Positions 1 to 64,000 of a stretch of DNA of 64,000 nucleotides are shown here, piece after piece (positions within the stretch are counted from its first letter, which is position 1; each line of letters starts with the position of its first letter). The notes beneath the pieces are model-generated. The model did no database searches and had not been told where the DNA came from. It saw only the letters and a program-made list of their open reading frames with translations. A program made the translations under genes and the position numbers. This stretch comes from Polytrichum commune (taxonomy: Eukaryota; Streptophyta; Polytrichopsida; Polytrichales; Polytrichaceae). The stretch spans positions 47,053,169 to 47,117,168 of the forward strand of contig OX485806.1 in assembly GCA_950295325.1 (NCBI GenBank), in the 5' to 3' direction.

Positions 1-274
1 GCAAGTATAGCTGAGATGAGGTATATATAAAATCAAGAGGTACAAATAAAAGTCAATGACCTTGTAGAGAATGATACAAACAAATTGGATATTGTACAAT
101 TCAAAGAAAATGTTGTTGAAACAAAAGTAGACTATGAGAAAAATATCAAAAATATGTTAAAAGAAGCTACCCGAGTTTATTTGATGTAGGTAAAATCCAA
201 TTACACGAAGTAGTTAGGAAAAAAAAAACAAAACTATCATTTCCAGCGGATATTATTATTGATATAGAAAAATA
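1..274. other. No gene recognised
   Basis: AT-rich sequence. A short plus-strand open stretch (about 31-189) reads as a charged, helix-prone peptide ending at a stop, but it is too short and unlike anything I recognise to call a gene. Confidence 0.4.
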
Positions 275-730
275 CTAGATCTTATCAATGAGCCGATCCA
301 TTTGATAATCTACCTTCTGCAGCAATTCATTGGTCTTGGCAAAGTGGTCCAACATAGCGGTTCCATTGTCTATCATATTCTCAAAGCAAAATAAAACTTT
401 GTCTTGAAATTTGTTTTTTTTAGTTAATGATGGTTCGGATTGAAATTTGCATTCTATTTGTATATCCTAATATATATCTTGATTTGAATAATTACAATTG
501 TTTTGTATATCACCAGTTGTATTATCTATCGTAGTTGCACTCACATGCTTCATTACGGAGCCGGCTTGGTGCCACCACTGATCCAAAAAATCATAGAATT
601 TACATTTATGCCCATTATTTCTGGAAACCGAATTAGCAAGTTTGTCCTCTTTGTACAACTTAAAAATAATATCAAACTTCTTTTGATATGCTTCAACCAT
701 ACGAGAAAATCCAGGGAGTGCAACCAACAT
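275..730 (-). pseudogene. Fragment of a Myb/SANT-like (trihelix-type) protein
   Basis: One minus-strand frame runs from about 730 to a TAG at 275-277, interrupted by a single TAG at 467-469. The N-terminal half contains FYDFLDQWWHQ after a basic segment with YKEDKLANS, resembling the third helix of plant Myb/SANT-like domains found in PIF/Harbinger accessory proteins and trihelix factors. The C-terminal half is helical (LLQKVDYQMDRLIDKI) and could be a dimerisation tail. No start region or first helix is visible, so this is a 3' exon or a truncated copy. Whether it comes from a transposon or a host gene cannot be decided here. The family assignment is an inference from pattern only. Confidence 0.4.
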
Positions 731-1054
731 TCATGCTCGAAGCCAAATCATATATAATTTTCTGTTCAAAATGAATTATAACATTAGAATACTATGCAAT
801 ATGATATGTTGGAGAATGTTAAAATGCTTTAAAATAAAATTCAAATCTTAAAAAATGGCCTTGAAATATTTAGGGTAGTACATGCTTGGATAGTGTAGAA
901 TGAATATAAAAACAATATATGGATCTTTTAGCATCAAGAAAAGAGAAAGGCTAAAATTTATTTGGTTGGTGAAGTGTAGAGATAAGGCTTTAAATCCATA
1001 AGGTCCATAGTTTGATGCTCGGTAACATTGTTTTGATTGAACCTCCATTTGATT

Positions 1055-2110
1055 TGTCACAGTATGCGGCGTTGGCGGCCGCACTTTATCCGTTGGGCTT
1101 CATCCATTTAGATTTGGATAAATGAATGTTAGATGTGGAGAGGAAGGCTCGTAAGTGAGGAGCCTCCTTTTTGGCTTGGCATTCTTGCCAAGTCAAGTCT
1201 TATGAATAAGTGTGTGGAGAGAGTTGGTGTGAGGTGAAGATTGCATATTTTTGCAATAAATCTTGAGTTCATCTCCTATTTCTTACACTTTTAGATTCTC
1301 TCGTGATGGAGTGAAAGATAGCTTGACTCATTGTCTGCATTTGAAGAGAAATTAAAGCTCTTTTAAGGGTTTGACTTTCTTCCTTCTCACTTGGCAAGAA
1401 TGCTTCATTTTTCTTTTTTTCTTCTTCATTATTGAGATATTATGTGCAAGGAAGGGCGTGAGGACAAAGAGTGACGAAGTTGTAAAATGTTGGAGCGAAG
1501 AACACCGCGGATTTGTGGGGCAACAAGAAAAAAATTGGTTGCTTGTGAATGCCACATCAAGGTGAATTGTGGTGATGGATTATTGAATTATCTATGGAAT
1601 TTCTTGTCATATATTCACTTACAAGCTTGAATTCACATCATTGAGCTTGTGAAGAGCATTTTGGATTTCGATTCAAGTTTAATTTCATTCAAAAAAAATT
1701 AAAAATTAAAATAAAATAGGAGAGGCGGAGGAGCTCCTCTGGGATCTCCTATTTCATCAAGGTAGCTAGTGGCCGTCTGAAGGCACGCGGCGTCAATCCG
1801 CTCCCCCCTCTCCCGTCCCCATTCCTCCCCCTCTATCCCAGCTAGCCCCCCCTAGCCTCCCCCTACCTAGCCCCCTAGCCTATCCCCTAGGCCAACGCAC
1901 CTAAGCCTCTCCCCCCTAGCTAGCCTAGGCCCCCCTAGGACCACCCCCTAGACCCCTACCCCCCCCCCCCCGTCTACGTTTCCCCTCCCCCCCACCGACA
2001 AGTGGCTCTCAACCCCCCCCCCCGGGCCTTGCAACTGTAGGATAGGCTGCTGGCCGGCAGCAGCCAGCAGCCCCCCCATTTTTTATTTTTAAATTAAAAA
2101 AAATTAAAAA
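1055..2110 (+). mobile_element. LTR of family Y (copy Y1)
   Basis: It begins TGTCACAGTATGCGGCG and closely matches the reverse complement of 14665-15900 (Y2) and the sequence from 21847 (Y3) through the segments around GGCGGCCGCAC, GGAGAGGAAGGCTC and TTTTTGCAATAAATCTTGAG. The shared 5' edge in three unrelated contexts defines the LTR start. AATAAA near 1257 is a plausible poly(A) signal. The 3' edge is unclear because the match fades in an A/T-rich run after the C-rich tract; no target-site duplication was found. It may be a solo or truncated LTR. Confidence 0.65.
1798..2070. repeat. C-rich low-complexity tract
   Basis: About 270 bases of C-runs punctuated by CTAG, inside the Y1 LTR. It ends in a GC-rich hairpin around GCTGCTGGCCGGCAGCAGCC. 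It is replaced by a shorter, different GC-rich segment in Y2, so it probably expanded by slippage. Confidence 0.7.
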
Positions 2111-2383
2111 AATTGTATTTCCATAGATATACCTATATAGTTTAACAACTGCAGTTCTTGGGTTTTGAAACAAACTTTTACGAAAGTATTTTTGCCAAAG
2201 TTGTTATTAATGAAGAATAAATTTGGGGGCTTGAAGATGATCTGATACCGGCATTCATAAACGCCTTATGAGACATTAAGGATTTTTGGGGTTCGCGAGC
2301 GTGAAAAACCGTAAGGAATTCGCAAGAACATCCATGATCATGCAGAGGGCGTGGGATTACAGTGCGGTAGATTTATTCTTCTA

Positions 2384-2558
2384 TCATATTGGTTTCTGCT
2401 TCAATGTCTCAAATGCTTGTTGCTGCTCACAACCCCAAGTCCAAGGTTGGTCCTTGCTTGTGAGAATGGTAAGAGGCTTGGCGATCAAGGTAAAGTTCTT
2501 GACGAATCGACGATAGTAATTCACCAAGCCCAAGAAAGCACGAAGTCTCGGCACATCG
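2384..2558 (-). pseudogene. Reverse transcriptase connection/RNase H start, copy 1 (separated piece)
   Basis: The peptide contains RAFLGLVNYYRRF, the hallmark of the thumb/connection region following the Ty3/gypsy palm, and then WTWGCEQQQAFETLK at the start of RNase H. It continues the frame that stops at 5404 after KVDTLQKILAP, the two being separated by the Z1 insertion. The frame ends at about 2384 and RNase H proper and integrase are lost, replaced by unassigned sequence down to about 2110. It is not functional. Confidence 0.8.
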
Positions 2559-3310
2559 ACCGGTGTGGTACTTTTGGGCCACCCCCTTTCGAGGGAGCCT
2601 AAAAGTATCACACAAGCCCTTCGGTGAAGGTGGCCTGCATTTGCAGGCGCCCAAGCCGAACCCGGATGATAGGTGTATAACGTGAGTAGTTAGATTTTTA
2701 AGGGAGATTAAATATGCGTCGTAGTACCTCCGGAGGTTAGGCCTTAGTTTTTTACTAGTGTGGCTTTAAACTCCACTAACCAATTTCATATCTAGTTCTA
2801 ACCTTAACCTACAACCTATTCTACGCGCAGACGCACCAGCCTTGAAACCAAGGCAATCCTAATTTGTGAATTGGGATGGTTCTGATACACCCAACCGGGT
2901 GTGACTCATACCACCCTAACTCAACGAACGGAATAACGACAATTTGATGGACCATTCAATTCTTCCTATTTCTTTATTTAGTTCTATTTAGTTTTCTAAG
3001 CGGGGGAACTTGGCCTAAGTCCCATCCTTCACACAAATTCCTTCTTAATTACTTACTTTTGTTTGCACGTCCTAACTCACTACATTAACATATTAGGCAT
3101 CACCCCTTACCTCGGGTCTCTTGCCAACAAGGGTTTACGATTTATTTTGTATGTTTTGATTGTTAAATGTGTTTACACTGGATAGACCACGAAATGCAAC
3201 TCAATGGGACCAGGGTGACGGGCGACCTGTAGGTTCAACCTGTTGCGCAATCTTCATAAATTGGGGCCATTACTCCCAATCTATGGGGCCAACAACATAA
3301 TAGTGGATTC

Positions 3311-3376
3311 GCGGGTCATTAACCCCACCTTTCCACCAACAACATTCAGAGTGGTCGTGTCGGTGATTAATCCGAC
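3311..3376. promoter_or_regulatory. Pair of conserved stem-loops in Z1
   Basis: The second hairpin (3359-3376) reads GTCGG-TGATTAAT-CCGAC. The first (3311-3328) is an imperfect version with loop TCATTAAC. Equivalent hairpins with different but complementary stems occur in Z2 and in both DNMT-element leaders. The role is unknown. Confidence 0.5.
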
Positions 3377-3779
3377 GTACCACACACGAAACTTGCTAAT
3401 AAATGAAGCTACTACCACAAAACATACCAAGGGCCCCGAAAACAATGGAATTGGGTACTCCCTTGGCGGTCAAGTGGTCAAGCCACTTGACCTTACGAGA
3501 TAGGTGAGTGGGTTTATAGATGCGTACCTTAGCCGTGCTCCCTCCAATCCTAAATGGAAGGCTTAAGGTTAGTTAATTTACCTCAATTTTCCTCGGTTGA
3601 TTTGGGCTTGATGTAGGCCGAGCTGCTACATCCTTCCTTGCTCCACTTTCCGAGCGTCGACCTTGCCTCCTTCTTTGTAACTAGTTTGGTAGTAAGCGTA
3701 CCTTAGTTAACAATTAAAATATAAAGTGTTATTCTGCCCTGTAATTTAATCCTAAGCATAATATTTATACTTAGTGCAC

Positions 3780-4560
3780 CAAATTATCTTTCCAATGATC
3801 TAAAAATCACTCTAATCGGATAAGAAATGCAAAAGTTATGAGGGTTGGAAGTGTGAGGTCGATTCAACCGACCCTTCCAACCCACCTATCTACCTTCTAA
3901 CTTCAAAAATTCATAGCACATTCCTTACTACTTGGATCTAGGCTTTCCTTATACCATTGGAAAGCTATGAACAAGCTCTAACTAGAAAAATTATGACATC
4001 AGCAGGTTAAGCTAATAGAAATTCAGCGGACTCCTTGTAACACAGCAGTCAATCAAGAAGGCTTAAACTATGTATCTCGCCTTCAACAATTCATATCTAA
4101 TTCAAATCTTAGTCAAATCAAACGTTCTATATGACCCTGGAGAGATATTAAAAAGATGTATTTGATAAAAATATGTGATTAGAAAGGTAAGCCGAAGTGA
4201 ACCCAGCAGGTCCTCTGTAATGCAGCAGTCAACCAAAAGTTCTCAAACTATGTGTCCCATCTTGCACAATTCATATCTAATTCAAATCATGCTCAAATCA
4301 AATGTTCTAAGCCATTTTGGAAAGCTACACAAAAGTTCTACTTGGGAAAAATATAATTTCTTGGAATTAAAATTCCTATTGGGCTCGCAGGTCTGATCCA
4401 GCAGCCGCTACCCACAAGACCACCCAGTTTTTCTACTCCATCTTTGAAAATCCATAACTAATTGTCATCTCAACCAAATCACAAATGGGAAACGGCTATG
4501 GATAGCTATATGAAATCTCTCTAAGAGAAAAATGATAAGTATCTTGTTCTAGCTTTTGAA
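3780..4560. repeat. Degenerate tandem repeats inside Z1
   Basis: Several diverged units of very roughly 160-180 bases share the motifs AATTCATATCTAATTCAAATC, GCAGTCAA and GGAAAGCTA. Z2 carries a matching block (about 12600-13400) whose units contain CATTCAAACATCCATAAC. The repeats belong to the Z LTR and are not a separate satellite. Confidence 0.6.
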
Positions 4561-5403
4561 CTAAGCCTTCAGGGCATTGGCAGATGAGGTCTATAATGCC
4601 TCTACTCAAAACTCTACCATCCAACCTACCTCTACAAAAGAAGGAATAATTTTGTTGGTGTGTTAATAAACACACAACCTAACTAGGAGAGAGAGAGTAG
4701 AGGAGGTTCTCAAGCCTTTCTTTTAGACCATTGAGAATACATGCTAAAGGATTTTTTCCTAACTACATTGAAGCAGGGCTTCGCCCAAAAACTAGAGAAA
4801 GAGAGAGAGCTACAAGGTGGAAGGAGGGGTTTTTAAACCCTCTCACAAAAGGGTTGGACCCCTCCTCCACCGGATCCATTTTTCAAACCCTTTCCCGAAA
4901 TTTTGGCTCGGGGGTTTTCCCGGTTGAGGTTGCCATCCTCTCGCCGAGGTGGCTCCGACAGAAAACCTTTAGAAATCTTTCTAATTTTTCCGCCATCGAG
5001 TTGGCAAGGGGGCAAGTGGGCAAGTAGCCCCCTTGCTCTCTTTCTTTTTTGTCTTCAGAAGTCTTCAAGCCGATTTTATCTTCTTACCTAAACCACCTCT
5101 AATAGTCTTGTGTGCCTCACACTAACTAATAAATTAACACTTGCTTAGCTAGCATTTACTAACATTTGCTTAATAGCTAGCATCTACTAATATTTGCTTA
5201 GCTAGTTGTTTTTACTAGCTAGCATATTTTTTTCTACTTTGCTATCTTCTAGCACTACTTAGTTTCATTTTGACCTTCCTTCTTCTAGGCTAAATGCTAA
5301 ATGAACTAATTTTTCCTAAATTCCCTATCAATTCTAACTTTTAATGCTAACATTCTAACTAAAAGTGATCCCGCAGAGTGGTGGACCACTCAAAGGGTTC
5401 ACA

Positions 5404-6297
5404 ACCGGTGCCAGGATCTTCTGCAAGGTGTCCACCTTAGCTTGTTGCACCCCAAAACCTCCTGGAATAATCATATGACCTAGATATGCTAGTCGGTCAT
5501 GGAAAAACTTGCACTTGCCATGATGCAAGCGCAATCCCCACCGCCGTAATCGCTCAAAAACGGCTTGAAGATGCTTTACATGCTCATGTGGTGTTTTGCT
5601 AAAAATGATTACGTTATCAATGTAACACCGAGCAAAAGGCAAGCCAGAGAGAACTTGGTCCATCACTCTCTGAAACTCAGCAGGCGCATTCTTGAGGCCA
5701 AATGGAAGAAACTTCCAATGGTATAGTTGATCCTTCCCATGTGATCAACTCTCCAAAATGCGGTCTTCACCTGATCTCCCGTAAGTAATGGGAGTTGGTG
5801 ATATCCGGATCTCAAGTCCAATGTGCTAAAAACCCGAGAAAATCCGATGGCATCGAACAACTCCTATGGGATTGGCATGGGATACCGATCCGACTTGGTC
5901 TTCCGATTAACTGGACGATAATCCCCACACATTCGTTTCTCCGTCCAATTGCCAAAGATATCCTTCTTTGATGGCATAACCGTAGCACAAGAATACTCCC
6001 CGTTGGAAAGTTTGATTAGCCCTACTGCCAAGAGCTCTCGGAAACACTGAGCCTGTAAGGTCTCCGAAAAATGGGATGGTCGTCCTCCAACTGAATGTGG
6101 ATGGGTTTTCCTTTATAACCTTCAAGATCCTGAAGGCTAAAAGCAAAACATCTACGGTACGAACAAATAAATGCTCATACCTTCCGTGCTTCAACACCAG
6201 TGAGACGAGGGCCTAATTCAAGTGGCCAATCATCAAACTCTCTAGTCTCCCTCTCCACCAAAGGAGAACCACCTGATGCTGGTATAGACTCTAATTG
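5404..6297 (-). pseudogene. Ty3/gypsy reverse transcriptase, copy 1
   Basis: Minus-strand pieces in shifting frames give, in order, IHIQLEDDHPIFRRPYRLS (finger region), MCGDYRPVNRKTKSDRYPMP, FSTLDLRSGYHQLP (first catalytic aspartate motif), a GLKNAPAEFQR-like remnant and FARCYIDNVIIFSKT (YxDD box). The second aspartate of the YxDD box is Asn (YIDN), which would impair polymerisation. At least three frameshifts or stops (near 5985, 5870 and 5690) are visible. It follows the methyltransferase domain directly with a serine-rich linker, so both belonged to one polyprotein. It is continued by 2558-2384 beyond Z1. Confidence 0.85.
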
Positions 6298-7697
6298 CTA
6301 CTGAGAGGAGGGGGCATTGACCATGCCCCCAGTCATAGTGCTAGTACTAGAATTTGGCATTTCTTCATCACCACCAATATATGATGATGAAGCCACCACC
6401 GGAGGCGAAAAAACCAAAGCAGTGTAAAAATGTTGAGCTCGAAGCTCCTCCATCACATGCTGCTCGAATTGAAAAATTCGTTCGGCTTCTCCAACCATGG
6501 CGTGAATTCCCTCCTCCATAGATGTGGACCGCTGTGCTCCCTGACCAGAGTCCTCTGCCCCCGGAGACAACCACTGGTTACCACGATGCCTTTGCAATGA
6601 AAGGCATAAAGCAACAGTCCACACCATGGTATGAAGATCCATGGCTTGGCCCAACACGAAGCGTCGTTGGCCCTCAGAAAGGCCGGGAGCAGCGGTGGTG
6701 CTAGTGCGGAATCCCATAGCACGCTCCCGTTCGTCAGCCATTGGTTCGGTGTGGGTTTTGGTGTGAACATCCCACACCATACCCGGCCCCAGATCGCGAA
6801 AAGCGAAGGACTGTGGAAACGTCATAAATGTGGGAAAGGCCCGCCGTGGCGCCCCCATTTTATTGACCAATGCCAACGGGGGCAAATCATCTCAAACAAC
6901 CGGCAAAGAAATCCGGTGTGGATCCAAGATGTTATTCACCTTTTGATCGAAAAGTGGAGGCACTGCAGAAAATGCTGCAGCTAAAGTAGATGACGGTGTG
7001 AGGTTGGTCCAAATCCACCAAGGCCGGTGGGCATAAGAACCAATGCTCGCGGCATCCACAAAAATGGGATCTCCAAGGTGTTGACGAACATAATGATCGC
7101 CTTCCAACACCTTGTCCCGAGAGTCTCCCAACAAAGGTACATTCTTGAAAATATACCATGGAGGGGAAGGTTGGTGGGAAAACCACCACTGCATGAGGCG
7201 GATGAGGTCCCAAAATAGAATAGACCTGGGATCCTCTAGTCCTCCGTCTGCTTCAGCATGTGAGTGGCCTTGGCATGGCCAACCTACAATCACCATATTC
7301 ACTCGACCCAAGTGTCGTAAGTCGGCCTCACTGATGAGTGTGACATCACGAGGGAGACGTGAAAAACACCCATGAATGGCAGTCGGGTGTAATTGCTGAG
7401 GATACAACACCATCAACTGGTGAAGATGGTGACGAGCCATACGGGTGGACACTTGAGAGTTGTCCACATAGACATACCGCTTGACCGTAAGGCCAACCTC
7501 CAATACGGCTGCTAATCCTGTGCCAATGCCCCCAAGCAGCTCCACCAAAGTAATCCCAATGTCTGGAGGGCGTCACAAAATGGGGCGTGCCAATGTGGAT
7601 AGACTATCCGATATGACTGGTGTGGGAGAACTGAGAGAGAGGACAATGTCCTCACACTATTGGAACAAGCCGGAGGAATCACGCCACGGAGGTAGAG
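6298..7697 (-). pseudogene. Cytosine-5 DNA methyltransferase domain within gypsy pol (DNMT3/DRM-like), copy 1
   Basis: One minus-strand frame carries the C5-methyltransferase motifs in canonical order. Motif I is ELLGGIGTGLAAV (SAM binding, near 7545-7505), followed by YVDNSQ. Motif IV is GWPCQGHSH with the catalytic Cys (near 7280). Motif VI is FKNVPLL (near 7150), where the usual Glu of ENV is Lys. Motif VIII-like is AHRPWWIWTNL (near 7030). Motif IX-like is ERERAMGF and motif X-like is RRFVLGQAMDLHTMVW (6730-6610). The VDAASIGSYAHRP...WTNL block resembles DNMT3-type enzymes more than bacterial or DNMT1 types, although PCQ replaces the DNMT3 PCN. Stops occur near 7655 (TAG), 7587 (TGA for Trp) and 6894 (TGA). 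The frame then runs to 6298 through a low-complexity linker to reverse transcriptase. An X LTR cuts off its N-terminal side. It is inactive as it stands. Confidence 0.85.
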
Positions 7698-8673
7698 TGT
7701 CGCAACCCTTGCTAGCCCCCCCTTGACAATCTTGCCAATTTTCAATTCTAGCAAAGGTTACGAGTCGCTAACCCTTCACATTCCGCCATGCTAATGGTTA
7801 GCTCCTCTTACCCCGGACCATATAGTTCATAGGAGGGGAACCAACCCTCCTACTTTGCTTTCGGGACTCACCCCTTAATCGGTAACCCATTCCTAGATGT
7901 GGACTTCCATCCATGGAAGTCCCATCTTATGTTGATCATCGCGTTGCCAGAGCAACACTACAACAACCCGAGTCATACTAGGCAACTATGGCCTCACAAT
8001 GGGCCAATGCCCATGGAGGCCTTGCCGTTCGGCCTCGGGTGGGTGAGGCCACACCACCTCACCCATATAAGCCTCTAGGACTTCACGCGGGGCCCCTACC
8101 CCACCGTCAACCAACCTCTTGTCTCTCTACCAAGAGTTGGGGCCAAGTGGACATTTTCCCTTAGCTGCTGGGCCTAGAACCCCCCAGCAGCTTCAGACCA
8201 TCATAACTTCCTTGTATGATGTCTGATCATAACAACCAACCACTCCATCTTCATCTACGCTTCACGTAGATGCCGATGGACTCCTCACTTGCCCCATTCG
8301 GGCAAGTATTGAGGAAGTTATGCCTGTTTGAACCTTGGCAGTCCCGGGAATCACTCCCAGGCACTGCTGTACCAGGGCGCTGTCCCGGGACAGCGCCCCA
8401 CTCAAATGGCCATAACTCCTAGCTCACACCTCCGATTGAGGTGTTCTTGAGCTTTCTAGAATCACCACGCCATGAGCTACGCATAACTCATGGCCTTACC
8501 CTTGTGCCTCCTAGTCTTCGTGGGTGGGAGGCGTCCCCAACGCCCAGGGCCCTCACCCACACTAGGATCACTTGGGCCCTCTCACCAACGGCGCCACAAG
8601 TCCCGGGTGTCACTCCGGGGTCCCCCTTGTGCCCATGGTGTTTCGGGCACTCCTCATGGAGAGGTGCGCGACA
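7698..8673 (-). mobile_element. Family X LTR, copy A
   Basis: Minus-strand LTR that starts TGTCGCGCACC and ends GGGTTGCGACA, like 43926-44898, whose adjacent PBS fixes the orientation. On the minus strand it is preceded at 8674-8690 by a purine-rich run (GGTGGGGGTGAG), as expected for the polypurine tract upstream of a 3' LTR. Flanks (TAGAG and CTCAC) do not match, so it is not a clean solo LTR. It contains the X-family hairpins: a GGGCGCTGTCCC dyad at about 8376-8399 and ACTTGCCC/GGGCAAGT at 8287-8307. Confidence 0.85.
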
Positions 8674-10515
8674 CTCACCCCCACCAAACGGAGTCGATGC
8701 CCTCATCGATTATACTCGTAGTCGGCACACCAATTCTCAAGTTGCCATCCTCTATGGTGCGGCATTGTGTTTACCTTAGGGCGCGACCCCCACAATGCAT
8801 CTTCAAATTTGGCATAGTCCCAAAGGTATTGCCTTGCTATCAAAGGCTTTGTGCTATCAAGGGAAAACATGTTTGTTTTGTGGACAAATTATTGGAAATT
8901 GCTTTTGTGGCACTAAACCAATTCGTCCCACGGACGAAATGTTAAAAGTTGGCTTTGCGGACCGAGCCAAAACATATTGTTGCGGTGGACGGAGAATTAG
9001 ATGGTGGCTTTGTGGCCAAGGCTAGTAGCCTTAAGCCAAGGCCAAGTCATGTATACCTTGAGGCTCAAATGAATGGGAGATATGTCTCATGAGTTGTCAA
9101 AGAGGCAACGGACTCTTTCATGAGCCGAAAGCTCACAAGGGGGTTGGGGCTCGCGGACGGGTAGAGCCGGCAAGCCCACCAAAGTACGGTTTGCAAAGGG
9201 CGAACCGCATGAAGCAAAGGAGGCGGCGATGCATGTAACCTTTTGATGTGGGACATTAGATTTTTGTCAACATTTCACTCTATGTGAAATAAATGAGGTG
9301 CATGTCATTGGAAAGGTCGCCTTCTTTGAAACTCACATGAAAGATGTGAGGTGCAAGCCGGTGTGCTTGCGGTGCATTATGATGTGTCATAATGGCAAAG
9401 AGATGAAGTTCAAATTGATAAAGACTCCTATGGTAGGAGGACCCAAGTTGAATTTGGTCTTAATGGACCAAATGAAAAATGGCCAACATAATAGTCTTGG
9501 TTCAATTGGAGCAACTCGATAGAACTTATGGGGAGGCTAGGAAAGATGGGCCTCCCCTAAACCACTTTGGTGGGATGTTGGGGAGATACAATGATGTATT
9601 CACCAATGTGTTGCCCAAAAGTTACCGCCAAGAAATGAAAATAACCTTGCTCAACAAGATATTGAGTTCTAGAGGTATGTGGTGACAAAGGAAGTTGGTG
9701 ACAAACATGAAGAATATCAAGGCCATCCAAAAGGAGAATTGGTCCTTGACTCAAGAAAATGGCTTAGTTCATTTGTTGGCCTAGCCAACTACTACCACCA
9801 CTTTATTCGAGGTTTTTCTAAGGTTGCTAGGACCTTAGTCAATTTGTTGAAAAAATGGCTATCCCAAGAGTGGGATGAGCCTTGTCACCAAGCCTTTGGG
9901 AAGCTCAAGAGCAAGTTCCCTTCACAAGATGTGGTTAAGTTTCCGGGTTTTCATAAGCATTTTGAGGTGCACATGGAGACGAAGGATTTTATCATTGGCG
10001 GATGTTGATGTAAAAAAAAATAAAAAAATGGCCATTGCATATGGGAGCATGAAGCTCGATGGTTGTCCGACTTGTGAAAGAAATGGCTATCCCAAGTGTG
10101 GGACTAGCCTTGTCACCAAGTCTTTGGGGAGCTTAAGAGCAAGTTCTCTTCGCCGCCCGTGCTCAAATTCATGGAATTTGACAAACCTTTTGAGGTGCAT
10201 ACGGGGGCGAGTAACTTTGCCAATGATGGATTGTTAATGTAAGATGGATGGCCTTTGCATATGGGGGCTTGAGGCTCGATGGTTGTCAAAGAAGACAACC
10301 AACTCATGACAAAGAACTTCTTTGTCGTAGTGCATTGCTTGAAGATGTGGCGACATTATTTGGGGTCGCACAAAGCAAAGGTCTACATGGACAATGTGTC
10401 CTAAAAGTATTTTAACATATACAAGCGCAAGTGAGCGCCAAGTCATTGCGGTGGCATGATAGTTTGGCGTTTATGAAGGTGGATTTGGTCCACAAACCGG
10501 ACCGGGGAAATGTGG
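8674..10515 (+). mobile_element. Family X gypsy internal fragment (protease to RNase H), inverted relative to LTR A
   Basis: After about 120 bases that may be the 3' end of an X element on the minus strand, the plus strand carries decayed X pol sequence matching the minus strand of 38936-41401. It has a cysteine-bearing region (8850-9020), the GEARKDGPPLNHFG segment (9540-9570), FVGLANYYHHFIRGFSKVARTLVNLL at the end of RT (9770-9860), two tandem copies of the RNase H start (9870-10000 and 10075-10215), and a final stretch with SAKSLRWHDSLAF in which the RNase H end is recognisable. At about 10515 it joins gag of the DNMT element. Many stops and shifts are present. Confidence 0.75.
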
Positions 10516-11347
10516 CCAACCTAGATTCTCTGGGAAACCTCGCCAACCTAGTATACATGGTACGAGGTGTATTGTCCTTCTCCCGTCTGAAATCTTGTAT
10601 CCGCTGCATCTGGTCACGACGGAAGCCTCTGTACTCCTCTTGTAGATGCAGCTCAAATGCCAGCAATGGCTCAAAATCTGGCGGCGCCCCTAAAGAGGCT
10701 AAAGCCGCTTGGGTGGCCTTGGCATAACGCGATAGTGGAAGAACTGGGCTCGACGTATTCGTTGCAGTGGGAGCAGGACCCGTAGCTCTCGGCTCACCAG
10801 AAGGAGCTTCCTCCACATCCACCATATAACCTCCCTCCGTTACCTCTGACTTAACCTCGGGAACGGCCATCAAACTGGAAGTTGTTCCTTCCTTCAATGC
10901 GGACACCAACTCAACCCGAGTCTCCCAATGTCGCTCCACCTGGCGCAGCTCCATCCAATGAGCATCCGTCCATTGCTCATAGGTCTGGAGAGCTTCGTGT
11001 TCCAAATGCTGTGGCAAAAGCTCGAACGCATACCAATCGTTGAAGTTGGTATTGCGTTGACGTTTCTTCCTCATCCATGTTCTGAACCAAATTTTCCAAT
11101 CTTGCAGGGAAATGGTCCCCGCTCGACCAGAAAATCGGTCCCGGATGCCGCCTCGCGTCTCCTCCTCCATCTCGTCAAAGGATCCCACCCAAAGGATGTG
11201 AGACCGAGTGGCAGTCGCCCACGCCGAAGTAGGCTGAAAAGCCTCGTCGGGTGCTACCACGGGTTCACTGTCCAAAAGGTCCGAAAATTGACCTTGCGAT
11301 GATGCCGGATTTGGAGAACGATAATGTTGGCTCCGAGTTGTAACCAT
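10516..11347 (-). pseudogene. Gag of the DNMT-carrying gypsy element, copy 1 (C-terminal part lost)
   Basis: Starts MVTTRSQHYRSPNPASS and stays open for about 277 residues. The core has ISLQDWKIWFRTWMRKKRQR and WYAFELLPQHLEHEALQTYEQW, a helical capsid-like region of Ty3/gypsy gag, followed by an acidic proline/serine linker and a charged MQRIQDFRREKDNTPRTMYTRLARF segment. Copy 2 (16287-18068) is collinear and continues into zinc knuckles, which copy 1 lost where the X fragment joins at about 10515; the antisense X sequence keeps the frame open to 10412. This is the best preserved gag in the window. The ATG lies about 75 bases inside the Z2 insertion edge. Confidence 0.8.
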
Positions 11348-11424
11348 AAATCCACAATAGGTTTGGTCACTGGAGCCAACAACCTAAACTAATGTGGTGT
11401 TAGGGTAAAGGTAACTTACACCTG

Positions 11425-14237
11425 TGTGGTGCTTTTGGGCACCCCCCTCCGAGGGAGCCTAAAATTACCGCACAATCCCTTCGGTGAGGGTGGCCTACCT
11501 TAGCAGGTGCCCAAGCCGAACCCGGTTGTTACGATATTTAATGGGTGTGTGGTGTTAGTGGAGGGATTTGGTAATCGCGTCGTATCTTTCCGATAGGTTG
11601 TGCCTATATATTAAGTGCCTAGGATAATTATCAAGTTTTCTAACCTAATGTCTACTCTATCCTAGTCTACGCGCAGATGCACCAGCCTTGGGATCAAGGC
11701 AACCTAACCCTACTGGATGAAATAACCTTACATTTTACCTTGGGCCACCTCTAATTCTTTACTTCTTTTATATTAAATTATCTAAACGGGGGGACCTTAA
11801 TTAAATCCCACCCTCTCAACCTTCATTATTAGTTTATGGTTAATTGAACAAAGCCTATATTACTAAGTTCATAAATTATGGCATCACCACCTACCTGTTT
11901 GGTGCACGCCCTAACCCGAACCCTTCAAGGCCCTGTGCGGGTCTCTTGAAGGTTGATTGATACTTACACCCTCCGATCTTTGCCGTCGGAGGGGTAGTCT
12001 CAATCCTCCGAGTTAAGTTTCCGGTTGGTTTTTTGCCCACGGGGGTCGTACAAATTGTGTTGGTTATTAATTAGTTTAACACGGTTTGACCACAAAAATT
12101 AAAATTGATGGGACTGGGAAATAAGGCAACCTGTGTGTTCAACCTGTTGCACAATCTTCAAGGGTTGGGGCCATCACCTCCAACCCTTGGGGCCAACAAC
12201 ATGATGGTGGTTTCATGGGTCATTACTCCCACCTTACCACCTACAAACATACAGAGTGGTCATGCCGGTGATTAATCCGGCTTCACCACACACGAACGAG
12301 CTATGAATAGAAAGCTACTACCACAATATTTAACCGAGAGGCTCCGCACACATGGGAGTTGGACTTCCCCTCGGCGGCTAGGTGGGTGATGCCCCCCTAG
12401 CCTTACATGGATAGTTGGGTTGGGGTGAGGATATACCTTTGCCACGCTCCCTCCATTCCTAAATTGAAGGGTGTAAGGTTACAATGCTTACCGATTGACT
12501 CCCATCTTGGCTTGGCGATGGTTGGTGCGGAACCCCTACTTCATCGCTCGGCCGCCCACAACACCAACTCGTACCCGCCACCTTTGGATGGACAAACTTC
12601 TTCTTGTAAGGCAGCAGACACCCCTTCACTTTTGTCCAAAAGCTTCAATTGGAACAATTATTAGTAATATGGAAAGCTAACAACAAGAACTATCACTCAT
12701 CCAATTATCAAAGCAACTGCATGTACCTTCTTAAAGATATAAGCCTACAAAGTCAGCTCTTAGAATTCTAGAGGCAGCTGGGATACCTTCATTCAAACAT
12801 CCATAACTTTTGCTTATTAACTTAGATTCCAGCAAGTTTAGACTTTCTAGAAACCTTAAAATCAGATCTACAAGTGCCCCAAATATCAAAAAAACTGCAT
12901 GATTCCTCTTGCAGGTATGAGCTTACAAAGTCAGCTCTTATATTTTAGGAGGCAGCTGGGATACCTTCATTCAAACATCCATAACTTTTTCTCCTTAAAT
13001 CTTATTGTGACAAACTTATACTTCCTAGAAAGCTAACAACAAGAACTATAACATATTTAAATATAAAAGCAATTGGATTATTTCTCTTTTAGTTATGCGC
13101 ATGCAAAGTGAGTACTTGTAGTTTGAGAGGCAGCTAGAACACCTTCATTAAAACACTCATAACTTTCGCAAATCAAATTAGATTCTAGCATGCTTATACA
13201 TTCTAAAAAACTAACAACAAGACCTATAATATACATAAATGCAAAAGAAACTGAATGACTTGTCTTTTAGTTATGCGCTTGCAAAGTCAGCGCTTGTAAA
13301 TTAAAAGGCAGCTGAGACACCTTCACTCAAACATTCATAACGGTTGCTCCCTAACTCTTATTCTAAAAATCTTAGGCTTTTTGGAAAGCTAACATAAAGG
13401 GCTACATTCACTCAAAATCTGAAGGCTAAATTTTAATTTCTGTATGCACAACACTCGCTTGAAAGTGGCACAACAACTTAGGGGTGTGTTCAAAAACACA
13501 CTACCTTCTCTCAAGAGTTCTAACTATTAGAATTCTAACTTATGCCTATCGTGAATGAGTGGGAATGGTTTTCTCCTTCTAACTACAATTCTAGAGGGCT
13601 TCGCCGTGCAAAAAATGGAAAAAATTAGAGAGAGATTGAAAGGGGAAGAGGGGGTTTTTATCACCCTTCAAAATGAAGGGTTGGGCCCCTTCTCCCTTCC
13701 ATTCACCAAGGGGTCCCATTCCTTGAACGGTGGCAACCAAGCCCTTGGAGGTGAATGGGAGTGAGGGGGGCCACCTCACACCCCACTTGCTCAAGCCCTT
13801 AGAAAGGTTTTTCCATTTCCATTTGGAATTTATTTTTGGTTGGCAAGGGTGGCAACATGGCCCCCTTGCCTTAGTTGGCAAAATTCCTTATGCTTGTAGT
13901 TGTCACTTTCTTTTCTTTCTTGGCCGCTTTCGGAATTACCCTTGTTTTGCCGCCACTTGACTTTTGCTTACTTGATTTGGTTGTTCCTAACTTAACTTAC
14001 CTACTAACTAGCCCACTACTTCACGCTTCCGATTCGGGTAAAGGGCATTTCCCTTTTACCCTTTCGGTTTCTAATTTCTATTTGCCTAAGAGTTTAACCC
14101 AAGGATAAAGCTCCTTTAGCCAACCTACCTTAATCTAAACGGTTTGTGCTAAATTTCCCTATTATTCATCTAAGGGTTTTGCTAAAACACCTCAATTGTG
14201 AGCCAAATTGCCTTTGGGGGCAATTTTGACACTCACA
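11425..14237. mobile_element. Family Z insertion Z2 (probable solo LTR, 2.81 kb)
   Basis: It has TG...CA ends (TGTGGTGCTTTTGGGC and ACACTCACA) and a 5-bp duplication ACCTG at 11420-11424 and 14238-14242. It is collinear with Z1 throughout, though diverged. It interrupts the leader of DNMT element copy 1: the leader resumes on both sides when compared with copy 2 (15901-16286). Stem-loops lie at 12216-12231 (TGGG/CCCA) and 12264-12281 (GCCGG/CCGGC). Small open stretches near 13555-14108 are not conserved as proteins and are left out. Confidence 0.8.
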
Positions 14238-14664
14238 ACCTGCAACCACCACCAAATCTTATGTTTTGCTGGCCATCAATCCAGCCTCACCATAAGAGAA
14301 TACAAGCACCACCCACTTGGTGCACACACAAGGGTCTCGTCGGTCATTACTCCGACCTCACCCCCACAATACCCTATCACAAACTAGGACAACACAAAAT
14401 GGGGCAATGTTGGAAGACTCCAACACAACAGCCCGCCACGGGGGAAGGTACCACAACAAAATACAAGGAACAATGCAATAAAAACACTGGATCCTCTTCC
14501 CCAAAACAACACTTAAACAAAAATTGAAAGCGACCGCGACCAACCGACACCCGCCTGCAGTTGGTGGTCAAAATGAAGAGCCCCTGTTGCTCAAGAAAAG
14601 AAAATTCTACCTATGCACATCTCTCATCTCCCCACTACAACCTAAGAATCTCTCCTCACAAAAA
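14238..14664 (-). promoter_or_regulatory. 5' leader/LTR-end region of DNMT element copy 1
   Basis: The reverse complement aligns with 15901-16210 of copy 2, for example GGGGAAGAGGATCCAGTG against GGGGAAGAAGATCCAGTG and the TTGTGATAGGGTATT block. It contains two stem-loops, GCTGG-CCATCAAT-CCAGC (14268-14285) and GTCGG-TCATTACT-CCGAC (14339-14356), both counted on the plus strand. It extends about 130 bases further upstream than copy 2 does before meeting LTR Y2. No clear PBS was found. It may be the R-U5 part of the element's LTR or an untranslated leader. Confidence 0.55.
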
Positions 14665-15900
14665 TGTCGGGAATATGTGTTGACAAACACAATTCAACCC
14701 TAATAATAGTTTATTTTAGGTCGAACGGAATTCCACATGCCATCCAATCTCCAATAGCATTCCCCTCGGAAATTTTGTACAACCGACCCCTAAAAAGAAA
14801 TACCAAGCATTTTTAATATTTCATAAAAGCTTATGTGTTCCTCCTTGTGTCCTTGATTAATGAGCCCAAGAAATTAACCTCTTAGATAGAAGAGAAAAAT
14901 TAAAAGTTGAAAGGAAACATAAACTAATTAATTAACGCCATTTACCGCTGACAGACGCCCGTTACCGCTGATTGACGCCGGCCAGCAGACAGTGTAGGGG
15001 GAGCCAAAGCCAGTGCAGGGACAGCAGTAGAGGGAGGCTGGCCGCCTCCCGCTTCTTCCCTCAATTTTTTTTTTTAAATTTTTTTTGAATCACTTGAACT
15101 TGAATTGGAATGAGGAATGCTCTCAACAAGCTTAAGAGTATGAATTCAAGCTTGCAAGTAAAAAAAAATGACAAGGAATTCCGTGGAAAATTGAATATTT
15201 TATCACCACAATTCACCTTGATGTAGCACTCTCAAAGAAACATTCTTCTTCTTGTTGCTCCACAAATCTGCGATGTTCTCCGCTCCAACACTTTAAAACT
15301 CAGTCACTCCTCGTCCTCACATTCATTCTTGAATGTTGGAGCTCAAAATTTGAAAAAAAGATAAAGAATCATGCATTCTTGCCAAGTGAGAAGGAAGAGA
15401 ATAGAACACTCATAAGAGCTCTAAATCTCTCTTTAAATGCATACAATTAATCAAGCTATCTCTCACTTTACCAAGGGAGAATCCAAGAGTGTAAGTAGAG
15501 AAAGAAGAACTCAAGATTTATTGCAAAATCATGCAATCTACACCTCACGCAAGGTCTCTCCACACACGAGAAGGAAGAGAGTAGAACACTCAAGAGCTCT
15601 AAATTTCTCTTCAAATGCACACAATTAGTCAAGTTATCTCTCACTCCACCAAGGGAGAATCCAAGAGTGTAAGTAAAAGGAGAAGAACTCAAGATTTATT
15701 GTAAAATCATGCAATCTACACCTCACACAAGCTCTCTCCACACACTAACTCACAAGACTTGACTTGGCAAGAATGCCAAGCCAAGGAGGAGGCTCATCAC
15801 TTAGGAGCCTCACTTTCCAAAACTAAGGTTCATCCATCCAACTCTAAATGGATGAAGCCCAACGGATAAGGTGCAGCCGCCCACGCCACATACCGTGACA
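14665..15900 (-). mobile_element. Family Y LTR, copy Y2
   Basis: On the minus strand it starts TGTCACGGTATG and ends ATATTCCCGACA. It matches Y1 and Y3 at the 5' edge. It contains an internal tandem duplication of about 190 bases (15430-15735) holding the AATAAATCTTGAG block twice. No target duplication (AAAAA on the left, GCGCG on the right). It sits exactly between the two divergently oriented DNMT elements and cuts copy 2 at its leader. Confidence 0.75.
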
Positions 15901-16286
15901 GCGCGGTCAATTTGAATTTTACTTATTTGTTGTTTGGGGAAGAAGATCCAGTGCTGCATTTGCATTGTTTTTCTTAATTCATTGTGGTACCTTCCTCATG
16001 GCGGGCTGTATTACTAGACATTGCCAGCATTGCCTCATTTTGTGTTGTGCCAGTTTGTGATAGGGTATTTTAGGGGTGAGGTCGGAGTGATTACCGACGG
16101 GGCGTTTGTGTGTACACCAAGTGGGCAGTGCTTGTATTCCTTCATGGTGAGGCTTGAGTAATGACCAGCAGACCGTAAGGTTGGTGGTAATTGCAGGTAC
16201 ATGTAATCTTTTTTATTTTTTTATTTTACCTTGACACAAGTGTAATGTAGGTTGTTGGCTCGAGTCACCATATTCATTGGGGGTTT
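15901..16286 (+). promoter_or_regulatory. Leader of DNMT element copy 2
   Basis: Aligned by eye to 14238-14530 (reverse complement) and 11348-11419 of copy 1. It has the stem-loops GTCGG-AGTGATTA-CCGAC (16081-16098) and GCTTG-AGTAATGA-CCAGC (16152-16169, one mismatch). GTAGGTTGTTGGCTCGAGTCACC just before the gag ATG is shared with copy 1. Confidence 0.55.
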
Positions 16287-18068
16287 ATGGTTACAACTTG
16301 GACCTAACATTATTGTTCGCCATCTCTAGGAGCATCGGAAGGTCAATCACTAGATCTCTCAGACGTTGAACCAATGGTAGCACCCGACGAGCCTACTTCG
16401 GCATGAAGAACTGCCACTCGGTCTCATGTCTTGTGAGTAGGGATCTTTGACAATATGGAGGAGGAGACGCGAGATGGAGTCCGGGACCGGTTTTTGGGTC
16501 GAGCAGGGACCATTTCCCTGCAAGACTGGAAAATTTGGTTTAGAGCGTGGATGTAGAAGAAACGTCAACGCAATACAAGTTTTAATGATTTGTATGCGTT
16601 TGAACTTTTGTCTCAACATCTAGAGCACAAAGCACGTCAGACTTATGAGCAATGGAGGGACGCTCATTGGATGGAGTTGGATCATGTAGAGCAATACTGG
16701 GAAACTCGGGTGGAGTTGATTTCCGCGTTGAAAGAGGGTGCAACTTCTAGTTTATTAGTCCCACATGTGGTGAAGACGGAGCAAGCGGAGAGTGTTTGTA
16801 GTGGACGTGGAGGGAACCATTCCTAGTAAACATAAAAAAAACGTTTTTTTTTTCCGTATCCGCGTGTACATCGAATTTGATCTTCCCACTCTCCCGCTAT
16901 GCCCAAGTTATATAAGCGACATTAGCCTTTTTTGGAACTCCGCATGATTTTGATCCTCTGTAAGAATTACAATTTCATTTGAAAAAGAATATAAAGGTTT
17001 TTGCGGGAACCAAATGTGGCGGATCCAAGACTTCAGGGACGAGAAAGATGACACACCTCGTACCATGTATACGCAGTTGGCAAGATTTTCCAGAGAATCT
17101 GGAGGGGTTTTCACGGAAAGCCAGTTGATGAAGATGTTTTTGTCAAAGATTGACAAACGCCTCATTGATTTAGCTCTATTCATGATTATCATGAATTATG
17201 CTGGTCGGACGACACTTGTAGAGGATTTCGCCATTATAGAGGAATGTGATCGTGTCTTGTGTCAACATGATGCCATTGATTTGGTATCTTGTTAGTGAAT
17301 TCTAGCAAATCTCGGAAGGTTACGGTTGCGGCTGCAAGATTGGCAGTGGCAGAGGTGGACAAAACCTTGTATTGTTGGTCTCGTGGGCAGGCGGGCCACG
17401 CTAAGAAGGATTGTCCTTCAAAGCAAAGGCATTCCCATACCGTAGGGAATCCGAAGCGGAAACCAATTGCTCCCGCTAAGAATTCGACGAAAGGGGCGGG
17501 TAATCATTTATCTAAGCAGCTAATTTGTTCCCATTGTGGGCGGAACAATCACATGGTGGCAAACTACTTTGCTCTCCATCTAGAGAAACGTCCTTTTTCT
17601 GAATGCGAAAAAACGTTGGAGGTAAATATTGGAGCTTTGGAGGAGAGGTTCAAAACTTTGGCGTCATCCGGCCAAATTTTGGACTCACCGTCTTCCTCCG
17701 GAGCTAAGGCAAATTCTTCCACTCCGGATTATTATATGTTCAAAGCCTCGGGGGAGGTGGTGAGTTCTGTAGTGGTGACACATGCTCAATCTGTGTCACG
17801 AACCACGCCTTGGACCAAAGGTAAGTCTGTGGGCAGCTTACGAGCTCGGGACAATGGTCTCGCGGATCAGATTGGCCAGGCCCATCTACCATTGTTTTTT
17901 ATATTGACGGATGTTGTCCAATCTATCAGTGGTCGAAATTCGTGTTTGGAGGTTTCAAATCCTGCGACTGACGTGATGCACACTTTTGCATCCAAAGTGT
18001 TGCATACACCTTTGTTTATGGCGATGGAGTGCTTGTCGTCAGGCATCCAACCAACTAAGGGTTTATAG
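16287..18068 (+). pseudogene. Gag with two zinc knuckles, DNMT element copy 2
   Basis: Starts MVTT and follows copy-1 gag, with ISLQDWKIWFRAWM and YAFELLSQHLEHKARQTYEQW (16500-16650), then a diverged linker and PRTMYTQLARFSRESGG (17040-17110), continuing into the capsid C-terminal helices (LSKIDKRLIDLALF). Near 17370 comes CWSRGQAGHAKKDC, a CCHC knuckle whose second Cys is Arg; near 17525 comes CSHCGRNNHMVANYF, whose last Cys is Tyr. The rest is a serine-rich spacer. Stops at about 16305, 16398, 16556 and 17293 plus a frameshift near 16810 inactivate it. It bound RNA in the ancestral element, by family knowledge. Confidence 0.75.
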
Positions 18069-18259
18069 CTAGCGGGTAGGATTTTGGAAGGAAAGGCACC
18101 TCCATCTTTTGACTGTGGCTCAAGCCACCGTTGACCTTCTTACCATGGAGGATCTGGAGGAAGCGGCCACATGGTGAGTGAGGCTTGCAGCGGAGGCCAT
18201 TGCGTATTTTGACGCACATGCCCCAGATGGCCAAGAGCCAACCTCATCTTATGATTTAC

Positions 18260-18700
18260 TAGCCTCTGCGGGCACAACTTATTTTCAGATGTAGCTGCTC
18301 GATCTGCTCGCGAGCATCGAAGCATTGTACGTATGGTGAATGATTCCGGCATTTTGGTGGTTGGTTGGGCTGGGGCAATACAATTCGAGTTGCTCCCCAT
18401 TGTGTAATGGATTTGGGGACACAACCTGTTATGATCAACAAAAAACTTACGCAAGAATTGCGGTTGACGGCCGATGACTTGGTTCCTTGTTCATTTACCA
18501 TCGTCACATCCATTGGCCACATGGAGCGGACCATTGATTATACTCGGTAGCCACTACAACTTAGGTTCTGAGTGAAGCCTGGAGATCCATTTGCACCTCT
18601 TCTAATTAGGTGTGCGGTAACAGAGGCGACCAACTACGACATTTTAGTTGGTCAGCAAACATTTTACCTTCTCGATTTTTGTTTGGACAACTAGACTGAG
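18260..18700 (+). pseudogene. Retropepsin-like protease region, copy 2
   Basis: The peptide VAPHCVMDLGTQPVMINKKL (18385-18445) matches the retropepsin active-site context, with DLG in place of D-S/T-G. TNYDILVGQQTFYLLDF (18625-18690) matches the C-terminal strand region typical of gypsy proteases. It lies between gag and the methyltransferase, which gives the position of the foreign domain. Broken by stops at 18548-18550 and 18571. Confidence 0.6.
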
Positions 18701-18735
18701 GGGGCGTGAATCCGACCAGTATTAGGGTGGGAATG

Positions 18736-19560
18736 GCCGCAAGGAACTTACTCTTGTGGCATTTGCGGCCGCTGCTACTATAACACCATTATCTTTGGTT
18801 TTTGGGTGTGGTAGTTTTACTGACACATTGCCCTATGGCTCCGCATTATTGGAGGAGTCATTGGCATTTATGGGGAGTGCTGAGGATCAACGGGAGATGG
18901 TACCTAAAGTTCATTGGTGCGTCATCCCAAGGATCCTCTTCCTCCTTGGCACGATTCTACAGAGCTACTCCGGAGATGTGAGGACATTATCCTCTCTATC
19001 GGTTCTACGACACATGTCATACCGGCTAGCCCATCGGCATTGGTACACCCCATTTTGTGGCGCCCGTCGAACAAGGGGATTACTTTGGTAGAAGTTTTTG
19101 GGAGCATCGGAATGGGATTGGTGGCTGTGTTGGAGGCTGGCCTCACGATTCGACGGGTTGTCTATGTGGACAATAATCAAGTATCCACCCATGTGACTCG
19201 TCACCATTTCCACCGGTTGATGGTGTTGTACCCACAGCAGTTACACCCGACTGCCCATTTTTATGACGTTTCCACTGTCATTCGCATTCCGCAATTAGGG
19301 GTTGGGTATGGTGTGGGATGCTCACACCAAAACCATTGGCTGACAAATGGGAGCGTGCCATGGGATTTCGCACTAGCACCACCGCAGCTTTTGGCCTTTC
19401 TGAAGGCCAACGACGCTTCATGTTGGGCCAAGCCATGGATATTCATACCATGGTGTAGACTGTTGTTTTATGCCTTGTATTGCAACGGCATCATGATGAC
19501 CAGTTGTTGTCTCTGGGGGCCGAGGACTCTGGGGGCATAGCGGTCCACATCCATAGAGAA
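18736..19560 (+). pseudogene. Truncated cytosine methyltransferase domain, copy 2
   Basis: The N-terminal part is collinear with copy 1: PHPILWRPSNKGITLVE-like sequence (18995-19090), motif I VFGSIGMGLVAVLEAGL (19095-19145), VVYVDNNQVSTHVTRHHFHRL (19155-19220). A deletion near 19265 then removes motifs IV to VIII, including the catalytic PCQ. The sequence resumes at the motif X region in RTSTTAPPQ-like and LKANDASCWAKPW form (19370-19440, in a shifted frame). Its presence in the same place in both copies shows that the methyltransferase was part of the ancestral element. Not functional. Confidence 0.8.
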
Positions 19561-19614
19561 GGGAATTGAGGTCATGGTTGGAAAAGCCGAACGGATCTTT
19601 TGATTCGAACAGCA

Positions 19615-19927
19615 GGTGATGGAGGAGCTTCAAGCTCAATGGGTTTATACTGGTCCATATCTTTATGGTTTGCGCTTTACTTTGGTGACTAACCATCAGT
19701 CGTTACGGTGGCTCATAAAGTCGGATAAGCTTACTGGCAAGCTTGCCAGGTGGGTTTTGTTGCTCCAGGAATATGACTTTGAGGTGATAGATCGTGTTGG
19801 GATTACCAACCTGGATGAAGATGGACTTTCACGCAATCCAAGTCCTTTGGATGAGGACTTGACCGGGGCTAGGTGGCATAGAGATTGTGATCGAGAAGCG
19901 GTTCCAGGTTGGCATGCGGCTACTTAA
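19615..19927 (+). pseudogene. RNase H, DNMT element copy 2
   Basis: Contains LVTNHQSLRWLIKSDKLTGKLARWVLLLQEYDFEV and a GITNLDEDGLSRNP end, the conserved C-terminal half of Ty3/gypsy RNase H (the HADxLSR-like motif is altered to DEDGLSR). It is fused directly behind EELQAQWVYTG, which in copy 1 belongs to the linker after the methyltransferase, so all of reverse transcriptase and the N-terminal half of RNase H are deleted. Confidence 0.8.
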
Positions 19928-20149
19928 CTCATTTCATTTTCTGGTGCGGCTGTTGAGGTTTCGATATACGGCTTGGATGATGAGATTGATTGACCTCAAG
20001 CTATTGCAGATATATGGGAGGAATTTTCTCGTATTACATAAACTTTAGTAGGGGACTTTTCCTATGTCTACCTTGGCAATAGAAAGGGATAGGATTGGAC
20101 ATCAAATAACAAGGTTCCATTAGGAGAACGGTTTGTTGTTTTGATTGTG

Positions 20150-21245
20150 GTCGGATGGGACAAGGCGTATTGTCCTTAGACCGGATTAGAAGGCTTCCTT
20201 GTTGCGGCAAGTGCACGAGGAACTTGGCCATTTTGGCATATGCAAGACACATTCGATGTTGCGTGGCCAATGTTGGTAGACTCGCATGTATCAGCAGGTG
20301 GTTGCTTATGTCGGGAGGTGTGAAGTTTCTGACCGGATCAAGTCTAGATTTAACACCTTGTTACCTATTATGGGATTGGGCTACCGTTGGTCGTTGGACT
20401 TTGCAGGACCGTTGGTTGTCACACCACGTGGAGAAAAGTACATGTTGGTGATGGTGGAGCATTTTGGCAAATGAATTGAGCTTGTTGCTCTACCCCAAAA
20501 CTCTACAGAGTTGGCCGCAGGTGCCTTTTTGGATTGTGTGTTGGCACATTTTGGAGCACCGACTGAGGTATTGATGGACCAAGGGAGGGAGTTTCTTGGT
20601 GATTTTGAGGAGTTGTGCATTTAGTTGCTCATAGATCACTGCACCACCTTTCGGGATCATCCGGAGGCGGATGGCTTGGCTGAACGGATTGTTCAGACAA
20701 CCAAACGTGACTTGAGGAAGTATGGTTTACTTCGGGGGAGCCATCGGGATTGGGACATTATGTTGCCTTGGATTGCTATGGGCTATTAATTTAGTAGGCA
20801 GGCCTTTTTGGCATCTTACAACCCGTATCAATTATTGTATGGACATGAGACTATACTCCCAAGTTCTATTTGGGAAAAGCTAGCTCCTGTTCTGGATTTG
20901 GATGACCCAAACATTTGGGCAAAGTGTTTGCGGGAGCGGGCTCAATGCTTATGGCCATGGAGAATTTGTCCATTGCTCAATACTGTGACACATTGCATTA
21001 TGCACGTATTTGCAGTGGTGCTTACCGACCTCAGTTGCGGAGATTCCGGGAGAATGATTATGTTTATCTCCAATGTGAGGCACCTACAACATTGGATGTC
21101 AAGGCGGGGCACACTATCCTTTGGGTGAAGAAGGTGTTGTCGAGTGGTTTGTTGTTGTTGGAAGGCAAGGATGGCAAGGAATGTCGTGAGCATTCCAAGA
21201 ATTGTGCCCCATGTCATCTCCCCATTGAGGGTATAGTTCATCCTG
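20150..21245 (+). pseudogene. Integrase, DNMT element copy 2
   Basis: The H2C2 zinc-binding region is seen as QVHEELGHFGICKTH (20207-20250) and YVGRCEVSDR (20305-20335, last Cys replaced by Ser). The catalytic core has YRWSLDFAGPL (first Asp, about 20395), TEVLMDQGREFLGDF (second Asp, about 20573) and HPEADGLAERIVQTTKRDL (Glu, about 20682). The C-terminal domain is in another frame as RRFRENDYVYLQ and DVKAGHTILWVKKVL (21030-21140). Three stops (about 20474, 20622 and 20788) and at least one shift are present. Joins the PHD-like tail. Confidence 0.85.
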
Positions 21246-21630
21246 AACCGGCTCTCATGTCAAAGGGTTTTTCATGTTTTGTGTGTGAAGAGAAAAAATT
21301 GCGTCTACTATGTTCTTGTGTGATTAGTATTAACGTGGTTGGCACATGACATGCTTGAGGCCACCCTTGACTTCTCTACCATCTGGACAATGGAGTTGTC
21401 TTTGCTGTCGAGGATCTTCGGTACTTGGTGCTTCCACCAATTGTACTCAATGATCATGTGTGGTTTTCATCATCTTATGCATGTCCAAATAGAAAAATGA
21501 AGAGTTATGGCTTGGAAACGCAATCAACATGAGACGGTGGAATTAATTCTTTGGAATGTGATGGCCAACCATCATAGGCGATTAAGAATGGGGCTCACAT
21601 TGCACCCAGCCTACAGTTCATTGGAATGAC
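21246..21630 (+). pseudogene. PHD-finger-like C-terminal tail of the integrase
   Basis: Following the integrase tail, the sequence spells the ligands of a Cys4-His-Cys3 zinc finger: CFVC (21275-21286), a later LCD segment, GWHMTCLRPPLTSLPSGQW (21335-21393) and SCLCC (21395-21408). W-H-x2-C and the trailing W-(S)-C-x2-C are typical of PHD fingers. It needs one frame change near 21310 and crosses two stops (LCD-stop-Y-stop-RGW), so this copy is dead. A short basic tail (RVMAWKRNQHETVEL) follows to a TGA near 21629. PHD fingers commonly bind histone H3 tails; a role in integration targeting is inference. Confidence 0.65.
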
Positions 21631-21727
21631 ATTCACCACACTAGTTAGTTCCGGAGCAATCTTTCATTATTCATGTCCTTTGGATTGGTATTGGTCCTAG
21701 CTACTTGGCGGGACTCCATAGTCAGCT

Positions 21728-21843
21728 GAAGGGGGGCATGTCGAGGTGTGTTGTTTATATGTGACTTTGCTATGTTTTAGTGTTCTTTGTTAGTGGTGGT
21801 TGGTACTCAAGCTGTAGTGACACACGATCGTTATTTACACGAC
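21728..21843 (+). mobile_element. Polypurine tract and start of 3' LTR, DNMT element copy 2
   Basis: GAAGGGGGGCA at 21728-21738 immediately precedes TGTCGAGGTGTGTT, as expected for plus-strand priming next to a 3' LTR. The 105-base block ends ACACGACA at 21843 and recurs almost unchanged at 22182-22286. The true length of the LTR is not clear. Confidence 0.55.
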
Positions 21844-21846
21844 AGT

Positions 21847-22181
21847 TGTCACGGTATGCAGTGTCGGCGGCCGCACCTTATCTGTTGGGCTTTATTCATT
21901 TAGTTATGGATGGATGAATCTTAGATGTGGAGAGGAAGGCTCCTAAGTAAGAAACATCCTCCTTGGCTTGGCATTCTTGGCAAGTCAAGTCTTGTGAGTG
22001 AGTGTGTGGAGAGAGTTTGTGTGGGATGAAGATTGCATGTTTTTGCAATAAATCTTGAGTTTATCTCCCTTTTCTTATACTCTTGGATTCTTCCGTGGTG
22101 GAGTGAGAGATAGCTTGACTCATTGTGTGCATTTGAAGACTCATTAGAGCTTTTGCAAGAGTTTGACTATCTTCTTTCTCT
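21847..22181 (+). mobile_element. Truncated family Y LTR, copy Y3
   Basis: Begins TGTCACGGTATGCAGTGTCGG and follows Y1 for about 335 bases, then stops abruptly at CTTCTTTCTC where the second 105-base block begins. It lies between two copies of that block. Confidence 0.7.
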
Positions 22182-22286
22182 GTCGAGGTGTGTTATTTAT
22201 GTGTGACTTTGCTATGTATTAGTTTTGTTTGTTACTGGTAATTGGTACTCGAGCTGCAGTGACACATGATCGATATTTACACGACA
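22182..22286 (+). repeat. Second copy of the 105-base DNMT-element LTR block
   Basis: TGTCGAGGTGTGTTATTTATG to ACACGACA matches 21739-21843 almost base for base. The two direct copies bracket Y3. Confidence 0.75.
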
Positions 22287-22456
22287 TATTTGATAACCAA
22301 ATGGAGGGGGAGAAGGGAGAAGGGGAGGCACATATCGGTGCCAATCCGACCTTTCTCGGTTGCGAGCAAATGCAAAGGCATCCAAAGGCATACGCATTTG
22401 CTAAAAATATCTACAATATAAAAAATAAAAATTTAAATTCTTTAAATATATTGGTA

Positions 22457-22753
22457 TCATACCTTTAGTTTTGTAGTCTTCTCAAACTCTAGTTGCGTCT
22501 CCCCTCGAAGCGCGATCAAGTGCTCAAATTTGCTTTCAAACCAATTCTTCTTCTTTTTGCCCTTTCTTTCCTGTTCTTCTCTTTCCACCTTCATCTTTGT
22601 AGCTCTTTTCTTAGCCAGGGCTTTCTTTTTTCCTATTGTATTTCTCTTCTTGTTTATGGGTTTGGCTAAAGGTTTTACAATTTGCACGTCACTCCTTTCA
22701 TTTTTTTTTCCAACATCTATGTTGTTTTTACATGGTTCAAACTTTGTAATCAA
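22457..22753 (-). pseudogene. Lysine-rich C-terminal fragment of a plant-type nuclear protein
   Basis: The open minus frame encodes a highly basic stretch (KKRNTIGKKKALAKKRATK) followed by NWFESKFEHLIALRGETQLEF. This resembles the NAM-associated or trihelix C-terminal regions found in plant PIF/Harbinger accessory proteins. No DNA-binding helices are present. A second minus-strand piece at 23077-23307 begins MVGYSHFSFICSEDEDYV and could be an upstream exon, but no convincing splice sites were seen. Function not known. Confidence 0.35.
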
Positions 22754-22803
22754 GTTTCTATTAGTTGAAAAATAATTTAGATTGTAAGATCTAAGGGCAT
22801 TAG

Positions 22804-23220
22804 TTGGAAATCACGGGGAGGTCACTTCATTGTCAAGTTGACACCACGTGCGGACAAAGTTTGCTACCCCTATATTACATGCCATATATAATTTTAAAAT
22901 TTATGATATTTTTTCTACATATACATAACCATTGATAGTATCTTTTGTATATTTTTTTGAAATTTTTAGTCATTTTTTTTAGTCATTTTTTTAGTTCAAT
23001 TCTGTGTCATTCTAGTTAGAAATGGTATGTTTTATGAAAAAAAAAATCATCAAATTAGTTACCATTTTTTACTATGTCATAGGTAATGTGTATATCTACT
23101 CATGAAAAACATTTGATAAAATTTTGACCCATTTTGGTGGTGCAACTTACCAAAAGAAGATTTTTTTTGGTCGCACATGGTGTTCAACTTGACAATGGAG
23201 TGATCTACCCGTGTTGGAAA
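22804..23220. repeat. Imperfect inverted repeat with arms of about 52 bases
   Basis: The arm at 22804-22855 (GTCACTTCATTGTCAAGTTG core) is matched in reverse complement by 23169-23220 (CAACTTGACAATGGAGTGA core), with an AT-rich spacer of about 310 bases. Most positions of the arms pair. Confidence 0.65.
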
Positions 23221-23307
23221 TTGACTTGGATGTTGAAAAAAATTCTCACTACTTACATAGTCTTCATCTTCGCTACAAATAAATGAAAAATGAGAGTAAC
23301 CAACCAT

Positions 23308-26300
23308 TTTGCAAAAAACATTCTACACACAAATTTCTCATACACGAACCTCCAACTAGCATTTAAAACCAAGACAGAGAGCGTCGCAGTGAAGGAGGCA
23401 AAACCAATCGCCTCAATAAGTTTTGAACATGGCAGGCTCTCAATGTAATGGTTTTGATTTGTCTAAAGAAAAATGGTTTCATTCAAGTCGGAGTTCTTTG
23501 GAGGCCAAGTTTCTTGTCCGAGGGTTTGAGGTTGCCTAAGAAACTTGACCTCCAGAGAACTCCCCCTAAAAAAAAGTCCCCCGTGTCATTTTTTCATCCA
23601 TGTAAACCAAATGACTCTTCGCCGTAGTGTAAACCACCACTGGACAAGAGTGTCATTCTCTACCAATCAAATTTCAAAATTCCCCTAAAATTCATGTATA
23701 GTAGACTTCTCCACCGTAGTGTAAAGCGGCCTTAAGAAAAATCATATAATTTCTTAGCGAAAAATATTTATAGAAGTACCACACCTGCGTCACTGAGGTG
23801 ATGTGAACGCCTCCTGTGTAGTTGGGGTCTAGGAAGATCTTGGACGTTGTTTAGATTTGACAAATCTGAAGGTTTTTATGCTGCCCCGGACTCTGGCTTT
23901 TTTTCCCCTTGGATAAAGCGTGAAAAACTTCACATTGGATAAAATCTCCAACTCCACCTCCATCCACTCACAAATCTTGGATGAAAAAATTCTAACTAAG
24001 TCGTCCATTAAAAGGATTTGCGGAGGACATGATGCCAAACAAAGGGATTTCATCCAACATGAAGTTTCTTAAGCTCTACCCGAGGGAAAGAGAAGCCAGA
24101 AGTTGGGGCAACATAGGAACCTTCAAATCTATCAAATAACAATCGACAACTGAGATCTTTCTAGCCCCCAACCACATAAGTTGCGTTCATAATGCCTCAC
24201 TCATGTGAATACTCACTTTTTTGGGGCCTAAACATAGCCAAAAAACCGCAAAAAAAAACATGTGAAAAAACTTTGTTTACGAAACCTTGTTCACATTTAA
24301 CTTGTAGCCGAGACGTCCACTTCTTAAGTTGGTTGGGTGCCACTCAATACCATTATAGCCATAGCCATGCCCCACCTATTGTTTGCCATGTGTGCGCCTT
24401 GAGAAAAGGAATTGTTGGTTGGTTTCCTATTGGAAAGTGGAGGGGCCTATCTAAAGGGTACATTGCCAAGGGGCTCATCTCCAATGTCCATTTCCCCCTC
24501 TATCAATGTATTGCCCATATAGTGTCTTGATCTAAAACCTCATTGCTACACCCTTCCAAGGTATCATTGCCTTCAATGTGGCTTCATTTGAACCAAACTC
24601 TCTAGCAGCTAGCTTCCCTCCCCATTTGCTCAAAACCCATCCCTTCTTCTTTCTTGAGTGCCTTGTTAAATGTTGTACTTAGATAGTTGCTTAGTTAGGT
24701 ATGGGTTTGATGAAGGAATGAGGGGTTGTATTGTAGCTGTGGAATTATCACATCAAAATTGAATCATGCTTGCTTGCTCAAATGTGCATTGCCTTCCTCA
24801 CATTGCATCATCTTGCTCACTCTCATTTTTTCTTGTTGTTGTCTTTGCAATGCAATAGGTTTAGTGGCTTAGAACAATTGTTACAATATTTTAACTTTGA
24901 GAGAGTTGGTTGTGGGTGAAATGCGTTGGGTGTCAAGTGATTGGAATGTGGAGCCTAAATGCTTGAGAGGTCGCATGGTCCTTGGATATGTTGTGTGGGA
25001 GGTGCAAACTTAGTGCGAGCCTCAAGGGATGTAAACTATGTGCGATTTGGTTGTGCCATTCTTAAGGTTAGTGGGCTTGTTGCTTGAAGTGCTCTAGTTT
25101 AAATGCAGGGTGGCATTATGTATGCTTGGTTTATCTTGATGGATTTGGCTAGCATGTTATTCATTGATATTACCTTTCGAGTGTTCTCTCAACGTCATTG
25201 TGGTCATTTTCTTACCTCTTGGCTTTCTTTTACCTTACGGTCACCCTCGCTGTGATTTCAATCATGATGGTGGGTGCTTGAGGTATCTTGATTGCGACAA
25301 TTGTGGAAGTTAGTGGGTTTTGTTTATTTTTTTGCTATGGTTGCCTATTATGTGCGGCCTATTGCTTTGTTTGCATCTTGCTGCAATGTCAAGTTCCTCT
25401 ACCCCATTGTTGAAGGCTCTTAAGGCCAAAAGGGTCATTTTACTTAAGAGCCACTTCATAAGCTTGTAGATATATGCCAACTCTAGACCATTGTGCATGG
25501 CTTATCCATGCCCTTGTAAGCGCACAAAAATCTATTCAATTCCCTCTTCATTTGATAGCAAGCATGTGGAGGATTTCAACACCCGTACAAGAACCAATGT
25601 AGGTGTTAATCTCAACTGCAATTGAAATCCAACCCAGATCTCGGGCCTTTGTCTATCTATGTCAAATGACCTTGTAGAACTGATCAATTTGACAGACTTC
25701 GCAACACTTGCAATCAAATAAAGAAAAGGTAAGGGGAAAAAAATTCTAGTCATAAATGTCAAAATAGTTGGGCTCTTGCCCATCCATAAATAGAGATGTT
25801 GCGAATTGGGAAAGGATCCATTGTCAATATGGTTCAGTGCATTTTGGGCATTTTGGTGAAGGGAAAATTTGTGGTGATTGATGCTTGATGCCATTGTGTA
25901 ATAGTTTGTAAAATCTTACATTTGTGACAAAGAAAAGGCCGCAAACTCTACCTTCAGATCATTTTAATCTATTTGACTTAAAGATCTACAAAATTGCATA
26001 TTGCAAGATTAAATTCAAGTATGAAAATATTATTGTATAATGTTATGGCTTGAGGTAAAGGTTGACGTTTCTCCATTTGCAATGATAAGAGTGTGGGGAT
26101 ACATCATGTAGAGGTTAATCTGGACGTTATCCTTGAAAAACACGTTGAAGAATGGCATGTAAAAGTTGATTTGTAACATTTGAATGTAAAAAAAATGAAT
26201 ACTACATCAAGCCTAAGTGCGGTCACCAAGGTTGTTCCTATTCCCAACGCACAAGCTTTGATTTGGCCAACTATTCTCTGGTAAGTACGTATCCTTGTAG

Positions 26301-27121
26301 TTATGTTCTTGCTATCACTTTAGTCAATCAAAGAAAAAAACATGATTTTAATAACATTTTATTTCCATTTGTTATTATCTTCTTCGTGAATTCAACTCAC
26401 TTTGAAGGATTCATTTGGGCCGCCTCTATCGTGTGTGATTTTGTCTTATCTTTGGGGACTCTCTATCACTCTGATGATTTGACCTACTTCAGTTGTGAAA
26501 CTCAATAGTTTGGCAAATAATCATTAGCTCATATTTTGAGTAATCACATATTTAATTGTCGTGAATAATGCTTGTGGAAATCTCAAATTTAATTTATTCT
26601 AATTAACTTCTAACCATCATGCCAGGCTTTGGAAATTGTAGTAACCACCTTTGTTTTCAAATAAACCGGGCAGTTCATCTCAAAGATCATCCACATAGTT
26701 AACACAAAAACAATGCATAATAATTTGGCTTTAACTTTTAATTTATGCATTAGTATGTCTACCCTCCAAATGACTTGCATTGAGTACAATCTTATTCTCA
26801 TGAAGTAAAGTCCTCTTGCTCTTATAGTGTTGTTCTTGCAACCTATAACATGCACAAAATATCCTATAGCCTCGTCACTCCCACACGCAGACTCTATGTC
26901 TTTTACTAGCAATGTGCGATCAATTCATCTAGGCTATCATGGTGCTCACCACATGGTACTATTTTTTTTCTCTGTAATTTTTTTTTTTTAATACAACTAT
27001 AGCATGTCAAACTTATGTAGTCCTGACTGTACCCATCTGAGGCGTCTTAGTCTTTTCCTCTCACTCATGTCAATTGCCTTCCATTCTATTGTAGGGATTG
27101 AATTCCTCTCAACTCACCCTC
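23308..27121. other. No recognisable gene or element
   Basis: AT-rich sequence with only short, non-conserved open stretches on both strands (for example 23829-24053, 24192-24530, 25532-25894, 26610-26912). None shows a domain, codon pattern or match to other parts of the window. It is probably old intergenic DNA or unrecognisable transposon remnants. Confidence 0.5.
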
Positions 27122-28108
27122 TGTTGCGCACCTCTCCATGAGGAGTGCCCGAAACACCATGGGCACAAGGGGGACCCCGGAGTGACACCCGGGACTTGTG
27201 GTACCGTTGGTGAGAGGGCCCAAGTGATCCTAGTGTGGGTGAGGGCCCCGGGCGTTGGGAACGCCTCCCACCCACAGAGACTAGGAGGCATGAGGGTAAG
27301 GCCATAAGCTATGCGTATCTCATGGCGTGGTGATTCTAGAATGCTCAAGATCACCTCAAGCGGAGGTGTGAGCTAGGAGTTATGGCCATTTGAGTGGGGC
27401 GCTGTCCCGGGACAGCGCCCTGGTACAGCAGTGCCTGGGAGTGATTCCCGGGACTGCCAAGGTTCAAACAGGCATAACTTCCTTAAGAATTACCTAAATG
27501 GGCAAGTGAGGAGTCCATCGGCATCTACGTGAAGCGTAGATGAAGATGAAGTGGTTGGTTGTTATGATCAGACATCATAAAAGGAAGTTATGATGGTCTG
27601 AAGCTGCTGGGGGGGTTCTAGGCCCAGCAGCTAAAGGAAAATGTCCACTTGGCCCCAACTCTTGGTAGAGGGACAAGAGGTTGGTTGACGGTGGGGTAGG
27701 GGCCCCGCGTAAAGTCCTAGAGGCTTATATGGGTGAGGTGGTGTGGCCTCACCCACCCGAGGCCGAACGGCACAGCCTCCATGGGCTTTGGCCCATTGTG
27801 AGGCCATAGTTGCCTAGTATGGTTCGGGTTGTTGAAGTGTTGCTCCGGCAACGCGATGATCAACATAGGATTGGACTTCCATGGATGGAAGTTCACATCG
27901 AAGAAATGGGTTACCGATTAAGGGGTGAGTCCCGAAAGCAAAGTAGGAGGTAGCTATGAGTAATTGTTTCCCCTCCTATGAGCTATATGGTCCGGGGTAG
28001 GAGGAGCTAACCATTAGCATGGCGGAATGCGAATGGTTAGCGCTCGTAACTTTTACTAGAATTGAAAATTGGCAAGATTGTCAAGGGGGGTTAGCAAGGG
28101 TTGCAACA
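27122..28108 (+). mobile_element. Family X solo LTR, copy E
   Basis: TGTTGCGCACCTCTCCATGAGG at the left, GGGTTGCAACA at the right, flanked by CCCTC duplications at 27117-27121 and 28109-28113. Carries the X hairpins, including the GGCGCTGTCCC dyad near 27400 and CATCTACG/CGTAGATG near 27522-27542. The ACTTGCCC hairpin is degraded on one side here. Confidence 0.9.
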
Positions 28109-28113
28109 CCCTC

Positions 28114-29229
28114 TCTCTGGCCATGGCTTACTCTTCGGGTGGCTATGAGTTTTTCTCAAGATCGTTCCCTATATCCACTTGGTTATTTGCTTTTTATTTC
28201 CCATGCGGAAATTACTTGCCTCTTGACCTTCCATCAGTCACGTGCTTACACATTCTTCATAAGATGATTGCCCTTGTATTGGCAATTAATCTTTACCTCC
28301 TCTCATATGCTTGGTAAAACGACTTAAATGTTTATCACCAACTTTATTACCTCTTACATTCAAACTACATCTTTGTTTATTGTCAAAGCTAGTTATTTCT
28401 AGATCATTATGATCCTATTAGTTCTCATACATTCATTTGCCTCCTTCACACATTGCCCATGGCCAGTAATTCACTTAGTCAAGTCGAGTCAATCTTCGTT
28501 TTCCAACCTTCAACTGCTCACTAGCATAAAGCTTTCTCTTAGACTATTATTTATATTAATTCCCTCAGTCATGATATTTATACACATTATGTTTCAACTG
28601 ACATCGTTCCTTCTTCTTAGGTTCAAATCTTCTTCTACTTGGCATGTCGCCCAAATGCAGTTTCTTAAACTTCAACTCTCATAATCTTTAAGCAACTATA
28701 CTCACACTTTGACAAATGATTGAATCAAATAGATTCTCATTTTCTCCAAATCACAAAACAACAACCATCAAAGTTCCACTTCAAGACATCAAAACCATTA
28801 CACATCAAAGGAATTTATTTTTTATAACGAAGTTCAAAGACCCAAAAATTCGAATCACTCGGATCTACATCAACCTCTTTTTATTTCTCTCAAGTATCTT
28901 ACTCGGAAAATGTCTCTCTAGACACAATCATTGAGTTCCTAGGATTGCTATGACATGAGCAGTGAGCAAAATTTCATGAGTAGTGAGTTCAATTTTTAGT
29001 CATCAAAAGTGAAACTCTATTTCTTTAAATTTTAATAACTTTGTGGCAAGGGTGTAAATCCGTAGTAATATAAACTTTAATGAAACAAATTTAACAAATA
29101 ATAGATGATGTCATACAAATAAAGGCCGATGTTATAATATAAAACAATGAAGTATATGTGAAAACCGATAATTTGGGTATTTTGAGAAAAAATATAGGTT
29201 TGGGATTGAACCTTATCGCAAGTAAAAGG
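28114..29229. other. No recognisable gene or element
   Basis: AT-rich, with small unsupported open stretches at 28409-28684 and 28716-28934 on the plus strand, hydrophobic or basic in composition. They have no recognised motif or homologue in the window. Confidence 0.45.
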
Positions 29230-29570
29230 TAATTATTTGAAGAACATGAGCAAGGACACAAGTAAGAACACAAACAGGGTCACAAGCCATAATGCCAACA
29301 CGAACATGACCACAAGCAAAAACCACAATATGAGCATGATACCAACAAAAACATGAGGAAAAACATAACAATAACAAAACACAAAACAAAAGCAAGAAAT
29401 AACACGAGAAGGGCTATATGTGAAAATGCATGAACGAGCACAACCACGAGCACGCCCCAGAACATTAGCAACAATACAAGCCATAACACAAATTATAATG
29501 AACACAAGCAAGAATGAACATGAGTAAGGGCTGGAGCCTGTAACCAAGCATGAGCATGAGCAAAAAAAAT
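29230..29570. repeat. Degenerate simple repeat (AACATGAGCAAG-like)
   Basis: Irregular repetition of short words such as CATGAGCA, ACAAGCA and AACACGAGC. It keeps long cysteine/valine-rich frames open on the minus strand (29233-29547); these are composition artefacts. Confidence 0.65.
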
Positions 29571-30451
29571 CGTCGCAACCTTTGCTAACACCCCTTAACT
29601 ATCTTGGTCATTTTCCAATTCTAGCAATTATCATGACTGCTAACCCTTTGCATTCCACTCATGCAAACAGTAAGCTCATAGGTGGGTGACCAACCCTCTT
29701 ACCATGTTTTTGGGTCTCTTCCCTTAAAAAGTAGCCAATGGTTAGATGTGGATTTCCATCCATAGAAGTCCAATTTTTAGTTGATAATCACGTTGCCGGG
29801 GCCCCACTATAACAACCCAAACCATAATTGGCAACTATGCCCCCACGTTGGGCCAACGTCCGTGAAGGTCGTGCCTTTCAACCTTGGGTGAGTTCAGTTG
29901 GCTATGCCGCCTCACCTATATAAGCCTCTATGACTTTGGGCAGGGCTCCTACCTTGCCATTAAGAAATTTTTTGTCTCTCTCTTAAGAGTTGGGGCTAAG
30001 TACACATTTTCCCTTAGCCGTTGTGGCTAGAAGCCCCCAACAACTTTAGACCTTCATAACTTTGTTGTATGATCTCTGATTCTATCATGCAACTACTCCA
30101 TCGACATCTATTCATTTTTTAGATGTTGATAAACTCTTCACTTGCCCCATTTTGGCAAGTACTAAGATTGTTATGGTCGTTTTAACCTTGGCAATCATGG
30201 GCGCCACTCCTAGGTCGTTGTTGTCCCATGGTGCTATCCGTAGGCAACGCCCCACTATCCAATGCTTATGGCCTTACCCTCATGATTCTTGATCTTTGTG
30301 GGTGAAAGGCGTTCCCAACACCCAATGTCCTCACCCACATTAGGATCATTTGGGTTTTCTCACCAATGATGCCACAATTCACGGGTTTCACTCCGGGGTC
30401 CCCTTTGTGCCCATGGTGTTTTGGGTACTCCTCATGAATAGGTGCGCTATA
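29571..30451 (-). mobile_element. Family X LTR, copy F (old)
   Basis: Aligned over its whole length with copy D but heavily diverged, with edges CGTCGCAACC and GGTGCGCTATA. The CATCTA...TAGATG hairpin is kept. No target duplication is visible. Confidence 0.75.
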
Positions 30452-30752
30452 ACTATAACTAGAAAACAAGCAACAAAGAAGACAAACCAAGACACGAGCT
30501 AGAACTGTCCATGCACAAAGTCATTGATGAACAAATAAGTTTCAAACACACAAGTTGGCCAAGGGGTGAGTGATCATTTAAAGCAACTTTGATACTAGGT
30601 TTACCAATAAAATAAGGTAATAACACACCTCAAATAATAATGAAGACAGCTGAAAATAATAAAGATGGTACAAAATTATCTATAGGCCACGACCACGGAC
30701 AATAACGTTAGAAACGTGGTCTCAGAAATACTAAACATTGACAAGGAGTAAA

Positions 30753-31545
30753 TGTTGCGCGCCTCTTTATGAAGGGTCCCGCAACACCATAGGCACAAGG
30801 GGAAATCCAAAATGACACCCGAGACTTGTGGCACCATAGGTGAGAAGGCCCAGGTGATCCTAGAGTGGATGAGGGCCCCAGGCGTTGAAAATGCCTCCCA
30901 CCCACTGAAATTAGGATGCGCATGGGTAAAACCATGACCATTGAATATTTCATGATTTCTATAATGCTTATAAACTCCCCAATGGGAGGTGTGAGCCAAT
31001 AGACATGGCGATTTGAGTGGGGCACTGCCTAAGGACAACGCCCTAGGACAACAATAAATAGAGAGAAGCGCCTGACATTGCCGAGGTTAGAACACATCCT
31101 CAATACTTGCCCAAATGGGGCAAGTGAGGAGTTTATTAACATCTACGTAAAGAATAGATGTCGATGGAATGGTTGCTTGGTGGAATCAAAAGTAAAACAA
31201 CGAATTATGGAGGTTTGAAGCTACTAGAGGAATCCATGCCTAGTGGCCAAAGGAAAATGTCTCCCTGGCCCCAAAATTTACGAGAAACATAAAAGGTTAC
31301 TTAATGGTGGGCTAGGGGCCTTGCCCAAAGTCTTTGAGTCTTATATGGGAGAGCTAGCTTTGCCAACTGACCCACCCGCAACAAAATTGCGTGGCATCTA
31401 ACGGGCTTTGGCCCGTGGAAGCAAAGTTGCCAAATATGTTTCGGGTTGTTATAGTGTTGCTCTTATCAATTCAAGATTGGACCTTTATGGGTGGAAGTCC
31501 ACAATTAAGCATTGGCTACCTACTAATGGGAAAATCTCGAATGCA
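30753..31545 (+). mobile_element. Family X LTR, copy G (old, 3' truncated)
   Basis: Starts TGTTGCGCGCCTC and follows the X LTR through the CCCACCCACTG, GGGCAAGTGAGGAG, ACATCTACG and CTTATATGGG blocks, then becomes unrecognisable near 31545, just before the terminus of MULE1. Its last part may have been removed when MULE1 inserted. Confidence 0.7.
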
Positions 31546-32112
31546 TGTCTAGAAATATTTGTTTATGAGCTTGGAGGTTCAAGGTATGAGGAGGGACGAC
31601 ACAGCTATGTGAGCGTAGAGCAGAGAGCGAAGAGCGGAGATGAAATAATATAGCAAATTTTCAGACTAAATTTAGCAAAAGTTTAAATAACAAAGAATAT
31701 TCCTATAATATTCTTAAAAAAAAATGTGACCTATTTCCGTGGAATGGATAGGTCCAACAATAAATGAAAATGATCTGAATTTGAAATGGAGTCGTTAAAT
31801 TTAGAATACGGGAAATGCAAAAATGATATAAGAATTATGATAAAATAGATAAGTATATGATTTAAACCAAGGGTGATTCCAAAAAAGAATAATTGAAAAT
31901 GATTTTATCAAGTTTGGTATAATTGAAGAATGAATCAATGAAAATACAAATGGCGACCAACTTGCTTCGTTTTTATTCCATCACTTTTATATTTGTCCTA
32001 TCTATGAGTCAACTGTAGAGCTTGGACTTGCACAATTATTGTTTGTGGAGATTATCTTTAACTCAAAATATATGAGGACATAAGTTATATTCGTATCCAA
32101 TACGGATGAAGA

Positions 32113-32625
32113 GTGTTTAGGGACACAATGGGAGAGGAGAGAGACATGTTCGCTGGCCTAGGATGGGAGAAGGAGATTAGGAGTCTAGGAGATCCCCATG
32201 TTCCTTTTAATCCATCGTCGAAACATGACAAAGGTGTTGGAAAGCTATGTAGTGATGACTACGAGCTCACTCCATTTTCACAGTCCACACAAGCCTGGAG
32301 GTGGAGGATGCAGGAGGAGCAAAAACAATATGCAAAGAAAAATAAAACGCGAGCGGATGTGCAGGAGAAGGACGCTGATGTGAATGAAGACGTTGATTTG
32401 AATGAAGAGAAGACAACGAACGGGGAGGATGAGGTGAAGGTAGTAGGCGAATCTTCGAGGTCTTTGTCGTTTCGCGAGAGGATGAGAGGATTGTCGCCGC
32501 ATCGTCGTCCACTGAAGGATCGAATGAGGGATAAAACGGTGTCATACATTGATTTGCTTCGACCGGGTCCACCTCCATCAAGAAAGGACGATGAAACATG
32601 TAGAAGGTTGGCGAAACGAAAGTAG
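32113..32625 (+). CDS. Accessory protein of MULE1, 170 aa, unknown function
   Basis: Continuous frame from ATG to TAG. The peptide is hydrophilic: an N-terminal region with AGLGWEKEIRSLGDPHVPF, a central lysine-rich then acidic stretch (KKNKTRADVQEKDADVNEDVDLNEEK) and a basic C-terminus (SFRERMRGLSPHRRPLKDR) ending SYIDLLRPGPPPSRKDDE. No known domain. It is convergent with the transposase and starts about 500 bases from the element terminus. MULE2 has a frame of almost the same size (169 aa) in the same place and orientation. The layout recalls mudrA/mudrB of maize MuDR; homology to mudrB is not claimed. Confidence 0.5.
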   Translation: MFRDTMGEERDMFAGLGWEKEIRSLGDPHVPFNPSSKHDKGVGKLCSDDYELTPFSQSTQAWRWRMQEEQKQYAKKNKTRADVQEKDADVNEDVDLNEEKTTNGEDEVKVVGESSRSLSFRERMRGLSPHRRPLKDRMRDKTVSYIDLLRPGPPPSRKDDETCRRLAKRK

Positions 32626-32825
32626 ATTTAATAGACATAGGTAGCACTTTCAAATTGAACATGAAATGTTCAACCGGGAGATAGAGACATGACACATTTG
32701 AATATTGTAATACAAAATTTTGAAGAGAATAAAAATAATCCATGAAATTATATTTATTATAGCAATCAATTATGAGTTCACGTTCGGTCCAGAACTGACC
32801 ACATCCATTAGAACAAAATGTAGTG

Positions 32826-35800
32826 CTAAGATGAGAGAAATTCTAGGAAGTAGACTGTGTCAAGAGGCCCCCTTCGATGGATGAGTTTGACCTCATTGAA
32901 GCTAAAAGTAGGGGCGTGAATGAACAAGTCAACTTCGGGGTCTACATTAGAGACCTTGACAAATATGAAGTAGAGGTGCTTACAATGCAGGAACGAATTT
33001 CGTTTACGGCCAAACTTTGATATCATATCCTTGAAGGCCGGGCAATTACACTTCGGCAGGGAACTGACTGTGAGTTGGTAAATTGATTGAGTAGGTGCAG
33101 GTTTGGATTGCAACATGATAACGCAACCAAATCCAGGGCGTGGAATCATGGTCACCTTCAAAATGGTCCCATCTATAGCTCGTGCAGATGCGACCATCTG
33201 CATTTGTTTTGTTGATGGTGCGGTGGCAGACCGTCTCGTAGTCTTGGACTGCCTGGAAGAAGGATACGAGTCTGGGTTGGCAGAAACGTCCACTCCATAG
33301 AGGTCAAGTAGAGGAGCCGATGTGTTGAAGAGGCGAGTGGGCGTGATGCGCTCTTTTTGAGGGAGCTGAAAGCTGGCGTTCTCAAGGTTAAGGATCCCCA
33401 GACGAGTGAGGTTGGTACCAATTTTGACAGGCCACACGGGCGGGATTGGAGGTCGTTCTTGGTCTGCAAAGAATTTGTCGACCCACTTGCGACGGGATCC
33501 TTTGACACAACGTTCAATGTCGTCTGGGCAAAAAAAAACTTCTCGACCTTAGGTGTTGTGAATTTGTAATAGTTCCAAACTCCAATGTATGCCGGTGCAG
33601 AGGTGCTCTTGGAGTTGGAGACGATTTTGGCAGTGCATTTCTTCTTGGTGGTAGCATGCATGGCCCAACATGCTTTGGAGGAATTGTAAGGAACTCGAGC
33701 AATATGCCAGAGCTTCTCGTCCACATTGGATTCTTGCACGGCAGTGACACGACGGAAATCCAATCCAGTAGGAGGGGGTGGTGGAACCTCGATCACTGTC
33801 GGGGAGGACTCCTCGACGATGGTAGGCAAAGGTGAAGCGTGAGATCTTGTGGTTCTCTGAGCGACACGAGGGCGAGAGAAGTTGAGGGTGTCGGGGCGGT
33901 GGGTTTCATCATCAGCTCCAATGGGGGTTTCAGGCTTGCGTTTCTGGGAGCCAAAGACCTCGGCACCCTCAAGGTGGGGACTACTAGTACAAAATTCTTC
34001 TCCGCCAGGCATGTTGAGAAGAACCTTTTGCAGGACAGCGGGGTCACCAGTACGTTGAGCACGACGTTGAGCGGCACGAAGCTTGAGTTCTTCTTTGCTA
34101 GGGCCATCGCCCTCAACGCCACCCTTAAGAAATTGATGGTATGCCACAACTTGGAGGAGGGCTCGAATATAGTCATCCACAGTGGCCACATATAGATTGC
34201 CACCTTTGTTACCGGACGCTTGGAGCCATTTGTTGTGAATGGACTCGGCAAGGTTGCAATTGGGCATTTGTGCAAATTCCTCGGCGGTCATGATTTTCTC
34301 CTGCGAAATGGAAAGGGTGTGCAAGAAATAAGAAAAGCTTGAAAAAGAAGATGAAACAGAAAACAAAGAGCAATAACACTAAAGACGCACCAATTCCATG
34401 AAGCCACCCCATTGTCGATAACGAAAGTGCCAGAAGGCCAGCCAAAGCTGAAGGTGTTTCAGCCCCTCCTCGGAGGTGCAGCTAGACGAAGCCCACCAGG
34501 CCTTGATGGCAAGGTACCTCGTTTCCGCCTCGAGCATAGAGGATGCGTCGCGATACTGCAGGCATAGATATTTGTGTTGGTCTTGCAAGTCATGCTTGAT
34601 ATATAGCTTGGTGTGTTTCTCCAAAGACTGGGTCCAATGGAAGTAGCAGGTTCTCTCACGCCCATCGATGGGAACCTTTGGGTCTCTGGACCCATAAACA
34701 ATCCTCAGGCATTCCAATTGGCTTGGGCACTGTGTGCCATGAAGCATTTGAAGTGGGGCTTGGGGGTTCCATGGCGGGCCATGACGTGGTTGAGGTTATG
34801 CTAGAAAAGAACTTGAGCATCCTTATCCTTGGATTGGAAGTAGCAGCAAGCAATGGTCATGACGCGCTGGTAGGTACCGTCGTATACGTGGCAGGCCGTG
34901 GTGGTCCAATTGGCGACGCGTTTGACATGGTCGGACATGATCCAAGCATGCTTGAGATCATTGCCAGGTTGCATGCGCTTAACCAAGTGGACCCCACTAC
35001 AAGGGCCGACCTCGGACATCTTGAAAACGAAAACCTTGTCCGTAGCATCACCTTGGCCTGGGAATTGATTCGGCTGGACATAGGCCCAGGTGCTGACACC
35101 TCGAAGCTTGGCAATGCCATCCATAACCCCCAATCTACGTAAGTATTTGAAAGTGGTAACCTTGTTACGGAGGTGGGGGGAATGCAACTCTTTGCAACGA
35201 TCAGAAACGGGCTCAAGTTCTTCCAAGGAAAGGAGTTGATGAGGATCAGTATCATTGCGGAGGAGAACTCACCCACAAGGTCCTTGCTGGCTTCAAGGAC
35301 GATTTTGCTATGAGTGGCTTGGGGCGTTCGCTCGACGTGCTCCTCGATGAGGGCGTCGATGCATTATTGGCTATCTCTGCAATTGCCAACCTTGACGGGA
35401 TGATGATGGCTACCCAGATGATTACAAGCACGCTGAGTGGTGCCTTTGCCGTGGATGTAGAAGATTTTGGCAGGACATGGTGCAATGCATTTGGGAGGCT
35501 CCTTACATATCCGACACATTAGAGTGGATCCCAAAGGCAAGGGTTCACCAACGGGGAAGGGCTCCTTGGTGAATCCGTCAAAATCAGTATCATTGACCGG
35601 GGAAGTCCGATAAGCACGTTGTAGGTAATCGCACTGAGGATTTTGGCATTGGAGATGGCCAACACAACTGGAGGAGCGAAAAGCAAGGCCAATGTCATTG
35701 GTGATATTGGTGGTCTGGGTCTTAGTCCAAACATGGCCATCATAGCGTTTGTCCATGCCGTCCATGGATTGGGCCTTCTTATGAGAGGAAGAGACACCGA

Positions 35801-36511
35801 GTGGGGGCAGGACAAACATAATATCACCATCAAAGCGAGGCGGCAGGAAATTCACCTCTTCAATTTGTAAGGTGTCATAATCCAGCTTCTTGAGGATGTT
35901 CTTCCTACCGGGCATGGAAGCAAGAGAATGTAGACATTGAAGAATGGAATTCGGGGGTTTGCCTGGAAAGGGAGGAAGAGGAGACGGAGGTGGCGGGGTA
36001 ACAAAGGTGGAACGGACGGAGGATGGGGATGGCTTGTGAATGGGAGTGGAAACGAGGGGATCATCACCATCGGAGGAATCGGAAAGATGTATGACAGTGT
36101 GCGTACCGGGTTCAGTCTTAACTTTGACCAAGGGAGGAGTATTGAAAGTGGAAGCAGAGGAATGGGGAGGGGTACGGATATCCGTGGATACATTCGTGCA
36201 AGGACATGGGAGTCCGTACACCCTGTATTTACCAGCGCAGAGTTCCCACATTGACGATCCGCTGTCGGCAACCCCAGGATTCTCACGCATGGTCAATGAC
36301 AAAAGAGAAGTAGGAGCATCATAAATTCGCGCTCGACCCATATTGTAGTGTTTTGCAATGAAAACCTGATACTAAGATCTAGGGAAGAGACAGATGCAAA
36401 TCCATTCGCATCTATGGGGAAAAGAAGGGGGATCCCCACGCCAGTGGTACGGAGCTCAACCATCTCCGACACACATGGAGTTGTGGTTGAGGAAGCCATG
36501 GACAAAGACAT
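32826..36511 (-). pseudogene. MULE1 transposase with WRKY-GCM1-like and SWIM zinc fingers (inactive)
   Basis: Order on the minus strand: N-terminal region (36511-36000), zinc-finger region with GMDKRYDGHVWTK, CVGHLQCQNPQCDYL, CRICKEPPKCIAPC and ACNHLGSHHHPVK (35770-35385), catalytic core with CHVYDGTY (first Asp, about 34885) and FMAHSAQANWNA (second Asp position is His, about 34735), ESIHNKW (Glu, about 34245), and a SWIM finger CNCPAF...HCKHLYF (33045-32960). A 90-bp GT-AG intron (34301-34390) lies at the same codon position as in MULE2. Frameshifts near 36340, 35300, 34740 and 33535 (an A-run) and a stop at 35364 inactivate it. Confidence 0.85.
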
Positions 36512-36705
36512 GGACGAATAATAGAAAAATCCAAATAAAGAAAACGAGGCAAGGCTAACAGAGAATTGTAAACCCTAAATGTTGAACAGTGGTACTATAA
36601 AGGTAAGAGAAGGTTGGGGAAGGGTCATTTAGTAAGAGAAGTAAAGGGATGCCCAGAGAGTAGAGAACACGAAAGAAAGGAAAAGAGGGGAGCTGGAACA
36701 CACAC

Positions 36706-37002
36706 ATGAAGGAACCAAACCAAAATACAGTCTCCACAATCGATCCAGGAAAGAAGCGAAATAAGAGAAAGGGAGGGACGAGTTTCAGCACTTCAAAACA
36801 GAGGAGACAGAGAGAACTAAAGAAGAAGAAAGAAACGTGCATAGAAGGAAGAGGGACCCCATCAGACTTGCAGAATACGTGTGGAGGGGACAAGGGAGGG
36901 TTGAATCTACAGTCGATAGACGAAGAAGTGGAGGACAGTGGTTCACAAGCACCATCTATGGCAAAGAGGGAGAATTCGATGAATACCGTAAGTTTGTCGT
37001 AA
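36706..37002 (+). other. Divergent open frame upstream of MULE1 transposase
   Basis: A 98-aa frame, basic at the start (KKRNKRKGGTSF, ELKKKKETC) and acidic later (SIDEEVEDSGS). MULE2 also has divergent basic frames upstream of its transposase (46501-46980), but the two do not align clearly. It may be an exon of a third element gene or chance. Confidence 0.2.
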
Positions 37003-37227
37003 GCTTATATGCAGAAGGGGTACTTCAAGATTTAGGTTTATGGGAATATGAAACAATAATTTCAATTCTCTAAATATGGGAGAGAACTTGCAAAGAATAG
37101 GACAAGCAATATATGGAAAGGGATAAGGAAATAAGAAGGAGCCTTGAGTGGGAGACATGCGCCTGGGTGGGATTGACACCCACCTGCCTGCATTATAGGA
37201 AATACCTTAGTTCGTTATGGAATAGAG

Positions 37228-37257
37228 AAAGACCCTCTCGGATCCGAGAGGGTCTTT
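37228..37257. repeat. 30-base perfect palindrome
   Basis: AAAGACCCTCTCGGA followed by its exact reverse complement. It is the outermost P1-type palindrome next to MULE1, with three extra symmetric bases per arm. Confidence 0.9.
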
Positions 37258-37745
37258 CATTGAGGGCTTGAGGACTACATTGTGAATTCAAGGTTGTATA
37301 TGTTCAATTGTGTCCACTAGTACGATTCATAGTGCCGGAAAGGACCTAAGGACTAGATATTGAATTGAAGGTAGTGTACGTTGTATGAGTAGATAGGGAA
37401 AAACTGTGTCCACTAACTCGGTTCATAGTGCCGGGAAGGACCTAAGGACTAGATTTTGAATTGAAGGTAGGGTACGTTGTATAAGTAGATAGGGAAAACT
37501 TGTGTCCACTAGTTCGGTTCATAGTGCCGGAAAGGACATAAGGACTAGATATTGAATTGAAGGTAGTGTATGTTGTATGAGTAGATAGGGCAAACTTGGG
37601 GGCACTAGTTCGGTTGATAGTGCCGGAAAGGACATAAGGACTACATTTTGAATTGAAGGTAGTGTATGTTGTACGAGTAGATAAGGTAAACTTGGGTGCA
37701 CTAGTTCGGTTCATAGTGCCGGCTAGGCCATAAGGAATAGTTTCC
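37258..37745. repeat. 96-bp tandem repeat, about five units
   Basis: The landmark ATAGTGCCGG recurs with starts near 37329, 37424, 37520, 37616 and 37712, a 95-96 base period. Each unit contains CACTAGTTCGGTTCATAGTG, a potential hairpin with CACTA/TAGTG arms. Because 96 is a multiple of three, a minus-strand frame stays open through the array (37442-37714); it is not a gene. Confidence 0.85.
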
Positions 37746-38053
37746 GAATTGAGGTATAGGGTTTTTGAATTGAATACACATCACTTGTGTGGTGTAGCTC
37801 GACATAGTTGTTGAGGTGAACGTTGTGAGGCATGTATGTGTAGCAAGGGTTTACTTGTCTATGTCATTACGGCTTATAGTTAGTCGGCCATGAGGACCGG
37901 GTAGGCCATGAGGATTAGTTTTTCAATTGAGGGTTAGGGTTTTGAATTGAGAAGCTCGTGTGGACAAGCTTGGCTAGGTATTGGGAGGCAGGCAAGAGAC
38001 CAGAAATGGAGGTGAATGCTGTGAACTACATATTCCTTATGTGTTAGGAATAG

Positions 38054-38935
38054 GACCCTCTCGGATCCGAGAGGGTCATTGATGTTTCCTCCTAATGGCC
38101 AGATTTTGATTGAAATGATTTGAGGCATGTATGTTTAAGTGTATGTTAGATATGTTTTTGGTTTTGGCCTTGTTGTGTATGGTTGGGTAGGATCCTCTCG
38201 GATCGGAGAGGGTCAAGGAGAAGGGCTTTGGAGGGCCAGATTCCGATTGAAATGATTTGACGCATGAATGTTTAAGTGTATGTTTGATATGTTTTCTGTT
38301 TCGGCATTATTGTCAATGGGCTGGCGAGGGACCCTCTTGGATTCGAGAGGGTCATCGGGTAGTGCTTTGAAAGGCCAGATTTGATAGAAATGTTCTAAGG
38401 CATGTATGTTTAACTGTATATTTCATATGTTTCGGTTTCGGCATAGTTATGTATGCGATTGGGTAGGACCTTCTCGGATCGGAGAGGGTCAAGGAGAAGG
38501 GCTTTGGAGGGCCAGATTCCGATTGAAATGATTTGACGCATGAATGTTTAAGTGTATGTTTGATATGTTTTCTGTTTCGGCATTGTTGTGAATGGGCTGG
38601 CGAGGGACCCTCTTGGATTCGAGAGGGTCATCGGGTAGTGCTTTGAAAGGCCAGATTTGATAGAAATGTTCTAAGGCATGTATGTTTAACTGTATATTTC
38701 ATATGTTTCGGTTTCGGCATAGTTATGTATGCGATTGGGTAGGACCTTCTCGGATCCGAGAGGGTCAAGGAGAAGGGCTTTGAAGGGCCAGATTTTGATT
38801 CAAATATTTTGAGGCATGTATGTTTAGGTGTATATTTCATATGTTTTCGGTTACGGCATAGTTATGTATGCGATTGGGTAGGACCCTCTCGGATCCGAGA
38901 GGGTCAAGGAGAAGGGCTTTGGAGGGCCAGATTCC
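38054..38935. repeat. Satellite P1, first array (units of about 138 bp with a central palindrome)
   Basis: Seven palindromes (arm GACCCTCTCGGA plus reverse complement, or close variants) recur near 38054, 38190, 38329, 38468, 38606, 38743 and 38881, spaced 136-140 bases. The intervening consensus holds GGCCAGATTTTGATTG, GGCATGTATGTTTAAGTGTATG and CGGCATAGTTATGTATG. Diverged single units extend left towards 37750. The array is cut at 38935 by the X element. Several variants change C to T in the left arm (CTTGGATTCGAG), as expected for methyl-C decay. Confidence 0.9.
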
Positions 38936-39300
38936 TCCTTCAAAACCGATAGCCTCAACTTGCCTTGTGGCACATACACCCAACTTTGCTTACACTTGAA
39001 CAAACCGTCCACCAACTTAACCTCTTTGAGCACCTTGCTCTTGCGAAGCTCACCTAAAAGCTTTTGTGCCTCGGGGTAGTTAATTTACCCCTCCCGTATC
39101 TTACATCACAAGTTTCCTTCGCCGGCACACATTAGCCACAAGGTTTGGACGATTCTCATTGCTTGGAAATCTTCCCGTCTACTTAGCGCATCCGGCACCA
39201 CATTTCCACGGTCCGGTTTGTGGATCAAATCCACCTCCATAAGCGCCAAACTATCATGCCAACGCAATGACTTGGCGCTCACTTGCGCTTGTATGTTAAA
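38936..39300 (-). pseudogene. RNase H C-terminal end and integrase start of the X element
   Basis: The minus strand reads SAKSLRWHDSLALMEVDLIHKPDRGNV (39300-39220), the usual end of Ty3/gypsy RNase H, then KLLGELRKSKVLKEVKLVDGLF (39060-38970), the linker that precedes the integrase zinc finger. It stops at the P1 border. Confidence 0.75.
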
Positions 39301-39469
39301 ATACTTTTAGGACACATTGTCCTTGTAGACCTTTGCTTTGTGCGACCCCAAATAGTGTCCCCACATCTTTAAGCAATGCACTACTTACGGCAAAGAAGTT
39401 CTTTGTCATGAGTTGGTTGTCTTCTTTGACAACCATCGAGCCTCATGCCCCCATATGCAATGGCCATCC

Positions 39470-40440
39470 ATCTTACATTAACAATCCACCATTGGCAAAG
39501 TTACTCGCCCCCGTATGCACCTCAAAAGGTTTGTCAAACTCCACGAACTTGAGCACGGGCGGCGAAGAAAACTTGCTCTTAAGCTCCCCAAAGACTTGGT
39601 GGCAAGACTAGTCCCACTCTTGGGATAGCCATTTCTTCCACAAGTCGGATAAGGTCGGATAACCATCGAGCTTAACGCTCTCATATGCAATGGCCATCCA
39701 TCTTACATTAACCATCCGCCAATGGCAAAGTCACTCGCCCCCGTATGCACCTCAAAAGGTATGTCCAACTCCGTGAACTTGAGCACGGGCAGCGAAGAGA
39801 ACTTCGTCTTAAGCTCCTCAAGGACTTGGGATAGCCATGTATTGCACAAGCCGGACAAGGTTTAACAACCATTGAGCTTATTGCTCTCATATGCAATGGT
39901 CCTCCATCTTGGATCAACATCCGCCAATTGCAAAGTGACTCGTCCCCGTATGCACCTCAAAAGGTTTGGCAAACTCCGCAAGCTTGAGCACGGGCGGCAA
40001 ACACAACTTGCTCTTAAGCTCCCCAATGGCTTGGTGGCACGGCTCATCCCACTATTGGGATAGCCATTTCTTGCACAAGCCGGACAAGGTTCAACAACCA
40101 TGGAGCTTAATGGTCTCATAAGCAATGATCATCCATCTTGGATGAACATCCGCCAATGGTAAAGTCCTTTGCCTCCATGTGCACCTCAAAATGCTTGTGA
40201 ACGCCCGAGAACTTGACCACATCTTGTGAAGAGAACTTGCTCTTTAGTTTCCTTATAGGCTTGGTGACAAGACTCATCCCAATCTTGGGATAGCCATTTT
40301 TTTTCAACAAGTTGAAGAAGGTCCTAGCAACCTTAGAAAAATCTCGAATGAAGTTGTGGTAGTAGTTGGCTAGGCCAACAAATGACCTAAGTTTTTTTTT
40401 TGAATGAAGGGCCAATTCTCCTCTTGGATTGCCGTGTCAT
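39470..40440 (-). pseudogene. RT end plus four tandem copies of the RNase H start, X element
   Basis: KLRSFVGLANYYHNFIRDFSKVART (40400-40325) is the RT connection. Then about four diverged head-to-tail copies of one segment follow, each with SLGSLRAS (for ELKSK), PCSS, LRCIRGRVTLP (for FEVHTGASDFA) and YESNKLNGC-like ends, in varying frames. The landmark GTATGCACCTCAAAA (plus strand) recurs near 39514, 39743 and 39948, with a diverged copy near 40179, a spacing of 205-231 bases. Fragment 8674-10515 has two copies, so amplification of this piece is shared by the family. Confidence 0.75.
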
Positions 40441-41401
40441 TCGTCATGTTCGTCCACCAACTTTGTTTGTCACCACATACCTCAAGAATTCATTCTCTCT
40501 TTGAGCAAAGTTGCTATATTCACTCCTTGGCGGTAACATTTTGAGCAATACATTGGTGAATACATCCTTGTATCTCACCAACATCTCACAAATGTGGTTT
40601 GGGGGAGGCCCATCTTTCCTAGCCTCCCCATACGTTCCTTGGAGTTGCTCCAATTGAACCACAACCATTATGTTTTCCATTTCTCATTTGGTCCATTAAG
40701 ACCAAATTCAACTTGGGTCCTCCTACCATAGGAGTCCTTGTCAATTTGAACTTCAATTCTTTGCTATTATGACACATTATAATGCACCGCAAGCACCCGG
40801 CTTGCACCTCATATCTATCATGTGAATTTCAAGGAAGGCAGCCTTCACAATGACATGCATTTCATCTATTTCACATGGTGTGAAATTTTGACAAAAAACC
40901 AATGTCCCACATTGAAAGGTTACATGCATCGCGGCCTCCTTTGTCTCATGCGGTTCGCCCTTTCCAAATCGCACCTTGGTGGGCTTGCCCGCTCTATCAA
41001 TCGGCAAGCCCCAACTCCCTTGTGAGTTTTGGGCTCAAGAAGGCATGGCTTGCCTCTTTGTCAACCCATTAGACGTTTGTCCCATTCATTTGAGCCTCAA
41101 GGTATAAAATAGTTGGCCTTGGCTTAAGGCTACTAGCCTTGGCCACAATGCCATCGTCTAACATTTGGTCTTCGGCAACACCATGAGTTTGGCTTGGTCC
41201 GCAAGGCCAACTTTTAACACTCCGTCCGTGGTACAAATATGATCTAGCTTGGTACCACCAAGCCACCTTCTCACATTCCGTCCGCGGCACGAGCTAGCAT
41301 GATTTGCCTTGGTATAATGGGCCAAACTACTTGCGCTCATTTCCTTGGGACCTCTTTCGGCTAAACCCACTTTGTTGTGATGTGCCGCCCAACTTCTTCT
41401 T
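40441..41401 (-). pseudogene. Protease/spacer region of the X element
   Basis: The minus strand carries CKPGACGALRCI-like sequence, GLPIDRAGKPTKVRFGKGEPHETKEAAMHVTF (in pieces), ENIMVVVQLEQLQGTYGEARKDG (in pieces) and RYKDVFTNVL, the segment preceding gypsy RT. Collinear with 8840-9700 of the plus-strand fragment. No clear D-S/T-G site could be read. Confidence 0.55.
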
Positions 41402-42374
41402 TGTCGCAACCCTTGCTAACCCCCTTAGCAATCTTGCCAATTTTCAATTCTAGCAAAGGTTACGAGCGCTAACCATTCGTATTCCGCCATGCTAATGGTT
41501 AGCTCCTCCTACCCCGGACCTTATAGTTCATAGGAGGGAACCAACCCTCCTACTTTGCTTTCGGAACTCACCCCTTAATCGCTAACCCATTCCTAGATGT
41601 GGACTTCCATCCATGGAAGTCCAATCCCATGTTGATCATCGCGTTGCCGGAGCAACACTACAACAACCCGAACCATACTACGCAACTATGGCCTCACATA
41701 GGGCCAATGCCCATGGAGGCCGTGCCGTTCGGCCTCGGGTGGGTGAGGCCACACCACCTCACCCATATAAGCCTCTAGGACTTCACGCGGGGCCCCTACC
41801 CCACCGTCAACCAACCTCTTGTCTCTCTACCAAGAGTTGGGGCCAAGTGGACATTTTCCTTTAGCTGCTGGGCCTAGAACCCCCCCAGCAGCTTCAGACC
41901 ATCATAACTTCCTTGTATGATGTCTGATCATAACAACCAACCACTCCATCTTCATCTACGCTTCACGTAGATGCCGATGGACTCCTCACTTGCTCCATTT
42001 GAGCAAGTCTAGAGGAAGTAATGCCTGTTTGAACCTTGGCAGTCCCGGGAATCACTCCCAGGCACTGCTGTACCAGGGCGCTGTCCCGGGACAGCGCCCC
42101 ACTCAAATGGCCATAACTCCTAGCTCACACCTCCGATTGAGGTGTTCTTGAGCTTTCTAGAATCACCACGCCATGAGCTACGCATAACTCATGGCCTTAC
42201 CCTTGTGCCTCCTAATCTTCGTGGGTGGGAGGCGTTCCCAACGCCCGGGGCCCTTACCCACACTAGGATCACTTGGGCCCTCTCACCAATGGGGCCACAA
42301 GTCCCGGGTGTCACTCCGGGGTCCCCCTTGTGCCCATGGTGTTTCGGGCACTCCTCATGGAGAGGTGCGCGACA
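41402..42374 (-). mobile_element. Family X solo LTR, copy B
   Basis: Complete LTR with TTCTT duplications at 41397-41401 and 42375-42379. It is inserted into the X element in the same orientation as its host. Its small hairpin is ACTTGCTC/GAGCAAGT (41988-42008). Confidence 0.95.
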
Positions 42375-42771
42375 TTCTTAGGACCATCGGCTTCAATGCT
42401 CTTCAAATTTTTATGATTTGCACTACGTCCTTAAGAAGCTTTGGGGTCTTGAACATGGTTTTCACCACCTGCTTTTGAAACCCACCTAAAACGATGCATT
42501 TCTTAGAAAGCTCGTCCATCCTAGATGTATCATTCATTTGGGTGTGAAATTCGCACATATACGCCTTAAGAGACCCTGCGTGCCTCATGTGCCCCAAGTT
42601 CATTTCAACATCACCACCTTCTAAGCATTTCGAATTGGAATTTCAATCCAACATTAATGCCCTCCAAGGTTTTGGGTGCATTCGGTATTCTAGGCCCCAA
42701 ATGTTTTTTGAGGTGTGCGGGAGCCTTTTCAAAGCACTCCTCCATTTTCCTCACCGAATCCACCCTCATGC
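42375..42771 (-). pseudogene. Gag fragment of the X element
   Basis: The minus strand encodes LGHMRHAGSLKAYMCEFHTQM, SRMDELSKKCIVLGGFQKQV and FKTPKLLKDVVQIIK (42603-42400), the pattern of plant Ty3/gypsy gag capsid helices. Upstream, APAHLKKHLGPRIPNAPKTL (42720-42660) continues it after a stop. It lies between solo LTRs B and C. Confidence 0.75.
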
Positions 42772-43742
42772 TGTCGCGCAACTCTCCATGAGGAGTGCCC
42801 GAAACACCATGGGCACAAGGGGGACCCCGGAGTGACACCCGGGACTTGTGGCGCCGTTGGTGAGAGGGCCCAAGTGATCCTAGTGTGGGTGAGGGCCCCG
42901 GGCGTTGGGAACGCCTCCCACCCACGAAGACTAGGAGGCATGAGGGTAAGGCCATGAGTTATGCGTAGCTCATGGCGTGGTGATTCTAGAAAGCTCAAGA
43001 ACACCTCAATCGGAGGTGTGAGCTAGGAGTTATGGCCATTTGAGTGGGGCGCTGTCCCGGGACAGTGCCCTGGTACAGCAGTGCCTGGGAGTGATTCCCG
43101 GGACTGCCAAGGTTCAAACAGGCATAACTTGCTCAAGACTTGTTCAAATGGAGCAAGTGAGGAGTCCATCGGCATCTACGTGAAACGTAGATGAAGATGG
43201 AGTGGTTGGTTGTTATGATCAGACATCATACAAGGAAGTTATGATGGTCTGAAGCTGCTGGGGGGTTCTAGGCCCAGCGGCTAAAGGAAAATGTCCACTT
43301 GGCCCCAACTCTTGGTAGAGAGACAAGAGGTTGGTTGACGGTGGGGTAGGGGCCCCGCGTGAAGTCCTAGAGGCTTATATGGGTGAGGTGGTGTGGCCTC
43401 ACCCACCCGAGGCCGAACGGTACGGCCTCCATGGGCATTGGCCCAATGTGAGGCCATAGTTGCGTAGTATGGTTCGGGTTGTTGTAGTGTTGCTCCGGCA
43501 ACGCGATAATCAACATGGGATTGGACTTCCATGGATGGAAGTCCACATCTAGGAATGGGTTAGCGATTAAGGGGTGAGTCCCGAAAGCAAAGTAGGAGGG
43601 TTGGTTCCCTCCTATGAACTATTGGTCCGGGGTAAGAGGAGCTATCCATTAGCATGGCGGAATGCGAAGGGTTAGCGCTCGTAACCTTTGCTAGAAACAA
43701 AAATTGGCAAGATTGTTAAGGGACCTAGCAAGGGTTGCGACA
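42772..43742 (+). mobile_element. Family X solo LTR, copy C
   Basis: Complete LTR, opposite in orientation to its host, with CATGC duplications at 42767-42771 and 43743-43747. Hairpin ACTTGTTC/GAGCAAGT at 43138-43158 (one G-T pair) and CATCTACG-TGAAA-CGTAGATG at about 43172-43192. Confidence 0.95.
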
Positions 43743-43925
43743 CATGCCCACCATTGTCATTAGAATCAATGGTATGGTCAAAATCCACTTGCACATGATC
43801 CTTGTTCCAATTTGAGCCTCACAACCTTTTGGAACCCCGGGCTCACCATTATAACCCGCATTTTTTATAGCCATGTCTACCTCAAAGTGCTAGCTCAAAA
43901 ATTTGAACCCTGCTCTGATACCACG
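43743..43925 (-). promoter_or_regulatory. Primer-binding site and leader of the X element
   Basis: Two bases inside LTR D, the minus strand reads TGGTATCAGAGCAGGGTTC (43923-43905), complementary to the 3' end of plant initiator-Met tRNA, the usual primer of Ty3/gypsy and Ty1/copia elements in plants. The rest of the leader runs toward gag and is interrupted by LTR C. Confidence 0.9.
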
Positions 43926-44898
43926 TGTCGCAACCCTTGCTAGCCCCCTTGACAATCTTGCCAATTTTCAATTCTAGCAAAGGTTACGAGCGCTAACCAT
44001 TCGTATTCCGCCATGCTAATGATTAGCTCCTCCTACCCCGGATCTTATAGTTCATAGGAGGGAACCAACCCTCCTACTTTGCTTTCGGGACTCACCCCTT
44101 AATCAGTAACCCATTCCTAGATGTGGACTTCCATCCATGGAAGTCCAATCCCATGTTGATCATCGCATTGCCGGAGCAACACTACAACAACCCGAACCAT
44201 ACTACGCAACTATGGCCTCACAATGGGCCAATGCCCATGGAGGCCGTGCCGTTCGGCCTCGGGTGGGTGAGGCCACACCACCTCACCCATATAAGCCTCT
44301 AGGACTTCACGCGGGGCCCCTACCCCACCGGCAACCAACCTCTTGTCTCTCTACCAAGAGTTGGGGCCAAGTGGACATTTTCCTTTAGCTGCTGGGCCTA
44401 GAACCCCCCCAGCAGCTTCAGACCATCATAACTTCCTTGTATGATGTCTGATTAGAACAACCAACCACTCCATCTTCATCTACGCTTCACGTAGATGCCG
44501 ATAAACTCCTCACTTGACCCATTCGGGCAAGTATTGAGGAAGTTATGCTTGTTTGAACCTTGGCAATCCCGGGAATCACTCCCAGGCACTGCTGTACCAG
44601 GGCGCTGTCCCGGGACAGCGCCCCACTGAAATGGCCATAACTCCTAGCTCACACCTCCGATTGATGTGTTCTTGAGCTTTCTAGAATCACCACGCCATGA
44701 GCTACGCATAACTTATGGCCTTACCCTTGAGCCTCCTAATCTTCGTGGGTGGGAGGCGTTCCCAACGCCCGGGGCCCTCACCCACACTAGGATCAATTGG
44801 GCCCTCTCACCAATGGCGCCACAAGTCCTGGGTGTGACTCCGGGGTCCCCTTTGTGCCCATGGTGTTTCGGGCACTCCTCATGGAGAGGTGCGCGACA
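43926..44898 (-). mobile_element. 5' LTR of the X element (copy D)
   Basis: 973 bp, minus-strand TGTCGCGCACC to GGGTTGCGACA, directly followed by the PBS. The outer edge abuts satellite P2 at 44899. The matching 3' LTR is absent, so no target duplication can be checked. Confidence 0.9.
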
Positions 44899-46350
44899 GT
44901 AGAGGTGCATTTGTGGGAGGTAGGGGAGGAGGCCTCGGATCCGATGCCTCCTTTTGGACAGGGTTTTTGCTTTGTGAGTCTACATGAAATGTCTATTTGA
45001 ATTCGCTCTTGGCCTTGGTATGTTTTGTATAGGTGCATTTGTGGGAGGTAGGGTAGGAGGCCTCGGATCCGAGGCCTCTTTTTAAGGAGGGTTTTTGCTT
45101 TGTAAATCTACATGAAGTGTTTACTTGGCTTTGTTCTCGGCCTTGGTATGCTTTGTATAGGTGCATTTGTGGGAGGTAGGGGAGGAGGCCTCGGATCCGA
45201 GGCCTCCTTTTGGACAGGGTTTTTGTTTTGTAACTCTACATGAAATGTCTATTTGAATTTGTTCTTGGCCTTGGTATGTTTTGTTAAGTGAATATGTGAG
45301 AGGTAGGGGAAGAGGCCTCGGATCCGAGGCCCCATTTTGGAGAGGGTTTTTGCTTTGTAAATTTACATGAAATGTCTACTTTCTGGATTTGAGGCCTCTT
45401 TGCATATCTCCTACATATGCACTTAGCAAAACAAGAAATGGCCAAGAGCAAACTAATGTGCATGTAACATTTTGATTTTTTAAGCACAAACCTACACCCA
45501 AAAGAGGCCTCGGATCCGAGGCCTCTTTCATAGCTCCTACGTATACACTTGGCAAAAGAAGAAATGGCCGAGAGCAAACTACTTTACACATCACATCATG
45601 ATTTTTCAAGCACAAACCTACACACAAAAGAGGCCTCGGATCCGAGGCCTCTTCCCCTAGCTCCTTCTTATGCACTAAACAAAACAAGAAATGGCCGAAA
45701 GCAATGTCAAGTACCAACGCATGTACACATAAGATGACAAGGCCGAGAGCAAGTGAAGAGTACATTCCATGTAGTTTGAGAAAGCAAAAACCTAAACCCT
45801 CAACCCCAAACCCTATGTCTCACATGTTCCTTAACCCAAAACAAGACAAGGCCGAGAGCAACTGAAGTGGATATTCATGTAATTTGAGAAAGCAAGAACC
45901 TCTCCTCACTCAAAACCGTACCCCTTACATACTCACTTGACATATCAAGACAAGGCCGAGAGCAACTTAAGTGGAAATTCCTTGTAGTTTGAGAAATCAA
46001 AAACCTTGTCCTCAACTGAAAACCCTACCTCTCACATGTTCCTAAACCCAAATCAATACAAGGTCGAGAGCAAGTCAAGTTGACATTCCATGTACTTTGA
46101 GAAATCAAGTTAATACAAAGCAAAATCGTCGCCCAACAGGAGGCCTCGGATCCGAGGCCTCTTCTTTTACCTCACCTGATTCACTTACCCTAAACATACC
46201 AAGGCCGATAGCCATAGTCATGTAGACTAGTCATTTACCTTTACAGAAACAATAACCCTTGGCCAAATGGAGGCCTCGGATCCGAGGCCTCCTTCCCCCA
46301 ACCTCTCATTATGCACACTTCTAAACCAACATAGCATGGCCGAGAGCCTG
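44899..46350. repeat. Satellite P2 (units of about 125-128 bp with a central palindrome), inverting midway
   Basis: Palindromes with arm GGAGGCCTCGGA plus reverse complement (or near variants) lie near 44927, 45055, 45184, 45310, 45507, 45630, 46139 and 46269. Up to about 45385 units read GGGTTTTTGCTTTGT...TCGGCCTTGGTATG; beyond it they read the reverse complement (AAGGCCGAGAGCAA...AAGCACAAACCT). Units between 45750 and 46120 keep the body but lack the palindrome. The body shares words with P1 (TCGGCCTnGnTATG, TGAAATG), so P1 and P2 look like subfamilies of one satellite. Confidence 0.9.
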
Positions 46351-46500
46351 ACAGCTTACCAGAATTTGGAGTATGCCATCCACTGAAGCCCCAATATCCG
46401 CGCCACTATCTTCCGAGCTCCCGTCCTCTGTCGGCGTTATTGGAGTGCTCCTCGAGTCACCGAGGTTTACCTGCGCCTTTCTTCTCCCGCGGCCACGCCC

Positions 46501-46980
46501 TCACCTCGATGTCTGTTGCCGGCACCTCCTTCGTGGCAGTCCATAAATCTTGTCTGCCCTACTCAAATGATCATTCTTACGAAGTTGTTGAAACACTGCG
46601 GCACCTAGTCTAAGGCGAACACAAGAATCAAGTACAGGTTTTAGAAACCCACCTTCCGGTTCCATCAACCTCGTCTCTTCAACCTCGTCCTCCGCACTGT
46701 GCTCCTCCGATGTGGGATTGGATTGTGTCCCCACATCTTTCGATGCTCCTCGAGAGTGAGATCATGGCCCCCGGGACGTTGACAGACCTTCAGATTCATC
46801 TACCGTTGACAATGTTGCGTTTTTCCCTGTGTCTTCAAAATCAAAAACTTTGTTAATTCTATTTGTCTCGTATCTTTCAGGCACCACCTTCTTCCTCCCC
46901 ATTCTACTCGTCTTCAATGCCTTAATGCTACTGAAATACAACTTCCCTCTTTTTTTCCTTCTCTTGATATGGTTCTGCAT
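46501..46980 (-). other. Divergent open frames upstream of MULE2 transposase
   Basis: Two minus-strand frames (46980-46762, basic: NHIKRRKKRGKLYF; and 46734-46501, acidic then arginine-rich: HSAEDEVEETRLMEPEGG, GLPRRRCRQQ) lie end to end. They may be parts of one small gene or chance openings. No homologue in MULE1 could be aligned. Confidence 0.2.
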
Positions 46981-47520
46981 GTCAAGTATGACCCTTATAG
47001 AGCATGTCTACTCCAACACTCCCAAAACCCTCCCTTGAACCGAACACATCTTACGGCAGTCGAGAGTCCATAACTTATGATTCTAAAACAAAGGAGATGA
47101 GTATCACGAGATCTTATACAAGTGTTCGCACGAGGGACAGTCCTATATTTAATGCCCAATTGGGTCTTTGTCATTCGTTCTATTCCTGTCTTGAAACGTC
47201 AAGTCTATCTCTAGACCTAGTTATGAATCATGTTTTAAGTCGGCGCCAAATAATCAAAATTAATTGCTTGTCGAGTAGAATGTCTACCATGACTTGCACG
47301 CTATACTTATATATATCGTGACAGCGTTACCCATCACTTTTAGACTCAAGGGCGGTTGTTTCCATATTGAAAATATTAGTGAAGTTTTCGTGTAGAGCTC
47401 ATCCATCATGTGGATCATGTCGTTGTCGTTGGCAGCCCATTTGTAATATATAGATGGCCCACAATGTTCAGAATCCTCTTTCATATTTTCCTCTTAGTGC
47501 AAGTCCTCACTCCCGTTATC

Positions 47521-50500
47521 ATGTCTCATATTCCTGCTAAAGCAGAGTTGGGGATGGTTGTCCTCTATGCACATGGAGTGAGAGTACCACTTACCTTTCG
47601 GATGGAAGAGGACGGACTAGCTTACGTGACGTCACAACGTCTGAGTCTTCAATTCGGCTTCAGAGAGGACACTATTAGTGTTGAGGAGGATATTTTTGAC
47701 AATTTGACGTCAGAGCTTACACACACGCTTGGTCGGTTATCGCAGCAAGATGAGAGCAATAATTTGTTTTGGAGTCTTTATCCAGGTAATTACCGAGTGT
47801 ATGGCCTCACTGATTCTCAGATGGTTGCATCTACTGAGATCCTCACTCCTCGTTGTTCCTCTACCTGCACCATTCAAACTTTTCTGCCACGTGATGTGAA
47901 GGTCAAACTCGAGTCCGGTCTCGACACGCCAATTGTAGAAAACGTTAGAGTTCAGTTTGTAATTACATTTTCTTCAAATGAAAAGGGCAGTCCCACCAAG
48001 CCCCCGCCTCAGGTTATAGTTAGTGGGAACGCTCCTAAAGTAAATCCTTTGTCGCAAGAGACTGTTAGCATATTTCCATTGCTAAAACAACTTGCAGGAA
48101 GGCCGGGAAAAAAAATATTCTAAAAAAATTAGATTACTCAGTGATTAGACACGAGAGAGTAGAGTACCTTCCTGCTGTGTTTGATGGTGTCGTCATATTT
48201 GAGTTGTCACCCGCTGGTGACACGACCGCACGGTCACAGGCCAAGTCAATGCAGGGAATGGACAAGTGTTACGACGGCTATGTGTGGACGAAGACCATCA
48301 CAACCAACATTACAAACGACTTTGGTTTATCCTTCCGTTATTCTACCTGCGTTGGACACCTGCGTTGCAACAACAAAGAGTGCGAATATTTGAACCGCCA
48401 ACCTCGCATCTTCCAAGTCAACGAAATAGAGTTTGAAGGTTGTACCCTCCAAGCCTTTGTAGTGGATCAATCACCCCCAACTGACTCTACGCTTGTTTGC
48501 AAGGTATGTAAAGAACCCCCGACATGTATTGCCAAATGTGGAGCTAAGATTTATTATGTGGTTGGCAAAAGCAACCAAACCAGAGCGTGTATCCACCTAG
48601 GAACTCATGATCACCCAGTCAAGGTGGGCGACTACAGAGACACTAAGGCTGAGATCAGTGGCCTAATTGAAGTGCAGATCGAGAAGACTCCACAAGCTAC
48701 TAAGAGTGCAGTGGTGTTGGAGGCTAGCAAAGTTCTAATTGGAAACTATCTTCTTCAACCCGAGGACATGTCACCAAAGAAGTTGACTCTAGAGGAACTT
48801 GTTCCTGTATTTGACCGATGCAAGGAGATGGCTTCCCCAAACATCCGCAACAAGGTCATGAGTTTCCGTTTCTTGAGAAGGTATGGTGTCATGGACTCTA
48901 TCACCAAACTCCGTAGAATCAGTTTATGGGCCTTTGTTCAGGAGAACAAATTTCCAGGTCAAGGGGCTGATCTTGACAAGGTTTTTGTCTTCAAGATGTT
49001 GGAAGTCGGGCCTGGTAGTGGGGTGGACTTGGTGAAGCGTATGCAGCCTGGTGAAGATTTGGAGAATGCCTGGATGATGTTTGACCATGTCAAACGGGTA
49101 AGACAATGGACCACAATGGCATGCCACGTGTATGACTCCACGTATTGCCGTGTCATGACCATTGCAAGCTGTGACATACAATCTGAGGACTCTGAGGCCC
49201 AAATCGTTTTCTGGAAGAATCTCAATGTTGTCATGGAGAGGAATGGCATTGTCAAGCCCAACTTCAAGGGTTTCATGGCCGACAACGCCCAGGCCAATTG
49301 GAATGCAATTCGGGTCATATATGGCGACGGGAAGAAGGAGGACCGCATGGACGACCGGGAGAGAACCTGTCAGTTTCATTGGACCCAGTCTATGGTTAAG
49401 TATACCGAGAAATATATTCCCGAAGAACTCTGGGAGCAGCACAAGAAAATGTGCCACCAATATAGGACCGCGAGGACCATGGACGAAGCGAAGAGTCTGT
49501 ACCACGGGCTACGTGCATACTGGGTATCCGCCGGGGCAGTGACAGAGAAGGCACTAAACAAACTAGAGCTCTGGCTTGCATTCTGGCACTACCGTTATCG
49601 CCAATGGGGAGGCTTCATGACCGGGGTATGTTTTCCCAAAACATTTCATTTTTTTTCATTTTTTTCACATTATCCTAATCTGAAACAATTCTTCTCTAAT
49701 CTCTAACTACTTCCACTATGTACTCACAGAAATTTTCAGAAGAAGAACTAGCAGAAATGCCTTCATGTAATCTCACCGAAACAATACACAACAAGTGGCT
49801 TCAAGCGTCTAGAAACAGCGGCGGCGACCTCTACATGGCTACAGTGGACGACTTCGTTCGAGGCTTCCTACAGGTTGTCAATTACTACCAATTCCTGAAA
49901 TGTGACATCGGCGGAACATGCCCTACAAAGAAAGAGCTCAAATTAAGGATGGCAGAACGTAGGACGAAACAAACATGTAATCCCTTAGTGCTTGAAGACC
50001 CCATGCTGGACATGCCTGGAGCAGAAGAGTTTTGTACCCGTGAGCCTCGCATGGCTGGAGAAGAGGTATTCGGGGTCACGCAACGGAAAGCAGATCTACC
50101 TCTTGGAGTTGAAGAGGAGTTTCATCGGCCTGACAAGGTAACCTTCTCACATCCAAGAGGTTCAGGACGTGCTGTGAGGTCTCGTCCTGTGCAGATGCCC
50201 ATCATTATAGAAGAAGGTACTGAAGATGATACGCAAGTCCAACAAGATCACCCCCCTTTGCCTGAGCTTGAGAGCATCCCTCCGTCCCCACCGAACGAGG
50301 GAGGGATCCGTCATGTCAATGTTGTTGAGGAGACAAAAGTTAACGTCAACGAGTGGCACATATCAAGACTTCCCAAAACCTCGGCAAACTGTTGTTGGGC
50401 CCAGAGAGCTGTCACGAAGAAGAAGTGTACCGAGAGAATTGTGAGGGGCGCCAATTCGACCGCCGCGCCTATCTACACCGGAGTTTGGACTAATATACGC

Positions 50501-51223
50501 AGGAATGTGTCAGAGAGGAAAAAATTCTTCTTTTGCTCCGATGACATTGACAGGTGCGTGAAGGGCACAAGGCGCAAATGGGTTGCTAAGCACTCTGCAG
50601 ACCAGGAAATGCCCTTGATTCCAGATGTTTGGCCGGGGAAGCTAGGCACAAACCTCAAGCTCACTGAAATTCTTGCCCTTGAAGCGGCTGGATTCCAACT
50701 CCCGCATAAGAAACCGGTCTCTCCAAGACGCCTCTTCTCTTCTGCCCTGCCGCTTGCAAATCTCAGCGCAGCGCCCGTTCCTGCAGAAGCAGACCGCTAC
50801 CCTAGCAAGAGAGACGGCAAGATGGTCAAACGCACTGCCACTCGCCCAAATCCGGCGCAGCGACTCTCCATGGCCTCCTCCGACTCCCTCAAAGCTCGCC
50901 TCCGTTCCATCACTATGATACCTCATCCACGCCATGGTTGCATCATCGGGCTGGATTCAGGTGTTCCTCCTGCCATCACACAGTACCAGGTCACCATCAA
51001 CTTTTTCCTGGGTTGCACTTGCCCTGCATTTAGGAAGACGATGACTAAGTGCCGAGGGAGGACCCAATTCTCTTGTTGCAAGCATGTGTACTTCATCCTT
51101 TTGAAGGTTTGCCACCGTGATCCCGAGGCTGACCTTTTCATTCACGCGCCTACCTTTAGCTTCAACGAGGTCAAGCTAGTCCTAGAAAGCGGACTCTTGA
51201 CTCACCCTTTGGCTAAAAAATAG
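47521..51223 (+). CDS. MULE2 transposase with WRKY-GCM1-like finger, DDE core and SWIM finger
   Basis: Start MSHIPAKAELGMVVLYAHG is chosen because MULE1 also begins MS just before its GxxL region; an earlier ATG exists at 47410. Domains: N-terminal region; zinc region with CVGHLRCNNKECEYL, CKVCKEPPTCIAKC and ACIHLGTHDHPVK (about 48355-48630); MULE DDE core with CHVYDSTY (Asp, about 49130), FMADNAQANWNA (Asp, about 49283), ERTCQFHW, and TETIHNKW (Glu, about 49775); SWIM finger CTCPAF...CCKHVYF (51015-51095). A 104-bp GT-AG intron at 49626-49729 joins GGFMTG to KFSEEELAEM. One -1 defect occurs in an A8 run at 48107-48114, followed by TAA at 48121; otherwise the frame is open. Catalyses cut-and-paste transposition, by family knowledge. 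Confidence 0.85.
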
Positions 51224-51514
51224 GAGGCAATCTATAAACAACCTAGACTCTTGTTAATGGACAGTGGCCACTCAAAATTCCCTCGTCATTACATGTATTG
51301 AGTCAGCAATACAAGATTCATATTGTCTGTTTCAGTATAAAGGGTCTTGTTATTCACATTGATTGCATTGTGTATCTATATCTTTAACCACTAATGTCTT
51401 GCCACCTAGCACAAGTACTCTATGCACGACTACTTCGTAACCACCCACCAATGCACTATTAATACTAACTAGTTATTGCTTTATAATTGCCAATCAATGG
51501 TTGTTCACTTGGTT

Positions 51515-52024
51515 TCATTGATTGATTTTAATGCGTTTTGGTTTGCCCCTTGCCATTTCGGCATAACTATCAACCTCCGGCTCCACTACATGACAAACTA
51601 CATTCACGTCCATTTTCGGCACCACATTTGGCATTTGTCCTAGGTGGGAACGTTTCAACAATGGACCTCGTCCTCTCAACCCACTAAGTGTTTCCCTGGA
51701 ATAAGTTCCCGGTGGGATCTTTCCAACCTTCGAATATGCATGAGGTGGCAAGGGCACCTCCACCTCCTCCTCAAAAACCAAGGTGTCATTAGTTTCATGT
51801 GTTGGTGAAGGGTCTCTTCTCTGAACTAAGCGGACCTCGAGATCCCTCATCACTTCATGCCCCTGGCTACAAACCTCCACATGCTCTTCTTCCCCACCCT
51901 CCACATATGGTTGAAATGGGCCTACGCAGTCACCAAGTGAAACAACAACACCTCTGTCCTCGTCCATAACCCTAGCATTAGATAGCCCAACCCTATAGTG
52001 ACCAGGTAGCAAAAAATCAGTCAA
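51515..52024 (-). CDS. Accessory protein of MULE2, 169 aa, unknown function
   Basis: Continuous minus-strand frame beginning MTDFLLPGHYRVGLSNARV, with an acidic valine-rich centre (FEEEVEVPLPPHAYSKV), a glycine/arginine turn (LSGLRGRGPLLKRSHLG) and a basic tail SYAEMARGKPKRIK. No domain recognised. It converges on the transposase, starts about 400 bases inside the element terminus, and parallels the 170-aa frame of MULE1 in size and place. The tails (SYAEMARGKPKR and SYIDLLRPGPPPSR) are loosely alike; common ancestry is possible but not shown. Confidence 0.55.
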   Translation of the reverse strand: MTDFLLPGHYRVGLSNARVMDEDRGVVVSLGDCVGPFQPYVEGGEEEHVEVCSQGHEVMRDLEVRLVQRRDPSPTHETNDTLVFEEEVEVPLPPHAYSKVGKIPPGTYSRETLSGLRGRGPLLKRSHLGQMPNVVPKMDVNVVCHVVEPEVDSYAEMARGKPKRIKINQ

Positions 52025-52269
52025 AAAAAGAGAAAGAGTTGACCATAGCCCAAGGTTATATATCCCTAAGAAAGGTGTTTGGCGCCCTTGAGAAACGACC
52101 TTCGAAGAAATAGACGATACTCATCTTGTAGAAGAGAACGAAAACATACCCGATAAAAAAGAAATGTTCAAATCAACCAATATTACTAGAAAGTGAGATC
52201 ACGGTAATAGGAAAAAATAGGAATTTCTCAATCTTCAAACCCCCTGGGTCCACGGTTATAGGTCTCAAA

Positions 52270-52427
52270 AATTGACCAAAAAAAGAAATATTCTTGGAAT
52301 ATTTTCTTAATATTCTAAACTGCTAAATTTTGAGAACTAAATTTAGCAAAAATATTCTATATTTGGATTATGGTCTCCATTTTTTCTCTCCGCTCTCCGC
52401 CCATCGCTCGCATACAAATCTCGTCCT
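52270..52427. repeat. MULE2 right terminal region
   Basis: Its reverse complement (GGACGAGATTTGTATGCGAGCG, then GCGGAGAGCGGAGAG, then GCTAAATTTAGTTCTC and GAATATTCC) resembles 31594-31730 of MULE1. This shared end in two places defines the element boundary next to the P1 array. Confidence 0.65.
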
Positions 52428-53425
52428 ATTTTCTGTGTCGGCCTAGTTATGTATGGGCTAGGGTAGGACCCTCTCGGATCCGAGAGGGTCAAGGAGTAGG
52501 GCTATAAATGGCCTGATTTTGATTGAAATGATTTGAGGCATGTATGTTTAAGTGTATGTTTGATATAATTTTTGTGGCGGCCTAGTTATGTATGGGCTCG
52601 GGAAGGACCCTCTCGGATCCGAGAGGGTCAAGGAATAGGGCTATGAATGGCCAAATTTTCATTGAAATGATTTGAGGCATGTATGTTTAAGTGTATGTTT
52701 GATATGTTTTATGTTTCGGCCTTGTTGTGTATGGGCTGGGGTAGGACCCTCTCAGATCCGAGAGGGTCATCGCGTAGTCCTATGAAGGGCCAGATTTGGA
52801 TTGAAATGATATGAGGCATGTATGTTGAAGCTTATGTTTCATATGTTTTCTGTTTTGGCCTAGTTATGGATGGGCTAGGGTAGGACCCTCTCGGATCCGA
52901 GAGGGTCAAGGAGTAGGGTTTTGAAGGGCCAAATTTTGATTGAAATGTGTAAAGCATGTATGTTTAAGTGTATGTTTCATATGTTTTATGTTTCAGCCTT
53001 GTTTGATATAATTTTTGTGTCGGCCTAGTTATGTATGGGCTCGGGAAGAACCCTCTCGGATCCGAGAGAGTCAAGGAGTAGGGCTATGAATGGCCAGATT
53101 TTGATTGAAATAATTTGAGTCATGTATGTTTAAGTGCATGTTTGATATAATTTTTGTGTCGGCCTAGTTATGTATGGGCTCGGGAAGGACCCTCTCGGAT
53201 CCGAGAGAGTCAAGGAGTAGGGCTATGAATGGCCAGATTTTGATTGAAATGATTTGAGTCATGTATGTTTAAGTGTATGTTTGATATAATTTTTGTGTCG
53301 GCCTAGTTATGTATGGGCTCGGGAAGGACCCTCTCGGATCCGAGAGAGTCAAGGAGTAGGGCTATGAATGGCCAGATTTTGATTGAAATGATTTGAGTCA
53401 TGTATGTTTCAGTGTTTAAATGATT
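52428..53425. repeat. Satellite P1, second array
   Basis: Seven palindromes near 52467, 52606, 52746, 52885, 53048, 53187 and 53326, mostly 139 bases apart (one spacing of 163). The body GGCCAGATTTTGATTG...TGTCGGCCTAGTTATGTATGGGCT is shared with the first array in the same orientation. Several later copies have one asymmetric base (GAGAGAGTC). The array ends where family W coding sequence begins. Confidence 0.9.
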
Positions 53426-53439
53426 TGAATCATATATTT

Positions 53440-53790
53440 TTTGTGTTCTACGTTGATCACCAAGCATTACTATATTTGATAAATAGACCGATAATCTCGG
53501 GGAGAATCGCAAGATGGATGCTTCTTCTACAAGAATACGATTTTGAGATTGTATATATGCTCGGAAGACGACACGTGATGGCAGATCATCTCTCAAGAAT
53601 CGATAATGGAGAACCACCTACCGGAGTAAATGACCAACTATCGGATGCCAATTTGTTTTGTATGGAAGTACTAGAAGAAGAAGAAGATTACATGGGAGAA
53701 AATGAGCAAGGGAGTGCAGAAGATGAACGAGGTGAAAAAAGTGTAACACCATGCCTAGAATGGTACATGGTATATGTTCAACCAACGGAA
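53440..53790 (+). pseudogene. RNase H C-terminal half, W element
   Basis: FYVDHQALLYLINRPIISGRIARWMLLLQEYDFEIVYMLGRRHVMADHLSRI (in pieces of one frame) is the conserved end of gypsy RNase H with an intact ADHLSR motif. An acidic spacer follows (MEVLEEEEDYMGENEQG) leading to the first DW..PF..YL repeat. Confidence 0.85.
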
Positions 53791-55692
53791 GATTGGATAA
53801 AACCGTTCAAGGAATATCTCAAGTATTGAAAATTGTTAACAATAGGAACAACGGAGGACGAACAAACACGCATAAGACGGGCTAGTGAACCCTACTTCAT
53901 GGATGAAGAAAAATTTATACGAATTAGCCCAAGTGAAAAAACAAAGACATGCATAGCGGGACAAGTTATTGAGGAAATCATCGTGGAAGCACACGAACAA
54001 GAAGGTCATCATCAAACCTTCGAAAATACTTGGTTCACCATATTAAGTGGACCTTATTGGTGACCAACAAGAAAGATGGACGTAGCAAGTTATTGCGGAG
54101 ATTGTCCGGTTTGCTTACGACAAAATGAAGGATGAATACATGAACAAGAAAATGATACTCTAGTACTAGACTCGGTATCGGATGACGAGTCCACCACGGA
54201 AGAGAACCACACGACGGATTGGAGAACACCATATTTTGAGTACTTAAGAAATTAACAAATACGTGGAGAAAATATTACCAATGAAAAACAACTTCAATGG
54301 GCAAACAAATGCAAGCGGTTCATTCTCAACGGAGGAACCTTGATAAGATTACTACCCAACGGAGATACGCAAATATGCGTCACATGAAACCGAGGAAGAA
54401 AGATAATAGCGGCAACCCACAACGGAAAGGACAAGCATTTGACCTTAACTATGACTAAACAATTAATATTCTTTAGTCCTTATTGGTGGCCTACAATTGA
54501 CGAAGACATCAAATATCATGCGGAATATGAATGTGAAGAATGCATGTTAAAACTCGACGGAAAGCAAGAAGAGATGAATCTAAAAGATAAACAAGTGACT
54601 ATATTAAAGCAAATGTCACCATCGGATTGGAGAAAACCTTACCTCGAATACTTATTATTCGGAAAGGTAATGAGCAATGACTTAACCGGAGAAGAGGATG
54701 AACGGATTGCGAATAGAAGTCAATTCTTCGCCATCATAAATGGGAAACTAATGAGACGATTTGTCGCCAACGAGATACCCAAGGAATGCATCTCGGAAAA
54801 TCGGATACTAGAGCTTTTAAAGGAACTCAATGGGAAACATCAAACATATGAAGAAATGGTAAAAGAGGCGGCACAAAGACCATATTGGTGGCCTGCCATG
54901 ACTCGCGACATTCGAAGTTTTATCAAGCAAAATTCTAATTACAAGCAAAGAAATGGTACTACGCTATCTCAACAAAATAATGATTCAACCAAAGCAGATT
55001 GGAGGAAACCGATAATGGAATATTTGAACCAAGGGAGAACCGAAGATCGAGATGTATTTGAACAAGAATATGGAACTTACTTTATGGAAGAAGGAGAATT
55101 ATGAAAGAAAGTTAACTACGGAGAAAGTAAAATATGTATCGCGGGAGACCAAATCAAACATCTAATCAAAAGGGTGCATGAAAAAAATGGTTGTCACCTC
55201 AACCCGAACGACACAATTCAACAAATATTCAACATGCCCTATTGGTGGCCTACCATAGTACAAGATACGGATGATTATATCAATGGAGAATGCCCAAAGT
55301 GTAAGAAAAATACATCAACTAAAATACAATGCAGAGCAATTACTACCGATCCACAAGAAGATTGGAGGACACCATTTATTGACTACTTATCACATGGGAG
55401 ATTGACAACATCGGCAACAATTTCTCAAAGACAACAAATAGCGATAAAAAGTAGACCTTTTCAACTAATCAATGGGGACCAATTAATCAAAGAAGGGGCC
55501 GATGGGATAAAAAGGCGATATGTCTCCGGACCAATTACCAAGGCGATCATCGCCGAAGCACATGAAGGCATTGTGGGAGGACATTTCGCGGCGAACATCA
55601 CATTACATAAAATATTGACCGCGCTTTATTAGTGGCCCACTATGAAAAGGGATGTTTATATGTATTGCAAAAAATGCGACATATGCCAAAGA
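53791..55692 (+). pseudogene. Five tandem integrase zinc-binding (H2C2) modules, W element
   Basis: Each module opens with DWxxPxxxYL and ends with an H-x-H...YWWPT...C-x2-C finger. Starts of the DW codon: 53791, 54217, 54625, 54997, 55360 (spacing 426, 408, 372, 363 bases, all multiples of three, same frame). Zinc ligands by eye: module 1 AHEQEGHH and CGDCPVC; module 2 THNGKDKH and CEEC; module 3 ligands largely lost (ELNGKH, NSNYKQ); module 4 VHEKNGCH and CPKC; module 5 AHEGIVGGH and CDIC. Stops occur at about 53827, 54061, 54136, 54253, 54385, 55102 and 55630, with no frameshift. Ordinary gypsy integrases have one such module. Confidence 0.85.
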
Positions 55693-56385
55693 GTGGGACC
55701 AAAAGTATCCAAGTCATCACAACCATTACACCCAATTATGCCTACGGAAATATTCCAAAGATGGGGATTGGATTTTATAGGACCAATCAATCCGCCGGCC
55801 AAAGGCACTAAAAACAAATACATCATCACCGCCACGGACTACACCACCAAATGGGTAGAAGCAAGAGCACTAAAAGATAATACCGCGACATCCACCGCAA
55901 GATTCGTATTTGAGGAGATCATAACCAAATTCGGATGTCCAATTGAACTAATTAGTGACCAAGGGAGTCACTTTCTAAATGAAACAATCCAAATATTGAG
56001 TAAGACGTTTATGGTTTTACATCGCAAATCAATGACTTATTACCCTCAAACCAACGGACAAGCCGAGAGCACCAACAAAGTCATTCAAACAACACTTACC
56101 AAGATGGTAAATGCGAATCGCACGGATTGGGACACAAAACTATATGCGGCATTATGGACGTATAAAGTCATTAGAACGGCGTATAAAGTCACTACAAAGC
56201 ATACACCATTCTCATTGATATTTGGGACGGAAGCATTACTTCCATTGGCGTTCATTTACAACGAGGAAAATATCCAAAGGAATGAAGAATGGCATCCTGT
56301 TCTTAAACGGAGAATGAAACAATTAAAGACATCAGACTTGACCTGTATCAAAGCAGAGGAAAATATCGAGATACTCAAACCATGA
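55693..56385 (+). pseudogene. Integrase catalytic core, W element
   Basis: The open stretch (55642-56385) has the complete D,D(35)E set: RWGLDFIGPINPP (Asp, about 55770), PIELISDQGSHFLNET (Asp, about 55957) and YYPQTNGQAESTNKVIQ (Glu, about 56065). Later, HTPFSLIFGTEALLP is the standard tail of the core. It follows the fifth zinc module across one TAG (TGG expected). It is the best preserved enzyme in the element, but severed from RT and followed by a frame change before the GPY/F modules. Confidence 0.9.
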
Positions 56386-56518
56386 GAAAAAGAAGACAAG
56401 ATAAAACTCTAATAGAAGGCAAGAGGTGCAAACATTGCAAGAAACCCTCTTATGATACTAAGGAGAAGAACGATAAAACTCATCAAACAAAAGAGAAATT
56501 ACAAGAGAACAAAAGTCC
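56386..56518 (+). other. Integrase spacer with frame change
   Basis: The catalytic-core frame ends at 56385; a basic lysine-rich stretch including CKHCKKPSYDTKEKNDKT lies in the frame of the following GPY/F modules. Confidence 0.4.
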
Positions 56519-57060
56519 CAAATTTTACAAGGGTCAAAAGATTTTATGGCAATAACGGATAAACAAATCCGGTCCAGGAAAATTTAGAATTCGATGGAGT
56601 GGACCTTACGAAATTATAGAAATTTACGACAACAACACCGTGGATGTGAGCACATTACAAGGGAAACCTCTCGGAAGGGTAAACATGAGTAAGATTAAAC
56701 CTTACCATGAACCTCTCGAAGCAAAAGCATATGTTTTGGAAGTTGATGATACCACGAACTCGTCACTAGGAGAAACGATTGAATTCTGTAATATCAACCA
56801 CTCCAATGCAAATTCAAGGAAACCATGCAAATTTTACGAAGGACGAAAGGTAGTAAGCAAATATCTACCACACAACCAAATCAAGATACCTTTTGAACAA
56901 CAAAAATGGGTGGGACCATACACCATCACAAGAGTCCATGATGACGATACCATTGAGATCAAGACCATATATCAAAAAGAATCGGGACGATGGCGATCAA
57001 CGAAGTTTTTACCTTATGTTTGGGTTAACCCCAACCAAGTTATCACTTTTGACCGAGACG
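56519..57060 (+). pseudogene. Two tandem GPY/F integrase C-terminal modules, W element
   Basis: Module 1: KFYKGQKIL, then FRIRWSGPYEIIEIYDNNTVDV and GRVNMSKIKPYH. Module 2: KFYEGRKVV, then QQKWVGPYTITRVHDDDTIEI and GRWRSTKFLPY. The WxGPY codons start at 56595 and 56907, exactly 312 bases apart in one frame. One TAA lies near 56553 in module 1. The GPY/F domain normally occurs once, at the end of gypsy integrases. Confidence 0.8.
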
Positions 57061-58997
57061 GAATGAAGATTTTTACATCCCCGGATTATGATGAAGTACA
57101 CCATAAAATGCTTGAATGCTATCTCATACAACCGTTGAGGATAGCGACTCATGATGAATTACTTACAAAAAGTAAACCAACGGTAATAATAGGAAATTAC
57201 CATATTCAGCCACTACCAAAAGGGACCTCGAATGAGCGATTATCCAATGGAATACAAACAATGGAAACGAAAGGTTTTATTATTCAATTATTGACAAGAG
57301 GAGATAATTTCAACAAGAATGTGCCACACAAACAACCATTAGATGGTTCAACCGCAAGCACACTTTACAATTATGATACGACCACATACAACGCCCATGA
57401 CAAGTACGAAACCATGAAGAACGTCTCAAAACATAACACGGCCAACATGTTAACCATACGATGGTTACAATACGTGTGTAAGAATTGGTACCTAATCCTT
57501 ATGGTATTATTAACCCGCAATTGGTACTTACCACAATGGAATTCATTCATCCATTCACCACAATGGAATACGCCACCTAGAGGCCAGGTCGATACTCACA
57601 GGCTCAAAGAACCTAGCTGGAACTGCCAACAAGTATCAAGAAAACTAACTGAATTACCAAACTACATCATCACTGGAGCTGCACCAAGGACACCAATAAC
57701 AAACTCACCCAAGCTATTTTTAGAGAACCTCGTCAGTTCCAGTTCAAAATTGCTTAGGGAAGGTCCGTCTTGTTCAGGCTCAAAGAACCTTTTTGTCTTA
57801 TCCAAGAAGGGTTATCAGTTTAGCCATTTCGAAGCATTCGAGAAGTTTTTTGAGTCACTTGATTCAGCCCCCAACACTTGTCAAGTTCAAGAAAGAATTG
57901 GTTCCATAGAGTCAGGTTGTTTATCTTTTCAACTAATAGGGTGGATTAGCTTTTGCAAATTTGGGTCAAGGACTGACACAATGAAGTTAATTCCCAAAGA
58001 AAAAGGGAAAGCGGTCATGGCTAGGTCAGTCAAGGAGATCATTTTCAGTACCAAAATGGCAGCCTTAGATTACGAACCAACACGAGAAAAGGAGATTTTT
58101 TTACAGTTGATAGGGTTAGATAGGTTTGTGACAAGAGTCACTTGGGAAATATTGAATGAGCAAGTAGTCAGAGAGGTCATTGAAAATTTAAACATAGAAA
58201 CTATGGAGACAAAACTCAATGGGAGGACAATACCCATCTTCGGCAAGACATGGAGGAAGGACATGATGGTTGTGTTTTACTTAAACACATATTCTGCAAA
58301 GCGGGAACCTGGCACACCCAGAGTGAGAGCTGTTGATCTATTCCCAAACATCAACGACAAAATGAAGAACAAACTGGGCACCTGCAAAATCATGGAGTGC
58401 ACCATTCCTGAGGCAAGAAAGCCCCTCAAAATTTTCAACTCTTTGTTCTTACTCAAAACTAGTGCCAATACAATGTCATGCAATGCAGTAGTTCACATTC
58501 AAGATGCTCTCAATGGAAAAGAAGTGGACTGGCCTGCATTATTTTGTGAATACATCAAAATGGAACTCATTTCTCTCAAGGAAGGATTGTACAAAGAAAA
58601 AGGTACTAATATGAGGACACTAGTGGGACCTCCACTCACTATGTTATTGACCACTAATGAATTTCTCACGGTCCAACAAGAAATTGAGGCATGCATGTTG
58701 GTTGATTTCATAGAGGAACCAATTTCCAAAAAGAGGAAAACCCAACCATCAATGGAATTCACCACAGGAGAGACATCAAAAACAAAAGAACCTCCACAGA
58801 TTTTGGTGGCCATAGCCGAACCAGCCCTGGCTAAACCAATACCAGTTCCTAACATCATTATCGATTTAGGAAAACCCGTACATGTTAAACCATACTCATC
58901 CAAGAAACAAGAAATACCTAAAACCTTGAGTGCTGCAAAGGAGCCTACATTAAACAAAAATGTGCTTATAAGCACAATGGAGAATGGCACACTGTAA
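57061..58997 (+). pseudogene. Unrecognised domain after integrase, W element
   Basis: Continues the GPY/F frame to a TAA at 58995-58997. A glutamine/threonine-rich spacer leads to a folded-looking region (about 57720-58700) with FSHFEAFEKFFESL, EIFLQLIGLDRFVTRVTWEI, METKLNGRTIPIFGKTWRKDM and VDWPALFCEYIKMEL, then LVGPPLTMLLTTNEF and a proline/lysine-rich linker. No family is recognised with confidence; the layout is reminiscent of the extra frames in Tat/Athila/Ogre elements. The same frame carries on past the stop. Confidence 0.55.
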
Positions 58998-59012
58998 CCA
59001 GACTTAGCACCA

Positions 59013-61643
59013 TTGAACAACATTCTACAGAAATTTCGCAACACCACCAACCTGTTGGAGAATTGGATCACAAACATTTTGAACTCAACCAGCAAAGAAG
59101 CACAGCAGCCACTCAATGCAGACAGAGCACATCCAAATCAGGTTCAAAACAAGCAGAGAATCATTGCATATTTTGACCAGACTACTCCCAACTCACAAAC
59201 AAAGCTTTCAAAATTAAAAACCCAAGATTGGGAATTACATTACAAAATTGTCGCCGCAGAGGAACACCATCCTCTGATTGCTGAGACTACAGGGCATAAA
59301 TGTCAACAAGAACTCTTTCGAGGCCAAGCCCAAGCCTTACAAAAACATCTACAGAACCAACACCGAACAACGCTCCAAGGCAACGGCAACCAGTTGCACA
59401 CTAATCCACGCCGAATCGACATTCAATCGCCATCAGCTACTCACACCGCAACACTGCAACGAAGCCCTCACGAGCACGTGTCAGCAGAAGAACGGAACCC
59501 TCCATTCAACACACCTGCTCGCCCAAAACAACACCTCCTTTCACACAAAGTGCAACCTGATTGCACCATATTACAAAGCCAAGATCAAATTGCAGCGGAT
59601 CCCAGCAGAATTCAAGACGAAATTGCAGCAGCAGTCGAGGCCGAAGCTAATCGACTTCCGTACCGCAAACCTGCACTCCATAAGGCGACTACAAGGGAGG
59701 CACAAATGGTCATCAAACCAGAAGAAAACTTCCGACTTCGCCAGAAACTGGAGCCCCTACAATCAACACACAACGCCGCAGAACAGAGTAGTAACCACAT
59801 CGCCGAAGCGAACCAACCACTCCACACCGCCGCACTGCAGGAAACCAACAAAACTCGACGCCAGAACGAAGATCTACACAACCAACACACAGCCAAGAGT
59901 GAGCAACTCAAAAAAGTGAACCTACTACTTCAACCGCAACTTGATAAACTACGAAAAGAGCACACAACAACCCTTCAACGAAATGAGCAGATCACAACAG
60001 AGAGCGATGACCTTAAACAAAAAGCGGCGATACTACAAACAAAAGTAGCTGCAACACTGGAACGAAGCAACCTGATAGACGAAGATAACAAGCAAAAATC
60101 AATCCTATACGCAGCGGCACTAGACAAAATCCACTAGCTTATCGAAGAGAACTCGCTTCTCCGAAGCCAGCATGTCGCCGAACTCGGCAACCTGCACGGC
60201 CAACAGATCGCGGAGGAAGCCAAAAAAATCGCCGAAATCGAGAATATTTAACGACTTCAGTACAAAATCGATCTTTTACAAACAGAATGTGCGATTGAAG
60301 TGGAGCGTAATTGCCACATCACGGTGTCACTTCATAACAACCAGAAACTCACAGAAGAGTATAGAAGAGTTGCCGAACAAATGAAAGAGGTCCAGCGGGA
60401 GAAAAATTTCATACAAACCCAGTATGAAGCAGCTGTTCAACTCACGGCAACCCTCCAACAAAAAGAGCAGGAGCACCTGGACCGCATACAACAGGACCGT
60501 CGACGCCAAGCACAGGTCACAGTCATCGCCGAACACCGACTTCGGCAAACTTCAACCCAAATTCGAAGAACAGTTTCTGACCTTCGAAACCAAACAACGG
60601 AACAGTTACGAACACTTCAGGGGGAGATCACAGATTACAACACACAACTCAACAAGCTAGCCACACAGGTACATGCAAATCCTAAAAGGATAATGGAACT
60701 TGCTAAGATTGAAGCTTTTGAATTATGGCTTCAAAAACAACCTGCAACAGAGGAACAGATCTTTGCACAAACACTGCTACACAGAGTCACAACCAAAATC
60801 CATCACACACTTAGAGCCCTCAGAACGGAACTATACCAGGTGACAGCAGAGATAGATGAATTTCAAGCCAAGATTGAACAACAAGAGGAAGAAAGAGCAG
60901 ATCCTTACGCATTAGAGCGTCTCTTAGGGTTTGATAAGGTTGAAGATCCAGGAAATGCTATTACAATAACAATGCAAAATCTGCTACCCCCAGTTAGTAT
61001 TTTTCAATACTACAGAGCATTCAAACCTATGATCTTGAGATGGAGCAGCCTTCCTGACATTCGCAACAAGACACACTTATCACAGGAACAGTTTCAAGCA
61101 TTATGGCAAAAAGCCAACTCCGCGGCCAGAGATCTGCTCGTATTCATGTGGATTTTGAAAGATTTAAATGTTCCAAAGGGCGTGGTCGAGGTGACCACAG
61201 CAAACCCACCATTTTACCTTACCAGATTTTGCATAGCGGCACTTACACATATGAGCAAGCACCATGAAGAATTCTACACCAACATTGACAACAGAAACTC
61301 TCTACCACCCTTAGATCCATATGAACTAGAAGTGATAAGGGAGATACAAGAGATGGCAAATTCGCAATACCCAGAATTCCTATCAGCACTTGAGGTCTTA
61401 GCAGGAGAAGAAACAACATTGTTACATGAAGCAAGCCAACATCACCAAAATCTCAGTAGAAAATTTTCGGACTCTTTTCCACAGACTTTTCACAGGATCC
61501 AATTACATGGTTACATTACAAGGGCATTAGAGGACAGAAAGCACACATTAGAGCAGAGGCAGATTTCAACACCGCATTCTAGAACCCTCCTCTATCTTCC
61601 TCAATATGATCCTAGGAGCATGCGAATTCCTAAAAGATCCTGA
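59013..61643 (+). pseudogene. Long coiled-coil protein with a C-terminal globular region, W element
   Basis: Same frame as the preceding region, broken only by TAA at 58995, TAG at 60135 and TAA at 60249. From about 59700 to 60900 it is almost pure predicted coiled coil (NLLLQPQLDKLRKEH, DDLKQKAAILQTKVAATLERS, EYRRVAEQMKEVQREKNF). The final part (60900-61640) is globular: LPPVSIFQYYRAFKPMILRWSS, ARDLLVFMWILKDLNVPKG, YLTRFCIAALTHMSKHHEEF. No enzyme motif is visible. A structural or gag-like role is a guess. It ends 18 bases before the polypurine tract. Confidence 0.6.
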
Positions 61644-61660
61644 GGACAGGATCTAACCCT

Positions 61661-61678
61661 AGGGGGGGGGGGATAAAA
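61661..61678 (+). promoter_or_regulatory. Polypurine tract, W element
   Basis: A run of eleven G (61662-61672) followed by ATAAAA immediately precedes the LTR start TGTTGAAGACA at 61679. Confidence 0.75.
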
Positions 61679-64000
61679 TGTTGAAGACATCAATGACAAA
61701 CAAGTGAGAGTGAGGAAATGCGCATTGAATCTCGATCTACACCAAGCATACAAGAGCATGAAAGGATTCACAAGGAAGAACACCAATGGAAACACCGAAG
61801 AGAGCTCTCCAAAGCTCGGCCATGGAATTAGGCCCTCTTTCCACGGAGATACAAGGAAGTCGCGCAGTTATAGGGTCCCTTACCCCACGGCAATGGGTCC
61901 CCAGCGGTTTAGTGTAGGAAAACTTAGAATTTAGAGATAGGAACTATTATGTAAGTATGAAAGGGCTTATATGAGGAGTATCTAGGGGTATATAGGGATA
62001 TTATGAAGTATGTAGAACTAGAATTACATTCCATTAGTATAAGTATATGGGATTTTGTCAAAGAGAATTATGAAAGAAGAATATTAAGCAATTACGAGAA
62101 GTATAAGGACATATAGGAATATGGTACATTCTACTAGTATGATCATTGGAATTTAAATCAATCAATATGAAGATTTGATGGATTCTCAAAAAGGATTTGG
62201 AATGTAGCCACGACAAAGATATAGTGGAATCTTAGAAAGACGAACATTAAAACGGTTATAACCGTTTATGTTAGATATCATCTACCTATGTTGGAGATAG
62301 GTAGTTATCTAGGAAAGTGGAGTTAACAACCATTTTAAATATAGATTTTGGGTTAGGAAGAAAAGACTATATAAGGGAAGCAATTTTAGGAGATCACACC
62401 TCATTTTCAATACGATGAAGTTATCTTAAATTTGAGTGTCAGGAATCACTTGAAACTTTTGTAACTCTCCTCTCGAGGAACTTTTTGCAATATACTTATA
62501 TTTTCTACAACATGAGTGATCTCCCTTTCTTTCTCTCTTTCTCAAATTGAACTACGAGTTGTCAATTGGTACTTGTGACTTAAGTGATTGATAAACGAGA
62601 GGAGAGTAGGTGTTTTGAGAAATAACTCAAAGTATTAGTGTGAGGGTGAGAACAAAACGCTCAAGAATAGTTGGAGTATCAATGGAACTTTGAGAGGAGT
62701 TGTTATGAGTAGTAACGTCAATTTAACTTGAACGTCGGAATTACAATTAACTCTCAAAAGTGGAACTTATCATTGAACTCCTCAAAAGGGAATTATAAAT
62801 ATACATGTGATTGTATGTTTGAAGAATTATATGCATGTTATGGACGATTAAAGTGAAATTTCTTAACGATTACAAACTCCTTCAAAAGAGGAGGAATTTA
62901 TTATCATAAACTACATAATTAACTTACAAGTATTATGCATATTATATTATATAACATATGTTTGAGAATTGAACTTATTTTATGATTAACAAGAATGATG
63001 AAGACATTAATTTACATCAAAGTTTGAATCTATATGAATGAAGTAATATTGATATGAAATAATCTACTTACTACAATTGTTATTGGAACTTCTTTCTTTA
63101 AATTTCTTTGTGAGTTGTTGGATGTCATTATAATTTGAAGGATTATCTATTCAAGAGAAGATCTCTCTCTCTCTTGAGCAAAACTCAAGAGAGATAGGTT
63201 TACTTCTCGTCATCAAGAAACACTTTGTAGTAAAAGTGATTTTTCTCTTAAGATACTTTGTGAGTTGTTGGATGTCATTACAAGTGAAGGATCAACTATA
63301 AAAAAAACAGTTCTCTCTTTTGAATAAACTCAAGAGAGTTGTAATTATTATCGTCATCAAGAAATACTTTGAAATTAAACGTGACATTGCAAAACAATCA
63401 ATGATGTGTTCATGAAATTATAATTACTATATGCATACATGTCAAGCTATAATATTATAAGTAGTAACACTTGAGCTTAAAAAGGAAGACTCAAGAATAT
63501 TAGATCTTCTTCATCATTATAAGATTATTATCATTTGTGTGATTGATGTTTATGAACTACGAACCTTAAGGATTCATATAACTTATTGAAAACTATATTA
63601 TTATCGAGGATATTGTTACACCTCTTGAAGCTTTCTTTAAATCTAATGGTTCTTATTATCAATGATCCCTTACATTGACAGTAAGAATTAAGATAATGAG
63701 ATTGTGTTCACTCCAATAATTATATTCATATCATAAGGAGAAAAACAATATTATTAATTCGAGACCGAACATATTAATGAGGCACGGTAGTTCTCAAACG
63801 AATATAAATTTACGTGATGTCTCATCGTCAGTCATCTTGAGCTAAATTTCAAGGGAACGACCCACATGGTACATCAAGCATCCAAAATACACACCCATTC
63901 AACACCTGAATCAAAGTTGAGAATCAAGTTCACACATGTAGGCTCTCGACATTGAGAGCATCCAAAACACAAAACCATTCAAAACCAGAATCCAGGTTGA
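61679..64000 (+). mobile_element. 3' LTR of the W element (runs off the window)
   Basis: Starts TGTTGAAGACATC after the polypurine tract. A good TATA box CTATATAAG lies at 62367-62375, about 690 bases in, followed by pyrimidine-rich leader-like sequence; AT-rich sequence continues to the end. No second LTR is available for comparison, so its length is unknown. The small open frame at 61704-61934 is probably chance. Confidence 0.6.
63106..63385 (+). repeat. Tandem duplication of about 146 bases in the W LTR
   Basis: CTTTGTGAGTTGTTGGATGTC recurs 146-150 bases apart (near 63108 and 63258), followed each time by a CTCTCTTGAG...CTCAAGAGAG hairpin (about 63168-63194 and 63313-63338) and CGTCATCAAGAAA. 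Confidence 0.75.

What the first reader, a model, noticed from the sequence alone, without database searches (positions are those of the whole stretch)
6298..7697. A gypsy retrotransposon that carries a cytosine-5 DNA methyltransferase inside pol
Seen: motifs I, IV (PCQ), VI, VIII-like, IX-like and X-like of C5 methyltransferases in order, in the strand and frame context of gag and reverse transcriptase; the same domain, in the same place after protease, in the independent copy at 18736-19560. Known: capture of cytosine methyltransferases by retrotransposons has been reported in a dinoflagellate and a charophyte alga (from memory, unchecked). Inference: the element may have used self-methylation to escape or exploit host silencing. 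The DNMT3/DRM-like motif VIII region with a PCQ motif IV suggests an unusual or old branch.
Basis: partly seen in the sequence, partly recalled or inferred. Interest (0 to 1): 0.92.

Follow-up and report, generated by a model that had tools for sequence, protein, structure and literature searches.

The report
Retrotransposon carrying a DNA-methylating enzyme
Two decayed copies of a jumping gene in this stretch carry a DNMT3-like DNA-methylating enzyme, and one also keeps a broken histone-reading finger; relatives turn up in liverworts and mosses, so a genomic parasite armed with its host's silencing chemistry looks more widespread in plants than the single algal case I found in print.

The parts
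10523..11409 (-). copy A: gag region
   Evidence: 72% DNA identity to copy B gag 16225-17100 in inverse orientation; ORF 10412-11383
8855..10515 (.). between gag and methyltransferase of copy A: piece of another Gypsy-type element (related to 39198-41314), read as a nested insertion
   Evidence: self-comparison, 82-86% identity
7697..8676 (.). dispersed repeat of about 980 bp with copies at 27122, 41402, 42772 and 43925, read as a nested insertion in copy A
   Evidence: 93-96% identity; abuts the methyltransferase homology at 7697
6301..7697 (-). copy A: DNMT3-like C5 cytosine methyltransferase domain with its C-terminal tail; broken by in-frame stops at 7573-7575 and 6892-6894
   Evidence: PF00145 E 8.3e-8; DNMT3A E 1.6e-7; colinear tblastn of homologues
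6292..6300 (-). end of the gag-protease-methyltransferase ORF: TAG followed by CAATTA (tobamovirus-type readthrough context, recalled)
   Evidence: stop position shared with homologue tails
5355..6120 (-). copy A: reverse transcriptase; its N-terminal part (about 6120-6037) is in the methyltransferase frame, the rest shifts frame
   Evidence: PF00078 E 2.2e-22 on 5355-5744; frames
2399..2563 (-). copy A: piece of the RT/RNase H connection, separated from the RT
   Evidence: tblastn of P0244, 56% identity
16225..17100 (+). copy B: gag region
   Evidence: matches copy A gag
17280..18068 (+). copy B: zinc-knuckle ORF between gag and protease
   Evidence: zf-CCHC E 0.039, below the curated cut-off; matches P0136 and P0206
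18374..18745 (+). copy B: aspartic protease region
   Evidence: tblastn of P0118, P0136, P0217; Pfam finds none in ORF 18344-18550, and the protease matches of P0118 and P0136 are below Pfam's cut-offs (E 2e-4 to 4e-3)
18923..19255 (+). copy B: N-terminal part of the methyltransferase (motif I)
   Evidence: tblastn of P0003 and P0040
19254..19651 (+). copy B: C-terminal part of the methyltransferase, in three frames; motifs IV-VIII deleted
   Evidence: tblastn of P0002 and P0034; 83% DNA identity to 6420-6834
19652..19927 (+). copy B: RNase H; no RT seen between methyltransferase and RNase H
   Evidence: PF17917 E 4.4e-9 on 19604-19927
20031..21286 (+). copy B: integrase (zinc-binding part 20031-20363, core 20286-20615, C-terminal part to 21286)
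   Evidence: tblastn of P0261, P0018 and P0234; Pfam finds no integrase in the short ORFs 20280-20474, 20790-21128 and 20906-21349
21275..21408 (+). copy B: degenerate PHD finger at the integrase C-terminus
   Evidence: tblastn of the Marchantia protein P0234, whose PHD scores PF00628 E 4.4e-9; Pfam finds none in the window's own ORF 20906-21349

Best explanation
Both loci are decayed copies of one Ty3/Gypsy-type family with the order gag, zinc knuckle, protease, DNMT3-like methyltransferase, stop, RT, RNase H, integrase, PHD. Shown: domain identities and order (pieced from two copies and relatives), near-constant spacing from protease to methyltransferase, a shared ORF end after the methyltransferase, and occurrence in liverworts and mosses. 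Inferred: RT-integrase is made by occasional readthrough of the stop (UAG CAA UUA), so protease and methyltransferase are made at Gag levels. The protease frees the methyltransferase inside the particle, and it methylates the new cDNA de novo. The integrase PHD finger steers integration to chromatin with a given histone H3 state. Net effect inferred: a new copy arrives already methylated, in chromatin where methylation is tolerated, instead of being sensed as naked foreign DNA.
Against: No activity, expression or methylome data; both window copies are dead. The readthrough context is seen in one copy only, since relatives were available as proteins; the looser form TAG CAR YYA is not enriched in the window (5 seen, 3.35 expected). 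The Klebsormidium domain gave no detectable methylation in yeast, a result its authors call inconclusive (PMC5890265). CpG o/e in the element (0.57-0.83) is not clearly below the window's (0.62). dN/dS between the two copies is 0.37 (0.24-0.52), mixed with neutral decay. Protease matches are below Pfam's cut-offs. The PHD is seen in one relative, a gene model, plus a degenerate window copy.
Confidence: 0.55

Rival explanations
1. A host DNMT3 gene or pseudogene happened to lie next to, or be captured once by, a Gypsy element here; there is no element family that carries it.
For: Both window copies are degenerate.
Against: Two separate copies in the window; protease and methyltransferase in one ORF in relatives nearest to each of the five lineages (P0118 for the window's lineage, 77% to copy A); methyltransferase and integrase together in P0018 and P0234; 583 and 174 related proteins.
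Confidence: 0.02
2. The methyltransferase acts on RNA (genomic RNA or the tRNA primer) or serves as a nucleic-acid binding or structural part, not as a DNA methylase.
For: The Klebsormidium domain showed no activity on yeast DNA; DNMT-fold enzymes that act on tRNA exist (DNMT2); Gag-level production would suit a structural role.
Against: DNMT2 is a weak match (E 4e-3) against DNMT3A (3e-20); catalytic residues conserved.
Confidence: 0.15
3. Self-restraint: the enzyme methylates and quietens the element's own copies, lowering transposition to a level the host tolerates (raised as one option in PMC5890265).
For: Plausible for a vertically inherited element; published Klebsormidium copies carry CHG and CHH methylation and are silent.
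Against: No data here distinguish it from protection of the cDNA.
Confidence: 0.2
4. The family is the same capture as KnitGypsy-Dnmt3 of Klebsormidium, inherited since before land plants, and so an extension of a known element.
For: Same class of element and enzyme, both unpermuted DNMT3-type.
Against: No Klebsormidium-named row among the listed hits (75 of 75, 120 of 583, 120 of 174). The paper puts its domain in the Pol ORF of an element with DIRS-like repeats, whereas here it closes the gag-protease ORF. The sequence was not at hand, so this is open.
Confidence: 0.45

Closest known systems
KnitGypsy-Dnmt3 of Klebsormidium nitens (de Mendoza et al. 2018, PMC5890265; parts 1-4 of 7 of the text and passages read)
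   Same: LTR Gypsy element with an unpermuted DNMT3-type methyltransferase
   Different: Reported in one charophyte, domain in the Pol ORF, DIRS-like repeat structure, no PHD in the main text. Here: named liverworts and mosses and an unidentified host, domain closing the gag-protease ORF, PHD on the integrase. Sequence-level kinship not tested.
SymbioDIRS-Dnmt3 and SymbioLINE-Dnmt of Symbiodinium (same paper)
   Same: Retrotransposons that carry C5 methyltransferases; the SymbioDIRS domain methylates CG in yeast
   Different: DIRS and LINE elements, not Gypsy
Metazoan DNMT3A/DNMT3B
   Different: Motif IV PCQ rather than PCN; no PWWP or ADD among the Pfam matches of the relatives scanned; a PHD sits on the integrase instead
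Plant DNMT3 with DUF3444 (Physcomitrium; PMC6453930, passages)
   Same: Unpermuted DNMT3 class in non-flowering plants
   Different: A host gene with DUF3444, not a retroelement; no sequence was at hand for a tree

Membership tests
C5 cytosine methyltransferase (PF00145) | Pfam gathering score reached | tested here: met
   32.5 bits against 22 for window 6892-7572. Relatives: 9 of 10 (not P0118, which ends soon after motif IV) and 4 of 6 (not P0234, P0244). Not met by window 6298-6891 or by copy B's ORF 18908-19540.
C5 cytosine methyltransferase (PF00145) | catalytic motifs IV (PC) and VI (ENV) | tested here: met
   Met in the family: Cys 63 of 66, Glu 66 of 70. Window copy A keeps PCQ but its motif VI reads KNV; copy B lacks both.
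DNMT3 class | best match and fold among solved C5 methyltransferases | tested here: met
DNMT3 class | falls in the DNMT3 clade of a tree with plant and animal DNMT3, DRM, CMT, DNMT1 | not tested
   No full reference sequences at hand; only a family-internal tree was built
DNMT3 class | de novo DNA methylation activity | not testable with these tools
   needs an assay
DRM | circularly permuted motif order (recalled) | tested here: not met
   Linear order I, IV, VI, VIII, IX/X in sequence and in the model, whose residues 43-367 align to DNMT3A 630-908
DNMT1 / CMT | closest to DNMT1 or CMT structures | tested here: inconclusive
   Neither name appears among the 55 PDB sequences matched up to E 10; absence from a list is not exclusion
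Ty3/Gypsy LTR retrotransposon | RT, RNase H and integrase of the Gypsy type in the order PR-RT-RH-IN | tested here: met
   RVT_1 2e-22, RT_RNaseH 4e-9, integrase by tblastn of relatives; order pieced from two copies; protease by homology only
Ty3/Gypsy LTR retrotransposon | flanking LTRs and primer-binding site | tested here: inconclusive
   Repeats at 1054-1728, 15049-15900 and 21846-22180 do not form a clean same-strand pair round either copy; primer-binding site not looked for
KnitGypsy-Dnmt3 | orthologous RT and methyltransferase | not tested
   Klebsormidium sequence not held
Chromovirus | chromodomain at the integrase C-terminus | tested here: inconclusive
   No chromodomain among the families listed for P0234 or window ORFs 20790-21128 and 20906-21349; a PHD finger takes that place in P0234

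The most novel reading that the evidence does not exclude
An old plant Gypsy lineage, with at least five deeply split branches (one of them placed in liverworts and mosses by name), that carries both an epigenetic writer and a reader. A DNMT3-type enzyme is made at Gag stoichiometry because it lies upstream of a tobamovirus-type readthrough stop, and a PHD finger sits on the integrase. In a host whose listed methyltransferases include no DNMT3 (Marchantia), it would be the genome's only DNMT3-type enzyme.
Probability: 0.35. Interest if true: 0.85.

Novelty: new variant of a known kind. Interest (0 to 1): 0.72.

Why it matters
Cytosine methylation is a main way in which plants silence retrotransposons, so an element that keeps its own DNMT3-type methyltransferase over long evolution is a paradox. 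The Gypsy case that I found in print is a single alga. A family in Marchantia and Sphagnum puts the question into plants that can be grown, transformed and methylome-mapped. One can ask directly whether the element's cDNA is methylated before integration, whether loss of the enzyme helps or hurts transposition, and whether the methylation of Marchantia, for which five enzymes of the MET, CMT and DRM classes and no DNMT3 are listed (PMC5784723, passages), owes anything to it. A methyltransferase placed before a readthrough stop gives a stoichiometry prediction that can be tested in plant cells.

Tried and rejected
Host identity: the genome search on the window's own assembly failed ten times, so copy number, intact copies and host remain unknown. 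Rfam at gathering thresholds found nothing in the window.

DNA of relatives: six scans of viral contigs and two of genome contigs found no retroelement copy; the only hit, L001, is a weak 34% match over part of the query and was not followed up. So the readthrough context and dN/dS could not be tested in relatives.

Structure: a first model (P0030, 29 sequences) was poor (pLDDT 52.5) and was not used; the second (P0097, 78 sequences) was good.

CpG depletion as a self-methylation signature: no clear difference from the window. Gag dN/dS (0.09) is unusable because dS is saturated.

RNA structure near the stop: a hairpin lies just upstream, but the region folds no better than shuffles (z -1.09, 31 of 200 shuffles at least as stable), so no structural stimulator is claimed.

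Absences: DNMT1 and CMT names did not appear; DNMT1, CMT and DRM did not appear among the 50 entries shown; neither excludes them.

Literature: ten searches of the held library listed no paper that, from its title, the start of its abstract or the passages I read, reports DNMT-bearing Gypsy elements in land plants. Lists were capped at 20 (148 papers, 66, 494), and many subscription papers are not held, so this is not proof of novelty. Of nine papers opened I read parts 1-4 of 7 of PMC5890265 and otherwise passages only (PMC12344493, PMC6453930, PMC8616336, PMC5784723, PMC12210899, PMC8566409, PMC2864245, PMC10508981). PMC5890265 itself says that two earlier studies had reported rare DNMTs linked to reverse transcriptase. 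PMC12344493 names 'LTR Copia and DIRS' where the 2018 paper says Gypsy and DIRS.

Full report
WHAT IS THERE. The window holds two broken copies of the same Gypsy-type family. Copy A (minus strand) keeps gag (11409-10523), the methyltransferase (7697-6301) and RT (about 6120-5355), with a piece of the RT/RNase H connection at 2563-2399. Between gag and methyltransferase lie a repeat of about 980 bp (7697-8676, 93-96% identical to four other copies in the window) and a piece of another Gypsy-type element (8855-10515), which I read as nested insertions. Copy B (plus strand) keeps gag (16225-17100), a zinc-knuckle ORF (17280-18068), a protease region (18374-18745), two ends of the methyltransferase (18923-19255 and 19254-19651), RNase H, integrase and a degenerate PHD finger to 21408. 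Neither copy can encode a working product: copy A has in-frame stops at 7573-7575 and 6892-6894 and a motif VI that reads KNV; copy B has lost motifs IV to VIII, and no RT is seen in it. Several of copy B's parts (protease, integrase, PHD) are recognised only through relatives: Pfam finds no match for them in the window's own short ORFs, and the protease matches of P0118 and P0136 lie below Pfam's cut-offs.

IS IT A FAMILY. A search with copy A's ORF gave 75 proteins, a profile gave 583 with 120 listed, and relative P0097 gave 174 with 120 listed; 261 distinct proteins were listed in all. Fourteen of the 120 rows carry a plant species name and all 14 are bryophytes: Marchantia polymorpha 6, Calypogeia fissa 4, Riccia sorocarpa 1, Sphagnum troendelagicum 2, S. 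tenellum 1. One further relative, P0079, is filed under a bacterial MAG and is most likely plant contamination (inference). A tree of 63 rows (62 of 78 aligned relatives with at least 200 filled columns, plus copy A; midpoint root) shows five lineages of 9, 7, 4, 15 and 25 rows, with P0227 and the pair P0229/P0261 apart. The window copy sits with P0002 (100/94) in the nine-row lineage, which has no named host. All 14 named rows belong to the 25-row lineage: seven are in the tree there, and the other seven match it best. Identity of window pieces to the named bryophyte proteins is about 27-57%. So the family is shown in liverworts and mosses; the hosts of the other four lineages, the window's included, are unknown.

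ARCHITECTURE. In eight of the 261 listed proteins the aspartic protease motif lies in the same ORF upstream. Motif I follows by 226-240 residues in 6 of the 7 in which the script found it, and by 203 in P0217, a gene model. These eight are nearest to four of the five lineages by whole-protein score; P0118, which scores highest to P0076 overall, is closest to the window's lineage over its methyltransferase part (72% to P0003; 77% to copy A), and copy B itself shows the order there. Forty-six of the 261 run at least 70 residues past motif X. Of these, 24 end at shared positions within their lineage: nine with GG..A..TK, GG..VPS.D or GGMVNAPSSQ tails, six ending in IQ at 135-142 residues, three in GIT or GIA at 128-130, six in VFA, IFA, VVA, VLA or VFT at 93. 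The other 22 end elsewhere (contig ends, decay or gene models, not sorted out). P0034, P0079 and P0080 align up to copy A's stop at 6298-6300; five more alignments (P0076, P0077, P0078, P0084, P0212) end at 6415, short of it. So a stop after the methyltransferase looks like an old feature. In copy A it is TAG followed by CAATTA; these nine letters occur twice on both strands of the window, against 0.55 expected in 20 simulated sequences, while the looser TAG CAR YYA is near chance (5 seen, 3.35 expected). CAR YYA after UAG is the tobamovirus-type readthrough context (recalled, not looked up here). The peptide that resumes in the same frame, GYKGKPIHIQLEDDHPIFRRPYRLS, is typical of the start of a Gypsy RT (recalled); a further stop in the linker and a later frame shift are decay of this copy. 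The inference is that RT and integrase are made by readthrough, and protease plus methyltransferase at Gag levels. That rests on one copy.

PHD. Marchantia protein P0234, a gene model joining protease tail, methyltransferase and integrase pieces, ends in a PHD finger (PF00628 E 4.4e-9). The window's copy B matches it through integrase and PHD at 44-56% identity. The finger is thus seen in the window's lineage and in the bryophyte lineage, on the two sides of the tree, which suggests it is ancestral. The 2018 paper's main text does not mention PHD. PHD fingers often read histone H3 tails (recalled), so a targeting role is inferred.

SELECTION AND METHYLATION SIGNATURES. dN/dS between the two copies' methyltransferase is 0.37 (bootstrap 0.24-0.52, 236 codons): below 1 but blurred by decay. 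Conserved catalytic positions among relatives that differ by about half their residues are the stronger sign of constraint. CpG o/e is 0.62-0.64 in the methyltransferase and 0.62 in the whole window, so there is no special depletion.

COMPARISON. De Mendoza et al. 2018 (PMC5890265; parts 1-4 of 7 and passages read) described DNMT3 in the Pol ORF of a Klebsormidium Gypsy element and in dinoflagellate DIRS elements, with purifying selection. The dinoflagellate DIRS enzymes methylated CG in yeast; the Klebsormidium one did not, inconclusively. The passages that I read of a 2025 DNMT survey (PMC12344493) refer to those cases. What is added here is presence in named liverworts and mosses, five diverged lineages, the placement at the end of the gag-protease ORF, the readthrough-type stop, and the PHD. 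Whether Klebsormidium's element is the same lineage is open. One relative, P0261, has the methyltransferase followed by an integrase zinc-binding domain and an ECQ motif IV, which hints at a second arrangement.

VERDICT. A real and well-supported finding: a new variant of a known kind. Mechanism probable in outline, untested in detail.

Noticed in passing
window 53392-61643 (+): A different, less decayed Gypsy-type element: RNase H (E 8e-5, below the cut-off), then repeated Integrase_H2C2 matches in successive ORFs (E 8.5e-10, 4.4e-12, 3e-5) before one integrase core, followed by long ORFs (813, 379 and 463 aa); the 813- and 463-aa ORFs have no Pfam match, the 379-aa ORF was not tested.
   Followed up: partly
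window 7697-8676, 27122-28117, 41402-42377, 42772-43743, 43925-44898: A dispersed repeat of about 980 bp, the other copies 93-96% identical to the first; one copy lies right at the methyltransferase edge.
   Followed up: no
window 47383-51223 (+) and 32826-36371 (-): Two related sets of long ORFs with a CxC..CxH-like stretch, perhaps MULE transposases with a SWIM finger (recalled); no Pfam match in the four ORFs tested.
   Followed up: partly
window 38051-39002 and 52427-53455: Tandem arrays of related units of about 138 bp, 14 kb apart.
   Followed up: no
window 6310-6330 (-): An 8-bp hairpin sits just upstream of the TAG CAATTA stop; the region as a whole folds no better than shuffles.
   Followed up: partly
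protein P0261 (JGI, 523 aa): Related methyltransferase followed by Integrase_H2C2 (E 8e-16), motif IV reading ECQ instead of PCQ: a second arrangement, perhaps from a green alga (guess).
   Followed up: partly
protein P0079: A relative of this retroelement enzyme filed in NCBI as a DNA cytosine methyltransferase of a Candidatus Obscuribacterales MAG; probably plant contamination in the bin.
   Followed up: no
window 1054-1388, 15568-15900, 21846-22180: A 335-bp repeat; the third copy is flanked by a 106-bp direct repeat (21739-21844 and 22181-22286, 89%).
   Followed up: no
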